In this document: positions 1-44,756 of the stretch, one piece after another
Layout of the letters: every line of letters begins with the position of its first letter
How positions within the stretch are numbered: the first letter of the stretch is position 1
Origin: a virus
Length of the DNA: 44,756 bases
Direction: 5' to 3' (one strand)
Virus record (IMG/VR): IMGVR_UViG_3300023179_008461
Coordinates: 1-44,756 of that record
The notes under the pieces: model-generated
The model's database searches: none
Told to the model about the DNA's origin: nothing
What the model saw: only the letters and a program-made list of their open reading frames with translations
Position numbers and translations under genes: made by a program

Positions 1-44
1 GCAACGATGAGTTCTGTGTGGAATGTTACGCGGTACAGTTTCAT
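1..44 (-). CDS. Hypothetical protein, N-terminal fragment at window edge
   Basis: Reading leftward from an ATG at 44, the first fourteen residues are MKLYRVTFHTELIV, and the frame is still open at the window edge. The start overlaps the stop of the preceding gene as ATGA, the arrangement used throughout this region, so it is probably a real gene. Too little is visible to assign a function. Confidence 0.55.
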   Translation of the reverse strand, partial: MKLYRVTFHTELIV

Positions 45-274
45 GGTTCACCGTATGGATTTACGGGATCTTGTTCCCAAGAATCACGAGGCTCAACATC
101 AATCAGACCACGATCCACAAGGAACTGAAGCTTTTCTTCGGTGCTCATTTTGTGCAGTTCCGCGAGGCAGTGTTCGTGAAGCTCATCGGTTCCCCAGTAC
201 ACGGAACTACCTTCCTTGGTAACCCGGGGGCCCATGAAGTTCTTTTTGATTTCTTGGATCAAGTTCCTGTTCAT
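41..274 (-). CDS. Small hypothetical phage protein (77 aa)
   Basis: A 77-residue protein with a basic first 20 residues and an acidic, proline-rich end (DPVNPYGEP). A strong ribosome site, GGAGGAACC, stands directly before the ATG. It lies 30 bases after the UV-endonuclease gene, and its stop overlaps the next start as ATGA, so it is part of that operon. I recognise no domain. Confidence 0.7.
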   Translation of the reverse strand: MNRNLIQEIKKNFMGPRVTKEGSSVYWGTDELHEHCLAELHKMSTEEKLQFLVDRGLIDVEPRDSWEQDPVNPYGEP

Positions 275-304
275 GGTTCCTCCGCCTCACAGCAAACTGC
301 CAGA

Positions 305-1234
305 TCACAAAGGAATGTTGAAGTCACTTGCCATTTTGAAGACGGCGATGTTCTTCATCTTGCACTCAACATCTACGTCAATCGTATAGTCACGCAACGC
401 CTGCAGCTGCGGTTCCGGAACGTAGTGGATCATGTCGCTGTGCTTGCGGCGTTCAGTCTTCGAACCGTCCGCCAGTGATGGTTCCGTGTTGCTGATGTGC
501 TGCAAGGGATTGATGTCCTTCGGCCATGTCTCGCATGAGGCTTCAAATGCTTCTGCCATCGTTAGACCGCCGTCGTTAAAGGTGTGGTGGTGAGAGTCGA
601 AGCACACCGGCGTACCTGTCTGCTGATAGACTTCAAGAAGATCGAGAGCAGAATAAGAGTTCTCATCGTTCTCGAGCGTGAGTCGCTTGCTCACGTTTTC
701 TGGAAGAGACTTGATCTGTTCGATGAGACGAGAAGACCTGTCAGACTTGCCACCGTGAATGTTGATGGCGTACTTGGGAGACAGATCAAGCCCCATGGCG
801 TCGAAGAGCCAGCCGTGTGTGGCAAGCTCGACGAAAGCGTTCTCCACGACCTTGTCAGAGTCAGAGGACAGCACACAGAACTGTCCTGGGTGGGTTGTTA
901 CGCGCATGTCGTTTGCTTTGACGAAGTCACCGGCTTGCTTGAGCCACTTCTTTACATCGTCATTGTCCCACAGGGATCGGTCGACCTGATCAGATAGTGG
1001 AAGCATCGCTGATGAGATGCGAAAGAGCCGCACGCCGGTCGCACGAATCTTCGGAAGCATCCTAGCTAGGTTTCGAACGTTGTTGATGTAGGTTGCTTTG
1101 ATAGCTTCGGGCGTGTACTTGCCGCTTCGGTAACGACCGAGCTGCAACGTACGCTCCTCCATCTCGTTGATGATCTCTACTTTACCTGACTTCTTTACGT
1201 CTTCACGAATGTAGTGACAACAAATACCCAGCAT
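305..1234 (-). CDS. uvsE: UV-damage endonuclease (UvsE/UvdE family)
   Basis: This 309-residue protein matches the length of bacterial UvsE, a TIM-barrel nuclease that nicks DNA 5' of UV photoproducts and some abasic sites. The family motifs occur in order: FRISSAMLP (71-79), HPGQFC (115-120), NIHGG (158-162), LENDE (187-191), CFDSHHH (211-217) and DVDVECK (286-292). These hold the His, Glu and Asp ligands of the metal cluster, and none is missing. It gives the phage an alternative route for UV repair, and the nearby glycosylase and PolX-like genes fit a repair role. No obvious Shine-Dalgarno precedes the ATG. Family assignment is firm; activity is inferred. Confidence 0.93.
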   Translation of the reverse strand: MLGICCHYIREDVKKSGKVEIINEMEERTLQLGRYRSGKYTPEAIKATYINNVRNLARMLPKIRATGVRLFRISSAMLPLSDQVDRSLWDNDDVKKWLKQAGDFVKANDMRVTTHPGQFCVLSSDSDKVVENAFVELATHGWLFDAMGLDLSPKYAINIHGGKSDRSSRLIEQIKSLPENVSKRLTLENDENSYSALDLLEVYQQTGTPVCFDSHHHTFNDGGLTMAEAFEASCETWPKDINPLQHISNTEPSLADGSKTERRKHSDMIHYVPEPQLQALRDYTIDVDVECKMKNIAVFKMASDFNIPL

Positions 1235-1346
1235 AGGTTCACAGTAATCCTTCGAAGTCTCTGTTTACACGGAAGGGTCTAAGCCCGTACTTATTAATTA
1301 GCAGGAGCATCCTGTAGAAGCATGGTCTTTGAAAGTCCCAGTCATC

Positions 1347-2615
1347 TCAAAGAAACGTGTCGCTCTTTCGGGACGCCCTAATCTTCGTGACATCTTCTAA
1401 AGTCATGAGTCTCTTTGCTTTCTTCTTCTTCAGCATGAGGTCGAGCCCCTCCTCGACGTCTTTGTCATCGTATGCTGCCAGTCGTTTCACGCGGGCGGCC
1501 AGCTCCTTTGTCGACTCCTCAGCCTCCTCGACAGTCATGAAACGTCTACGCTTCACGAACTCTTGAACGAAAGCAATAGGCCACTCTTTCACAGTCTCAA
1601 ATGCGCTCTCGTTCTCAGGACCAAGAATAGCCTTCACAATTTCCTCGTCCATCTGCTTCACGTGAAGCAGCTCATCGAATCGACCAGGACGAAGTATCGC
1701 CTCATCAAGAGAGTTACGATTGTTGACTGTGGCGATTACGAGCTTGACGTGCCGCTGGAAGTACTCTAGCGTCTCTAGCAGCGCACTCTGAGAGGACGCT
1801 CTGTCGAAGTCGTCGAGGATAACAGCATCGGGCTCAAAGATTGAGATAGCCTCGAACAGCGTTGAGTTCTCGATGTGTCCGATGTCCTCGACACGAATTC
1901 GGAAAGACCGCATGTGTAGCTTGTCTACGAGCGTGCGCGCCATCGTCGACTTGCCCGTTCCGGGTGGACCGTACAGGAGCACAGACCTAGGAATCCCTGC
2001 ATCAGCACACTTCTTCAAGTAATTTGAATACTCCGAAGCACGCTTGGACTCAAGCGGAAGAAAGGCATCGTCAGCTTCCAGAGATACGAATTCATTGTCA
2101 TTTCCTGCGGCTCGTCGACGATTCCGAAGGACGAGATTGTCATGTTTCAGAGTCCTCCACAGCTCACGTTTGATGAGCTCACGAGCCCTGTCCCGACGAG
2201 AAGACTCCACGTACAATCGGTCTACAGAGTCGTTCTTCGTGTTGATGACGTACCCTACCTTGACGTCTTCGAGGTGCACAATGTGGATTTCTAGCGTCGC
2301 CTCTGAAGACTTGATCAACTTGTACGGATAGCCGTGTAGTGATCGAAGGATAGCTGCATTGAAATCGGGAGAAAAGGGAGCTTCCCAGCTGTCGTCGAAG
2401 AAGTCGTCGGGCCACACTTCCATGTCGTCGACGAAGATCTTGCCGACGTTGAAGGCAGCTTTGAATCCGTTAATCACAGTAGGATTTTCTACGAATGGGT
2501 GGACTGAATTGAAGATTTCTGCACCCACACGAAAAACCCTCTTGACCTGACCGACATTGAGGAAGTCTCGGAGGGCGTCTTGAGGAGTCCTAATTTGATT
2601 GTTCGTCCTGGACAT
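1347..2615 (-). CDS. AAA+ ATPase, BCS1/FtsH-like core
   Basis: A 422-residue protein with a single AAA+ module. Walker A is GPPGTGKST (216-224), Walker B is AVILDDFD (264-271), sensor 1 is the TVNN stretch near 297-300, and the arginine finger region is LRPGRFDELL (308-317). The first 200 residues have no motif I recognise and would be the substrate or adaptor domain; the C terminus is rich in lysine and glutamate. Proteins of this kind are remodelling ATPases that act on protein complexes, but the substrate cannot be read here. The ribosome site GGTGAGG lies just before the ATG. It is not a clamp loader or a T4-type helicase by its motifs. Confidence 0.85.
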   Translation of the reverse strand: MSRTNNQIRTPQDALRDFLNVGQVKRVFRVGAEIFNSVHPFVENPTVINGFKAAFNVGKIFVDDMEVWPDDFFDDSWEAPFSPDFNAAILRSLHGYPYKLIKSSEATLEIHIVHLEDVKVGYVINTKNDSVDRLYVESSRRDRARELIKRELWRTLKHDNLVLRNRRRAAGNDNEFVSLEADDAFLPLESKRASEYSNYLKKCADAGIPRSVLLYGPPGTGKSTMARTLVDKLHMRSFRIRVEDIGHIENSTLFEAISIFEPDAVILDDFDRASSQSALLETLEYFQRHVKLVIATVNNRNSLDEAILRPGRFDELLHVKQMDEEIVKAILGPENESAFETVKEWPIAFVQEFVKRRRFMTVEEAEESTKELAARVKRLAAYDDKDVEEGLDLMLKKKKAKRLMTLEDVTKIRASRKSDTFL

Positions 2616-2651
2616 GACCTCACCCTATTCTAAGGGGGTGTAAAGTTTCAC

Positions 2652-3485
2652 TCACTTTTGACAAATTTTACACCACCAGGAAGTTCGCCCTTCAGGAGTT
2701 TCCTCTCGTGAGACGTCGTGTCCTGATGGGCACTTCTTTCTACTGTAGACGCGGAAGTCGAACTGGGTCGTGCCCTTCGTACCATCGACTGTGTGATAGG
2801 TTGAGATAGAGGCTCCCTGCGATGCATACGACTCCGCCGCTACAGTAAGAAGGTCTTCACACAGCTTCACGTATTCCTTGCTTGTAATCTCTGTAACCGT
2901 GCGCCACGGCGACACACCGGAGCGAAAGAGACACTCCGCCTTGATGTAATTACCACACCCAGACACCGTGGTTTGGTCCATGAGGGCTTCTGCAATAGTC
3001 CTTGACGGTTTCCTTAGGACCATTTCTGAGAATAGTTCTGGTGTCAGCTGTGATGTGAGGATGCAGGGTCCCAGCGTGGACAGCTTGTCAGTGTGGTCTT
3101 TGGAATTCTTCGTAAACTTCAGCGTCCCGAAGTGCCTGGGATCATTAAAGTGGATCTCGTGACGCACGTTGTTACTGTCGACGAAGAAGACAGACGCCGC
3201 AGAATGCTTCGTCTTCTTACGAGTCCACTGACCCGACATTCCATACGTGCACCACATGTACCAGGAGTCTCCGCGACGGTCAGTCAGATCCCACCACATG
3301 AACTTGCCCTTCGTCTCGACTGAATTGACACGTGTCGGCAGACAATAAGAGAAGCTGCGGTAGCCATCTGGCTCCTTCTTGTCGAATCGGGATCCTACAC
3401 CCAATGCAAAAGACGTGATCCACGTATCCTTGATGATTTTGTTCAGCGCGTCACGTGAGTGACGCAGCTCTGGCCCTTCTGGAAT
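2652..3485 (-). CDS. Fpg/Nei-type DNA glycosylase/AP lyase, ATT start
   Basis: Base-excision repair enzyme that removes oxidised bases and nicks the abasic site. The family needs Pro as the residue after the initiator Met, followed by Glu-Gly-Pro-Glu. Here IPEGPEL lies 19 codons inside the longest ATG frame, and its Ile codon is ATT, preceded 7 bases upstream by AAGGAGGG. The ATG at 3542 would place Pro internally and would overlap the upstream gene, which ends at 3508. An ATT start at 3485 is therefore the best call and gives 277 residues. Other marks are GK (60-61), MSG (83-85), an H2TH segment SGCGNYIKAE and a C-terminal zinc finger ending CKICQK. In the finger the second ligand is His instead of Cys (CPSGH). 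Confidence 0.88.
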   Translation of the reverse strand: MPEGPELRHSRDALNKIIKDTWITSFALGVGSRFDKKEPDGYRSFSYCLPTRVNSVETKGKFMWWDLTDRRGDSWYMWCTYGMSGQWTRKKTKHSAASVFFVDSNNVRHEIHFNDPRHFGTLKFTKNSKDHTDKLSTLGPCILTSQLTPELFSEMVLRKPSRTIAEALMDQTTVSGCGNYIKAECLFRSGVSPWRTVTEITSKEYVKLCEDLLTVAAESYASQGASISTYHTVDGTKGTTQFDFRVYSRKKCPSGHDVSREETPEGRTSWWCKICQK

Positions 3486-3507
3486 GTGACTACCCTCCTT
3501 CTTGTCT

Positions 3508-3789
3508 TCAGGATGTCCTCGAATCGTTTCGTGTATTTGCATCCGCTAGCTCGTCGAGCTGACAGAATCCTATGCCTGCTGGCACGATTATCTTCGCCCA
3601 CTGCACGGTCGGATTCGAATCATTGTGTTGCTCGCAATCGAACACTTCGATGAGTATTCCGACCTGCCCCCTGTCCCAGGGAACATAATCACCATAATCG
3701 TATCCCGGGCGGCCCAATCTAGGGTCTCGAGGATCGAGACCATACGTTTCGTATAGGGTGCTGCAAGTGACAAGCGACCCGATCTTCAT
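3508..3789 (-). CDS. Small SH3-like domain protein (93 aa)
   Basis: Starts at the ATG that overlaps the previous stop (ATGA), giving MKIGSLVTCSTLYETYG. It ends with a VPAGIGFCQLDELAD block. The opening of a short hydrophobic strand after a Gly and a closing GxGxxxxxxL block recur in several neighbours (near 4510, 4779 and 5623), so they look like one family of small beta-barrel proteins. Its stop lies 22 bases before the ATT start of the glycosylase gene. No enzymatic residues stand out and the function is unknown. Confidence 0.6.
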   Translation of the reverse strand: MKIGSLVTCSTLYETYGLDPRDPRLGRPGYDYGDYVPWDRGQVGILIEVFDCEQHNDSNPTVQWAKIIVPAGIGFCQLDELADANTRNDSRTS

Positions 3790-3971
3790 GGCACAACCTG
3801 TACTTCTATGTTCCGTTGCTCGAGGATCTCTTTGATCCCGTCGGGTGTCAATACGGTGTATCGCATCGGGAAATTTCCCCATCTTGGAGGATGGGGCGGT
3901 TTCAGCAGCATCCCGAGCAATCGGGGACCACTGCCGATTCGAACAGTTTGAAGTAGATCGCCCGGTCTCAT
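3786..3971 (-). CDS. Small SH3-like domain protein (61 aa)
   Basis: The start chosen is the ATG at 3971, four bases after the upstream stop. A GTG at 3989 is an alternative that would overlap the upstream gene. The product opens with MRPGDLLQTVRIG, matching the GDL/GSL/GEL openings of the neighbouring small proteins, but it lacks the GWVD-type ending. Its TGA overlaps the next ATG. Function unknown. Confidence 0.5.
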   Translation of the reverse strand: MRPGDLLQTVRIGSGPRLLGMLLKPPHPPRWGNFPMRYTVLTPDGIKEILEQRNIEVQVVP

Positions 3972-3975
3972 CGCT

Positions 3976-4479
3976 TCAAAGGACACCACGTAGCCATGCT
4001 ACTTCGACACGCTTACGGACTTTGAAAGAGAATCCACCCTTTACAAAGAGGACGTGTGGACCGTCTTGAGGAATAGCGATGAGCTCGTCGAACTTGAATC
4101 GGTGACCGGAGCCGTGCTCGCCACGTGTGATGACGATTGTAGAATCGTGCTTCCTCCAGAATGCCCACCACTCGTGGAATGGCTTCACCGCACCGCTGAG
4201 GATCTGCAGCGTGCGATCATACCTGTCGAGTCTGTCCTCGACTGCACCGTGCGCTCTCTGTACTTTATTATGGAAGCCATTCACGACTTCTTGTGCGGCT
4301 GCCCGCGAGATGTGCGTCGGTCGCCATCCGTCGTCACCCTGGAATCCTGCGATCGCCTCTTCGAAAGAGCGCTGCACACAGATGGGAGGCACGATGTTAT
4401 GACTAAGAAGCTCCCTGCATGATAGGTAGAACTGTTGCAGTTTGTCTGCTTCATCTTTCGTGGGATTTGATGCTGACAT
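3976..4479 (-). CDS. Hypothetical protein (167 aa)
   Basis: A soluble protein in two parts. Residues 1-95 look helical and polar. Residues 100-167 look like beta structure, with the strands STIVITRG, GHRFKFDELIAI and VLFVKGGFSFKVRKRVEVAWL. No family is recognised. No good Shine-Dalgarno precedes the ATG, which lies in an AT-rich stretch (ATATTAAT). It sits in the same transcriptional run as the small SH3-like genes. Confidence 0.55.
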   Translation of the reverse strand: MSASNPTKDEADKLQQFYLSCRELLSHNIVPPICVQRSFEEAIAGFQGDDGWRPTHISRAAAQEVVNGFHNKVQRAHGAVEDRLDRYDRTLQILSGAVKPFHEWWAFWRKHDSTIVITRGEHGSGHRFKFDELIAIPQDGPHVLFVKGGFSFKVRKRVEVAWLRGVL

Positions 4480-4509
4480 ATTAATATCATACTGCTGCGA
4501 TGTGTACCT

Positions 4510-4779
4510 TTACACGAGCTCGAGGTCGTCTATGTCTACCCAGCCGACCAAGCCAGTGTTCGTAACAATCTTGAAGCTATCTCCGTCGTAAGTGTGCAGC
4601 ACGATCGCCAATGTCGACGTGTCTTTCACAATTGTAACGATTCCGTCCTCTGCTCCCTGTGAGTAAGGATGCTCAATGATCGGTCGACTCCAGACGGGAA
4701 CCTGCATGCTCCATCCCGCCCATCTGTCTCCTGACTCTACAAATCTAACGAGATCTCCTACGGAGATTGACTGTCGCAT
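4510..4779 (-). CDS. Small SH3-like domain protein (89 aa)
   Basis: Begins MRQSISVGDLVRFVES. The start codon overlaps the upstream stop as TGATG, so the ATG 21 bases further upstream is less likely. It ends GLVGWVDIDDLELV, nearly the same block as GVVGWVDSWDIALF at the end of the adjacent gene; the two probably arose by tandem duplication and divergence. The fold suggested is a small beta barrel. Function unknown. Confidence 0.65.
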   Translation of the reverse strand: MRQSISVGDLVRFVESGDRWAGWSMQVPVWSRPIIEHPYSQGAEDGIVTIVKDTSTLAIVLHTYDGDSFKIVTNTGLVGWVDIDDLELV

Positions 4780-5057
4780 CAGAAGAGTGCTATGTCCCAT
4801 GAATCCACCCAGCCGACAACACCCCCCGAAGTTACGACCTTGACACTGTCAATAGCTTCTTCAAGAATGATGGCAAATTCACTTCGAAGCATCTTGCCCA
4901 CGGGATTGCTTCTTCCAAAAGCACGCTTCGAGAAGGCATGTGCGTGTGGCCACATGATGACTTCCATGTCGAAATTTGATGTGTAAGTTCGAGGTCTTAC
5001 AAGCTGACCTACCCGGAAAGGGCTGAGCCGGAAAGGGCTGAGAGCGATTCCTGTCAT
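4779..5057 (-). CDS. Small SH3-like domain protein (92 aa)
   Basis: Paralogue of the gene at 4510-4779. It opens with a duplicated LSPFR and then FRVGQLVRPRTY, and ends SGGVVGWVDSWDIALF. Its ATG overlaps the stop of the SGNH hydrolase gene (ATGA). The conserved VGxLVR start and GWVD end are the only clear marks. Function unknown. Confidence 0.65.
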   Translation of the reverse strand: MTGIALSPFRLSPFRVGQLVRPRTYTSNFDMEVIMWPHAHAFSKRAFGRSNPVGKMLRSEFAIILEEAIDSVKVVTSGGVVGWVDSWDIALF

Positions 5058-5626
5058 GGAATTCCGCAGTAAGACACCACTCCTTTACTCTCAAACCACA
5101 TCCATGCTTCGTCCATCCACTTCTTGTAGCCGCCGGCAGTAGCGTGGACTTTGTCTTTTGACATCTCGATGTCAATTGCAGACGAATCAAAATAAATGGG
5201 TGTCACCTCTTCGATCTTACAGCGGACGTATGCGACATTCTTGATCCTCGGGTGGAGCTTCGGCATACTGATCCAGCCGATCTTCGCACCAGAATCTGTA
5301 ATCATCGACACGATCTTACCGTATACAGCACTTCTCTCTCTAATCATCCCGGGATCACTGGCTGCATCGTTCGTGCCAAGAACAACGATGACCACATCAG
5401 GCTTATATTGCTGTAGGTCTGCCTTCAACCACCCAGGCCACTGGGAAGTCATCGTACCTCCTCGGGCATCGACTCTTGGTTTGTAACCAGCAGACTTAGC
5501 CACAGACTTGAACTCTTGCGTGAGTCCCCCCGCTTGAGAATCACCGACGAGAAGAGCGACGGGCTCTGCACGAGCCGCAGGAGTCAAAGAGAGACATGCA
5601 ATTATCACTGCAACGAAACTCTTCAT
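5054..5626 (-). CDS. Exported SGNH/GDSL-type hydrolase
   Basis: The start at 5626 is set by ATGA overlap with the upstream gene and gives an N-terminal signal peptide: MKSF, a hydrophobic run, then PAARA|EP as a likely signal-peptidase I site near residue 20. The mature part has the SGNH blocks: GDSQAGG with Ser30, Gly in the ARGG segment near 55, GTND with Asn86 (84-87) and DKVH with Asp158 and His161. This family hydrolyses esters, often acetyl groups on glycans or peptidoglycan. Export points to an envelope substrate in the host periplasm. It lies inside the run of small SH3-like genes. The substrate is not known. Confidence 0.82.
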   Translation of the reverse strand: MKSFVAVIIACLSLTPAARAEPVALLVGDSQAGGLTQEFKSVAKSAGYKPRVDARGGTMTSQWPGWLKADLQQYKPDVVIVVLGTNDAASDPGMIRERSAVYGKIVSMITDSGAKIGWISMPKLHPRIKNVAYVRCKIEEVTPIYFDSSAIDIEMSKDKVHATAGGYKKWMDEAWMWFESKGVVSYCGIP

Positions 5627-5871
5627 GTCTTCTCCAGATAGTGAGAGTGACACCAACCCACTTGCGCATCTGAAAGAACTACGGGGTACATACTGTAATG
5701 ATTGCTGACATGATTGCTGTCAGGTAGAGGCTCGAACATCACTATGCCGTAGGTCCCGGGAGCGACGTCAGCATCGTACTCTTCAGAGTTGTAGCCTTTG
5801 ATCGGGATCTGAAACTCTTCAGACTCACACGATATCTTAACAAGTTCTCCTCGCCTAAATCGTTGTAGCAT
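5623..5871 (-). CDS. Small SH3-like domain protein (82 aa)
   Basis: Begins MLQRFRRGELVKISCES with AGGT seven bases before the ATG. It contains APGTYGIVMFEP and ends DAQVGWCHSHYLEKT. This has the same plan as the other members of the cluster (RGELVKI opening, VGW near the end). It probably heads the transcriptional unit with the SGNH hydrolase. Function unknown. Confidence 0.62.
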   Translation of the reverse strand: MLQRFRRGELVKISCESEEFQIPIKGYNSEEYDADVAPGTYGIVMFEPLPDSNHVSNHYSMYPVVLSDAQVGWCHSHYLEKT

Positions 5872-5893
5872 GTATTTTACCTATACTACAGCG

Positions 5894-6655
5894 TCACCAA
5901 TTTACATAAGCTACCCACTCTGTTCTATCGACAGTTCCTCCCCTTCGGACGTTAGGAACCTTGCGTGTAACTACAGATGTCCAAGTGTAGTTTAGGAAGT
6001 GGGTCGAAGCACCATCACCGTAAGTAAAGATGACAGGATTCGTAGTAGAAGAGATGAGTGACACTGTGTCAGACGCTGTATATTGCTTCTCGTGGCTCCT
6101 CTTCGAAGTCTTCTCGTTGTATCCAGCTGTCGTGCCAAGATAGGGAGGATCGACGAACAGTACGTCGCCGTCAGTGTGGACGTATTCGTTTGCAGATCCG
6201 TGTATCACTTCAATGTCTCTGAGACGCGGTAGACATGCGATGGTCTGTTCGACAGGTAGAGAGTTCTGGGGATAGATCTTCCATGCTGTGAGCTGGCCGA
6301 CCAGAACCCCTGTAGTGTTGATCCGAACGTATGTCTGCTGTCCTAAACTCAGACCGGCCATCAGCCTCACGTCTGGTTTCGTCGGCTTCGTCGGATCTCT
6401 TTTGAGGTCTTCCACAGCGATAGATAAGTCCTTCAGCTCGCCAGGAACAGCCGTCTGGAGCCACCTCCACATTGCCACTACATCGCCGTTCGTCTCATAC
6501 CCAAGCCCAGGCACGTCGCACGAAAGAAGATAAGCTCCGCTACCGAGGTACGGCTCTACGACTCGTTTAGTCCCTGCGGGAGGACGTCTGTAATACTTGA
6601 GATATCTCGCCTTGTTTCCACTGTAGCGAAATAGTCGGTGAGGTCTGTCTGTCAC
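5894..6655 (-). CDS. dam: DNA adenine-N6 methyltransferase (Dam-like)
   Basis: The GTG at 6655 overlaps the upstream stop (GTGA) and follows AAGAGG by eight bases. It gives 253 residues that begin close to the AdoMet-binding motif FRYSGNKARYL (9-19). EPYLGSG (34-40) is motif I and DPPYLGT (169-175) is the catalytic motif IV; both are typical of alpha-group N6-adenine methylases such as T4 and E. coli Dam. It would methylate phage DNA, probably to evade host restriction. The target site cannot be read from the sequence. Confidence 0.9.
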   Translation of the reverse strand: MTDRPHRLFRYSGNKARYLKYYRRPPAGTKRVVEPYLGSGAYLLSCDVPGLGYETNGDVVAMWRWLQTAVPGELKDLSIAVEDLKRDPTKPTKPDVRLMAGLSLGQQTYVRINTTGVLVGQLTAWKIYPQNSLPVEQTIACLPRLRDIEVIHGSANEYVHTDGDVLFVDPPYLGTTAGYNEKTSKRSHEKQYTASDTVSLISSTTNPVIFTYGDGASTHFLNYTWTSVVTRKVPNVRRGGTVDRTEWVAYVNW

Positions 6656-6969
6656 TGATCTAACCTCTTCACTGTCACGCCGGCTGCGGCGACGTCTGAT
6701 ACCTTGAACGGATACCACCTCTCGTTCGTCTCATCCCAGGCATTGACGAAGTCGTCTCCCACTTCCTTCACGACACAGATGATGTTGTTTGACTTCGTGT
6801 TACCGCCACGAGCTACAACAATCTCTCCGCCTACGGGGACGATGAACTTACCCTCGACTATCGCCGGAGGTAGGGCATCGAACTTTGGTCCCTTGGGAGC
6901 TTTCCGACCGGGCTTGCTTTCGATGATCGGCTTGTCGTCCTTCTTGATGATCGATTTTCTAGCTACCAT
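6652..6969 (-). CDS. Small SH3-like/KOW-like basic protein (105 aa)
   Basis: The start chosen is the ATG at 6969 with GGAGAAAG before it; longer frames run back through the glycosylase gene in another frame. The first 35 residues are lysine-rich (KKDDK, GRKAPKGPK). The rest looks like a beta barrel: VGGEIVVARGG, ICVVKEVGDDFVNAWD, WYPFKVSDV. It overlaps the MBD4-like gene upstream by 11 bases and the methylase downstream by 4. It may bind nucleic acid, but no motif proves it. Confidence 0.6.
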   Translation of the reverse strand: MVARKSIIKKDDKPIIESKPGRKAPKGPKFDALPPAIVEGKFIVPVGGEIVVARGGNTKSNNIICVVKEVGDDFVNAWDETNERWYPFKVSDVAAAGVTVKRLDQ

Positions 6970-7375
6970 GTTTCTTTCTCCATCTGTAGTACTTCGCGAG
7001 AGATCCATCCCGGGGGCACTCGGGTGGAAGAACACCCAGGACGAAGACGTCCCATGCAGCTGAACCATACTCTCCAATGCCAGGAAGTTCACGTGCATGC
7101 TGCCAGTTTGACGTCAGATATTCTCGTGACATGTCAATGAGGTTCTTAGTACGCCTGTTTCTAAAACCCAGCGGGGCAATGATGCGTGACAACTCTTCTG
7201 GGTTTGCAGCAGCCATAGACTGTGCATCTGGATACGCTTCAAAGAGAGCGGGAACAATCTTCTCCATTGCACGACGCGTCGTGAGGTTCAACAGCATACA
7301 CGCTACCAAAATCTTCCATCGATCTGGCCAGAGGTCCTCTTGGATGAGGCTGACTGGTGACTTCGGCGGAATCAT
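6959..7375 (-). CDS. HhH-GPD DNA glycosylase resembling MBD4 catalytic domain
   Basis: At 138 residues this is about the size of the isolated catalytic domain of mammalian MBD4, which removes T or U mispaired with G. The parallels with MBD4 run along the whole protein: LIQEDLWPDRWKILVA (10-25), the LLNLTTRRA segment (28-36), the helix-hairpin-helix loop LPGIGEYG (97-104), and PRDGSLAKYYRW (121-132), where Asp123 takes the place of the catalytic Asp. There is no iron-sulphur cluster motif, unlike EndoIII or MutY. The start overlaps the upstream stop as ATGA. It would start repair of deaminated cytosine or 5-methylcytosine in phage DNA. Confidence 0.82.
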   Translation of the reverse strand: MIPPKSPVSLIQEDLWPDRWKILVACMLLNLTTRRAMEKIVPALFEAYPDAQSMAAANPEELSRIIAPLGFRNRRTKNLIDMSREYLTSNWQHARELPGIGEYGSAAWDVFVLGVLPPECPRDGSLAKYYRWRKKHGS

Positions 7376-8481
7376 ACAGTGTCGTAGGTCTGAGTAATTG
7401 CCTGGAGGTCTTCTAGCGTCTTAAGTGGCTTGAACCTCACGTCCCTCGGCACCGCGACATACTTTGTATCGAAGTTCTCCGTCAGATCTTGGATCAGACG
7501 TTCATATTGTACTACCATCTTTCCACGTACTTGGCGACGAACTCTGTGCCAAGACCACTTGACGTGTGAGAAGTCAAGATCAGCATCGAAGATGAAGGTG
7601 TTGGTGTTGAGCCAGACAAACTGCGATGTGTCAGTCTTGGGAGACATTCTAAACATCTCAACGATCTGATTGATGCCTCCCGTGCTACACAAGACACCTC
7701 CCGTGTCCCCTGGTGATCGTGCTACTACTTCACACGTAACAGAAGCGCTTGAGACGATATGTTGTCCGATGATCGAGTAGTCTGGCGTCGCTGCCAAGTT
7801 ATCGACGTTGACAACACATATGTGTTTTCCTCCGTCATCAATGAATTTCTGTAACAATCCGCTCTCTTGTAGGGCAGGAGCTATGTCACCGTGACCGCAC
7901 GGGTAGAAGCTAGGTCTTCCTGCTTCGTCTAGAAAGACCTGATTGTCTAGTGTCAGACGTACGCTCTCGAACTGCATAAAGACTTTTACATGCTCAGTAC
8001 CAGGAAGGGACTGTACGTGCTCTACTACATCTTCGTAGTTCTCTGGTGAGGTCATTACCCATACATTTTTCAGCTCTGCTGTGGCCTCGAGCTTGAGTTG
8101 AAGCAGTGACTTTCCGCTCTTAGGTAGCTTGACAAGCCCTTTTGTCACTCCAAGACCAAGCCGAGTTCCGGCACCGCCACACAGTATGCAGAAAGCAACT
8201 CTTCCTGATGTGTAAGCAGCGTATCCTGTGTGAGTCACATCTGTTGCGATGTCACCGTAGTCAATGATACAGTCGCTACTCGGGTTATCTGCATTGACAG
8301 TGTGATCGACAGGTTCGACGACACATTTAACAATGTCGTCTAACCGCAGACCACCACGTCGATCTATCCTCTGCCTCTCTTCAGCTGTAAGTCCTGCGAG
8401 CTGTGAAGACAGCACTGTAAGAAACCCAGGGGCCGATCTCACCATGTCAGCATCATACTGCCGCCGATGTAATATGTTCAT
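7372..8481 (-). CDS. UDP-sugar pyrophosphorylase (UDPGP family)
   Basis: This 369-residue enzyme would join UTP and a sugar-1-phosphate to give a UDP-sugar and pyrophosphate. The nucleotide-binding loop is ILCGGAGTRLG (99-109), followed by the basic LVKLPKSGKS segment. YPCGHGDI (193-200) is the substrate loop, and VNVDNLAA (224-231) carries the metal-binding Asp. It is closer to eukaryote-type UGPase and UDP-GlcNAc pyrophosphorylase than to bacterial GalU. With the two epimerases at 32971-34995 it suggests a phage sugar pathway for modifying DNA or virion proteins. The start overlaps the SpeD stop (ATGA). Confidence 0.82.
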   Translation of the reverse strand: MNILHRRQYDADMVRSAPGFLTVLSSQLAGLTAEERQRIDRRGGLRLDDIVKCVVEPVDHTVNADNPSSDCIIDYGDIATDVTHTGYAAYTSGRVAFCILCGGAGTRLGLGVTKGLVKLPKSGKSLLQLKLEATAELKNVWVMTSPENYEDVVEHVQSLPGTEHVKVFMQFESVRLTLDNQVFLDEAGRPSFYPCGHGDIAPALQESGLLQKFIDDGGKHICVVNVDNLAATPDYSIIGQHIVSSASVTCEVVARSPGDTGGVLCSTGGINQIVEMFRMSPKTDTSQFVWLNTNTFIFDADLDFSHVKWSWHRVRRQVRGKMVVQYERLIQDLTENFDTKYVAVPRDVRFKPLKTLEDLQAITQTYDTV

Positions 8482-8870
8482 CTCGCTGGAAAGAAGCGCT
8501 CTACCGTAGTGATGTGCAAGTCTTCAGTTCCTAGAAGCTCTTCGACGAGCATTCTAGCTTTGCCGCCGTCAAACATCTTACAAGAAAACACGTCCATCGA
8601 GAAGCACTTGCGAAGAGGCCAACAGTGGATAGACATGTGACTCGTCGAGATTACACACATTCCTGTGATTCCGCCCTCGTCCTGAAAGACGTCTGACTGC
8701 AGCTTCAACGGGTCAAGTTCCACTTCCAAGAACTCAGGACCCATGATGATCTGCATCTCGAGAGCTCCCGCGAGACGTCTAAAGATGTCAGTCAGCTTCT
8801 CACTGTTGAAAACGCTAGCGTCTTTGACATATCCATCGAAAATGAGATGGAGACCGGCATCGTTTTTCAT
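8478..8870 (-). CDS. speD: S-adenosylmethionine decarboxylase (SpeD-like)
   Basis: A 130-residue prokaryotic-type SpeD. Ser77 in STSHMSIHCWP (75-85) would become the pyruvoyl cofactor after self-cleavage, and the flanking His82 and Trp84 match the family. DVFSCK (93-98) supplies the usual active-site Cys. The product, decarboxylated AdoMet, feeds spermidine synthesis; some SpeD relatives instead decarboxylate arginine or ornithine, and sequence alone does not decide. Polyamines neutralise packaged DNA. A CATATTTA octamer lies upstream, followed by a leader with ACAGGAG before the ATG. It heads the operon with the pyrophosphorylase and glycosylase. Confidence 0.85.
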   Translation of the reverse strand: MKNDAGLHLIFDGYVKDASVFNSEKLTDIFRRLAGALEMQIIMGPEFLEVELDPLKLQSDVFQDEGGITGMCVISTSHMSIHCWPLRKCFSMDVFSCKMFDGGKARMLVEELLGTEDLHITTVERFFPAR

Positions 8871-8907
8871 TTCTTGTCGTCTACTCCTGTTGACTATTGT
8901 GGGCGCG

Positions 8908-8915
8908 TAAATATG
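8908..8915 (-). promoter_or_regulatory. Late-promoter-like octamer CATATTTA for speD operon
   Basis: On the coding strand the octamer CATATTTA lies 37 bases before the speD ATG. It fits the NATAWWTA pattern seen before many genes here and resembles the T4 late box TATAAATA. In this case a normal leader with a Shine-Dalgarno follows. Confidence 0.5.
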
Positions 8916-8963
8916 GATCGGATTTTAAACAAGTACGCAGAAAATGTGTCAGTTGTTACTGAG

Positions 8964-9506
8964 TTATTTTTTCAACATGTTTAGTACCTTCCTGAAGAAG
9001 GAACCAAATGTCGACTTGAGTAGTGCTGGAGGTTCCTGCCATGACGCTTCACCCTCCCAAGAAGATTTTACATCGCCGCTCCATGAAACGGCCTTAAAAG
9101 CAGTGACATATTTGCCACCAGAGACTTCTGCATAAATTGGAACTAGCTTGTGCGCAATAATGCCCGTCTCTTCAAAAAGCTCCCTGGCTGCTGCATCCTC
9201 TGCAGTCTCTCCGGGATCGACCATTCCACCAGGCATGTTGAGATTCGTGGGATTAGGTCCCATGGTCTCAATGTTACGTGTAACAGCAAGGATCTTTCCT
9301 TGAGGATTCTCTACATAGACTGCTACAGCTTGCGGAAGAGAAGCAGCGTCCTGTGCTTTTGATTCTTCTGCAGATTTCTCGTCGGATGCTATGTCTCCTC
9401 TTGCACCTGATGTAGCAGAGCCGGCCCGGAAGTTGCCAGGTCCTTGCAATCGACGTGTACCTGACATTGTGAAGTCACCGTCGAGCTCGAAGAGGTTTCT
9501 GCTCAT
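8964..9506 (-). CDS. Nudix hydrolase
   Basis: A complete Nudix box occupies residues 94-116: Gly94, Glu100, then RELFEETGI (108-116), matching GX5EX7REUXEEXGU exactly. Before it lie LPQAVAVYVENPQGKILAV (58-76) and NLNMPGG (88-94). The first 55 residues are a low-complexity Gly/Ser/Ala-rich extension absent from most Nudix enzymes. The family removes nucleoside diphosphates from many substrates, such as oxidised nucleotides, ADP-ribose, NADH or capped RNA, and the substrate is not evident here. The start overlaps the previous stop (ATGA), so it is co-transcribed with the tagged protein upstream. Confidence 0.88.
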   Translation of the reverse strand: MSRNLFELDGDFTMSGTRRLQGPGNFRAGSATSGARGDIASDEKSAEESKAQDAASLPQAVAVYVENPQGKILAVTRNIETMGPNPTNLNMPGGMVDPGETAEDAAARELFEETGIIAHKLVPIYAEVSGGKYVTAFKAVSWSGDVKSSWEGEASWQEPPALLKSTFGSFFRKVLNMLKK

Positions 9507-9919
9507 CTCCCGTACCTCTCTTCTTCATCGTCCTCGTCATCAAGGAGACTTTGCTCCTGGCTTTTCATTATCTGACGAATAGGGCCACTGAACTTCGTGT
9601 CGAGCGCACGCCTGAACACCTTATCCAATTTATCTGGTTTGTTCGCAAGACGAGATGCAACTGCAGGATATTTGGCTCTCACAAAGTCCCTAATCTTCTC
9701 CTTCAGATCATCAGGCAGCTCAACATCGCCGTATAGCTCTTGATCCTCGATCCAGTCATCGGACAGCTGGTCAGCTTCTTGGTTCCTCGAGAAGAGTCCC
9801 TTGATCTTAGACCAGATACCTGCCTGTTTCTTTTTCTTCTTCGGTTCGCTGTTCTTGAAAGAGAAATTGATCTCACTGATAACTTCTCCAACAAACTCTC
9901 TTAGAAGCTCTTCTTTCAT
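9503..9919 (-). CDS. Putative virion protein with N-terminal targeting helix (138 aa)
   Basis: Starts MKEELLREFVGEVISEI, a clear example of the amphipathic tag shared by many proteins here and ending in an ISE site. The tag is followed by a lysine run (PKKKKKQ) and a highly charged helical body with an acidic end (DDEDDEEE). No enzyme domain is seen. A CATATTTA octamer ends exactly five bases before the ATG and no Shine-Dalgarno is present. The tag and late-type promoter suggest a capsid-internal or scaffold-associated protein. Confidence 0.6.
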   Translation of the reverse strand: MKEELLREFVGEVISEINFSFKNSEPKKKKKQAGIWSKIKGLFSRNQEADQLSDDWIEDQELYGDVELPDDLKEKIRDFVRAKYPAVASRLANKPDKLDKVFRRALDTKFSGPIRQIMKSQEQSLLDDEDDEEERYGR

Positions 9920-9924
9920 GGGTG

Positions 9925-9932
9925 TAAATATG
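9925..9932 (-). promoter_or_regulatory. Late-promoter-like octamer CATATTTA, 5 nt before ATG
   Basis: CATATTTA, then CACCC, then the ATG at 9919. By analogy with T4 late promoters, where initiation is about six bases after the box, transcription would start on the A of the start codon. Confidence 0.55.
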
Positions 9933-9933
9933 T

Positions 9934-10401
9934 CTAGCTCTGAGACGTTTTATTTTTTATACGAGACATCACCCCTTCAACGTCGACCGTCTGTCCTACT
10001 GATCTGCGGGCATCGATCTCGAATGGGTTGCTCCAATAGGGGTCAGAAGATTCACACCCAAGCCAGATTCCAAGTGAAGACAGTGCATATAGGACCGGCT
10101 GAAAGACTCCAAGGCGCATACACTGACGCACGTGAACGAGCTCATGCTGTAAGGCTCTATCGTTCTTCTCAGGAGCGTTTCGAAGAACTACAATATTTCC
10201 GACTGTGTGGCCTGCCCATCTCTTCCAGAGAGACAGGAGCCACGAAGGAGAGTCATCTTCCACGATCCACACCGCAGCAGCGTCCCTAACACCGTGCCAC
10301 CTATACCATCCTAATGCCTGAAAGACAGATGTATAGACTACACCGATCAACGTTACTGGGCTAGACCATGCATATCCGAGACACCGCTTAACTCCGTTCA
10401 T
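9934..10401 (-). CDS. HExxH metalloprotease-like membrane protein (155 aa)
   Basis: The start chosen is the ATG at 10401, after GAGGAG and a GATATTTA octamer. The product carries HELVHVRQ, a zinc-peptidase HExxH motif, near residue 88. Further on, NPFEIDARR holds a Glu that could be the third ligand. Hydrophobic stretches near residues 12-30 (SSPVTLIGVVYTSVF) and just after the HExxH motif (FQPVLYALSSLGIWLG) suggest membrane contact. Similar small bacterial proteins with this motif are poorly characterised. It stands between the lysozyme unit and the tagged protein. A peptidase role is plausible but unproven. Confidence 0.6.
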   Translation of the reverse strand: MNGVKRCLGYAWSSPVTLIGVVYTSVFQALGWYRWHGVRDAAAVWIVEDDSPSWLLSLWKRWAGHTVGNIVVLRNAPEKNDRALQHELVHVRQCMRLGVFQPVLYALSSLGIWLGCESSDPYWSNPFEIDARRSVGQTVDVEGVMSRIKNKTSQS

Positions 10402-10422
10402 GGTAATACGACTCCTCAGTGA

Positions 10423-10430
10423 TAAATATC
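10423..10430 (-). promoter_or_regulatory. Late-promoter-like octamer GATATTTA
   Basis: GATATTTA on the coding strand, 21 bases before the ATG at 10401. The intervening leader contains GAGGAG as ribosome site. Confidence 0.45.
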
Positions 10431-10443
10431 GTTGATGAAAAGC

Positions 10444-10473
10444 GGTCGAGCGGAGATTGATCTCCGCTCGACC
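10444..10473 (-). terminator. Probable intrinsic terminator of the lysozyme unit
   Basis: A perfect 14-bp GC-rich stem (10444-10457 with 10460-10473) closed by a tiny loop, lying 42 bases after the lysozyme stop. On the minus strand it is followed shortly by CTTTTC, a weak U-tract. Position and stability fit a terminator ending lysozyme transcription before the next promoter. Confidence 0.75.
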
Positions 10474-10515
10474 CGTGTACATAGCGCCACCGTTACACAG
10501 CCATGTAGACGATTA

Positions 10516-11199
10516 TCACGCTGCTGAACCTTCGTCGAGGTCGTGGCAGTCGCCTGCTTCTTGACAAGTGAGGCGATCTGACTCGTAGCCGATGCTGGCT
10601 AGCTTCGTGTCTCTGTCAGAAGCATCGATGTCCGCGAGAGGATCTTGAACGGGTAGCTCAACAGGATAACAGAAGAAAGCGACTTCAGCCTGGCGTCTGC
10701 CGAGCAGGCCAGGAATAGTCTTAACCACACCGTTGACCTTCGCCTTTGAGAACTGTAACATCGCGATGCATGCTCCTTGATAGTCGCCACGATCTAGAGC
10801 TGTTTTCACTCCACCCTTCGCGATCCAGCCCGTTCCCAGATTGAAGAGGAAAGAACACAGAGCATTGAACATGTTCTGATTGAGGGGAGTCGAGATGTTC
10901 TTCTTGATCGCAGCTACACACTGCTGCACGTCTCTTCGTAAGATGTCTAGAGACTCATCGTTCGTGATGAGCCGTCCTGCATATGGATTTGGCTTCTGCA
11001 CCACGTGGTTAGTGCGGAGCATCTTCTGAACCTCAGCATTGCTGAGACAGGAGAAGGAGTCTCCAGGAACGATGAGATGTCCTACGCCAATAGTCCAGAG
11101 GCCGCAGATGTCCTGATACGGATGTAGAACATTGCCCTCTTGTCGAGCAATAAAGTCGAGTCCCGTCTGATCGATGTCTAGACTATCATTTGTACCCAT
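10516..11199 (-). CDS. Endolysin, T4-type lysozyme (GH24)
   Basis: A 227-residue muramidase that would cleave the MurNAc-GlcNAc bond to lyse the host. The catalytic triad of T4 lysozyme is in place: Glu21 in IARQEG, Asp30 in HPYQD and Thr36 in TIGVGH. The fold core runs to about residue 180 (LLGRRQAEVAFF). An acidic, Cys-containing tail of about 45 residues follows that T4 lysozyme lacks. There is no signal peptide, so access to the wall needs a holin, which is not evident by motif here. AGAGG lies five bases before the ATG, and a TATAAATA box lies 240 bases upstream. Confidence 0.92.
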   Translation of the reverse strand: MGTNDSLDIDQTGLDFIARQEGNVLHPYQDICGLWTIGVGHLIVPGDSFSCLSNAEVQKMLRTNHVVQKPNPYAGRLITNDESLDILRRDVQQCVAAIKKNISTPLNQNMFNALCSFLFNLGTGWIAKGGVKTALDRGDYQGACIAMLQFSKAKVNGVVKTIPGLLGRRQAEVAFFCYPVELPVQDPLADIDASDRDTKLASIGYESDRLTCQEAGDCHDLDEGSAA

Positions 11200-11228
11200 G
11201 TTGTCCTCTATCTAATTATCTGTCTAAA

Positions 11229-11312
11229 TTAAAGGTGGAGATGATTGACCTGGGAGTCGAAGCACATGCTGGTGTCAGCTACACATGCAAAGATAACGAT
11301 GCACAGAAGCAT
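11229..11312 (-). CDS. Possible 27-aa hydrophobic peptide upstream of lysozyme
   Basis: ATG at 11312 encodes a short peptide with a hydrophobic, cysteine-containing start, MLLCIVIFACVADTSMC, ending at TAA 30 bases before the lysozyme start. Its ribosome site is poor. It could be a lysis-related membrane peptide or simply non-coding leader of the lysozyme mRNA. Evidence is weak. Confidence 0.25.
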   Translation of the reverse strand: MLLCIVIFACVADTSMCFDSQVNHLHL

Positions 11313-11328
11313 CCTGAAGTCTGACAGC

Positions 11329-11433
11329 TCAAGTAGAATTTCCTTCTGCTATGGAGAACACGCGCGCTGTGCAACAGCCCAGATGTATCTTTATCTCGCA
11401 CGTATCCGCATACTTTGCGACGTAAATCGACAC
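11329..11433 (-). CDS. Possible 34-aa leaderless peptide after TATAAATA
   Basis: A GTG at 11433 follows the perfect T4-type late box TATAAATA by exactly five bases (AGGCT), the same spacing as at several firm gene starts in this window. It opens a 34-codon frame (VSIYVAKYADTCEIK...) containing a Cys-Cys pair. No homology is recognised. The promoter spacing is the only support. Confidence 0.35.
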   Translation of the reverse strand: MSIYVAKYADTCEIKIHLGCCTARVFSIAEGNST

Positions 11434-11438
11434 AGCCT

Positions 11439-11446
11439 TATTTATA
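11439..11446 (-). promoter_or_regulatory. T4-consensus late promoter TATAAATA (lysozyme unit)
   Basis: The exact T4 late-promoter box on the minus strand in the 344-base gap between the lysozyme gene and the divergent plus-strand gene. It points toward lysozyme and fits late expression of the lysis gene. The rest of the gap (11200-11543) holds only the two possible tiny ORFs and the plus-strand promoter. Confidence 0.65.
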
Positions 11447-11530
11447 GCGTTGTTAGTGATTCTTTGATTCTTTAGACAACTTCTGAGGCAGTCTGGGTGC
11501 GACGAAGATTCGCATCTTGATAAGTCGACG

Positions 11531-11538
11531 TATAATTA
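11531..11538 (+). promoter_or_regulatory. Late-promoter-like octamer TATAATTA, 5 nt before ATG
   Basis: TATAATTA, then CGTGC, then the ATG at 11544. It has the same five-base spacing as the minus-strand examples, and no Shine-Dalgarno lies between. Confidence 0.55.
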
Positions 11539-11543
11539 CGTGC

Positions 11544-12149
11544 ATGAAGCTCAAGCAGTTGCGAACCATCATCCGTGAGGAATGTCTCAGAAACGCCGCA
11601 GAGCAAGGTGTGTCACCTACACTCTCTGAGGGCATCAGATGGCACGTCACAGAAAGCGTGCCCTTCGACAGTCCCGTGTATCGTCCAGGCACAGAGAAAT
11701 ACTTCGCTCTGATGCGCGAAGCTCGTAAGCTGTATGCGCGCGGCCTCTACGAAGCGACTACCGAGTTCGAGAGGGACCTCCTTGAGTCTGACCTCGGTGA
11801 GACGGGTGTATACGAGGACGTAGAAGTCCCGCTTGACTTTCCAATGCAGGAAGGCGACATCAACGAGGCAAAGTACAAGGGCAAGGAAGTCGAGCTCGGA
11901 AAGCCAAAGCACGGCGAAGGTGGCAAGGCCTACGTCTACGTCCGTGACCCGAAGAGCGGCAACGTGAAGAAGGTGAAGTTCGGCTCGTCGATGCCCGACG
12001 CGATGGGCGACTCCGAAGCGGCACGCAAACGCCGCAAGTCTTTCGGTGACCGTCACGACTGCGCCAACAAGAAGGACAGGACGAAGGCCGGCTACTGGTC
12101 ATGCAGAGCAACCAAGTTCTTCGGACGCGACATTCCCGGTTGGTGGTGA
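11544..12149 (+). CDS. Conserved phage virion-type protein with N-terminal tag
   Basis: Begins MKLKQLRTIIREECLRN, the shared tag ending in IRE. The last third is a block I recognise from many large-phage proteins: YKGKEVELGKPKHGEGGK, VYVRDPKSGNVKKVKFG, then SFGDRHDCANKKDRTKAGYW and SCRATKFFGRD. This Lys-rich region with paired Cys may bind DNA or a partner in the capsid. The first 30 bases of the longer frame are excluded because the TATAATTA box lies in them. The stop overlaps the next start (TGATG). Confidence 0.7.
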   Translation: MKLKQLRTIIREECLRNAAEQGVSPTLSEGIRWHVTESVPFDSPVYRPGTEKYFALMREARKLYARGLYEATTEFERDLLESDLGETGVYEDVEVPLDFPMQEGDINEAKYKGKEVELGKPKHGEGGKAYVYVRDPKSGNVKKVKFGSSMPDAMGDSEAARKRRKSFGDRHDCANKKDRTKAGYWSCRATKFFGRDIPGWW

Positions 12150-12433
12150 TGACCTTTCCGTTCATTGAGAAGAGACTCGAGGACGGGTCTCGAATCCGTA
12201 CGTTCTCAGACGACGTAGGCGCAGAAGAGCTGGTGTGGCACCGTGACGCTGAGGACCGCAGCATACGAGTATTGCAATCGTCTGACTGGTACTTTCAAGT
12301 CGACGATCAGCTGCCTGTGAAAATGAAAAACGATGACGTCTTCTTCATTCCAAAGAAGACGTGGCACCGGGTCATTCGTAAGGGCGACAGTCCGCTCGTT
12401 GTCGAGATCGTTACCGCTGAAGATCAGTTGTAG
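12149..12433 (+). CDS. Small cupin-like phage protein (94 aa)
   Basis: Starts at the TGATG overlap with the upstream gene. Residues such as ELVWHRDAEDRSIRVLQ, WYFQVDDQLP and VFFIPKKTWHRVI trace a short double-stranded beta-helix of the cupin kind, seen in a small protein common in large marine and enteric phages. It lacks the full metal-binding set of enzymes. Its 3' end overlaps the convergent gene by ten bases. Function unknown. Confidence 0.65.
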   Translation: MTFPFIEKRLEDGSRIRTFSDDVGAEELVWHRDAEDRSIRVLQSSDWYFQVDDQLPVKMKNDDVFFIPKKTWHRVIRKGDSPLVVEIVTAEDQL

Positions 12434-13080
12434 TATGACGAAGACGAGCGGCGTCTCTGCGGTCTGATCTTCTGCGCACCGTGCTCAAACATCCAGTCAG
12501 CTAGCTCTTCCAGCGACTTGAGGCCGGTTCCCTTGAGGTCGGTCGGCAGGATGTTGCCCGTCACGCCTTTGCCCATCGGGTCGTAGTCGAATGCGATGCT
12601 GCCCTTACGAAGGCGAATGGAGAAGGCCTTCACGGCGTTGAGGGACGGAGCACCGTAGGTGGTGACCTTGCCGAGCATGTCGAGGATCTTCTTGTCCTTG
12701 CCGCTGACACCTTGCTTCATGCTCTTGATCTTCGCAAGGTATCTCTTCCTCGTCCAGGCCTGGGAGACGTTGTCGTCGTACTCAGGAATGCGAACGAGTT
12801 CACCGGGCGCGAAAGTGAAGGCTGACTCTGACGGGTCCACCAGGATCCAGACACCAAGCTCACCGGGTTCCGGATCACCTGTACCGGCCGAGTAGTAAGG
12901 AACATCGTCGGGCATCGTTGCTAGGTCGCCCGCTTCCATGATGGGATTGTGGAAGACCTCTTCTCCACCGTATTCAGCAGATTCTACGGTGATGTAGACG
13001 TCGCCTTCTTTTGGTAGAGCAGCGGCAGCAGTGGCAACTTCTTTGATGATACGACGGAGTTGTGATACGGTGAGCTTCAT
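12424..13080 (-). CDS. Putative virion protein with N-terminal tag (218 aa)
   Basis: The start at 13080 gives MKLTVSQLRRIIKEVA, the shared tag with an IKE site, then an alanine-rich linker. The middle looks like beta structure (VYITVESAEYGG, ELGVWILVDPSE, FAPGELVRIPEYD) and the C-terminal part ends in a basic stretch RPQRRRSSSS. GATAGTTA ends five bases before the ATG. Before insertion of the neighbouring homing endonuclease it would have followed the exonuclease gene directly. Confidence 0.62.
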   Translation of the reverse strand: MKLTVSQLRRIIKEVATAAAALPKEGDVYITVESAEYGGEEVFHNPIMEAGDLATMPDDVPYYSAGTGDPEPGELGVWILVDPSESAFTFAPGELVRIPEYDDNVSQAWTRKRYLAKIKSMKQGVSGKDKKILDMLGKVTTYGAPSLNAVKAFSIRLRKGSIAFDYDPMGKGVTGNILPTDLKGTGLKSLEELADWMFEHGAQKIRPQRRRSSSSYYN

Positions 13081-13085
13081 GACGT

Positions 13086-13093
13086 TAACTATC
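13086..13093 (-). promoter_or_regulatory. Possible late octamer GATAGTTA, 5 nt before ATG
   Basis: GATAGTTA, then ACGTC, then the ATG at 13080. It is one base off the NATAWWTA pattern but has the same spacing. It overlaps the stop codon of the displaced exonuclease tail. Confidence 0.35.
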
Positions 13094-13151
13094 ACTCACC
13101 CCACAGAGCGTCAAACGCCGCAGTGTACTTTTTCCACGAGTCGTCTTTGAC
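13092..13151 (-). pseudogene. Displaced 3' end of the exonuclease gene
   Basis: Read on the minus strand, this 60-base stretch encodes VKDDSWKKYTAAFDALWGE and a stop. That matches the end of the intact exonuclease, ITRSWDKFISTFDPLFG (SW, Lys, an aromatic, FD, L, an aromatic, G in register). It is the original C-terminal coding end, cut off when the plus-strand homing nuclease gene inserted. It has no start of its own. Confidence 0.75.
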
Positions 13152-13152
13152 C

Positions 13153-14016
13153 ATGGACGAGAAAAGCGAAAAAGAAGACATACTTATATCTGACATGGAA
13201 AGCGGAATTTGGTGTCAAAAGCGGTCAATTGACCAGGTTATTGAAGAAATTCGAAAGAAACACGGCGACAACGTGTCACTCAAGGTGGAAAGTTACGCTG
13301 GTACGGGCAAACACGCCTTGTTTGTTGATACAGAATACGGTGAATGGCGATCTAAAGTCAGTCACGTAATGAACGGTTCTAAGCACCCAAGGCGATCTAA
13401 AACTGAAGTGGGCGTGAAGCGTAGAATACCGCTATGTGATTTCAAAGAGAAGCTCTTTGAGAGACATGGCAAACATGTCGCTATAATCGAGAGCAGTTAT
13501 ACCATGATAAGAGAACGTGCCACTTTTATCGATGAAGAACATGGAGAATTTACGGCAACACCCAATAACGTCTTGAAAGGCAACTGTCATCCCTACTGTC
13601 ATAGGCACAAGCAGATGGTAAGTTCCTCAATGTGCACAAAAGAAACACACTGGAAAACTGGTGCTATTCTCTATTGCACGGGAGGATATGAAGTTGCCTT
13701 CGTAAGATGGTGCAATCACCACAAAATTGACTTCATGTGGCAAATTACGCATGTTATGCCCGATGGCAAAACTTACAGAGTTGATGCCAAAATTTTAGAT
13801 GGACTACATGCCGACAAATGGATAGAGATCAAGGGGTTTTTTCGCGGTGAAGTCAGTAGACGAAAATGGGAATGGTTCCACGAAGAGCACCCTCGATCCG
13901 AACTTTGGGATGGACAACTGCTCAGCAAGCTTGGTGTGCTAGCATTTCATCCGAACAAGGGATCGAAAGTTGAAATGAATTTGTCCCAAGACCTTGTAAT
14001 TGACTTGAACCCGTAA
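13153..14016 (+). CDS. PD-(D/E)XK-type homing endonuclease inserted in exonuclease gene
   Basis: A 287-residue protein with two Cys/His-bearing, repeat-like N-terminal segments (each about 65 residues, with KHGDNVSLKVESYAG and RHGKHVAIIESSYTM aligned). A nuclease core follows: YRVDAKILDG, then DKWIEIKGFF, the D...ExK signature near residues 210-230. It is on the strand opposite to its neighbours and is more AT-rich. Its start touches the displaced exonuclease tail, and its last 70 bases run antisense over the current exonuclease 3' end. This is the arrangement of a free-standing homing endonuclease that entered a gene end. The target is inferred. Confidence 0.78.
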   Translation: MDEKSEKEDILISDMESGIWCQKRSIDQVIEEIRKKHGDNVSLKVESYAGTGKHALFVDTEYGEWRSKVSHVMNGSKHPRRSKTEVGVKRRIPLCDFKEKLFERHGKHVAIIESSYTMIRERATFIDEEHGEFTATPNNVLKGNCHPYCHRHKQMVSSSMCTKETHWKTGAILYCTGGYEVAFVRWCNHHKIDFMWQITHVMPDGKTYRVDAKILDGLHADKWIEIKGFFRGEVSRRKWEWFHEEHPRSELWDGQLLSKLGVLAFHPNKGSKVEMNLSQDLVIDLNP

Positions 14017-14768
14017 TCTTCGAATACTTGTCTAACAGCATCCCAATTCCTAGTAGGATTGCTGCTAGTCATCTGTTCCCTTTCTTCTTCTGTCCATTCG
14101 TAGAAACGGATTAGATTGTAGTTTCTTTCAAAGATCGCCGCATTTTCGGTGTTAGCCAGAAACTCTTCAAGAAGAATGTGATCAGCAGCAATTTTTGCTG
14201 CTTTCTTATCTCCGATTCCGGGAATACCTGGTATGTTGTCAGAAGAATCTCCTCTCAAAGACTTCCATGTACAATAGTCATAGTCGAGAGGTCTCTCCAC
14301 AAACTGGTCTGTAACGGGGTTATAGAGGCGAAAACCGGGGCGCTCGCCCACCAGTTGGATGAAGTCGGAGTCAGACGACACGAGGACCCAGTCGATGGCA
14401 GTCGAAGAACGGCGTACGAGGTTAGCCAGGGTGTCGTCACACTCGAAGTTGGGATGACGGACAACAGACACTGGGAAGTGCTTGGTGAGGAGGTCGACGA
14501 TGACGTTCTTCTGTGCGAAGAACTTCGCCAGCTCAGGCGCGCGGGGATCATCCGCTTCCACCTTACGGTTGGCCTTGTACTCACCCATCGCTTCGTAACG
14601 ATGGACAGGCTTGCCTTCGAGGCCCACATAGATCCGTGTGGGCTTGAACTGCTCGACAAGCGCCTTGAACTGGCGGAAGAAGTTGAAGACCACGGGTGCA
14701 GGGCCCATTGTGAAGCCGCTGCGAGCACGGTGGGCGGCATTCATGAAGTCGATGGCGAGAATGGTCAT
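13947..14768 (-). CDS. FEN/RNase H-type 5'-3' exonuclease with replaced C terminus
   Basis: A 273-residue member of the 5' nuclease family (T4 RNase H, T5 flap nuclease), which removes RNA primers and flaps. Metal ligands are Asp7, ECDD (109-112), SSDSD (131-135) and GDSSDNIPG (173-181), and the DNA-binding H3TH is IPGIGDKKAAKI. YEAMGEYKANRK (58-69) matches the helical arch base. The last 23 or so codons lie antisense to the inserted nuclease gene, while the older tail survives beyond that gene. The protein is full length and should be active. Confidence 0.9.
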   Translation of the reverse strand: MTILAIDFMNAAHRARSGFTMGPAPVVFNFFRQFKALVEQFKPTRIYVGLEGKPVHRYEAMGEYKANRKVEADDPRAPELAKFFAQKNVIVDLLTKHFPVSVVRHPNFECDDTLANLVRRSSTAIDWVLVSSDSDFIQLVGERPGFRLYNPVTDQFVERPLDYDYCTWKSLRGDSSDNIPGIPGIGDKKAAKIAADHILLEEFLANTENAAIFERNYNLIRFYEWTEEEREQMTSSNPTRNWDAVRQVFEDYGFKSITRSWDKFISTFDPLFG

Positions 14769-14772
14769 GATC

Positions 14773-15291
14773 TTATCCTACCTCTTCGGGTCCCAAGCTT
14801 ACACTGTTCTGCGACTCGCAGTAAATGATTGCCACGTACTGCGGTGCAAGTGACGTGGGTAAGTACACCGAGCCGCCCGCCTCTTCGATCTTCTTGATGA
14901 AGTCACGCAGTGTGGTGCCGGCGGGGATGGGTCGAATGGCTTCGTGCTCGTTCCACCGATGTGCCATCAGCCACGCACAGTTGCCGGCGTTGATGGCCTG
15001 CACGGAGTACGGTGAGTTAGCATAGTCAGTGCAGGGTGTGGCATGCAGAGATTGCCATGCCACCTTGACGAGTTTGTGTTCCACACGAGTTTGCTCCACA
15101 CCCTTCTTCGCCTTCGGCGGATCGTAGTGCGTATCGTAGGGTTCACCGGCGTTGTGTTCGTAGGGTGAGTCGTCCCAGTCGTCACCCCACTGACGGTCCA
15201 ACGGAATCGATGTGAACCAGGCAAAGTTGTCTCTGCTGTCCACGTAGCACAGCCGAAACTTGAACGGGTCTGTCTCGATGTAGTCAGGCAT
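14773..15291 (-). CDS. Conserved large-phage protein of unknown function (172 aa)
   Basis: Starts MPDYIETDPFKFRLCYVD with the ATG overlapping the upstream stop by eight bases. A segment recalling proteins found in many large phages is FAWFTSIPLDRQWGDDW, followed by SPYEHNAGEPYD. The second half has AGTTLRDFIKKIEEAGG and ends in a beta-like PQYVAIIYCES stretch. It lies between the exonuclease and the PolX-like gene. No catalytic motif is evident. Confidence 0.7.
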   Translation of the reverse strand: MPDYIETDPFKFRLCYVDSRDNFAWFTSIPLDRQWGDDWDDSPYEHNAGEPYDTHYDPPKAKKGVEQTRVEHKLVKVAWQSLHATPCTDYANSPYSVQAINAGNCAWLMAHRWNEHEAIRPIPAGTTLRDFIKKIEEAGGSVYLPTSLAPQYVAIIYCESQNSVSLGPEEVG

Positions 15292-15472
15292 CTTCTTTCC
15301 CTGCCTCGTCGAAGTCAAACATCTCACAGATTGAGTTCATCACTGCTTGGTACAGCTCCGTCTTGAGGTAGTCCTCTGCCGGGGTGTCGGTGTGCTTGTG
15401 GGCCCGTGTGTATCCGTATGCGATTCCCTCTTCGACCGCACGGGCCAAGACTTCGTAGGTCTTCACTCTCAT
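15284..15472 (-). CDS. Small helical hypothetical protein (62 aa)
   Basis: A 62-residue protein (MRVKTYEVLARAVEEGIAYG...) likely to be all helical, ending FDEAGKEDA. Its ATG overlaps the PolX-like stop (ATGA), and its stop overlaps the next gene, so it is translated as part of this operon. No family recognised. Confidence 0.6.
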   Translation of the reverse strand: MRVKTYEVLARAVEEGIAYGYTRAHKHTDTPAEDYLKTELYQAVMNSICEMFDFDEAGKEDA

Positions 15473-16053
15473 GAGCCCCTCACATACTTCTTGATAATCT
15501 TGTGATCAGCACGGAGCTCGGGAGGGACGAAGTCCATCTCCAGGAGGTCGAAGAAGTCCTGCTCCTCGGGGACGGCGAGCTGCGTGCCATCGGGCATCGT
15601 GGGCATCGCATCGGTCATGCGGCCGCCGCCGGACAGCTTCTTCCAGCGAGAGAAGATGCGTGGGATGAACCCGTTGAAGGTGTTGCCGTCGGGCCCCACG
15701 CCGCTGCCCGTACGCATCATGAAGAGGCCGCCCCAGTTGTCGGGATTCGCGAGGAAGAGATCGAGGTTCATGCCCTCGTCCAAGCGGACTCGGATGTACC
15801 GGGCACCAGGTTTCGGTGACCACGGAATGACACCAGGAACTCCGGGTTTAATCGTCTGACCAACTTCCTGTAGGAGTTTGACGAGTTTATTCTCGTCAGC
15901 CACGATGCCGACGAGCTCGATGTCGCCGACCACCGGTTTCTGACGTCGGACTGAGCCGGCGACTTGCACTCGGTGCATCGCAGGGCTGATGAGCTTGGAG
16001 ATGCTGTCAGCAAGTCGACTTGCTGTTGCGAGTTCGATCTTTCCGATTCCCAT
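15469..16053 (-). CDS. PolX-like (DNA polymerase beta fold) nucleotidyltransferase
   Basis: A 194-residue protein holding the palm of the polymerase beta family. VAGSVRRQKPVVGDIELV (31-48) is the GS...GDxD motif, with Asp44 and Glu46 where two Asp are usual. NLDLFLA (96-102) gives the third carboxylate, Asp98. NPDNWGGLFMMRTGS (103-117) matches the primer-gripping thumb entry. The N-terminal dRP-lyase and fingers domains are much reduced. It could fill short gaps after base excision; a tRNA-type or other transferase role cannot be excluded. The Asp-to-Glu change is conservative. Confidence 0.8.
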   Translation of the reverse strand: MGIGKIELATASRLADSISKLISPAMHRVQVAGSVRRQKPVVGDIELVGIVADENKLVKLLQEVGQTIKPGVPGVIPWSPKPGARYIRVRLDEGMNLDLFLANPDNWGGLFMMRTGSGVGPDGNTFNGFIPRIFSRWKKLSGGGRMTDAMPTMPDGTQLAVPEEQDFFDLLEMDFVPPELRADHKIIKKYVRGS

Positions 16054-16072
16054 GGTCTTAATCTAACTCAGT

Positions 16073-16465
16073 CTAGACAGACTTTGCATTGCGACGTGAC
16101 TTGAGTTCTGCAAGTCTCTGCTGAAGTCGAACCTCTTCTGCATTAATCTCACACATCTCCCAGGATTCGAGAAGTTCTGATGTGAACCAGCTGTCGACCG
16201 GTCCGTGGGTCTTCTGAAACGTGGCCATGGCAGCGGACCAGTATGCCGACCAGTGCGTCCGGTTGTCTTTGCATCTCAGCAGCCATGCTACACCGTCATA
16301 GCGCCCCCTGTCGTAGAGCTCACGCATGACGTCACCCATCAGCATGTTGATCTTGCCGCTGCGTCGGATGAACTCTACGTCACGCAGCTCTTCAAAAGTG
16401 GGAGCCGCCTGCATGTAGCTGTCCCACTTTTTCACCTTCTCTTCTACTGTCTCGTGGGTCTCCAT
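16073..16465 (-). CDS. Hypothetical protein with RSGKxNM motif (130 aa)
   Basis: Contains FIRRSGKINMLMGDVMREL (33-51) and WLLRCKDNRTHW. This pattern recalls a family of short phage proteins of unknown function (DUF5049-like). The C terminus is a charged helix (EEVRLQQRLAELKSRRNAK). It lies in the PolX operon, 19 bases upstream of that start. Function unknown. Confidence 0.6.
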   Translation of the reverse strand: METHETVEEKVKKWDSYMQAAPTFEELRDVEFIRRSGKINMLMGDVMRELYDRGRYDGVAWLLRCKDNRTHWSAYWSAAMATFQKTHGPVDSWFTSELLESWEMCEINAEEVRLQQRLAELKSRRNAKSV

Positions 16466-16497
16466 GGATCTATGTTACCACGGAGACGCGCCACTTT

Positions 16498-17007
16498 TCA
16501 CATGTTGACGTAGCTCTTCAATTTGACGTCCACTGTGCCGTTGCCCAGGTTGTCGGGATTGAAGTCGACGTCCTCGTCCTCGTCAAAGGGATTCGGGAAC
16601 ACAAGATACGTGACTGGTGGCGATTCTGCCGCAGCGAGAGAAACTGCGATTATGCCAGACACTGGAGAATTGGATATGATCAGCCGTTGCTCCTTGCCGT
16701 CGTCGAAGCGGTGTGGCACGTAAGAAGACATCTCCTCTGTATCGTCGGACTCAATGCGAAGGGAATTTCCGCTCTGGTCTCCCGACTGAGGATTCCAGTA
16801 CGCATCGACGACAACTCTCACTTCTTTGCCACTTTCACCCTTCAGGGTGACGAAGAAGCCGTCGGGACCTTGCCCCTCAGAGTCCTCTGCTGTGCCACCA
16901 GACATCTTGAACGTGTACTCGACAGACCACGGACGTTCCTTTAGTATTCTATTTTTGTCGAGAGACTCACGTACGAGGTCTCTGAGTGCGCGGCTTGTAA
17001 TCTTCAT
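16498..17007 (-). CDS. Putative virion protein with N-terminal tag (169 aa)
   Basis: The start at 17007 gives MKITSRALRDLVRESLDKN, the shared tag with a VRE site. A beta-rich body follows (WSVEYTFKMSGG, FVTLKGESGKEVRVVVDAYW, QRLIISNSPVSGIIAVSL) with an acidic stretch DEDEDVDFNPD. AATATTTA ends six bases before the ATG, with no Shine-Dalgarno. A longer frame would begin upstream of the promoter and is rejected. Probably a late structural protein. Confidence 0.62.
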   Translation of the reverse strand: MKITSRALRDLVRESLDKNRILKERPWSVEYTFKMSGGTAEDSEGQGPDGFFVTLKGESGKEVRVVVDAYWNPQSGDQSGNSLRIESDDTEEMSSYVPHRFDDGKEQRLIISNSPVSGIIAVSLAAAESPPVTYLVFPNPFDEDEDVDFNPDNLGNGTVDVKLKSYVNM

Positions 17008-17013
17008 AGCGTG

Positions 17014-17021
17014 TAAATATT
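17014..17021 (-). promoter_or_regulatory. Late-promoter-like octamer AATATTTA, 6 nt before ATG
   Basis: AATATTTA, then CACGCT, then the ATG at 17007. The CAC after the octamer is shared with the start at 9919. Confidence 0.5.
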
Positions 17022-17062
17022 CAAATTTCATCGAAATCTTCGAAAGATTTCGCCTAAGAAGT

Positions 17063-17314
17063 CTAAGCGACTAGTCTGACAGTGATACCGTCTGGAAGAC
17101 GTAAGAATGCCCACTCTGATGAGAAAGGTATGTCATGCCACTCACCTGTCACCTTGTTCCAGATGAGACGGTCTCCAAAATGTGGATTGCATACCACATC
17201 GTATCTGTTTTCCTGTGAGTCAGTGAAGACTACGCCGAAGTAGTGGGGTGAAGAATCGTAGCGCTCCACACGAAAGGAAGGGTCGACTTTGAACTCGAAT
17301 CTACCGACGTTCAT
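17063..17314 (-). CDS. Small hypothetical protein (83 aa)
   Basis: An 83-residue, beta-rich protein with two similar strand pairs (YFGVVFTDSQENRYDVVC, IPFSSEWAFLRLPDG), ending in ITVRLVA. It belongs to the minus-strand run of small structural-type genes. No motif recognised. Confidence 0.55.
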   Translation of the reverse strand: MNVGRFEFKVDPSFRVERYDSSPHYFGVVFTDSQENRYDVVCNPHFGDRLIWNKVTGEWHDIPFSSEWAFLRLPDGITVRLVA

Positions 17315-17327
17315 AGAGCGCTACGTA

Positions 17328-17762
17328 TCAGCCTGCATTCACCTTGGGCATCTTCACTTTTACAACAGTTCCGTCAGGTAGCATCACAGTGGGTTCTTCG
17401 TCTTCATCTTCTGTGGCTGGTAAGCTTAGAGGCTCAGGTAACTCCTGAACTCTAGGCGGTTCTGCCTCGGAGACTCCGTACCACTGTTTCGCCTTCTCCA
17501 CAGCGACATCGACCATTTTTCCAATCTGAGCCGTTGCCCTCTTGGATAGAGTGACACGAGCTTTCTCTGCTGTGTCGAATATCTCACCGTCAACCTGATC
17601 GAGCATGACTGTCGTAGAAGAATCAGATCCACCCTGTAGAACGAATCTGACTTCCTCGCCCTTCAGCGTCTTCTTAGTGATCACCTCGACGACACGCATC
17701 GGGTAGATCTGATTCTTCTTGTTGAGAACAACGAAAAGTACTTGTCCAATAGAATACTGCAT
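17328..17762 (-). CDS. Conserved T4-like phage protein with SH3-like N terminus
   Basis: MQYSIGQVLFVVLNKKNQ, then IYPMRVVEVITKKTLKGEE, is a pattern I recognise from a protein found in many T4-like and marine myoviruses. The N-terminal 65 residues look like a small barrel. A helical middle (AEKARVTLSKRATAQIGKMV) and an acidic tail with DEDEEP follow. A good ribosome site, GAGGAG, lies before the ATG. It abuts the next gene with a one-base gap. Function unknown. Confidence 0.65.
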   Translation of the reverse strand: MQYSIGQVLFVVLNKKNQIYPMRVVEVITKKTLKGEEVRFVLQGGSDSSTTVMLDQVDGEIFDTAEKARVTLSKRATAQIGKMVDVAVEKAKQWYGVSEAEPPRVQELPEPLSLPATEDEDEEPTVMLPDGTVVKVKMPKVNAG

Positions 17763-17763
17763 G

Positions 17764-18105
17764 TCACTCCTCTTCGTCTGACTCTACTTCTTCAGACTGT
17801 TCGTCTGGTAGCTCTGATGCGACTCTGAAGACAGAGATGGCAGGAGTTCCTGCAGGTGCAACAACGAAGTCGTCACATTCTTCACCTACGGGTACTCTAG
17901 CCGATAAGCAGACTTCCATGATCTTCTTCCAAAGAATCTTCTCTACGAGAGGTCGACCCTCTGACTCTGCTAGCGCTTCACTCAACGTCTTGTCCATGCC
18001 AGGCGGCAGAAGGACGCCAAATAGGTCACGAAGGTGTGCAAGCTCAATCTTCGTTAATCGAAGTGTGTGAAACTTTCGCTTCGTGAGACAGCGTTCCTTG
18101 CTCAT
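17764..18105 (-). CDS. Hypothetical acidic-tailed protein (113 aa)
   Basis: A basic N terminus (MSKERCLTKRKFHTLRLTK), a helical centre and an acidic C terminus (EEVESDEEE). The ATG overlaps the stop of the DsbA/GapR-like gene (ATGA), suggesting co-expression and perhaps a partner role. No domain recognised. Confidence 0.58.
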   Translation of the reverse strand: MSKERCLTKRKFHTLRLTKIELAHLRDLFGVLLPPGMDKTLSEALAESEGRPLVEKILWKKIMEVCLSARVPVGEECDDFVVAPAGTPAISVFRVASELPDEQSEEVESDEEE

Positions 18106-18395
18106 TCGCTCACCGTGGGATCGAGCGCCTCCATAAAGAGGTCAAAAGTGTCACGGTGGTCGACGCCCTGCTGTATCTTCACGACCTTCAGCGCTGCTTG
18201 CAGAGTCTTCATATCGAGCTTGTCAGCATACTCTTCACAGACTTCCTTACGATCTTGCTTCAGGAGCTCGACCTCGTTGTCGATGTTGGTGATCCTCTCG
18301 ACAAACTCCTTGACAGTCGCACGAAGAGAGTTGATCTCATCTGGCTGCATCGTCGCGACGTTGTACTGCTTCGGTGGTGTCTTCTTCTTTGCCAT
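18102..18395 (-). CDS. GapR/T4 DsbA-like DNA-binding protein (97 aa)
   Basis: A small helical protein whose layout matches the GapR (DUF2312) and T4 DsbA type: a long helix (LRATVKEFVERITNIDNEVE), a second helix with KQDRKEVCEEYADKL, then DMKTLQAALKVVKIQ and a final FDLFMEAL. T4 DsbA binds double-stranded DNA at late promoters, and GapR binds overtwisted DNA. Given the late promoters here, a transcription or DNA-topology role is plausible. The assignment rests on pattern, not on a search. Confidence 0.55.
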   Translation of the reverse strand: MAKKKTPPKQYNVATMQPDEINSLRATVKEFVERITNIDNEVELLKQDRKEVCEEYADKLDMKTLQAALKVVKIQQGVDHRDTFDLFMEALDPTVSE

Positions 18396-18426
18396 GACAC
18401 CAATCTACAACACGTAGATGCGGTGT

Positions 18427-19533
18427 TCACATCGACTTGATCTTGATGATCGCTGCCTTGTAGTCCTTGACGTATTGAGCCTCATCTGGGACTCCGCCCT
18501 CTTTCGCCTTCTTGACCTGTCCCTCAAGGCTCTTTACATAGAACTCTTTCATGGACTTGCGCACTGTGTCGAGAAGTAGCTTGTCGGCCTTCTGCTTCTC
18601 TTGCGGTGGGAGTTGTTTAAGTTTCTCGACCTCAGGAATCTTCTTCTTAGTCATCTTCTCGACTTCTTCAATCGTTTTTGACTTCTTGAGGACAGTCTCG
18701 GCGTCGGCGACAACTTTTTCTAGAGACGCCCTATAGATGTCAGTGGCCTCTTTGGCCATCTCCTTCGCTTTAGGTGACTCTGCAACTTTTTGAATGACCT
18801 TCTTGTTCGTGAGGATGTCCTTGATCGTCAGCTTCTTACCCTTCTTGACACCCTCTTCTCCGTCGTCTTCACGAAGCTGAGACTCTCCCCATCTGTCTTT
18901 AGGTTCTCTGCCGCCCGACGTCCTAGGGCCGCCTGGGTTGTCATCGCCCATCATGAACCTGTCAGACTTCTTAGCAGCGGCAACAAGCTTGTCAACAATC
19001 TTATCAGAGAGACCACCGCTTATCGAAGACATCATCTCTTTGGTTGCCTTCGGTGTAGCTTTCGCACCGTAGTAACCCATGACAAGTGCCGGCTGGGCCA
19101 TGAAAGCAAGCATCGCGGCGTCGCCCGTCGCGAGACTGCTGTCTATCCTGTCAGTGACTTCTTTATACTCACCACGAATCTTATCGACGTCCTCCTTCTC
19201 TTTGTCGAAGGTGCTGGCGTACTTCACGCTCAAGCCAGGAATAAGTGTCGATGCTATCGTTCCAAAGCTTACTTCGAGTACAGTCTGCGCTTTACGAGAC
19301 AGCTCCTTTGTGACGCCTTTTGCAGTCCTGAAGACGTCTAGAAACGGTGTGATAAAAGCATCCTTGAGATCGTCTGCAGATCCGTAGGAGACACCGTAGG
19401 GACTCTCGAGCGCTGAGGAAGTCGCGAGGTCACCGTAACCTCCATAGTCGCCGGCGCCGTAGCCGCCTTCGTCTTCGTTCAAGACAGTCTGTACGTACTC
19501 TCTCAAGAGTCTTTCTGTGGTTCTCTGGCGCAT
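18427..19533 (-). CDS. Large tagged, helical virion-type protein (368 aa)
   Basis: Begins MRQRTTERLLREYVQTVLNE, the clearest tag in the window, with an LNE site. A Gly/Tyr-rich linker (YGAGDYGGYGD) and a long helical body follow, with a hydrophobic patch AMLAFMAQPALVMGYYGA near residues 140-157. An internal basic segment is GVKKGKKLTIKD, and the C terminus is a charged coiled coil. TATATTTA lies eight bases before the ATG, and no Shine-Dalgarno is seen. It could be an internal head protein, perhaps cleaved after the tag. No enzyme motif. Confidence 0.62.
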   Translation of the reverse strand: MRQRTTERLLREYVQTVLNEDEGGYGAGDYGGYGDLATSSALESPYGVSYGSADDLKDAFITPFLDVFRTAKGVTKELSRKAQTVLEVSFGTIASTLIPGLSVKYASTFDKEKEDVDKIRGEYKEVTDRIDSSLATGDAAMLAFMAQPALVMGYYGAKATPKATKEMMSSISGGLSDKIVDKLVAAAKKSDRFMMGDDNPGGPRTSGGREPKDRWGESQLREDDGEEGVKKGKKLTIKDILTNKKVIQKVAESPKAKEMAKEATDIYRASLEKVVADAETVLKKSKTIEEVEKMTKKKIPEVEKLKQLPPQEKQKADKLLLDTVRKSMKEFYVKSLEGQVKKAKEGGVPDEAQYVKDYKAAIIKIKSM

Positions 19534-19541
19534 TGTGTTTC

Positions 19542-19549
19542 TAAATATA
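19542..19549 (-). promoter_or_regulatory. Late-promoter-like octamer TATATTTA, 8 nt before ATG
   Basis: TATATTTA, then GAAACACA, then the ATG at 19533. It lies between the tagged protein and the GIY-YIG gene. Confidence 0.5.
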
Positions 19550-19568
19550 CGAAATCATCGTATGATTG

Positions 19569-20453
19569 TCAAAGATATCTCCAAAGAAATCCACCAGCAT
19601 GCTTTAGCACACCCCTCAAACACGACATCAAGCTCGATTTAGGAGTCGAAGTCTTTCTAGATGCATCGCATATGGAGAGAAATACGTTTATCACCTCACC
19701 TGTCGTCATGTCGATTTGTTGAACTTTCTTGTTCCCTTTCTTGCCTGATAACAACAGTCTTATTTCTGCTTCTGCATGCTTCTTACGTGTCGCTTCTTCT
19801 TGCCACGACTTTTTGATACCTTCGCTACGTTTTTCTATGAAGGCGGGATCAGACATCTTCAATGCTATCTTTTCTTTGACAACGGACGATTGCATCGCTT
19901 CTCTCGTCCGTAGCGAAACTTTCTCTTTCATTCCGGCTTGAGACATGATGGAATGCGTAACTTCTGCGCGAAGTTGTCGACGCTCAGGATTCATTTCCCA
20001 AAATCTCTTTTGGGCTTCGCTATTTCTCTTGCGAGCTTCAGGCCTATTCATGGCTTCGCGGTGCGCTCGTCGGCCGGCTTCTGTTCGTTTAATGCCTTCT
20101 CCGCCCTTCGTTTCGTTGTAACCATTTTCGTCGACAGTTGAGCAATAAGTTTTTATCCAATGCTGTTCTCTAGCTAGTGCGTCATCCAACGAAGTGCACA
20201 CTTCCAACAACATGTGATCAAACGCATCGTGTCCGTACTTTCTAATCGCACGTTGAAATGCCCATCGTGCTCCTTTCTTGGCGGAGTATACGTGTGATTT
20301 CCATCTTGTCATCAGCAGTTTGTTGGCATAGGAACTAATTTGCTCAGGAGACATGCTTTCGAAAATGCAGGCTTCGAGCTTCGAAGTCCTCGGTGTAAAG
20401 CCAACATAAGACTTTTGATTTTCACGATTCACGTGTCTATAGACGATCCACAT
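19569..20453 (-). CDS. GIY-YIG homing endonuclease with NUMOD1-type end
   Basis: A 294-residue free-standing homing nuclease. The GIY-YIG core begins VYRHVNRENQKSYVGF (4-19), followed by the Arg helix (MTRWKSHVYSA) and KGARWAFQRAIRKYG. A long basic middle (AHREAMNRPEARKRNSEA) is typical of nuclease-associated modules, and the C terminus (VQQIDMTTGEVINVF, then SSLMSCLRGVLKHAGGFLW) resembles the NUMOD1 helix-turn-helix DNA-binding repeat. It sits in the gap between the divergent NMN-transferase-like gene and the tagged protein, which is typical for such elements. Its start is one base from the divergent gene's region. Confidence 0.85.
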   Translation of the reverse strand: MWIVYRHVNRENQKSYVGFTPRTSKLEACIFESMSPEQISSYANKLLMTRWKSHVYSAKKGARWAFQRAIRKYGHDAFDHMLLEVCTSLDDALAREQHWIKTYCSTVDENGYNETKGGEGIKRTEAGRRAHREAMNRPEARKRNSEAQKRFWEMNPERRQLRAEVTHSIMSQAGMKEKVSLRTREAMQSSVVKEKIALKMSDPAFIEKRSEGIKKSWQEEATRKKHAEAEIRLLLSGKKGNKKVQQIDMTTGEVINVFLSICDASRKTSTPKSSLMSCLRGVLKHAGGFLWRYL

Positions 20454-20456
20454 AAT

Positions 20457-20464
20457 GATATGTA
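20457..20464 (+). promoter_or_regulatory. Late-type octamer GATATGTA, 5 nt before ATG
   Basis: GATATGTA, then TTCAC, then the ATG at 20470. The same octamer with the same five-base spacing precedes the homing endonuclease start at 23129 on the other strand. Confidence 0.45.
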
Positions 20465-20469
20465 TTCAC

Positions 20470-21057
20470 ATGAAAATTGGTTTGCTACCACTTAGCGGAA
20501 AACCTGTACATGCAGGCCATTGGGGATTGATTGAGATTGCCGCCCGTGAGAACGATGAAGTCCACCTGTTCGTCTCAACAACAGACAGACGACGTAAGGG
20601 TGAGATGCCGATCTTAGGCTCTGACATGAAGAAGATATGGGATCTGTACCTTGAGCCGGCACTTCCTAGTAACGTTGTTGTGACATACGGCGGATCACCA
20701 GTACAACATGTCTATGAAGACCTCGAGGCAGCCGAAGAGTCAGGTAGTGACGACGTCTTTCAGATCTACTCTGACAAAGAAGACATCCTCAAGTACACAG
20801 ATGCTGCGCTGAAGAAGTCTGCACCTTTCCTCTTCTCGAACGGACAGATTCAGCGTCGGGGCGTCGACAGGAGCGAGACGGTGAATATCAGCGGCACCAA
20901 GATGAGACAGCTGCTATCTGCAGGTGATGTAGAAGCGTTCTCGTCTATGTTGCCGCCGACTGCTCAGAGAAATGCTCAAGAGATCATCAACATCCTAACG
21001 AGAAAATCGATAGGTGAAGTACTCTTGAGAGCGTACGTGTGTGAAATTCTCTTTTAG
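20470..21057 (+). CDS. NMN/pantetheine-phosphate-type adenylyltransferase
   Basis: A 195-residue member of the HIGH-motif nucleotidyltransferases. GLLPLSGKPVHAGHWG (4-19) holds the HxGH signature and NISGTKMRQLL (139-149) is the ISGTxxR motif. NMN adenylyltransferase (NAD synthesis or salvage) is the likeliest activity; pantetheine-phosphate transferase is an alternative. The last 15 residues, ending VLLRAYVCEILF, resemble the N-terminal tag found on many virion-type proteins here, but placed at the C terminus. It is alone on the plus strand and its stop overlaps the convergent tagged gene. The ATG at 20470 is preferred because of the octamer. Confidence 0.8.
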   Translation: MKIGLLPLSGKPVHAGHWGLIEIAARENDEVHLFVSTTDRRRKGEMPILGSDMKKIWDLYLEPALPSNVVVTYGGSPVQHVYEDLEAAEESGSDDVFQIYSDKEDILKYTDAALKKSAPFLFSNGQIQRRGVDRSETVNISGTKMRQLLSAGDVEAFSSMLPPTAQRNAQEIINILTRKSIGEVLLRAYVCEILF

Positions 21058-22076
21058 CTTTTGATTGGTGTATCCAAATCCTTGCCGACCTTTAGCTGCG
21101 GCGGATGTCCTGTTCCGTCCGTCCTAAACTCGACTTCAAAGTACTCTTTGTTGCTTTTTGCGTCAATGACCTTATAGAAGATTGTCGTCTCTTTGCTGTT
21201 TGGAATTACCACTAGGTCATCGACGTTCAGACCGTATTGATGCACGAACAAGTTAACACCCTTGCCTGCGGTAAAGTACTTAAAGTACAGAGCAGGACGT
21301 CCCGTCCCCGCGAGAATTTTATTGCGAATATCTTCGATGATAGCATCTTCCATGCCTAGCTCTGTACATTTGGCAAGAAAAAGCTCCCTGTTTCCGCCGT
21401 TCTTCTTGGTGTTTGTAAAGAATGTACGATAAGAGTCTCTTGACTCTTGAAACTCATTGTAGAGCTTTTCTGCTCTCTTGAGTTCAGCACCTTTCATCTT
21501 TGATTTACCTTTTAGTGCTGTTGGGCTTCGAAGATTACCTTCATCGTCCATGAAGCCTACACCTCTTCTTTTTAGGTTACGTGAAAGAGAAGCAACTACG
21601 CTGTAGAAAACGTCTGAGACTTTGTCGCCTGGTGTTGCTTTTCCCTCGGCGCCCATCTTCGCCTTTTGAAATCCTGCAAGACGTTTCGCGTCATTAAACT
21701 TGACGTGTATGTCCGCATCTTCAGTAGGAACGTCAACAAGGGCTGTTGTAGAAGCTTGATCGGGTGCATGCTGTGGAGTCAGATCGTATTTTGCTGCGTA
21801 CTTTGCTACATTCGAAGCTGCTGCCTGAAGCATGCTTTGATATAGTCTTTTAAACTCTCTCTGTTCAGGCTTAGCGGCTGCTGTGTAGACTGTAATGAGC
21901 CTCTTGTCATTTATTGCTCCTGCGAAACCATTAGATCCTCCTACAGCTTCCCACGTTGCCCATTCAGCAGCGTATCCCAGATTTTTGTCTGAGAGCAAGG
22001 AAGACTGTCCTGTAACAGGAACTTTCGACAATTCGCTGATAACGGTTTTGACGTATTCATTTAGTAGTTCGCTCAT
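21054..22076 (-). CDS. Tagged virion-type protein (340 aa)
   Basis: Begins MSELLNEYVKTVISELSK, the shared tag with an ISE site. The body is mixed helix and strand, with DADIHVKFNDAKRLAGFQKAK near residues 119-139 and a C-terminal beta region (LVVIPNSKETTIFYKVID). The D...K pattern recalls nuclease folds, but no complete catalytic set is visible. AAGGGA gives a ribosome site, and ACTATTTA lies 25 bases upstream of the start. It overlaps the end of the convergent transferase gene by four bases. Confidence 0.6.
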   Translation of the reverse strand: MSELLNEYVKTVISELSKVPVTGQSSLLSDKNLGYAAEWATWEAVGGSNGFAGAINDKRLITVYTAAAKPEQREFKRLYQSMLQAAASNVAKYAAKYDLTPQHAPDQASTTALVDVPTEDADIHVKFNDAKRLAGFQKAKMGAEGKATPGDKVSDVFYSVVASLSRNLKRRGVGFMDDEGNLRSPTALKGKSKMKGAELKRAEKLYNEFQESRDSYRTFFTNTKKNGGNRELFLAKCTELGMEDAIIEDIRNKILAGTGRPALYFKYFTAGKGVNLFVHQYGLNVDDLVVIPNSKETTIFYKVIDAKSNKEYFEVEFRTDGTGHPPQLKVGKDLDTPIKS

Positions 22077-22100
22077 AGCTTAGTTCCCTTGCGTCCGTAC

Positions 22101-23129
22101 TTAAATAGTAGATGCGTGTGTGAAGTGTTCGCTTAAGTTTAGCAGTACTGATTCATCAACATGAACGAAAATCGAGTTGTTGGCATCACACCATTTCTTG
22201 GCAGCGTCGAATTTCAATCGGTTAATTTCGAGTGAAGCAAGCTTGGCAGGCTTGATCTCGCACAGGATGCGACGTCCACTGTGCAGAACCAGAAAGTCTG
22301 CGTAATAGATGCGGTTCTTTCCATTGTGAACATAGGGTATGCCTATGTTGCCGTCGAGGATCTCTGTCTGCGTCTCTACACACCATTCTAGGAATCGCTT
22401 CTCCCAAGAGCTACGATACCAGTGGATGCCCCAGGGCGTTTCAAGATGACCAGTCTCATGACGAGATACAGAATTTTGATAAGCTTTCTCGTGTATACTT
22501 TTGACCTGCATAGGATGGTCAACACCGTATTTTTCTCGGCAACGCTCGAGCATACCATGCTTTATCACTTCAGATCTCATAGGGTTATCCACACCATGAC
22601 GATCTAAAATTGTCTGTTTAATTTTCTCGGCAGAAAATACGAAAGGTGAAGAATGACCATATCTGGCGACGTTGGTGTTCGCAATTTTCTGTTGTATGTC
22701 TTCACTTTGCGAGACATTCGGCACACCGTATCTTTCGATGCATGTCTCACGTGATTTCTGTCTGATAGCTTCAGATTTCATAGGAGCTGTAACACCATAC
22801 TTCTCAAACCATGTTGCTGCTGCTTTCTGTTTGAAGATATCAAGGGTTGAAGGACTCTCAACACCATACCTTTCAAGATTGGTTTGGCGGATCTTCTCCT
22901 TCACTTCCTCTTTCGAGAAAGGGTTTTGAACGATCTGGCTCATCAATCCTGAGCTTTGTGAGGCAGATTTGCACTTACGTGAACAAAAGTGTTTGGATGT
23001 GAGGACTTTGTTGTTAGTGTAAGACTTCTCAAACTCAATTCCGCAGTGATCGCATTTAAGCTCGTACACAGACTTGAAGTCCCATCTCTTGGGACGCTTA
23101 CTTTTCTCTTGTCGAATACGTAACAACAT
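22101..23129 (-). CDS. Homing endonuclease with YGV repeats and PD-(D/E)XK core
   Basis: A 342-residue protein. A Cys4-type finger near residues 25-57 (CDHCGIEF...HFCSRKC) is followed by about six copies of a 30-40-residue repeat with the core ERYGVxxPxxS, a DNA-binding module known from phage homing nucleases. The C-terminal domain is PD-(D/E)XK-like: SSWEKRFLEWC, YYADFLVLHSG, CEIKPAKL. The start at 23129 is chosen because GATATGTA ends five bases upstream; an ATG at 23135 overlaps that box. It is a free-standing element between the tagged protein and the ligase-like gene. Confidence 0.8.
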   Translation of the reverse strand: MLLRIRQEKSKRPKRWDFKSVYELKCDHCGIEFEKSYTNNKVLTSKHFCSRKCKSASQSSGLMSQIVQNPFSKEEVKEKIRQTNLERYGVESPSTLDIFKQKAAATWFEKYGVTAPMKSEAIRQKSRETCIERYGVPNVSQSEDIQQKIANTNVARYGHSSPFVFSAEKIKQTILDRHGVDNPMRSEVIKHGMLERCREKYGVDHPMQVKSIHEKAYQNSVSRHETGHLETPWGIHWYRSSWEKRFLEWCVETQTEILDGNIGIPYVHNGKNRIYYADFLVLHSGRRILCEIKPAKLASLEINRLKFDAAKKWCDANNSIFVHVDESVLLNLSEHFTHASTI

Positions 23130-23130
23130 A

Positions 23131-23149
23131 GACATACATATCGTATGTC
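23131..23149 (-). promoter_or_regulatory. Octamer GATATGTA within a 7-bp hairpin at the nuclease start
   Basis: GACATAC and GTATGTC form a 7-bp stem with a five-base loop (23131-23149). The GATATGTA octamer (23135-23142) spans the loop and one arm, and the ATG follows at 23129. In transcripts that start further upstream the stem would lie directly before the start codon and could hinder translation, as hairpins do for some T4 homing nuclease genes. Confidence 0.4.
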
Positions 23150-23173
23150 AAGCGAATGTATCTGTAAACTTAA

Positions 23174-24454
23174 TCATTTACCAGGCATTTTCAACTTTGT
23201 ACCGCCTCTGCCGTACTTGAAAAGGCCCAAAATGGCATTTGCGCTTGCAAAGCTGCCGGTGAACTTGTATGCGTTGCCCTTGTAGATGAAGACGACGCCC
23301 TCAACGGGAGACGTGATGTTGCTGACGCTCTTCAGCTTGTCCATCTGCGTCTTCAAGACGCCCATCGCTGTCTCGTCGCCGGACGCCTCTATCGCCGTGA
23401 TGGCGTTCTGAACCTCGCCTCGCAGACGTTCGACCTCTCTGTCTGTGTCGTCGATCAGCGTCGACTCGAGGCCCTTCAGCAACTCCACGGCGAAGTCGTT
23501 GATGGCCAGCTCTATAGGTCGTACGTAACTCTTGAGCAGTGCAGGAGAACTTCTGGCAAATTGAGATATAGCATCTCGTTGTGATATTTCAGCCATTCTC
23601 TTCACAGCATTGAGGCCCATGGCGCCTTCGATGCCCAGGCAGTAGTCTATCAAGGCATCCTCGACGTCTTCAGAGAGTCCCAGCTCTTCCATGTCACTGC
23701 GAAGATGGATCCGCAGGAAGTCCCCCATCGTGTTTGATGGGCCTACACCGACTTCGGCGATTGTAGCATCGATCGCAGCTAGCGTCTCACTCAATGTCTC
23801 GCCGTTCGACAACTTCGACATCCGGACTATGGCTGGTCCTCTGACTCGCCATCCCTTGACAGAGACAGACTTCTGCATCCTGTCGACGAAGTTGGTGAGT
23901 AGATCAACACCGCCTGCATCGTCCTCTGTCATCTCGACGGTTCCGTCGTCTTCACGCTTGAAGACGGGCCAACCGTGGAACACGATGTTGTTAGAGTCGT
24001 AGTTGATGACGTTCGGATTGCTGGTGTAGATGACCTCCATCGAGTACCACCTGTTCGCGCGAGGTCCGAATATCTTCAGCTTTGTTCTGTCTGACAACGC
24101 TGAAAGAGCACCATCGAGTACCTTGAAAGCAGTCGTGAAGGCCTCCTCAACAGACCCTCGACCCGCGAATTTCGCTGCGAGGGCTGAAGCGTCCATGCCG
24201 CCCGACCTTATGTCAGATCCACGTGTCACCTTTACACGACTCTCTTCTACATTGTAAGAGAAGACGAGGTTCATACCGTCCATCTTCTCCGACGCTTTCT
24301 CGAGACGTCCAGAAGCCGCCTTTCGCAGTATGGACTTGATCTCGTGGAATGTTAGGTCCTTGTTGTCGTACAGGTGTTGCAGGTGTCCGACAAGCCCGCC
24401 GCACAATAAGAGCGTCTTACCTCCAGCAGAATTTTTGAGGCTCTCACGAAGCAT
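23174..24454 (-). CDS. ATP-grasp-free ligase-like nucleotidyltransferase (426 aa)
   Basis: The start MLRESLKNSAGGK carries the tag remnant LRES. Residues 55-60, EKMDGM, match ligase motif I (KxDG) with Lys57 as candidate adenylated residue. SMEVIYTSNP is in motif III position, EGVVFIYKGN (385-394) fits motif IV, and YKFTG with Lys397 fits motif V. This suggests a DNA or RNA ligase-type fold; similar proteins in marine phages are of unknown function. A homing endonuclease gene overlaps its first 11 bases, so it lies at the insertion edge. Activity is uncertain because spacing differs from classical ligases. Confidence 0.6.
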   Translation of the reverse strand: MLRESLKNSAGGKTLLLCGGLVGHLQHLYDNKDLTFHEIKSILRKAASGRLEKASEKMDGMNLVFSYNVEESRVKVTRGSDIRSGGMDASALAAKFAGRGSVEEAFTTAFKVLDGALSALSDRTKLKIFGPRANRWYSMEVIYTSNPNVINYDSNNIVFHGWPVFKREDDGTVEMTEDDAGGVDLLTNFVDRMQKSVSVKGWRVRGPAIVRMSKLSNGETLSETLAAIDATIAEVGVGPSNTMGDFLRIHLRSDMEELGLSEDVEDALIDYCLGIEGAMGLNAVKRMAEISQRDAISQFARSSPALLKSYVRPIELAINDFAVELLKGLESTLIDDTDREVERLRGEVQNAITAIEASGDETAMGVLKTQMDKLKSVSNITSPVEGVVFIYKGNAYKFTGSFASANAILGLFKYGRGGTKLKMPGK

Positions 24455-25172
24455 TTTTTGCCTCAAAAAGTGCCAGAAGCATTTCACATGTCATGTGACT
24501 TTTTCGACTTTTAGCCTTGTTCTCTGATGAAGGTATGATCCGTATATTTGAAAGACACGCAGCTACTTCAACAGATAAACCATGATCAAATGCTTCACGA
24601 ATTGAGACGATATGATCTAATTCGTATCCTTTTCCTCGAAGTCTCGCATTTTCGATCTGATAGAAGTGCTTCATATATGTTGCGTCTGTTGCCTTTCTAA
24701 CTTGATCCCGATATGCAACAAAGGGATCTTTGTCTTCAGGCGGCAGCCAGCGCCCGTTCTGGGTGTTTGTCACTCTCATTTTATCGAATCTGTCATTTTT
24801 GTCCTTCTCGTCGACAGAAGACCACCAGGACTTAGTTACATCTCTCATTTTTTGTCGATATTCTTCGCTAGACATCATCCTGCGATAGCTGCTGTTCGGA
24901 TCTTTCCATTTTTCAGAAATCTGCTTTCCTATGCTGGGATTAATCGGACGAAGCCTGGCTTTCTCGCTCATGATTTCGACAGAAGCTGCAGAGTGTTTCT
25001 TGCCATAGAAGGGATTGTCCCTGCCAGACATTATGATAGACGGATCTTGTAAAGGTGCTTCTGGGAATTTCTGTCTGTATTCTGAGACTGTAATTTCGTG
25101 TCTGACAAGATGGTTTCGAGTAATCTGCTTGAGTTGCTTTCCACATATCTCACATGATATCATGAAATACAT
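24444..25172 (-). CDS. HNH homing endonuclease with NUMOD3-type segment
   Basis: A 242-residue free-standing nuclease. An N-terminal finger (CEICGKQLKQITRNHLVRH) is followed by a NUMOD3-like NPFYGKKHSAASVEIMS and a C-terminal HNH domain: YELDHIVSIREAF, then LSNIRIIPSSENKAKS with the Asn and closing residues expected. This HNH type is common next to T4-like phage genes. It precedes and overlaps the ligase-like gene. The start could also be the ATG three codons later. Confidence 0.85.
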   Translation of the reverse strand: MYFMISCEICGKQLKQITRNHLVRHEITVSEYRQKFPEAPLQDPSIIMSGRDNPFYGKKHSAASVEIMSEKARLRPINPSIGKQISEKWKDPNSSYRRMMSSEEYRQKMRDVTKSWWSSVDEKDKNDRFDKMRVTNTQNGRWLPPEDKDPFVAYRDQVRKATDATYMKHFYQIENARLRGKGYELDHIVSIREAFDHGLSVEVAACLSNIRIIPSSENKAKSRKSHMTCEMLLALFEAKNAS

Positions 25173-25200
25173 TAGGATGATGACCTAGTAGTCCACCTAA

Positions 25201-25467
25201 CTATTTCTGCTTCTCAGCTAGCTGACGTTTCTTCTTTGCAGACTGCAGCTCTCTCTTGAGGTGAGAGACGAGCGTCTTGTAGTATCCACGCTTCTCAGAC
25301 CCACGTGGATGAGAGTCTCTCCAGTAAGTTGCATCTGCTACACGGGCCTCGAGATCTGACAAGTGATCATCAGAGCCCCAGTCTGCTGTTCGATCTCCGC
25401 TGAGACGTGCCTGACGAACCTGTCTCTCAACGATGAGCTCTACGTACTCACGAAGGGATTTCGACAT
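25201..25467 (-). CDS. Small tagged virion-type protein (88 aa)
   Basis: Begins MSKSLREYVELIVERQVRQA, the shared tag with an IVE site. The rest is a charged helix ending KKKRQLAEKQK. It overlaps the upstream gene by 20 bases. Its size and charge suit a capsid-internal or scaffold-type peptide. Confidence 0.6.
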   Translation of the reverse strand: MSKSLREYVELIVERQVRQARLSGDRTADWGSDDHLSDLEARVADATYWRDSHPRGSEKRGYYKTLVSHLKRELQSAKKKRQLAEKQK

Positions 25468-25666
25468 CTCCTGCTCCAGTCTTCTCTACAGCATTCTTTA
25501 TAGCACTAGCAAGGAAGTACTTTACATGCCGCTCTGTTATCTCCTGCTCAGGCATCAAGCTAAAGGTGCTGCGGATGCTGTTGATGAGAGCTTCTGTCAT
25601 GTCAAGCTCTACAAGCGTGCCGTCTCTAAGCTCGAACTCTATTTTCTGTGCTGCCTGAAAGTTCAT
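25448..25666 (-). CDS. Small hypothetical protein (72 aa)
   Basis: A 72-residue acidic protein starting MNFQAAQKIEFELRDG, after a GAGGCG ribosome site. A short beta start and two helices are predicted by eye. It overlaps the tagged gene downstream, so the pair is probably translationally coupled. Function unknown. Confidence 0.6.
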   Translation of the reverse strand: MNFQAAQKIEFELRDGTLVELDMTEALINSIRSTFSLMPEQEITERHVKYFLASAIKNAVEKTGAGDVEIPS

Positions 25667-25675
25667 GATGTCGCC

Positions 25676-26293
25676 TCACTTCTTCTTGGGAGTGATGGGT
25701 ACAGGTCCTGACGTGTCTTCCTCAGACTTCTTCTCAGTCTTTGCCTTCTCAGGAGCCTTGATGACGTTTGGCTTGATCGTCTTCTTCTTCTCTTCGTCGC
25801 CCTTCTCCATCTTGACGTTGGCGGGATTGGATCCAGGTCCGGTCGCCTGATCGGGCTCGATCTCTCCTGTGACGATCTGTGAGATTCCCTTGAGGAATGC
25901 CAGCAATGCAACTCTCTCTGGCTTTGACAAGCTCTCGACGTACTCGTCGAAGTGTGCTGCAACTGTGTCGTCCTTGAAAGACTTACCGCTGCGGATAGCG
26001 TTGAGCCTGTCAACGATGTCCTTCGACGTGATGTCGCCCTTCTTCAGTTTCTCTTTCTCAGCATCTGTGGTCTTAGAGGGAGTCGACTCTTTCTCTCCTG
26101 AGTCGTCCTTCTTCTCCTCTTTATCAGACCTGCCCTTGTCGTCGAATAGGTCGTCGTCCTCCTCGGAGAGCGACTGCTGCTTCTTCTTCTCTTCGACAGA
26201 GTTTCGGTACAGCGAAGACTTGATGCTCTCGTTGACAACGTCCTGTATCAGCTTAGATAGAGATTTTCCGTTCTTCATGTTGGTCTTTTGCAT
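25676..26293 (-). CDS. Tagged, highly charged virion/scaffold-type protein
   Basis: SLSKLIQDVVNESIKSSL, preceded by MKNGK, is the shared tag with a VNE site; the start may be the ATG at 26278 rather than 26293. The following 70 residues are low-complexity Glu/Asp/Lys (EEDDDLFDDKGRSDKEEKKD). A folded helical segment (FKDDTVAAHFDEYVESLSKP, RVALLAFLKGISQIVTG) comes next, with a Lys-rich tail. This composition is typical of head-core or internal proteins of large phages. No enzyme motif. Confidence 0.6.
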   Translation of the reverse strand: MQKTNMKNGKSLSKLIQDVVNESIKSSLYRNSVEEKKKQQSLSEEDDDLFDDKGRSDKEEKKDDSGEKESTPSKTTDAEKEKLKKGDITSKDIVDRLNAIRSGKSFKDDTVAAHFDEYVESLSKPERVALLAFLKGISQIVTGEIEPDQATGPGSNPANVKMEKGDEEKKKTIKPNVIKAPEKAKTEKKSEEDTSGPVPITPKKK

Positions 26294-26314
26294 GCCTTCA
26301 CCATTTTCTAAGTA

Positions 26315-26719
26315 TCAGTCTTCTCTAAATAGATCGACTGCAAGTGTACACATCTTACGATCCTTGTCAAAGTCGAGCATCTTTGGACACGAGACCCGGA
26401 ATGGACCTGTCAAACGAACCTGACGAGATCCGAGAAGCAGCTGATAGGCATCGCACGTATAGACTTCTCCCGTTGCTAGTCCAGTTACCAGATCATATGC
26501 GACAGAGCTCTCGACTCTCATATCGATCTTGACAGCTGTGTCGTAAGAAATTCCGATCAGACTTCCTGCAATCGGAATTATCTCACCAGCGTGTCGTATC
26601 TCAAGAGCAGCTATGACAAATGCATCGTCATATCGGGCTATGTTGTCGTCCTCGAGGCTGGGAACGAGACCCTTTAGGTCCTCGCTCATCAGCAGTCGAT
26701 TAGCTATGTCATTCAGCAT
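26315..26719 (-). CDS. Hypothetical phage structural-type protein (134 aa)
   Basis: A compact mixed protein: an N-terminal helix (MLNDIANRLLMSEDLKG), then strands VRLTGPFRVSCPKMLDF and MCTLAVDLFRED. I think it resembles conserved structural proteins of marine T4-like phages, but I cannot name the family. Its ATG overlaps the end of the pterin dehydratase gene by 11 bases. Confidence 0.55.
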   Translation of the reverse strand: MLNDIANRLLMSEDLKGLVPSLEDDNIARYDDAFVIAALEIRHAGEIIPIAGSLIGISYDTAVKIDMRVESSVAYDLVTGLATGEVYTCDAYQLLLGSRQVRLTGPFRVSCPKMLDFDKDRKMCTLAVDLFRED

Positions 26720-27080
26720 GTGAGAAACTATACACTACGTCTCTGTATAGTTCATCTGCATGTGTAGCGTACTCTTTGTCGAGCTCTGTGACTCCGACGT
26801 CATGCGTGCTGAGAAACAGGTGTACACTGCCTTCTCTCACATACATCACAGCGTGATGGCCTACTTCTGTCTCGTAGTCAAGCAGGCTCTTAACGAACTC
26901 GTTCCTCTGATCCTGAAGCCTGAATGAGTACTCCTTCTTCCAAGCGTCCTTCGTCTTGAGCCATTTGTTGACAGGAACGATAGGGTTCTCAGGCTCAACA
27001 GGTGAGACGGGTAGTCTTCCGAAGTCCATGGGCCTCCTCGACTTTTCAATGAAGCTCTCGTGAAGTTGTGATAGTTTCAA
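26709..27080 (-). CDS. Pterin-4a-carbinolamine dehydratase (PCD/DCoH) homologue
   Basis: A 123-residue protein. GHHAVMYV (74-81) and STHDVGVTELDKEYATHAD (91-109) match PCD, including His75, His76 and His93 with the 17-residue gap between the second and third catalytic His seen in the family. The fold entry WKKEYSFRLQDQRNEFVKS also fits. PCD recycles the tetrahydropterin cofactor of aromatic amino acid hydroxylases; no hydroxylase is seen here, so the phage role is open. The start chosen is TTG at 27080, four bases after GGAGG. An upstream ATG frame would run into the nitrilase gene. The N-terminal helix LSQLHESFIE resembles the shared tag. Confidence 0.72.
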   Translation of the reverse strand: MKLSQLHESFIEKSRRPMDFGRLPVSPVEPENPIVPVNKWLKTKDAWKKEYSFRLQDQRNEFVKSLLDYETEVGHHAVMYVREGSVHLFLSTHDVGVTELDKEYATHADELYRDVVYSFSHAE

Positions 27081-27090
27081 GCGTCCTCCG

Positions 27091-27843
27091 TCACAGCAGC
27101 AGAAAACCACCAACGACGGCAGCCTCAGTGAAAGACGATCCGTTTGTGTAGACCTTCTTGTTCCTGTCTATGATGCAAGAACCTCCCTTGAAATCGAGGT
27201 CTCTCTCCTTGCCTACACGGTTGGAAACGACGACGTTGGCAGATGTCTCCTCAGCTAGCTCTACCCACGTTGAGTCGGGGTATCCATAGTCAGATCCCCA
27301 GTTCGTCAATAACGCGATAGTGTCGACAGAGCCCTGCTTATAGAAGCGCGACTCGGACTTGTAGAACTTGTAGGTGTCTCTATAGTTGTTCATCGCGTCG
27401 CGACAGATCAGAACTCCGAGACGACCAGCGCGCGTCGTGATGACTGGGTGCAGAGACTCGGCCGACTCAGCCCATAAGTTGTCGCTGCCCCACAAGTTAT
27501 GCTTCTGGCAGTTAGCTACGAGGCCTGACGGTCCTATGACAGCTGCAGAGTTGTAAAGCTTGCCTTCGCACAACTCGACATATCCAAAGACTACATGGGT
27601 GTTGAAGCGCTGAGCTATCTGCTTGAATGCCGCTGTCTGATATCCGTCTCGCTCCTGCGCACATTCTGATGCCTCTCTCACGTTGTTCAGGACATAGCCG
27701 CTTGTGCATAGCTCTGGTAGAACAACGAGAGCAGCTCCCTTTGCAGCAGCCTCAAATGCAAGCTGTTGTGCAACCGCCAGGTTGGCATGCACGTCGAGGT
27801 GCTTAGGCTTGAATTGAACAGCTGCTGCAACGGTCGGCTGCAT
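27091..27843 (-). CDS. Nitrilase-superfamily C-N hydrolase
   Basis: A 250-residue enzyme with the complete Glu-Lys-Cys triad: Glu44 in VLPELCTSGY, Lys114 in CQKHNLWGSD and Cys147 in GVLICRDAMN. VVSNRVGKERDLDFKGGS near the C terminus is the usual closing motif. The family hydrolyses amides or carbamoyl groups. With SpeD in the same genome, N-carbamoylputrescine amidase is one idea, but a general amidase is equally possible. The ATG at 27843 follows AAGGTG by six bases. It is embedded between tagged virion-type genes, an unusual place for a metabolic enzyme. Confidence 0.82.
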   Translation of the reverse strand: MQPTVAAAVQFKPKHLDVHANLAVAQQLAFEAAAKGAALVVLPELCTSGYVLNNVREASECAQERDGYQTAAFKQIAQRFNTHVVFGYVELCEGKLYNSAAVIGPSGLVANCQKHNLWGSDNLWAESAESLHPVITTRAGRLGVLICRDAMNNYRDTYKFYKSESRFYKQGSVDTIALLTNWGSDYGYPDSTWVELAEETSANVVVSNRVGKERDLDFKGGSCIIDRNKKVYTNGSSFTEAAVVGGFLLL

Positions 27844-27844
27844 G

Positions 27845-28744
27845 TCACTCACCTTCTGCAGCTGCAGCCTTGTCGGCGAGCTTCTGCGACTTGGTCAGGA
27901 CCTTGTCGAGATACTCACGGAAGCCTTCAAGGCCACCAATGATCGAGGGGTGGTCCTTCATTAGCTGTACGTCAGCAGCGGTGAGCTCGCCAGACTTTCG
28001 AAGCATCTCGATGTAGTCATTCATTGCAGTGAGGGTTGCAATCTCGAGCTCTCCTGGGTCGATGTTCATTCTGTACTTCATCTTACCGAGGATTCTTGTG
28101 ACAGCCTGCTTTGCAGCGCTCTCAGGACCCCAGCCCATCTCAGCTGAGATCTCCTTGAAGGAGGCGCCACCAACGTCGCCCATCATCACGTTCTTACGGC
28201 TGCGAGACGGAATTGCGCCCTTGCCCTTGCAGGCATCACAGACCTTGCCGCCAGACGTGTATCCTTCGCCCTCGCAGGCCTCGCACTCGGTAAACCCGGC
28301 CTTCACATCTGAACCAGTCATGGGTCCAGAGTAGCTCATGCCCGTGTCACGGTAGGGTCCGGCCTCAGATATCATCTTGCGAATAACTTTACGAATGGCC
28401 TCTTCGACCGTGTTGTTCTTCTTGTCCATGTTGTCGTCCTCGGAGTGTTTGTCGTCTGACATGTCAGAGAGTGTGTCTTTCAGCGCCTTGTAAGCGTCAG
28501 CTGCCCTGTCGTTTGGCAGGTCATCGATCATGCTGGACATAGCTGTTTTTAGCTCTGTCCTGTCTGTGGGAACGTAGTTGGGATTATCGGGCGTTGTCAC
28601 AGCAGCAGACGGATCGACTACATCGTTGGCATCGATTGGAGAAAAAGTTCCAACGTCTCCATAGGTTGACCACGTGAGACTGCCATTCGACATCAGCTCT
28701 CTGAGGAGCTTCCTGACCTTTGATTCTGAGACACGCATATTCAC
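27845..28744 (-). CDS. Tagged virion-type protein with CxxC zinc segment (299 aa)
   Basis: SESKVRKLLRELMSNG at the N terminus is the shared tag with an LRE site. The GTG at 28744 lies five bases after TATATTTA; the ATG two codons later is the alternative. Residues 150-180 hold CEACEGEGYTSGGKVCDACKG, a DnaJ-type CxxCxGxG zinc-binding repeat with two copies. The C-terminal half is helical (AAKQAVTRILGKMKYRM). The zinc repeat suggests a chaperone-like or assembly function. It overlaps nothing upstream, so it is probably the first gene of a late unit. Confidence 0.66.
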   Translation of the reverse strand: MNMRVSESKVRKLLRELMSNGSLTWSTYGDVGTFSPIDANDVVDPSAAVTTPDNPNYVPTDRTELKTAMSSMIDDLPNDRAADAYKALKDTLSDMSDDKHSEDDNMDKKNNTVEEAIRKVIRKMISEAGPYRDTGMSYSGPMTGSDVKAGFTECEACEGEGYTSGGKVCDACKGKGAIPSRSRKNVMMGDVGGASFKEISAEMGWGPESAAKQAVTRILGKMKYRMNIDPGELEIATLTAMNDYIEMLRKSGELTAADVQLMKDHPSIIGGLEGFREYLDKVLTKSQKLADKAAAAEGE

Positions 28745-28749
28745 GTTGC

Positions 28750-28757
28750 TAAATATA
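28750..28757 (-). promoter_or_regulatory. Late-promoter-like octamer TATATTTA, 5 nt before GTG
   Basis: TATATTTA, then GCAAC, then the GTG at 28744. If transcription starts as at T4 late promoters, the mRNA begins at the start codon. Confidence 0.55.
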
Positions 28758-28765
28758 GCACTGTG

Positions 28766-29239
28766 TCATTTGTTTGTGACTCTTGACACGCCAAATACAA
28801 TTAGCACAGTGGCCGCGACTCCGCCGGCGAAACCTAGGCCGGCCCATGTGAGTCGACTCGGCGGATCTGAGGCCTTTGAGAGCTCATCTTCGACGATCTT
28901 GAGACGGGACGACTTCTCGTCTATTGTAGACTGTAGGACTTTCTTGTCAGCGGTGCACTTCGTATCGGCTTCTGAGAGGGCGAACTTCTTCTGTGCATCT
29001 GCGTCTGCGAGAGCGTGCTGCACCTCAAGCGCTATCCTATCTTTCTCAAGGTCGGCGTTTGCGATGACGGTAGCAGTAGCCTTGGGAGTCAGGAGGACGC
29101 CGCTATAGGGGGCCGGCTGGTTCTTTCGAAGCGGCGATATTCCAGCAATGTCTGCCCACGGATCTTGTGTATCCGCTGCAGCAGCTATGTTAGTAGAAAG
29201 CATAGTCGCTAAAAGGGTGCCTGCTATTATCTTCTTCAC
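28766..29239 (-). CDS. Exported coiled-coil protein with C-terminal membrane anchor
   Basis: Starts GTG (GTGA overlap with the upstream stop). It has a signal peptide MKKIIAGTLLATMLSTNIAA with a probable cut at AAA|AD, a helical periplasmic middle (ADLEKDRIALEVQHALADAD), and a C-terminal membrane helix (LGFAGGVAATVLIVFGV, about 133-149). There is no lipobox. With the adjacent membrane coiled-coil protein it could span the periplasm, so a spanin-like or envelope role is possible. The gene order does not place it beside the lysozyme. Confidence 0.6.
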   Translation of the reverse strand: MKKIIAGTLLATMLSTNIAAAADTQDPWADIAGISPLRKNQPAPYSGVLLTPKATATVIANADLEKDRIALEVQHALADADAQKKFALSEADTKCTADKKVLQSTIDEKSSRLKIVEDELSKASDPPSRLTWAGLGFAGGVAATVLIVFGVSRVTNK

Positions 29240-29634
29240 TTGCCCTCCGGTATGATGACCTGGAAACCAGTGACCTGACTGAGTTTGTCTGCGAGCGCTG
29301 AAGGATCCGAACCGTACTTCTGTACGATAGTACCAATCTCTGTTCGGCGCTTGTCTTCAAACTCCTTCTTCTTCTCCTCGTAGTCTTTCTTCTCCGCTTC
29401 CAGCTCAGCTTGAAGCCGTTCAACGTTTGCTTCGTGTTGCTTCCGCTCTTCTAGACGGGCAGCATCTACTTGTGACATCTCTGCGTCGTACGCAGCTTGC
29501 ATCTTCTTCAGTGTCTCTGCTACGCCTTCTCGGCTCTTTGTGACAGCATAGTAGGCATAGACCGACACAACAACAAGCAGAATAGTCTGCCAGTACTTCT
29601 TAGTGAATGTCAGGAGACTTTGTAGAAATAACAT
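29236..29634 (-). CDS. N-terminally anchored coiled-coil protein, i-spanin-like
   Basis: A 132-residue protein with one membrane helix (WQTILLVVVSVYAYYAV, about 15-31), then a continuous coiled coil rich in Glu and Lys (EERKQHEANVERLQAELEAE), ending in a short folded tail. This is the topology of inner-membrane spanins such as lambda Rz. Its stop overlaps the start of the exported partner. Topology is clear; spanin function is a guess. Confidence 0.58.
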   Translation of the reverse strand: MLFLQSLLTFTKKYWQTILLVVVSVYAYYAVTKSREGVAETLKKMQAAYDAEMSQVDAARLEERKQHEANVERLQAELEAEKKDYEEKKKEFEDKRRTEIGTIVQKYGSDPSALADKLSQVTGFQVIIPEGK

Positions 29635-29644
29635 GGTTGTTTAC

Positions 29645-29950
29645 TCAGTTGAGTTTATCAGATTTTTCTTTGTTCAGCGGTGGGAAATTAGCGTCTGACT
29701 TCGGGCCGTTCTTCATGTTGTCGAGAATAAACTGCTGGACTCGAACTATCTCATTGATGGCTTGGCTGTGCTGCTGCAAAGTATTGGTGATGCTCAGGAC
29801 TCTCTGAGAGAGCCTCGTTAGCTCATTAGTAAGTATCTTAACGCTTGCTACAAGGAGATCGACATCCTGCGGCAGATCAGCACTCTTCTTTATCACAGTA
29901 GCGATAAAGTTCAAGAGCCCTTCATTCTTCGTCTGCTTCTCTTTTGTCAT
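29645..29950 (-). CDS. Hypothetical coiled-coil protein (101 aa)
   Basis: A 101-residue helical protein with heptad-like spacing (LVASVKILTNELTRLSQRVL, then ITNTLQQHSQAINEIV). No membrane helix or domain. It overlaps the upstream RHH-like gene by 29 bases and precedes the spanin-like pair. Confidence 0.58.
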   Translation of the reverse strand: MTKEKQTKNEGLLNFIATVIKKSADLPQDVDLLVASVKILTNELTRLSQRVLSITNTLQQHSQAINEIVRVQQFILDNMKNGPKSDANFPPLNKEKSDKLN

Positions 29951-30233
29951 CTTGTTCCAATAGACTATACAACGTCTCTGTGTCTAGTTCACCAAGTGCA
30001 CGTGTCTGTTTCTTATTTCCGCCCTCAAGGTACCGCTTCATCTTCTTTCGAGAGATGTTATCCAAAGTCTTCTGTGCTCTTGGACTATCAGTTAGAATCA
30101 GCTCTGCTGCATCCTGAAAGAGGTCCTGCATTGTGATACCGGCTTTGAGCAGTCTCTCACGCAGAGCTGTGTGAATATCCTTTGAGAGCTTTATGTGTAT
30201 GCTCTTCTTGTCGATGAAGATGTCATGTCTCAA
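29922..30233 (-). CDS. Ribbon-helix-helix-like small protein (103 aa)
   Basis: KKSIHIKLSKDIHTALRERL, then LKAGITMQDLFQDAAELI, is a strand-helix-helix pattern close to the CopG/Arc ribbon-helix-helix fold. The remainder is charged (RKKMKRYLEGGNKKQ). It could be a DNA-binding regulator, or a structural protein using the same fold as in several marine phages. The start overlaps the upstream stop (ATGA). Confidence 0.58.
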   Translation of the reverse strand: MRHDIFIDKKSIHIKLSKDIHTALRERLLKAGITMQDLFQDAAELILTDSPRAQKTLDNISRKKMKRYLEGGNKKQTRALGELDTETLYSLLEQDDKREADEE

Positions 30234-30976
30234 GCAGAGCCTCCCATGGGACCTGCAGCACCGGCCTTGGGGGCTTCAAACTCTTCCTCAGCGTCCTTAG
30301 CAGACTTGCCAATCTCGACACCGTATCCATCGAGAAGCTCAGCACTGAATCCGTCAACCACGTCTTGCTCGTAAGACTTGGCCAAGTAGTTTGTCGCGCG
30401 ACGAAGGATTGTGTTACGAACTTCAAGAAGCGAGTCATAGTTGTCTATGAGACGCATCACGTCTGTGACAAATGACTTTATGTCGATGTCGTCAGAAGAG
30501 AGTTTCTTGGGCACTTCGGACTTCTCTTCCTTGTCCTTGTCTTCAGCATCTTCGTCTGCCTCTTTCTCTGCCTCTATGAGGAATCTGCGTGTGAGAGACC
30601 TAAAGTCACGTCCCTCAGTCTTCACATGCTTAGCCTCAGCCTCGTAATCAGAGAGAAGACGATCGACTTGAGAGTCTAGAGAGTCCTCACCGTCGACAGG
30701 CTTCTCTTCTTTGCTGGCTTCTCTAAGCAATGACTTAACGATGCTTCGCAAAGAGCGTGACTCATTAGTAACTGCATAAGGGTCTACAAATCGAATACCG
30801 AACTTCTCAGAGTCTGGTCCGAACTTGAACTTTACCTGAGAGGCCAGAACTTCACGTTTATCGTGACCTGATTTAGTTCCGACAACAAGTGTACCCGGCT
30901 TCTTGCCTTTTTGGTGAACAAAGACTGGGGTGGGGCCGTTAATAGGGTCCCAATGTGTAGCAGGAACAGGTGTCAT
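30230..30976 (-). CDS. Conserved phage virion-type protein with internal tag-like helices
   Basis: The start at 30976 is fixed by TGATG overlap with the SOD gene. Residues near 75-92, SLRSIVKSLLREASKEE, and near 125-140, FRSLTRRFLIEAEKE, are two internal copies of the tag-like helix, each with an (L/I)xE site. An acidic segment (ADEDAEDKDKEE) comes next, then a conserved-looking domain with FVTDVMRLIDNYDSLL and ILRRATNYLAKSY. I recall similar sequences in large T4-like phages. If a prohead protease cuts at these sites it would release three pieces. Confidence 0.6.
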   Translation of the reverse strand: MTPVPATHWDPINGPTPVFVHQKGKKPGTLVVGTKSGHDKREVLASQVKFKFGPDSEKFGIRFVDPYAVTNESRSLRSIVKSLLREASKEEKPVDGEDSLDSQVDRLLSDYEAEAKHVKTEGRDFRSLTRRFLIEAEKEADEDAEDKDKEEKSEVPKKLSSDDIDIKSFVTDVMRLIDNYDSLLEVRNTILRRATNYLAKSYEQDVVDGFSAELLDGYGVEIGKSAKDAEEEFEAPKAGAAGPMGGSA

Positions 30977-31704
30977 CACTTCACCACCTGGGCCATAGCC
31001 TCTGCCTTCTTGAATCTGTCTTCGATGACTGTCCAATTGAACTCTCTCATCTGAGCCACAAGGTAGCTCTTGAAGTCATTGAGATAGTCCTTGTAGTACG
31101 CATGCTCCCAGCAATCGATGACGACGAGGGGATAGAAACCAACCGGTACGTTACCGCTGTGCTCATCAAAGAAGAAGTTAACGTACTTCTTGAGGAAGAG
31201 ATGGTAGCCGCACACGACCCATCCGCCGCGAGATGCGTTTGCGCATGCCATGAAGTCTCGCTGCCAGTCTTCGAAAGTACCGAAGTCACGCTCCAGTCGT
31301 AGATACGAAAGAGAGTCCATCACAATCTCGCTGTGAGGATCAAAGCAGTTAGCAAAGTACAGCTCGTGTAGCCACGCTGCATTCAGGTTCCAAGTCTCAT
31401 CAAGCTTGAGTGATCTGTATTGCGAGTGTCTCGAATTGGCAGCACCGCGTTCAGCAGTGTCCAGCTCAGCAGACGTCTTATTGAGGGCTTCGAGATAGTT
31501 CTTGTACTTCTCAACGTGAGCGCTCTTAGTCTTCTGTGACACAAATTCTGAGACCTGCTTGAACTGCTTGGGCTCAGCTACGTACGACTCGGCCAAATTC
31601 TCAGCAGGAAGTTTAGAGTCTTCCTTGGATATTTGTGACTTGATACTGGTCTCGACGATCGAGTCGAGATCTAGGTCAGCAAGAACCTTCTTAATCGATT
31701 TCAT
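30976..31704 (-). CDS. Fe/Mn superoxide dismutase-like protein with N-terminal extension
   Basis: Residues 60-242 follow the Fe/Mn-SOD fold. Likely metal ligands are His63 (AHVEKYKNYLEALN), His113 (AWLHELYFAN), and Asp197 with His201 in VVIDCWEHAYY. DFGTFEDWQRDFMACA (140-155) and GGWVV (160-164) match the family's second half. All four ligands are present, so dismutation of superoxide is plausible. The first 60 residues are extra and contain a helix, LDLDSIVETSIKSQIS, resembling the tag on capsid-type proteins. It is embedded between tagged proteins and overlaps both neighbours, so it is probably made late and may be packaged. Confidence 0.82.
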   Translation of the reverse strand: MKSIKKVLADLDLDSIVETSIKSQISKEDSKLPAENLAESYVAEPKQFKQVSEFVSQKTKSAHVEKYKNYLEALNKTSAELDTAERGAANSRHSQYRSLKLDETWNLNAAWLHELYFANCFDPHSEIVMDSLSYLRLERDFGTFEDWQRDFMACANASRGGWVVCGYHLFLKKYVNFFFDEHSGNVPVGFYPLVVIDCWEHAYYKDYLNDFKSYLVAQMREFNWTVIEDRFKKAEAMAQVVK

Positions 31705-31972
31705 ATTCTTTCTCCAGTGTAGCCTTGTCGACCAGGAACTGCTTACCCTCAGGTGTCTTCAGTATCGCGTCCCTGGGTCCCACGGAGACAATAGTGTATA
31801 GATACTGAGACTTCTTGTGACGAAGCTTTAGGTCGGGATCAAGAACTGTCTTCTCTTTACCGTCGACCTTCGCATTCAATACAGCGTCAACCGTCTCAGA
31901 GAGCGCGGCCACTTTTGCATCCCATTCTTCACGCATGAGACGGATTATTTCTGCTTCTGTCAGTTTCTTCAT
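31691..31972 (-). CDS. Small protein with tag-like N-terminal helix (93 aa)
   Basis: MKKLTEAEIIRLMREEWDAK is close to the shared tag (MRE site). The rest has a small barrel-like part (HKKSQYLYTIVSVGPRDAIL). Its ATG lies inside the 3' end of the deaminase gene. A GATATTTA octamer 12 bases upstream is also deaminase coding sequence, so its promoter role is uncertain. It overlaps the SOD start by 14 bases. Confidence 0.58.
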   Translation of the reverse strand: MKKLTEAEIIRLMREEWDAKVAALSETVDAVLNAKVDGKEKTVLDPDLKLRHKKSQYLYTIVSVGPRDAILKTPEGKQFLVDKATLEKEYEID

Positions 31973-32402
31973 GGGGGCTGTTGCTAAATATCACGTCGCT
32001 GTATCTATTTACGACTATTCCGCAAGAACGCAGGAGATCTAATCCAGACAAGTCTCTGTACTCAACATCGTACACAACTTCTGATACGTCTCCGTTGACA
32101 ATAAGCTTGGAACAAGCTACACAGGGAGAGTGCGTCAGATACATGATCTTCTTGCGATTGAAGTTGTAGTCACACTTAATGAGACAATTCACTTCTGCGT
32201 GTATGAATCCGCTTTGACCTGGATCGTTTGAGTCTGGGGCGTTGGGTCCGCCACGGTGATTGCCGTTATAGCCCAATGAGAGAAGCCGAGTGTTGTCATC
32301 GGATATGATGATTGCTCCGACCTTAAGTCGAGGATCATACGACCTCTCAGCCACACACTTGGCAATGTTCATCCAAGTCTCATGCCAGCCCGGTCGATGC
32401 AT
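31929..32402 (-). CDS. dCMP/cytidine deaminase family enzyme
   Basis: The start at 32402 overlaps the thymidine kinase stop (TGATG). The zinc site is complete: HAE (68-70) with the catalytic Glu70, and PCVAC with Cys94 and Cys97. PRLKVGAIII (24-33) and LGYNGNHRGG match deoxycytidylate deaminases of phages, which turn dCMP into dUMP for thymidylate synthesis. With the thymidine kinase and the kinase/TS-like gene it forms a pyrimidine supply set. The last 15 residues overlap the next gene and look dispensable. Confidence 0.88.
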   Translation of the reverse strand: MHRPGWHETWMNIAKCVAERSYDPRLKVGAIIISDDNTRLLSLGYNGNHRGGPNAPDSNDPGQSGFIHAEVNCLIKCDYNFNRKKIMYLTHSPCVACSKLIVNGDVSEVVYDVEYRDLSGLDLLRSCGIVVNRYSDVIFSNSPHEETDRSRNNPSHA

Positions 32403-32977
32403 CAAGTCTCTCCATGAAGTGGAAGATCGAACAGCTCCGGGAAGTGTCTTGCACAACGAGGCTCGTACATCTCAGCGCCTCCAACTTCAATCTCCTCATC
32501 GTTTGCCTGCTTCTTGTGGGTGAAGTAGGCATCTCTTCCACAAACAGTACAGACTGCTGTACATTTCTCAACACGAGTTGCCCACACAAGCATCTTCTCT
32601 ATTTCATGAAACGGTTTTCCAGATGCAGAGATGTCGAGAGACGACACGATGACCGTAAAGCCGTTTCGGTATAAGAACACCAATGCTTCGGCGACGCCAG
32701 GTATCATGAACGCCTCGTCGACAGCGACGACATTTGGACTATCGGGTGCGTTTGAAAGATGCTCTAGTATGTCAGCTCCTGTCTTTACACATACAGCAGG
32801 CGTCTTCCAGCCAATATGAGTTACAACTTCACCAGAGCTGTATCTGTCATCCATCGTAGGCTTGAAAACTACGATCTTCTTGTGTTGGTATTTGTGTCTC
32901 TCGAGAGACGACAGTAGATGTGTCGTCTTGGACCCGAACATCGGTCCTGTGTAGATAATGAACTCAGGATTCACCAT
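32402..32977 (-). CDS. tdk: Thymidine kinase (type II)
   Basis: A 191-residue enzyme that phosphorylates thymidine with ATP. The P-loop is GPMFGSKTT (11-19), the DEAF box (VVAVDEAFM) follows Walker B, and the lid/zinc region holds CTVCGRDAYFTHKK and the closing CARH, giving the four structural zinc ligands. The ATG overlaps the epimerase stop by seven bases with GGAG upstream. It acts in nucleotide salvage beside the deaminase. Confidence 0.93.
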   Translation of the reverse strand: MVNPEFIIYTGPMFGSKTTHLLSSLERHKYQHKKIVVFKPTMDDRYSSGEVVTHIGWKTPAVCVKTGADILEHLSNAPDSPNVVAVDEAFMIPGVAEALVFLYRNGFTVIVSSLDISASGKPFHEIEKMLVWATRVEKCTAVCTVCGRDAYFTHKKQANDEEIEVGGAEMYEPRCARHFPELFDLPLHGET

Positions 32978-33939
32978 TCTGTGTCTCCTAGCGTCTTCAC
33001 GCCTTCCCAGCATTCATCGTACCACTTGATGGTTCTATCTAAGCCTTCCCAGAAACGCACAAGCGGAACATATCCTAGATTTTGTTTAGCTTTTTCTACT
33101 GAAGCTTGCGTGTGCATGACATCTCCAGGCCTCCACGGAGCGTTGTGCCATTTTGAGTCTGGATAGCGAGACTTTAGATATTCTAGGATCTCGTTGTTCG
33201 TAGTTCTGTCACCGCATGCAACGTTGTAGTAAGCAGCATCCTGACGAGTCTCAGCAAGAGCAGCCTTGATGCAGGCATCAACTACGTTGCCTACGTAACA
33301 CATGTCACGGGACTGGGATCCATCGCCATCGGATCGCATCGATTCACCCTTCTTGATCGCTGTGAGCCATGCAGAGACAGCAGTCGAATAGGGAGAATCT
33401 CCAAGCTGGCGCGGTCCAAAGACGTTAAAGAATCTGAGGCAAACAGAATCAAGTCCATAGAGGCGGCTGTATAGTTTCAGATAGTCTTCGATGATCGACT
33501 TCTGGAGAGCGTATGGTGACTTTGGATCTTTCTCATGAGATTCGGGAGTGGGAAGGGTGTCTGCTCCACCGTAGACGGAGGATGACGAAGCGAAGACAAA
33601 TCTCTTGACGTTTCCCTTGCATGCCTCGAGTAGTGCTAGCGTCTTCGTGACATTGACGTCGTTCGTCTCGATCGGATGCTCTACGGAGTATGATACGCGA
33701 GGCACAGCAGCGAGATGGAAGACTACGTCGTAGTCCTTGTTGCGAATCTTCTCTAGGACCGTCTCAGATGCAAAGTCACACATCCACAAGTTGTCCTCAC
33801 GGAGATGCTTCTGCACAAACTGTATGTGTCCATTCGACATGTCGTCTGCAATGTCGACAAACCAGCCAGTTTCAACTAGCTTATCAACCAAATGACTACC
33901 GATGAATCCCGCACCACCTGTCACTAAAGCTCTATTCAC
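32971..33939 (-). CDS. NAD-dependent nucleotide-sugar epimerase, UDP-glucose 4-epimerase-like
   Basis: An extended short-chain dehydrogenase with TGGAGFIGSH (7-16) as NAD-binding loop, ASSSSVYG (catalytic Ser/Thr region) and YALQKS (YxxxK). RFFNVFGPRQ is the substrate-side motif. It would interconvert UDP-hexoses or related sugars; the exact sugar is not evident. The start is GTG at 33939 with GGAGG seven bases upstream, and that GGAGG lies in the arm of an 8-bp hairpin. It follows a second epimerase, pointing to a sugar pathway with the pyrophosphorylase at 7372-8481. Confidence 0.88.
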   Translation of the reverse strand: MNRALVTGGAGFIGSHLVDKLVETGWFVDIADDMSNGHIQFVQKHLREDNLWMCDFASETVLEKIRNKDYDVVFHLAAVPRVSYSVEHPIETNDVNVTKTLALLEACKGNVKRFVFASSSSVYGGADTLPTPESHEKDPKSPYALQKSIIEDYLKLYSRLYGLDSVCLRFFNVFGPRQLGDSPYSTAVSAWLTAIKKGESMRSDGDGSQSRDMCYVGNVVDACIKAALAETRQDAAYYNVACGDRTTNNEILEYLKSRYPDSKWHNAPWRPGDVMHTQASVEKAKQNLGYVPLVRFWEGLDRTIKWYDECWEGVKTLGDTEW

Positions 33940-33946
33940 AATTCGA

Positions 33947-33973
33947 CCTCCGGCGTCGATTGTATGCCGGAGG
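33947..33973 (-). promoter_or_regulatory. Hairpin that pairs the epimerase Shine-Dalgarno
   Basis: CCTCCGGC (33966-33973 on the coding strand) pairs with GCCGGAGG (33947-33954) across an 11-base loop. The second arm holds the GGAGG ribosome site of the GTG start at 33939. Closed, the stem would block initiation. No U-run follows, so it is not a good terminator. Confidence 0.5.
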
Positions 33974-33984
33974 CATCAACTAGT

Positions 33985-34995
33985 TCAAGAATTTGTGTTG
34001 CTGCTTGACCAGAAAGAGTACATGCCCTTCTCTATCTCGTAGGGCATCAACTTGACGGATCGAACAGGCTGCTGCTTCGCCCACATCAGCATCGAGTCTA
34101 GGAGAGCCTCAAAGTTCGTGTTGTCCCTGAATCCGAGCAGATTCTTGGCCTTCGTGTGGTCACAGAAGGCGACCTTCACCTCGTCGCGGGGTGGCAGCAT
34201 GACGATCTGAGGTGAGTAACCGTGTCCTGCAGCCAACGATGAGAACCTCTCTGCAGCCTCGAGGATCGTCGTGTGAGAGTCGGCCCCGACGTTGAAGACC
34301 TCACCGTCGTGGGACTCCATCAGAGCCTCGAGAGGCTCCATGTAGTACCGCACGTCAGAGAACGACCTCACCTGCGAGCCATCACCGTATACGGTCAGGG
34401 GTAGGCCAGACAATGTCTGTCTAATCCAGATACCTAACACGTTACGATATTTGTCCCAGATATTCTGATACACTCCGAAGACGTTGTGGGGCCGGACGAT
34501 TGAGTAACGGAGACCGAAGAAGCGGTGTGCCTGCTTGAGGTCCATCTCCACTGCGTACTTAGCGATGCCGTATGGATCCTCGGGTACTGGGGTGAGGTCT
34601 TCAGTGTACGGCGGAGCGTACGCAGAACCGTAGACGTCCATCGATGAAGTGAAGACGATCTTCTTCACGTTGCGATTGATGCAGGCGTTTACCACGTTGG
34701 CCGAAGCTACTACGTTGTTCGTGTAGTTGAAGCTTCTGATGAACGGGCTGAGACCTACAGCAGCATAGGCTGCGAAGTGGTAGACGTAGTCAGGTCGCTC
34801 TATTCCAAAGACCTCGTCCACAAACTTCTTGTCTGATAGATTACCCTCATAGAGAGCAACACGCGGATCTACAAAGTCGCGGTATCCTCCGCTGAAGTCG
34901 TCGACCCCGGCGACATCGTGACCTCTGTCGAGAAGGTGACGTGAGAAGTGTGATCCCAAAAGGCCGGCGCAGCCTGTGATGAGTATTCTTGCCAT
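33985..34995 (-). CDS. NAD-dependent sugar epimerase/dehydratase, second paralogue
   Basis: A 336-residue relative of the adjacent epimerase. The NAD loop is TGCAGLLGSH (7-16), the catalytic Ser/Thr is in FTSSMDVYGS and the YxxxK is YGIAK. RPHNVFGVYQN and the C-terminal FSDVRYYMEPLEALM fit UDP-glucose or UDP-glucuronate epimerases. Divergence from the neighbour suggests a different sugar. It lies nine bases downstream of the kinase gene and 46 bases before the next epimerase. Phage sugar enzymes of this kind often support DNA or surface glycosylation. Confidence 0.87.
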   Translation of the reverse strand: MARILITGCAGLLGSHFSRHLLDRGHDVAGVDDFSGGYRDFVDPRVALYEGNLSDKKFVDEVFGIERPDYVYHFAAYAAVGLSPFIRSFNYTNNVVASANVVNACINRNVKKIVFTSSMDVYGSAYAPPYTEDLTPVPEDPYGIAKYAVEMDLKQAHRFFGLRYSIVRPHNVFGVYQNIWDKYRNVLGIWIRQTLSGLPLTVYGDGSQVRSFSDVRYYMEPLEALMESHDGEVFNVGADSHTTILEAAERFSSLAAGHGYSPQIVMLPPRDEVKVAFCDHTKAKNLLGFRDNTNFEALLDSMLMWAKQQPVRSVKLMPYEIEKGMYSFWSSSNTNS

Positions 34996-35004
34996 GACGT
35001 GAGA

Positions 35005-35910
35005 TTATACGAGGTCGTTGCGAATGTGCAAGCTGTTGTATTGAACCTCCAGCGAGATCTTCTTCGGATCCCACTTGAAAGTACGTGGAACGGATGCAGC
35101 CAGGTGCGCAAGAAACCGCAGATCGGGCGAACCGTTACGCTGTGCGTCTGTCGACCTAAGCACACACCTCACCTTCAGATCTCCGTCGCGAGGCAAGAAG
35201 TGAACGGAAGAGATGCACGTGTCGCTGGCGTAGTAGAACCTCCTCGAGTCGAGGCCCTGTGGCTTGCTGTACGGATTCTTTCCGCTTATCTCGTTTTGGA
35301 TGACGTCCTCACAGGTCTTGAGGATCTCGTGGTAGTAGTCGCTCTCACCAACGTGGTTCATGATCGTCACGTCCTCGTGGTCTACGGGAACGTCGAGCTG
35401 CAGTCTGAACTGCACTTCGTCACTCGATCCGAACGAAGCCCATTCTCTCAACGCTGTTCCTAGCGTTGCAGGCGACATCGATGAGTACAGCGTGACGACG
35501 CTGGCGATGTCTGCGGCTGTGTCGACAGCTTCCCTTGTGTCTCTCACGATCAGCACATTTGGAAGACCGAGAAGCGCCTCTACCTCTTCCGCAAAGATGT
35601 CGTAGAGACGAGTAAGCGAGGCTACGTCTTGAAATTCGTCGCCACGCTGAGAGTAACGTGACATGATGACGTCTCTCGGCGGCATGAGCACGACGAAGAA
35701 GTTGTTCGCATCACACACCTCTTCTAGTAGTGCTTCTCTCTCATGTCTTTCAGTCGAGCGACCATAGAGACGTGCATAGCAGATCCTCGACAGCCTCGAT
35801 CGATCGACGATGTTGTAACCGAATCCCGTCATCTTGTGGAGAGCTCGATAGAGAGTCGACTTTCCTGCAAGATCAACGCCTTCGAGTATCAGATGCTTGA
35901 TGGGTATCAT
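35005..35910 (-). CDS. Thymidylate-kinase-like P-loop protein fused to TS-like domain
   Basis: Residues 1-150 form a dNMP-kinase-like domain: LEGVDLAGKSTLY (9-21) is the P-loop, DRSRLSR and SRYSQRGDEF are in the positions of the DRx and lid regions. Residues 165-301 are different. KVRCVLRSTDAQRNGSPDLR and the closing VQYNSLHI line up with the R-S-x-D...G-x-P-x-N and HI parts of thymidylate synthase and dCMP/dUMP hydroxymethylases, but no Cys nucleophile motif (PCH) is visible. It may be a nucleotide-binding or base-modifying fusion. It follows the polymerase pieces and precedes the sugar enzymes. Confidence 0.6.
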   Translation of the reverse strand: MIPIKHLILEGVDLAGKSTLYRALHKMTGFGYNIVDRSRLSRICYARLYGRSTERHEREALLEEVCDANNFFVVLMPPRDVIMSRYSQRGDEFQDVASLTRLYDIFAEEVEALLGLPNVLIVRDTREAVDTAADIASVVTLYSSMSPATLGTALREWASFGSSDEVQFRLQLDVPVDHEDVTIMNHVGESDYYHEILKTCEDVIQNEISGKNPYSKPQGLDSRRFYYASDTCISSVHFLPRDGDLKVRCVLRSTDAQRNGSPDLRFLAHLAASVPRTFKWDPKKISLEVQYNSLHIRNDLV

Positions 35911-35968
35911 TTGTTGGGCTTCAATATAACACCAACAGGTTGAGGCGTTTCTTTGACTTCATAGTCAT

Positions 35969-37045
35969 TTATGCCATTTGCCTCATCTTGAACATAGAAG
36001 TTGAGAAACCCCACTGCGGATCGTGCTGCACCTTGCCCACCCAGAGGGTGTAGGGCTTGATCTCCTCTTGTGGAGTGCCCCACACTCTGATCCATGCAGT
36101 GCGGAAGTCGTCGTCGATCGCCTTGCAACGGTAGAAGGTCTTGCCGTTCTTCGTCTTCTTCATCTCCGCAGACGCCATGCAGAACCAGCCGATGCCTTCA
36201 GATCCAGCAGGGATGTCGTGGAGGCGAGGAACCTCCTTGGCTGCCACCTTCTTCATCACTTCTGGCGGGAAGAGCAGATCTCCGTCGATCATAGAAGTGA
36301 GTTCGAAGCACATATTGATCTTCTCGTCACGGGACCAGTCCTCAGTGGAAGCCAGCTCCTCGAGGAGGAAGTCGATGATCGGAATGACAGGCTCACCGGC
36401 CTTCTCTTTCTTCTTCAGCTGCGATGCAGTGAGTCCATACAGACCCTTGCGGAGGGTCTCGTAGTTCTTGTCCTCGGTGAGAGCGAGCAGAAGCTGCTTG
36501 TGGTTTGCAATACGACCATATTGGAAGTCCTCGAGCGACTCTAGACCCTCGATCTGACAGAGAGCTGAGAGGACCGTCTTGTTCACCTTACCCGGGCGCC
36601 ACTCACCGCTGTCTGTGTAGAGCATGTCCTTGAGGTCCCTGTACGGACGGCTCGCCATGATCTCTTCGACAGCCGCGTTGCCGACTCCCTTGACGGAGCC
36701 GAGGGGTGGAACGAAGGCGCCGGCTGCTTCTGAGTACTGCCACTCCTTACCCGAGTAGTTGACGTCGTGCTTCGAGAACTTGTAGCCCAGTGCTTTGACC
36801 TCAGAGATGACCTTGGAAAGCTCCTTAGGATTTGAGGATGCTGACTGAAGGATCGTGGCGAGCCAGTCCTTCTCGTAGTGGGTGTGGAGCCACGCTGCAT
36901 AGTAGGAGTCGAGGGCATAGGAGACTGAGTGGGAATTAGATGTTAGCATCCCACTTGCTAGATAGAACTGATGATCAGGATGCTCGACTTCTAGATCGTA
37001 AGTCTGATGTCTTCCAGCAGGTGTGATAGACTTGATATTAGTCAT
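35969..37045 (-). CDS. dnaE: DnaE polymerase, fourth fragment (C-intein 3 + C-terminal extein)
   Basis: The C-terminal part of a bacterial-type DNA polymerase III alpha chain. Residues 1-37 are a C-intein (block F TYDLEVEHPDHQFYLASG, ending LTSN). Residue 38 is the splice-acceptor Ser in SHSVSYALDSYYAAWLHTHY, the continuation of the conserved GFNKSHS motif. The following 321 residues include the helix-hairpin-helix region (VPPLGSVKGVGNAAVEEI) and an OB-like fold near the end (FYRCKAIDDDFRTAWIRVWG). It overlaps the endonuclease upstream by four bases. It must join the third fragment to be part of a polymerase. Confidence 0.9.
   Translation of the reverse strand: MTNIKSITPAGRHQTYDLEVEHPDHQFYLASGMLTSNSHSVSYALDSYYAAWLHTHYEKDWLATILQSASSNPKELSKVISEVKALGYKFSKHDVNYSGKEWQYSEAAGAFVPPLGSVKGVGNAAVEEIMASRPYRDLKDMLYTDSGEWRPGKVNKTVLSALCQIEGLESLEDFQYGRIANHKQLLLALTEDKNYETLRKGLYGLTASQLKKKEKAGEPVIPIIDFLLEELASTEDWSRDEKINMCFELTSMIDGDLLFPPEVMKKVAAKEVPRLHDIPAGSEGIGWFCMASAEMKKTKNGKTFYRCKAIDDDFRTAWIRVWGTPQEEIKPYTLWVGKVQHDPQWGFSTSMFKMRQMA
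36935..37045 (-). other. Split intein 3, C-terminal half (37 aa)
   Basis: Block F TYDLEVEHPDHQFYLASG and block G LTSN, with Ser as +1 residue. The penultimate residue is Ser instead of the usual His. It pairs with the N-half at 37911-38261. Confidence 0.85.
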
Positions 37046-38052
37046 GGCGATGATGTCAATCCTAGTCTTTCGAGAGTCAAGTATGCACTTCCGATTCTAA
37101 AAATTCCTGGTTTTGGATCCTTTAGAATTTGCAGAAGAGATTGAAGACAGCTGTCGATAAAATGGCCACCATTTCGATACGAGAACTGATCATAAGAAAT
37201 TCTTACTAATGTCCAACCGTTCTTCTCAATATGTCGATCTAACATTTCGTCAGATAGCTGTACGGTGTCGAATATGTGCTGCCCTTTGATAGGACTAAAG
37301 TGGATCATTCCATCAAATTCGATATAGACACGTCGTGTTTTATCAGCGATGTCTATTTGTTTTCTGTGAGATTTGTTTGTAAAGTCACTAGACTTAACAA
37401 CTTGATTGTGTCGAAAGTTAAAACCTTCAATATCTTTGACTGTGTCAAATAGCACGATTTCTGGCTTGCTATGCCAGACAGCGTGCATCTTTTTTGTGCA
37501 TTTTTCGTAGAATTCTTCTCGATTGTTGTCTCTCCACTGCTTCAAACGCTCTGATCTTTTCTTAAGAATATCGCTTCTGGCCGATGTTCTCTTTGCAGCT
37601 TCTGAGGAGCGTTTTCTGCCTTCATCACTTCTATTCAACGCAATCATATTCGAATGACGTGACATTCGTGCAGAAGCAGATGCCAATATACCGCGTGACT
37701 TTGCCTCACCGTGACCTTCTCCGTTTTCCTTACCGATGCAGCTAAATGTTTCGGCCAATTCTTGTGCAATGGTTTGACCATCGTATTCTGACTTGAGAAG
37801 ATTATGCTGTCTAAAAAGATGCTTCGTTAGCACCCTAGCTTTCTCTCCGCAAAGCACGCATTTGACAAAGTGTAGTCCTTCAACGAGAGCGACTGTCGAA
37901 GGGCATCTCAGGACGTGCTTCCAGAAATACGAGTTTTCTTCTTTAAAGATTCGTCCGCATTCACAACGACACTTAGCCCTAGTTTGTGAATCTTCCACAA
38001 GGGAAGCATCTCTCCCGTCTCGACTGTCCTGAATTTGTGATCCCATGTGCAT
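37042..38052 (-). CDS. Vsr-like homing endonuclease 3 between dnaE fragments
   Basis: A 336-residue ORF in the break between dnaE fragments 3 and 4. An N-terminal Cys/His segment (CRCECGRIFKEE...HVLRC, then CVLCGEKARVLTKHLFRQH) would bind zinc. A basic helical middle leads to a nuclease core, RVYIEFDGMIHFSP, followed by LDRHIEKNGWTLVRISYDQF, the pattern of the Vsr/EDxHD family found with split inteins and phage introns. Its start lies 145 bases inside the N-intein reading frame, with GGAG upstream, and its stop overlaps the start of fragment 4 (ATGA). Confidence 0.78.
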   Translation of the reverse strand: MHMGSQIQDSRDGRDASLVEDSQTRAKCRCECGRIFKEENSYFWKHVLRCPSTVALVEGLHFVKCVLCGEKARVLTKHLFRQHNLLKSEYDGQTIAQELAETFSCIGKENGEGHGEAKSRGILASASARMSRHSNMIALNRSDEGRKRSSEAAKRTSARSDILKKRSERLKQWRDNNREEFYEKCTKKMHAVWHSKPEIVLFDTVKDIEGFNFRHNQVVKSSDFTNKSHRKQIDIADKTRRVYIEFDGMIHFSPIKGQHIFDTVQLSDEMLDRHIEKNGWTLVRISYDQFSYRNGGHFIDSCLQSLLQILKDPKPGIFRIGSAYLTLERLGLTSSP

Positions 38053-38627
38053 TTGACTTTTTCTCCAGAAGTAAGTTCTACTTCGACGAGATCTAGAACA
38101 CCATGATCATGACGATCTACCACTCTTGTGAGTGTGTCTTTTCCTGTGCTTTCATCTCTCGTAAGAAGTAAATCTCCTCGAGAAACTTCAGACATTTTCT
38201 TTTTGGTGTTGAACGTCCCGTCTTCAAAATAAGTATTTACTTCCTCGGCAAAGTACAAACTTTTATTGAAGCCGTAGAGTGAGAAGAACTCGATCTTGTC
38301 GAAGAGCTCGTGCATCTTCTTCTCGTCCAGGCCGTGCAGCTCCTTGGCACCCGTAACGAACCTCTCACGGAGCTGTGCACGTTCACCACCCTTCTTGTCA
38401 GCGGTGTCGAGCGACTTCTTGACGAGCGTCTTCCTCATCTTGTCTGCCTCACCCTCGCTGAATCCAGCCAGCTCCATTGAGAGCAACATAAATTGCTCTT
38501 GAAAGCAATTTGAAACTAAGAAGCCGTTTGCAAAGAAATTGTGATTCTTTTCAACGCCGATGTCGTAAACATGCTTGACAGAACCTTTGCGAATTGACTT
38601 AATCTTAGAAGTTTTTAGAGCTGTCAT
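37908..38627 (-). CDS. dnaE: DnaE polymerase, third fragment (C-intein 2 + extein + N-intein 3)
   Basis: A 239-residue ORF in three parts: C-intein 2 (1-40), an 82-residue extein (41-122) from CFQEQFMLLSMELAGFSEGE to FFSLYGFNK, and N-intein 3 (123-239) starting with Ser. The extein is the polymerase fingers region; QEQ and YGFNK are among the most conserved DnaE motifs, and both borders fall inside them. The protein can only function after two trans-splicing reactions. It overlaps the endonuclease ORFs on both sides. Confidence 0.9.
   Translation of the reverse strand: MTALKTSKIKSIRKGSVKHVYDIGVEKNHNFFANGFLVSNCFQEQFMLLSMELAGFSEGEADKMRKTLVKKSLDTADKKGGERAQLRERFVTGAKELHGLDEKKMHELFDKIEFFSLYGFNKSLYFAEEVNTYFEDGTFNTKKKMSEVSRGDLLLTRDESTGKDTLTRVVDRHDHGVLDLVEVELTSGEKVKCTWDHKFRTVETGEMLPLWKIHKLGLSVVVNADESLKKKTRISGSTS
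37911..38261 (-). other. Split intein 3, N-terminal half (Ser1 type, up to 117 aa)
   Basis: Starts Ser in SLYFAEEVNTYFEDGTFN after GFNK. Block A continues MSEVSRGDLLL and block B is CTWDHKFRTVETGE. Ser at position 1 replaces the usual Cys. The last part overlaps the endonuclease ORF and may not be needed. Confidence 0.8.
38508..38627 (-). other. Split intein 2, C-terminal half (40 aa)
   Basis: A canonical C-intein with block F VYDIGVEKNHNFFANG and block G FLVSN, followed by Cys+1 of the extein CFQEQ. As in intein 3, the penultimate residue is Ser. Confidence 0.88.
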
Positions 38628-39375
38628 TCTTGATACCCTTTAAGGACTCGAGGTAAGCATGAGATTCTGACTGCCACACTCTAACAATCTTATGTCCGGA
38701 AGAGATAGCCTTTGCATTGTTTGCCTCATCAAGTCTGAATTGCTTCTTCATGCGATCGGACAGTGCATAGTGGGCTTTGTTACCGTGCCAAAAATCTCCG
38801 TCAAATTCTATGATGGTATTGGTTGAAGGTATAAAAATATCATAAACGTGGCTGTAATCAGGAATCATGAAATTTCTAATAGCGTCAGGATGTATGACAA
38901 GAATCTCTTTGAAAAAATCTTCTTCTGCGTGTGATGTCTTGCGAAAATCACAGTTCTTCTTCGCATCTTTCATTTTTCTGCGGCGCTCTGCAGCAATTTC
39001 TTTTGGTGCGTGTTTCAAGCTTTTGTGTATCAGAAGAGATCGTCTGCTTTTGAATGACACATCACACACAAAGCATTTCTCACTCGTCAAAAGATCGGCT
39101 ATGGAACAATAAGACATGTGAGACCGAAGTGAAGTATTTGATGTAAATTTCTTGTCGCATACGCGACAATAAAATTCTCCATCAATCCTAATTTTTTCTC
39201 TCGTCTTTGCTGCGTTTTGCTTCGATATAGTCTCAGGAGAGAGTTTTCTCCCGCGCATTTTTTGAAGCGATTCTTCAGAATGTTTTCTTGTCTTGTAGGC
39301 AAGACCCATACAGATACGTGAACAATAAGTCTTTTGCTTACAAAGTTGTTTTTTACAAACGTAACATTTTTTCAT
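38605..39375 (-). CDS. Vsr-like homing endonuclease 2 between dnaE fragments
   Basis: A 256-residue ORF with three Cys/His fingers (CYVCKKQLCKQKTYCSRIC near 4-22; CRVCDKKFTSNTSLRSHMSYC near 70-90; CFVCDVSFKSRRSLLIHKSLKH near 101-122) and a C-terminal nuclease core HVYDIFIP, IIEFDGDFWHGN, then SGHKIVRVWQSES. This is the same nuclease type as in the other two breaks. It begins 38 bases after the stop of fragment 2, beyond an 8-bp hairpin (39384-39412), and overlaps the start of fragment 3. Confidence 0.82.
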   Translation of the reverse strand: MKKCYVCKKQLCKQKTYCSRICMGLAYKTRKHSEESLQKMRGRKLSPETISKQNAAKTREKIRIDGEFYCRVCDKKFTSNTSLRSHMSYCSIADLLTSEKCFVCDVSFKSRRSLLIHKSLKHAPKEIAAERRRKMKDAKKNCDFRKTSHAEEDFFKEILVIHPDAIRNFMIPDYSHVYDIFIPSTNTIIEFDGDFWHGNKAHYALSDRMKKQFRLDEANNAKAISSGHKIVRVWQSESHAYLESLKGIKNDSSKNF

Positions 39376-39412
39376 TTATACTCTTTCAAGAGCAGTACAG
39401 TGGTTCTTGAAA

Positions 39413-40660
39413 CTAAGTATTTAAGCACAAGATCTCGTCATCAATTTTTAGCTCTCCAGCAGGAACTTTTCCTCGCGTAGTATAAACGACGTGATCTGAA
39501 GTAAGTTCTATCTCACCGTCATCTGTCTCTATGACGATTGTTTCTCTTTCTCCCTGATCATAGAATTGAGTGATCATATCAGAAACAACAGTACCTGTTT
39601 CAGCATCGAAAGAAGGCAATGCAAGACTTTTCTTATGTTTTACAATTTCTTCAATTGTAAATTCTCCTGACTCGGTTGTCACTTTCGTATCACCTGTCAG
39701 ACACATAAAGCCTCTCGTGGCTCCCAAGACCTTCTCGATGAGAGGATGGTCGTACTTGATGCCCTCGATGTTCTTACCGGCGTCGACGTACATGTTGTGG
39801 ACGTTCGCCTTGAGGGGACCCGGTCGGTAGATCGCCGTTACTGCAGCGAGCTCGTCGATGTTGTTTGGAGCTGCCTGCATGCAGAACTTACGAGCTCCGG
39901 AAGCAGTGAACTGGAAGACACCGACGAATCGACCTTCGTGATAGACGTGTCGCCAAACGATCGGATCGTCCTGTTTCACATAGCGGCAGTTGAGATGCTT
40001 GTCGAAGAAGTCCTTGATGTCTGTGAAGGTCGGGTCTGGGTTGCCCTGTTTGATGAGGATTCGACGGATGCAGTTCTCTACGTCCTTGAGGAGCGTGAGT
40101 CCCAGGAAGTCGAACTTGAGGAATCCGTTCTCCTCGAGGTTGCGGAAGTTCATGCCCTCAGACCACGGCGTCTGAAGCTCGCCGCGGACGGAGATGATGG
40201 GCATCGTGGCTGCAAGCTCGTCCGGATCGGAGACGAGGACGCCGCCAGCATGGCGGCCGACAGAACGATTCTGCATGAAGAGGGTGTTGATGTGGTCTTC
40301 GACCTCCGGGTACTTCTCCATGAAAGCCTTATACTTGGGAGAGTACTTCATGCAGTCGTCGTGCTTCAGGACGAAGACCGACTTCTCTGTGTCTTCGTCT
40401 CGGGCGAGGTTCATCACCTCGTCCTGCAGGGGTCCCGTCATTTCGTTGACCTCCTCGAAGGGAACGTTGTAGATCTTCGAGATGTCTTTGACGAGAGACT
40501 TCAGCTTCAGCGTGTTGAAGTTGGACACAGGGATGACTGCGTCGTCGCCGAAGAGCTCGCGAGATGCCTCGATCAGAACGTCACGATCGCCGGCGTCAGA
40601 ATTGTGTGAACCTACAGCAAGTTTGCGCTTTAAGAAGCTGTGAATTTTAGCGACAATCAT
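39413..40660 (-). CDS. dnaE: DnaE polymerase, second fragment (C-intein 1 + palm extein + N-intein 2)
   Basis: A 415-residue ORF. A 20-residue C-intein ends GSHN, then the extein begins SDAGDRD. It holds the second catalytic Asp of PDxDxD, the third in FLKFDFLGL, and the motifs GRHAGGVLVS and AIYRPGPL. The extein (299 residues) ends at GATRGFM, then N-intein 2 (96 residues) begins CLTGDTKV. The start overlaps the end of endonuclease 1 as ATGATTGTCGCTAA, which implies coupled translation. It cannot act alone since the first catalytic Asp is in fragment 1. Confidence 0.92.
   Translation of the reverse strand: MIVAKIHSFLKRKLAVGSHNSDAGDRDVLIEASRELFGDDAVIPVSNFNTLKLKSLVKDISKIYNVPFEEVNEMTGPLQDEVMNLARDEDTEKSVFVLKHDDCMKYSPKYKAFMEKYPEVEDHINTLFMQNRSVGRHAGGVLVSDPDELAATMPIISVRGELQTPWSEGMNFRNLEENGFLKFDFLGLTLLKDVENCIRRILIKQGNPDPTFTDIKDFFDKHLNCRYVKQDDPIVWRHVYHEGRFVGVFQFTASGARKFCMQAAPNNIDELAAVTAIYRPGPLKANVHNMYVDAGKNIEGIKYDHPLIEKVLGATRGFMCLTGDTKVTTESGEFTIEEIVKHKKSLALPSFDAETGTVVSDMITQFYDQGERETIVIETDDGEIELTSDHVVYTTRGKVPAGELKIDDEILCLNT
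39416..39703 (-). other. Split intein 2, N-terminal half (96 aa)
   Basis: Begins Cys1 in CLTGDTKVTTESGEFTIEEI (block A) with block B ELTSDHVVYTTRG. It lies between extein GFM and the FQEQ motif of fragment 3. Length and motifs match natural split-intein N-halves. Confidence 0.88.
40601..40660 (-). other. Split intein 1, very short C-terminal half (20 aa)
   Basis: MIVAKIHSFLKRKLAVGSHN followed by Ser+1 of the extein. HSFLKRKLAVGSHN aligns with the end of block F plus block G (HNFFA...HN). The usual block F opening (YDIEVE) is absent and is found in the N-half instead, so the break lies unusually close to the C terminus. Confidence 0.7.
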
Positions 40661-41711
40661 TTACGAACTCCTGAATTCTTTTCAGAACCTCTGAACGTTT
40701 AGTTTCCCAATCTCTCTCCCACACGACGAAAGTCTTTATTCCAAGGCATTGTGCTGCTAAAAGACGCGTTTCGTCTTTTTGTCGAACATCACGTGCTGTA
40801 AGCCCCTCTCGGATGAAATGTGCGTCTGGGTAGATTGATGGATTTGCATGGAAATAGTCACCGTAGAATTCGATAGCAAGTTCGAGGGGCTCAACATAGT
40901 AGTCGAAAAATCCAATTGCATCGTCGTATACGAATCTTTTTTGAGAATTTTTGTAAGAGCGAGTCTCGCTGTCTGCGAAGACCTCTTGATCAAGAAAGTC
41001 CACCATCTCTCTTTCGCCCCGAGAGACCGTAATACCGCTCGAACGAATTTGATATTCGACGTGCGGGTTGATGCCCCTCCAAGGATTATCGCGGCCGATT
41101 CGATCGAGCAGTGTGTCTTTTCTTTTCTTTTCTAGAAGATGTGACTCAGATGAATGTTTTACTCCATACCTTTCTACCATCGTGGTGATCATCTTTTCAC
41201 GCATGTCTTTTCTTTGCAGGGGACGAAAAACTCCATGCTTTTCGAGCATTGAGCTTTCATACCGAAGTGTATAAGATGCACAACGATGAAGCACAGACTT
41301 GCAACAGCTTCTACAAAATGGTGAGTCTTTTGTGAGAAATTTTACTGCAATCGGGAAAGAATAGCTTGATCCGCAATCTGGGCACTTGAAAGTCGCTACG
41401 ATTTTAGAAGAGTCTGACGATTTTAGCGGATTTCCGAAGGGATCTGTCGCTAATAATCGATGTTTTCTTGAGAGTTTCGATAGTGATATTCTCCCGAGGA
41501 AAGGCTCTCCGTTTAACGTCATGTCAGCATGGAAATTAATGTTGTCAATCCCCATCTTGATATCTGCTTTAAAATTCCGCTGTAACACGTCTTTTTCAAG
41601 TGCAGAAGCAGATACAAATCCTGCTAAATCAGCAGCTACGCGTTTGATCTCCTCCCAGGACTCCCACCCTAGTGATTCCGCTACCGACTTTAGACTCACC
41701 TGTTTGAACAT
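40647..41711 (-). CDS. Vsr-like homing endonuclease 1 with DnaE-derived N terminus
   Basis: A 354-residue ORF between dnaE fragments 1 and 2. The first 40 or so residues (FKQVSLKSVAESLGWESWEE) resemble DnaE extein sequence, FNTLKLKSLV and PFEEV in fragment 2. Next come a zinc ribbon (CPDCGSS...CRSCC), three YGV-type repeats (EKHGVFRPLQ, ERYGVKHSSES, LDRIGRDNPWRG) and the nuclease core LAIEFYGDYFHANP with CLGIKTFVVWERDW, all known from phage homing nucleases. The ATG has GAGGGG ten bases upstream and sits inside fragment 1's reading frame. It overlaps fragment 2 by 14 bases. Confidence 0.8.
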   Translation of the reverse strand: MFKQVSLKSVAESLGWESWEEIKRVAADLAGFVSASALEKDVLQRNFKADIKMGIDNINFHADMTLNGEPFLGRISLSKLSRKHRLLATDPFGNPLKSSDSSKIVATFKCPDCGSSYSFPIAVKFLTKDSPFCRSCCKSVLHRCASYTLRYESSMLEKHGVFRPLQRKDMREKMITTMVERYGVKHSSESHLLEKKRKDTLLDRIGRDNPWRGINPHVEYQIRSSGITVSRGEREMVDFLDQEVFADSETRSYKNSQKRFVYDDAIGFFDYYVEPLELAIEFYGDYFHANPSIYPDAHFIREGLTARDVRQKDETRLLAAQCLGIKTFVVWERDWETKRSEVLKRIQEFVNDCR

Positions 41712-43635
41712 GTGCTACGATCCCCTCTGCTGCGTCAGCATCTAAGTCATAGGTATAGATGCAGCAATGGGCAGCGACATTATTTTTGGTAAGTTCTAGC
41801 GAGTCAAAAGGAACCACCCAGAACGTAGAGGATCCTTCAACTGTAATGTCAACAAGATCTACGTGCTTTTCGACGTGATGATTCTTTCCCAAGACAAGAA
41901 TGTCGCCGTCCTTGCCGAGAAGTAGGTCACCAGGACCGACATCTTCTGCCGTAATTTCCTTGTGGATCGAAGTAAGAAGGCGATGCTTGTGATTCGCCAC
42001 GATCACACCGACTGTTCCGTCCTGGCTTCTCAGAAAAAGGTCGTACACGACATCATCGTCATTTGACTTTCTACGTTGACAGAATGTGACGCGTCTCTCA
42101 ACGTTGTGAGAATCAATCACAGTATCACCAACTTGTAGATCAGAGATAGGAACACTACCGTTCGGGGTGACCACCATGTGGTTTGACTTCAAACAATCAA
42201 TGTCAGGCCAGCCTGCCTTCTGTCGATTGAGGAAGCGGCCCCACAGCAGGTTGTACTGGATGGGATCGAACTGTGTGATGCCCAGCAGGAAGTTGACGAG
42301 AGAGCTCGGACCGCTGCCTCGACCCGGTCCGAGGAGAGTTCGTGTCTCGGCACGGTGGAAGATCTTGTACATCGTCACGAAGTAGGAGGCGTGTCCCAGG
42401 AACTTGATGTCAGAAAGCTCCATCTTCGCGCGCTTGACGTACTCAGGCTTGTCAGCTAGACCCTCACGATCGAGGCCCTCTTTGACGAGCCGTGTGAGCT
42501 GTTGGAACGTAGAGTTTCCCGGCTCGTCGAGCTTCGGTAGCTTCGCCTTCGTGTCGATCCACACGTCTTCGCACATCTGCCATGCGATGTCGTGAGTCCG
42601 TTCGATCGCGTCTCGCACCTCTTCTTCAGCACCCTTGTAGAACTCATACTCACTGTGAGACGCCTTGAACTCGTCCCACATCTGAGTGGCATTCTTGGGG
42701 TACAGCTCACACTTCAGGTCCTCAAATTTCGGTAGTGCGTTGCCGTCAAGCTTCTGGCCCATCCAGCCCAGCTTCTTGTAGAGCTCACGGGCCTGCCACT
42801 TAGACGGATCAGGATAGTGAGAGTCGCAGGTGGCGATCAGCTTCACGCCTGTCTTGCGAGACAGATCGATGAGATACTTGTTCACCGTATGCTGCTTCGG
42901 CAGCTTGTTGAACTGAATCTCGAGAAAGAAGTTGTCGGTGCCGACGGCGTCGGTGAAGCGGTCAGTGAGGTTCGAGAGCTGAGCAATGATCTCTTCTGAC
43001 GACTTACCATACGCCTCACCGCGCAGGATCGCACCAGAAAAAATTCCTCCGAGGCACGCTGAAGACCACACGATGCCCTTGCCGTACTTTCGGAGAAGAT
43101 CGAAGTCGATTCGAGGATAACGGTAGAATCCGTCCTTGAAGGACGCCTTCACGAGACGGTAGATGTTGGCCATGCCCTCTTTGTTCTGGGCGACGGCGAC
43201 GAGGTGGTATCGGCGCTGCCAGTCGGGCTTCTCCTTGTAGTCGTCGGCCTTGGTCTCCGCCTCGTCCTCGACGACGTGGCCGCCGGCCTCTTCCTCTTCG
43301 ACCTCGTCAGCGTCGATGTCAGTTCGGATCTTCGCTTTCTTCTCGGCTTCAGCAGCAGTCTTTGCGTCTTTGACTGACTGCTTGTGGGCTTCGAAGTCGA
43401 TCTTCCACTGTGCAAGCGAGGGAACGAAGTAGAACTCGACGCCGTACAGCTGTCGATACTTCTTGCCGCTCTTCTGCGTCTTTGCCGCTGCTGCTCGTGC
43501 GTGAGCGTGTCCGTTGCCGTTGCCGTGGTCTGTCAGGGCCCAGGCATCCATGCCTTGTGCCTCGGAAGTGACAAACGAGATGTGTGAGTCCGGGTAGCCG
43601 AGTCCGTCAAATGTTGAGAAGCCTGATCTTTTCAC
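41629..43635 (-). CDS. dnaE: DnaE polymerase, first fragment (PHP/palm extein + N-intein 1)
   Basis: A 668-residue ORF. Residues 1-480 are the start of a family C replicative polymerase: a PHP domain (WALTDHGN near 32-39, ATCDSHYPD near 268-276), then the palm with LGPGRGSGPSSLVNF and the first active-site Asp in PDID. Residues 481-668 are intein. The start is GTG at 43635, in the arm of a 23-bp inverted repeat. The usual HxH metal motif of the PHP N terminus is missing, about eight residues short of other family members. An acidic insert (DADEVEEEEAGGHVVEDEAE) interrupts the PHP domain. Confidence 0.9.
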   Translation of the reverse strand: MKRSGFSTFDGLGYPDSHISFVTSEAQGMDAWALTDHGNGNGHAHARAAAAKTQKSGKKYRQLYGVEFYFVPSLAQWKIDFEAHKQSVKDAKTAAEAEKKAKIRTDIDADEVEEEEAGGHVVEDEAETKADDYKEKPDWQRRYHLVAVAQNKEGMANIYRLVKASFKDGFYRYPRIDFDLLRKYGKGIVWSSACLGGIFSGAILRGEAYGKSSEEIIAQLSNLTDRFTDAVGTDNFFLEIQFNKLPKQHTVNKYLIDLSRKTGVKLIATCDSHYPDPSKWQARELYKKLGWMGQKLDGNALPKFEDLKCELYPKNATQMWDEFKASHSEYEFYKGAEEEVRDAIERTHDIAWQMCEDVWIDTKAKLPKLDEPGNSTFQQLTRLVKEGLDREGLADKPEYVKRAKMELSDIKFLGHASYFVTMYKIFHRAETRTLLGPGRGSGPSSLVNFLLGITQFDPIQYNLLWGRFLNRQKAGWPDIDCLKSNHMVVTPNGSVPISDLQVGDTVIDSHNVERRVTFCQRRKSNDDDVVYDLFLRSQDGTVGVIVANHKHRLLTSIHKEITAEDVGPGDLLLGKDGDILVLGKNHHVEKHVDLVDITVEGSSTFWVVPFDSLELTKNNVAAHCCIYTYDLDADAAEGIVAHVQTGESKVGSGITRVGVLGGDQTRSC
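41632..42195 (-). other. Split intein 1, N-terminal half with extra block F/G-like region
   Basis: Starts Cys1 in CLKSNHMVVTPNGSVPISDL (block A), with block B VANHKHRLLT. Unlike the other N-halves it continues to a block F-like VDLVDITVEGSSTFWVV and a degenerate end NNVAAHC|C. That region is followed by sequence resembling DnaE extein, up to the stop. Confidence 0.75.
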
Positions 43636-43699
43636 ATTCTGCGGGTGCCCACAACGTCAGAGTTCTTAGCTCGTCAGTTGTGGGCACCCGCAGAATGTG
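43633..43699 (-). repeat. 23-bp perfect inverted repeat covering the dnaE start codon
   Basis: Arms 43633-43655 and 43677-43699 are exact reverse complements, with a 21-base loop. The last three bases of the coding-strand stem are the GTG start of dnaE fragment 1. No T-run follows on either strand, so it is not a normal terminator. In mRNA the start codon would be buried in a very stable hairpin. Confidence 0.85.
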
Positions 43700-43903
43700 C
43701 ATGCAGCCCTACGAAGCGAGACGGTGGACGAACAGAAGATAGAGTCATGAGTATACTCTACAGTGCAAGACTTAGACTTTACACGCGTCGAAAAAACGAT
43801 TCGAGCGACCTGTGAGAGCCGCTGGGATTCTTCGTGATCTCTACAATTGTCTTGTGTCACACTTGTCATTCTAACGAATATTTTACTGTTTGCGCGCTAC
43901 ACA

Positions 43904-43911
43904 CATAAATA
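43904..43911 (+). promoter_or_regulatory. Late-promoter-like octamer CATAAATA, 5 nt before ATG
   Basis: CATAAATA (one base from the T4 late box), then CGGGT, then the ATG at 43917. The 281-base stretch 43636-43916 also holds the dnaE leader; a TATACT hexamer on the minus strand near 43751 could be a host-type -10 for dnaE. Confidence 0.55.
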
Positions 43912-43916
43912 CGGGT

Positions 43917-44756
43917 ATGACTACACCCGACCAGATCCAGCAGCTTAAACAGAACTGCTACAACATGACGCGCTGGCTCGACCACGTGCATGACTACGCT
44001 CAGGACATCGTCAACGAAGTCTACTTCAAGATCACAGAAGTGGGCAAGCAAGACCAGACTCAGAAGTGGGCGTCCAGCATCATGGACCTGACGATGGCCG
44101 TCGTCGCTGACATGGACTTCCCGGGGGCAGCGATAACTGGCTTTGCTCTCCAGGGCATTGTTGGATCATTCGCAGACAACACTCCCGGCTCACTCAACAA
44201 GCAGTTTGGTGAAATATGGGAGAGGTTCTCCGCCACCTTCCAGCAGATGGACACTGAACTAGCACAAATCCAAGCTGATCCTGTCGGCAACTGGAACAAG
44301 TCCTACAAAGATCCGATCACGGGCAAGGTCTTCACTGTATCGTCTCTCGCTGGCTCTGGCGTCTACTTTCCAACGAACGACTTGACGCTTCAGGGAACGC
44401 CATACTATGATCCTGTCAAGTACGACGCTGCCTTCGACAAAGTGCTGGTTGCTTTCAAGTACAACATGGCGAAGAACGTCCTGGGCTTGAAGTGGAGCAT
44501 CCTCCACCAACCGAACCACACGTTCTGGTCGGGGTGGAACGACGCCGACGCTCGAAACTTTGCCAAGGACCAGATAAACGGAAACAGGGACGTATTCCTC
44601 GTCTGGTGGCACGACCAGGATGGTTCGTGCGCCGGCTGTCCGAACAATGGGATATCGACGTCTGAACCTCGCCTCGGGGTCGGTGAGTGGTATGCCAACT
44701 GGGACTACTACCACGGTGAGACCGCGCCGAAGGACCTATGTGACTGGTTGATGCAG
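43917..44756 (+). CDS. Hypothetical protein, 5' part, runs off the window
   Basis: An open frame of 280 codons to the window edge, beginning MTTPDQIQQLKQNCYNMTRW. The first 130 residues look helical, with a mildly hydrophobic part (AAITGFALQGIVGSFA). The second part is rich in aromatic residues (HTFWSGWNDADARNF, VFLVWWHDQDGSCAGCPNN, GEWYANWDYYHGE) as in phage surface or tail proteins. A CxxC pair is present. A late-type octamer precedes the start at five bases. No family recognised. Confidence 0.65.
   Translation, partial: MTTPDQIQQLKQNCYNMTRWLDHVHDYAQDIVNEVYFKITEVGKQDQTQKWASSIMDLTMAVVADMDFPGAAITGFALQGIVGSFADNTPGSLNKQFGEIWERFSATFQQMDTELAQIQADPVGNWNKSYKDPITGKVFTVSSLAGSGVYFPTNDLTLQGTPYYDPVKYDAAFDKVLVAFKYNMAKNVLGLKWSILHQPNHTFWSGWNDADARNFAKDQINGNRDVFLVWWHDQDGSCAGCPNNGISTSEPRLGVGEWYANWDYYHGETAPKDLCDWLMQ

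What the first reader, a model, noticed from the sequence alone, without database searches (positions are those of the whole stretch)
35969..43635. A replicative DNA polymerase broken into four ORFs with three split inteins and three homing endonucleases
The order is dnaE fragment 1, endonuclease, fragment 2, endonuclease, fragment 3, endonuclease, fragment 4. Every fragment border carries intein blocks, and the exteins join as PDID|SDAG, GFM|CFQEQ and GFNK|SHS, all inside the most conserved DnaE motifs. Rebuilt, the polymerase has 480 + 299 + 82 + 321 = 1182 residues, the normal length. Single fractured genes with split inteins and a free-standing Vsr-like nuclease have been described from marine metagenomes; three in one essential polymerase would make phage replication depend on three trans-splicing events.
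Basis: partly seen in the sequence, partly recalled or inferred. Interest (0 to 1): 0.92.

Follow-up and report, generated by a model that had tools for sequence, protein, structure and literature searches.

The report
Triply split phage DNA polymerase gene
A virus of bacteria carries its DNA-copying enzyme in four separate gene pieces that should be glued together by three self-splicing protein tags, each invaded by a DNA-cutting mobile gene; one of the tags is broken in a place not previously reported from nature.

Summary
dnaE (minus strand) is four extein ORFs joined in series by three split inteins, each pair of halves flanking a free-standing homing-endonuclease gene. DnaE profiles are tiled in order; a close relative (73-89% identity per extein) has all three sites empty to the exact codon. 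Exteins are 53-57% GC, inteins and endonucleases 36-48%.

Corrections. (1) Inteins 2 and 3 are canonical. Intein 1 is not: its C-half is 20 residues, block F lies in its N-half, and the endonuclease sits between blocks F and G. A second copy (L131, 39% identical) has the same layout; 23 other split inteins split at the usual place. I found no natural precedent. (2) The window holds no record: L131's dnaE has four split inteins. (3) The GTG start is wrong. The gene starts at 43748 and is also interrupted in its PHP motif by a 68-nt insert with a 23-bp hairpin. In 17 of 78 relatives this spot carries a stop codon and a short gap between Ser codons, linked to an upstream endonuclease, reminiscent of the T4 gene 60 bypass.

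Trans-splicing and bypassing are inferred, not shown. The record is a 44.8-kb fragment, so an intact dnaE elsewhere cannot be excluded.

The parts
43692..43748 (-). true dnaE start: MTLSSVRPPSRFVGLHAHS, first PHP motif (HxH)
   Evidence: homologous to the N-terminus of the relatives (IRPPxRFVGLHAHS)
43624..43691 (-). 68-nt insert in the PHP motif with in-frame stop and 23-bp perfect inverted repeat (arms 43633-43655 / 43677-43699); last 3 nt (TCA) would be the landing codon of a bypass
   Evidence: MFE -58.6 kcal/mol, z -5.7
42196..43626 (-). dnaE extein 1 (rest), ends GWPDID
   Evidence: TIGR00594/PF07733/PHP; contiguous with extein 2 in L003
41632..42195 (-). split intein 1, N-half (CLKSNH...; about 162 aa before the endonuclease start, 188 aa to the stop)
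   Evidence: 39% identical homologue at the same site in L131; weak Hint match
41815..41868 (-). block F (KHVDLVDITVEGSSTFWV) inside the N-half of intein 1
   Evidence: C-intein HMM built without site-1 inteins; 0 of 2000 shuffles as good; alignment of 25 inteins
40647..41711 (-). homing endonuclease E1 (EDxHD/Vsr fold), overlapping the N1 tail and the C1 start
   Evidence: AF2 C-terminal domain pLDDT >90; Foldseek 3r3p I-Bth0305I and 1cw0 Vsr prob 1.00; Vsr by profile E 0.003
40601..40660 (-). split intein 1, C-half, 20 aa (MIVAKIHSFLKRKLAVGSHN|S)
   Evidence: stop codon directly upstream in frame; 11 of 20 identical in L131, which starts at a TTG overlapping the endonuclease stop
39704..40600 (-). 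dnaE extein 2 (299 aa)
39416..39703 (-). split intein 2, N-half (96 aa)
   Evidence: TIGR01445 E 2.6e-11; 63% and 55% identical halves at the same site in L131 and L132
38605..39375 (-). endonuclease E2 (zinc fingers + Vsr-like domain)
   Evidence: TIGR00632 vsr E 0.002, C2H2 zinc fingers; 39% homologue between the halves in L132
38508..38627 (-). split intein 2, C-half (40 aa), ends VSN|C
   Evidence: TIGR01443 E 4e-10
38262..38507 (-). dnaE extein 3 (82 aa), ends GFNK
37911..38261 (-). split intein 3, N-half (Ser1)
   Evidence: element at the same site in L022, L056, L062, L068, L074, L109; Npu DnaE-like
37042..38052 (-). endonuclease E3
   Evidence: 34-40% identical to the endonucleases at the same site in five relatives; hhalign to the E1 family E 8e-5
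36935..37045 (-). split intein 3, C-half (37 aa), ends TSN|S
35969..36934 (-). dnaE extein 4 (321 aa) with stop

Best explanation
The phage dnaE has been invaded three times by split-intein/homing-endonuclease cassettes ('fractured gene' elements). Each endonuclease is expected to cut the empty dnaE codon of a co-infecting relative and to be copied in with its flanking intein halves. The four precursor chains are translated from closely spaced or overlapping ORFs, the intein halves pair and trans-splice, and one DnaE of about 1.2 thousand residues results. Intein 1 belongs to a separate subfamily: its endonuclease lies between blocks F and G instead of at the canonical site, leaving an N-half of at least 162 aa that carries blocks A, B and F, and a C-half of 20 aa with block G only. 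Shown here: the anatomy, the empty sites, homologous elements elsewhere, and (by prediction) the endonuclease fold of E1. Inferred: splicing, homing, and that the spliced product replicates the phage.
For: Profile tiling; exact empty sites in L003 and contiguous codons in 59-60 relatives; GC contrast, exteins .53-.57 versus .36-.48; elements at the same sites elsewhere: site 3 in six relatives, site 2 in L131 and L132, site 1 in L131. Catalytic residues present: Cys1/Ser1, block B His, terminal Asn, Ser/Cys +1. At site 2 the +1 residue is Cys only where an intein is present (window, L131, L132) and T/V/I/A in all 60 uninterrupted relatives. Extein dN/dS 0.03-0.13 where dS is estimable. EDxHD fold of E1. 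Intein 1 layout: shuffles matching block F in N1 as well as the real sequence, 0 of 2000 (window) and 14 of 2000 (L131); C-half 11/20 conserved; the other 23 of 25 aligned split inteins split before block F.
Against: No biochemistry. Intein 1 is too divergent for PDB-sequence or fold confirmation (AF2 pLDDT 36.5), lacks the block F histidine and has N/S instead of T in block B, so it might be slow or dead. Only two copies of the intein 1 layout are known. The 5' hairpin insert could mean that this dnaE allele is inactive. dS is near saturation, so constraint on the window branch alone is not isolated. The record is a fragment; an intact dnaE elsewhere is not excluded.
Confidence: 0.9

Rival explanations
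1. The gene is decaying: the endonucleases have broken dnaE, the intein halves are relics, and the phage uses a host or second polymerase.
For: Intein 1 is divergent and the 5' end carries a hairpin with stops; the record is a fragment.
Against: All extein and intein pieces are open with starts and stops in place; exteins are under purifying selection; intein and endonuclease layouts, including overlaps, are conserved in distant phages.
Confidence: 0.07
2. The four DnaE pieces work as a non-covalent complex without splicing, as reported for split NrdA and split gene 43 in T4-like phages (PMC2988022).
For: Precedent for split enzymes around homing endonucleases.
Against: Both halves of an intein with splice-site nucleophiles are kept at every border, and the Cys+1 at site 2 occurs only with the intein. 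Extein 3 is only 82 aa, cut out of the finger domain region.
Confidence: 0.03
3. Intein 1 is really a canonical split intein whose missing C-half is supplied by frameshifting out of the endonuclease ORF.
For: E1 overlaps the C1 start by 14 nt.
Against: No block-F-like sequence at the end of E1; block F is found in N1 in both copies; C1 begins directly after an in-frame stop and, in L131, its TTG start overlaps the endonuclease stop.
Confidence: 0.04

Closest known systems
Fractured genes with split inteins and free-standing Vsr-like/EDxHD endonucleases (Dassa et al. 2009, cited through PMC11766414 and PMC12350094; AceL NrdHF in PMC7891396; phage MIJ3 PolB in PMC6892783)
   Same: N-intein, endonuclease gene, C-intein at a conserved motif of a phage DNA-metabolism gene
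   Different: Three cassettes in series in one replicative polymerase (four split inteins in L131); intein 1 is split between blocks F and G
Cyanobacterial split DnaE inteins (Npu/Ssp DnaE)
   Same: Same host protein; intein 3 is sequence-related and sits in the same GFNKSHS/CFNKSH neighbourhood (cyanobacterial site from memory)
   Different: The cyanobacterial version has one split and no endonuclease; the exact sites differ
Engineered S11 split inteins (Ssp GyrB, Ssp DnaX, Ter DnaE-3; 6-aa C-intein; PMC3620165)
   Same: Large N-half and very short C-half with block G only
   Different: Those are artificial; this one is natural, has 20 aa, an extra conserved stretch of about 35 aa after block F, and an endonuclease at the split
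T4 gene 60 translational bypass with neighbouring endonuclease MobA
   Same: 5' coding gap absent from relatives; hairpin in the window and L005; upstream endonuclease gene in most interrupted relatives; gaps flanked by matched or near-matched codons
   Different: Gaps mostly 9-12 nt; Ser codons; in the window the stop is not directly after the take-off codon and no such endonuclease lies in the 1 kb upstream

Membership tests
Fractured gene (split intein + free-standing endonuclease) | host gene broken into separate ORFs at a conserved motif, intact in relatives | tested here: met
Fractured gene (split intein + free-standing endonuclease) | N- and C-intein halves at both borders | tested here: met
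   site 1 mainly by homology to L131
Fractured gene (split intein + free-standing endonuclease) | endonuclease ORF of EDxHD/Vsr type between the halves | tested here: met
   E1 by fold; E2 only a weak vsr-model hit; E3 by hhalign E 8e-5
Fractured gene (split intein + free-standing endonuclease) | protein trans-splicing | not testable with these tools
   no experiment
Canonical split intein (split at the usual endonuclease site, block F in the C-half) | inteins 2 and 3: block F in the C-half | tested here: met
Canonical split intein (split at the usual endonuclease site, block F in the C-half) | intein 1: block F in the C-half | tested here: not met
   C-half is 20 aa; block F is in the N-half in both copies
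Class 1 intein | nucleophile at position 1, block B His, terminal Asn, Cys/Ser/Thr +1 | tested here: met
   Cys1, Cys1, Ser1; His in block B; Asn end; Ser, Cys, Ser +1. Intein 1 lacks the block F His
[quoted passage not shown]
   TCT/TCA; first in-frame stop only after five further codons
T4 gene 60-type bypass element (17 relatives) | stop directly after the take-off codon; matched landing codon | tested here: inconclusive
   stop directly after TCN in 17 of 17; landing TCN in 16 of 17; exact codon match only in L005, L098, L100, L107. Bypassing itself not testable
T4 gene 60-type bypass element (interrupted genes as a set) | linked endonuclease gene | tested here: met
   12 of 18 interrupted versus 2 of 61 uninterrupted; independent pairs median p 0.008; not met in the window itself

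The most novel reading that the evidence does not exclude
dnaE of this phage family is at once assembled by several protein trans-splicing events, one through a natural F/G-split intein with a 20-aa C-half, and decoded across a programmed ribosomal stop-hop near its start that travels with an upstream homing endonuclease: natural in-frame stop-hops, of which a 2016 review (PMC5009743) knew no occurrence, and a second case like T4 gene 60/MobA.
Probability: 0.4. Interest if true: 0.93.

Novelty: new variant of a known kind. Interest (0 to 1): 0.83.

Why it matters
It shows that one essential polymerase gene can tolerate three to four serial trans-splicing breaks. It gives a natural intein with the endonuclease at a site other than the conserved one, a case that PMC6801210 says should exist if free-standing endonucleases invade inteins at random, and a natural split with a very short fragment at the C-end, of a kind that PMC7891396 knew only from the laboratory. 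A 20-aa natural C-intein would also be useful for peptide ligation. The linked 5' interruptions give a set of natural candidate stop-hops that can be tested with a simple reporter.

Tried and rejected
AF2 of N1 from two sequences: pLDDT 36.5, not used. Searches for more intein 1 relatives in viral and genome contigs found only L131; tblastn in phage records gave only chance-level hits. The pattern N|SDAGDR gave 18 chance hits. Group I/II introns: no Rfam match in the region. Other inteins in the window: none by own N/C HMMs. Code reassignment as the reason for the 5' stops: rejected, since TAA, TAG and TGA all occur. A single frameshift or readthrough as a common explanation: rejected, since gaps fall in all three frames and in L009 and L023 the resumed frame holds a second stop in the gap. 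Reinitiation downstream is not excluded, but the HxHS part stays conserved. A second fractured gene at 18-26 kb was considered because of three more endonuclease ORFs; no intein halves there.

Full report
Observation. On the minus strand, 43748 to 35969, the window encodes a DnaE-type DNA polymerase III alpha in four pieces separated by three endonuclease ORFs. NCBIfam TIGR00594 is matched at 69-403, 409-675, 677-752 and 749-927 by the four ORFs in order. The GC content of exteins (.53-.57) and of intein plus endonuclease segments (.36-.48) differs sharply across the predicted splice sites.

Empty sites. A scan of IMG/VR with extein 2 gave 21 relatives, a scan with their alignment 80 loci; 76 distinct loci were mapped, a few of them near-identical. 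In L003 (79%, 89%, 85% and 73% identity for exteins 1-4) all exteins are contiguous to the codon at all three sites. In 60 of the 76 dnaE genes no intein is present. Extein dN/dS against L003-L005 is 0.03-0.13 where dS could be estimated, though dS is near saturation.

A hotspot of inteins. Sixteen relatives carry elements at four sites: SA|C, GPGRG|S, GRHR|T and GFNK|S, the last being the window's site 3 with a homologous intein and, in five of six, a homologous endonuclease. Pattern scans found the window's site 2 occupied in L131 and L132 and site 1 only in L131. The L131 dnaE carries four split inteins (SA|C, PDVD|C, QFTS|S, GHI|C), so the window's three is not a maximum. L046 carries a fused cis mini-intein nearly the same as the split one of L045 without its endonuclease, which suggests that split and fused states interconvert. 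At site 2 the +1 residue is Cys in the three intein-bearing genes and T, V, I or A in all 60 empty ones: the nucleophile arrived with the intein.

Endonucleases. E1's C-terminal domain is modelled with pLDDT above 90 and matches I-Bth0305I (3r3p) and Vsr (1cw0), both with Foldseek probability 1.00 although the E-values are only 0.025-0.027 because half of the model is disordered; the 23-member profile finds Vsr by sequence at E 0.003. E2 hits the vsr model at 0.002. E3 is 34-40% identical to endonucleases at the same site in relatives and aligns with the E1 family at E 8e-5. E1 relatives sit between split-intein halves in many other phage genes.

Intein 1. Its C-half is 20 aa: a stop codon directly precedes its ATG. 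In L131 the homologous C-half starts at a TTG that overlaps the endonuclease stop and is also 20 aa, 11 of 20 identical. In an alignment of 25 split inteins, 23 split before block F and these two split after it. A C-intein HMM built without them finds block F in their N-halves better than in 2000 of 2000 (window) and 1986 of 2000 (L131) shuffles. A stretch of about 35 residues after block F is partly conserved in both. The literature read here knows very short C-halves only as engineered S11 splits (PMC3620165), lists 30 aa (Neq Pol) as the shortest natural C-half in its table (PMC11766414), expects split variants with atypically short fragments, so far only made in the laboratory, to be found (PMC7891396), and calls the single endonuclease insertion site puzzling (PMC6801210). 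The Dassa 2009 paper itself was not available, and no intein database was available, so priority is not proven.

The 5' end. The window's dnaE begins at ATG 43748 (MTLSSVRPPSRFVGLHAHS); a 68-nt insert with a 23-bp perfect hairpin and stops separates this from GFSTFDGL. Of 78 relatives, 17 are interrupted here: one (L005) by 38 nt with a GC-rich hairpin, TCG-TAG...TCG; sixteen by 9-12 nt, always with a stop directly after S/T-x-F/A-S and, in fifteen, a TCN codon before coding resumes. On a dnaE tree the trait changes 15 times. A 303-aa endonuclease gene, whole or remnant, lies directly upstream in 12 of 18 interrupted and 2 of 61 uninterrupted genes; independent pairs 7-9 to 0, median p 0.008. 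In L009, L034, L091 and L105 the endonuclease's last codons provide the apparent ribosome-binding site of dnaE. This resembles T4 gene 60, whose 50-nt bypass gap may protect against a neighbouring endonuclease (PMC5009743). That review states that no natural in-frame stop hops are known. The window's own insert lacks the stop directly after the take-off codon and has no such endonuclease within the 1 kb available upstream, so it is not filed as a member.

Verdict. Three-fold fractured dnaE: real. Trans-splicing of inteins 2 and 3: very likely. Intein 1: real element with a new split position, activity unproven. 5' bypass: plausible and testable, about even odds for the relatives and lower for the window.

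Noticed in passing
window 43624-43691 and the dnaE 5' end (codon ~20) of L005, L009, L023, L034, L048, L050, L051, L052, L059, L065, L068, L091, L098, L100, L105, L107, L132: Recurrent stop-codon interruptions in the dnaE PHP motif, flanked by Ser codons; candidate translational stop-hops linked to an upstream endonuclease
   Followed up: partly
L131 (locus positions about 1500-8230, minus strand): dnaE with four split inteins, only one endonuclease gene left between the halves
   Followed up: partly
L019 8393-9810: Between split-intein halves at GRHR|T lie a 192-aa ORF and a Dam-like methyltransferase instead of an endonuclease
   Followed up: no
L045 / L046: Nearly the same intein at GRHR|T, split with endonuclease in one and fused without it in the other
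   Followed up: no
L176, L187, L193, L194, L195, L216: E1-type endonucleases downstream of P-loop GxGK|C sites, with flanking intein ORFs that look atypically split (short N-half)
   Followed up: no
window 19569-20453, 22101-23135, 24444-25172 (-): Three more free-standing endonuclease-like genes: GIY-YIG, DUF7487/TnsA-like, MucR/NUMOD3
   Followed up: partly
window 30976-31704, 305-1234, 2652-3542 (-): Phage-borne Fe/Mn superoxide dismutase-like, UvdE UV endonuclease and Fpg-like DNA glycosylase genes
   Followed up: no
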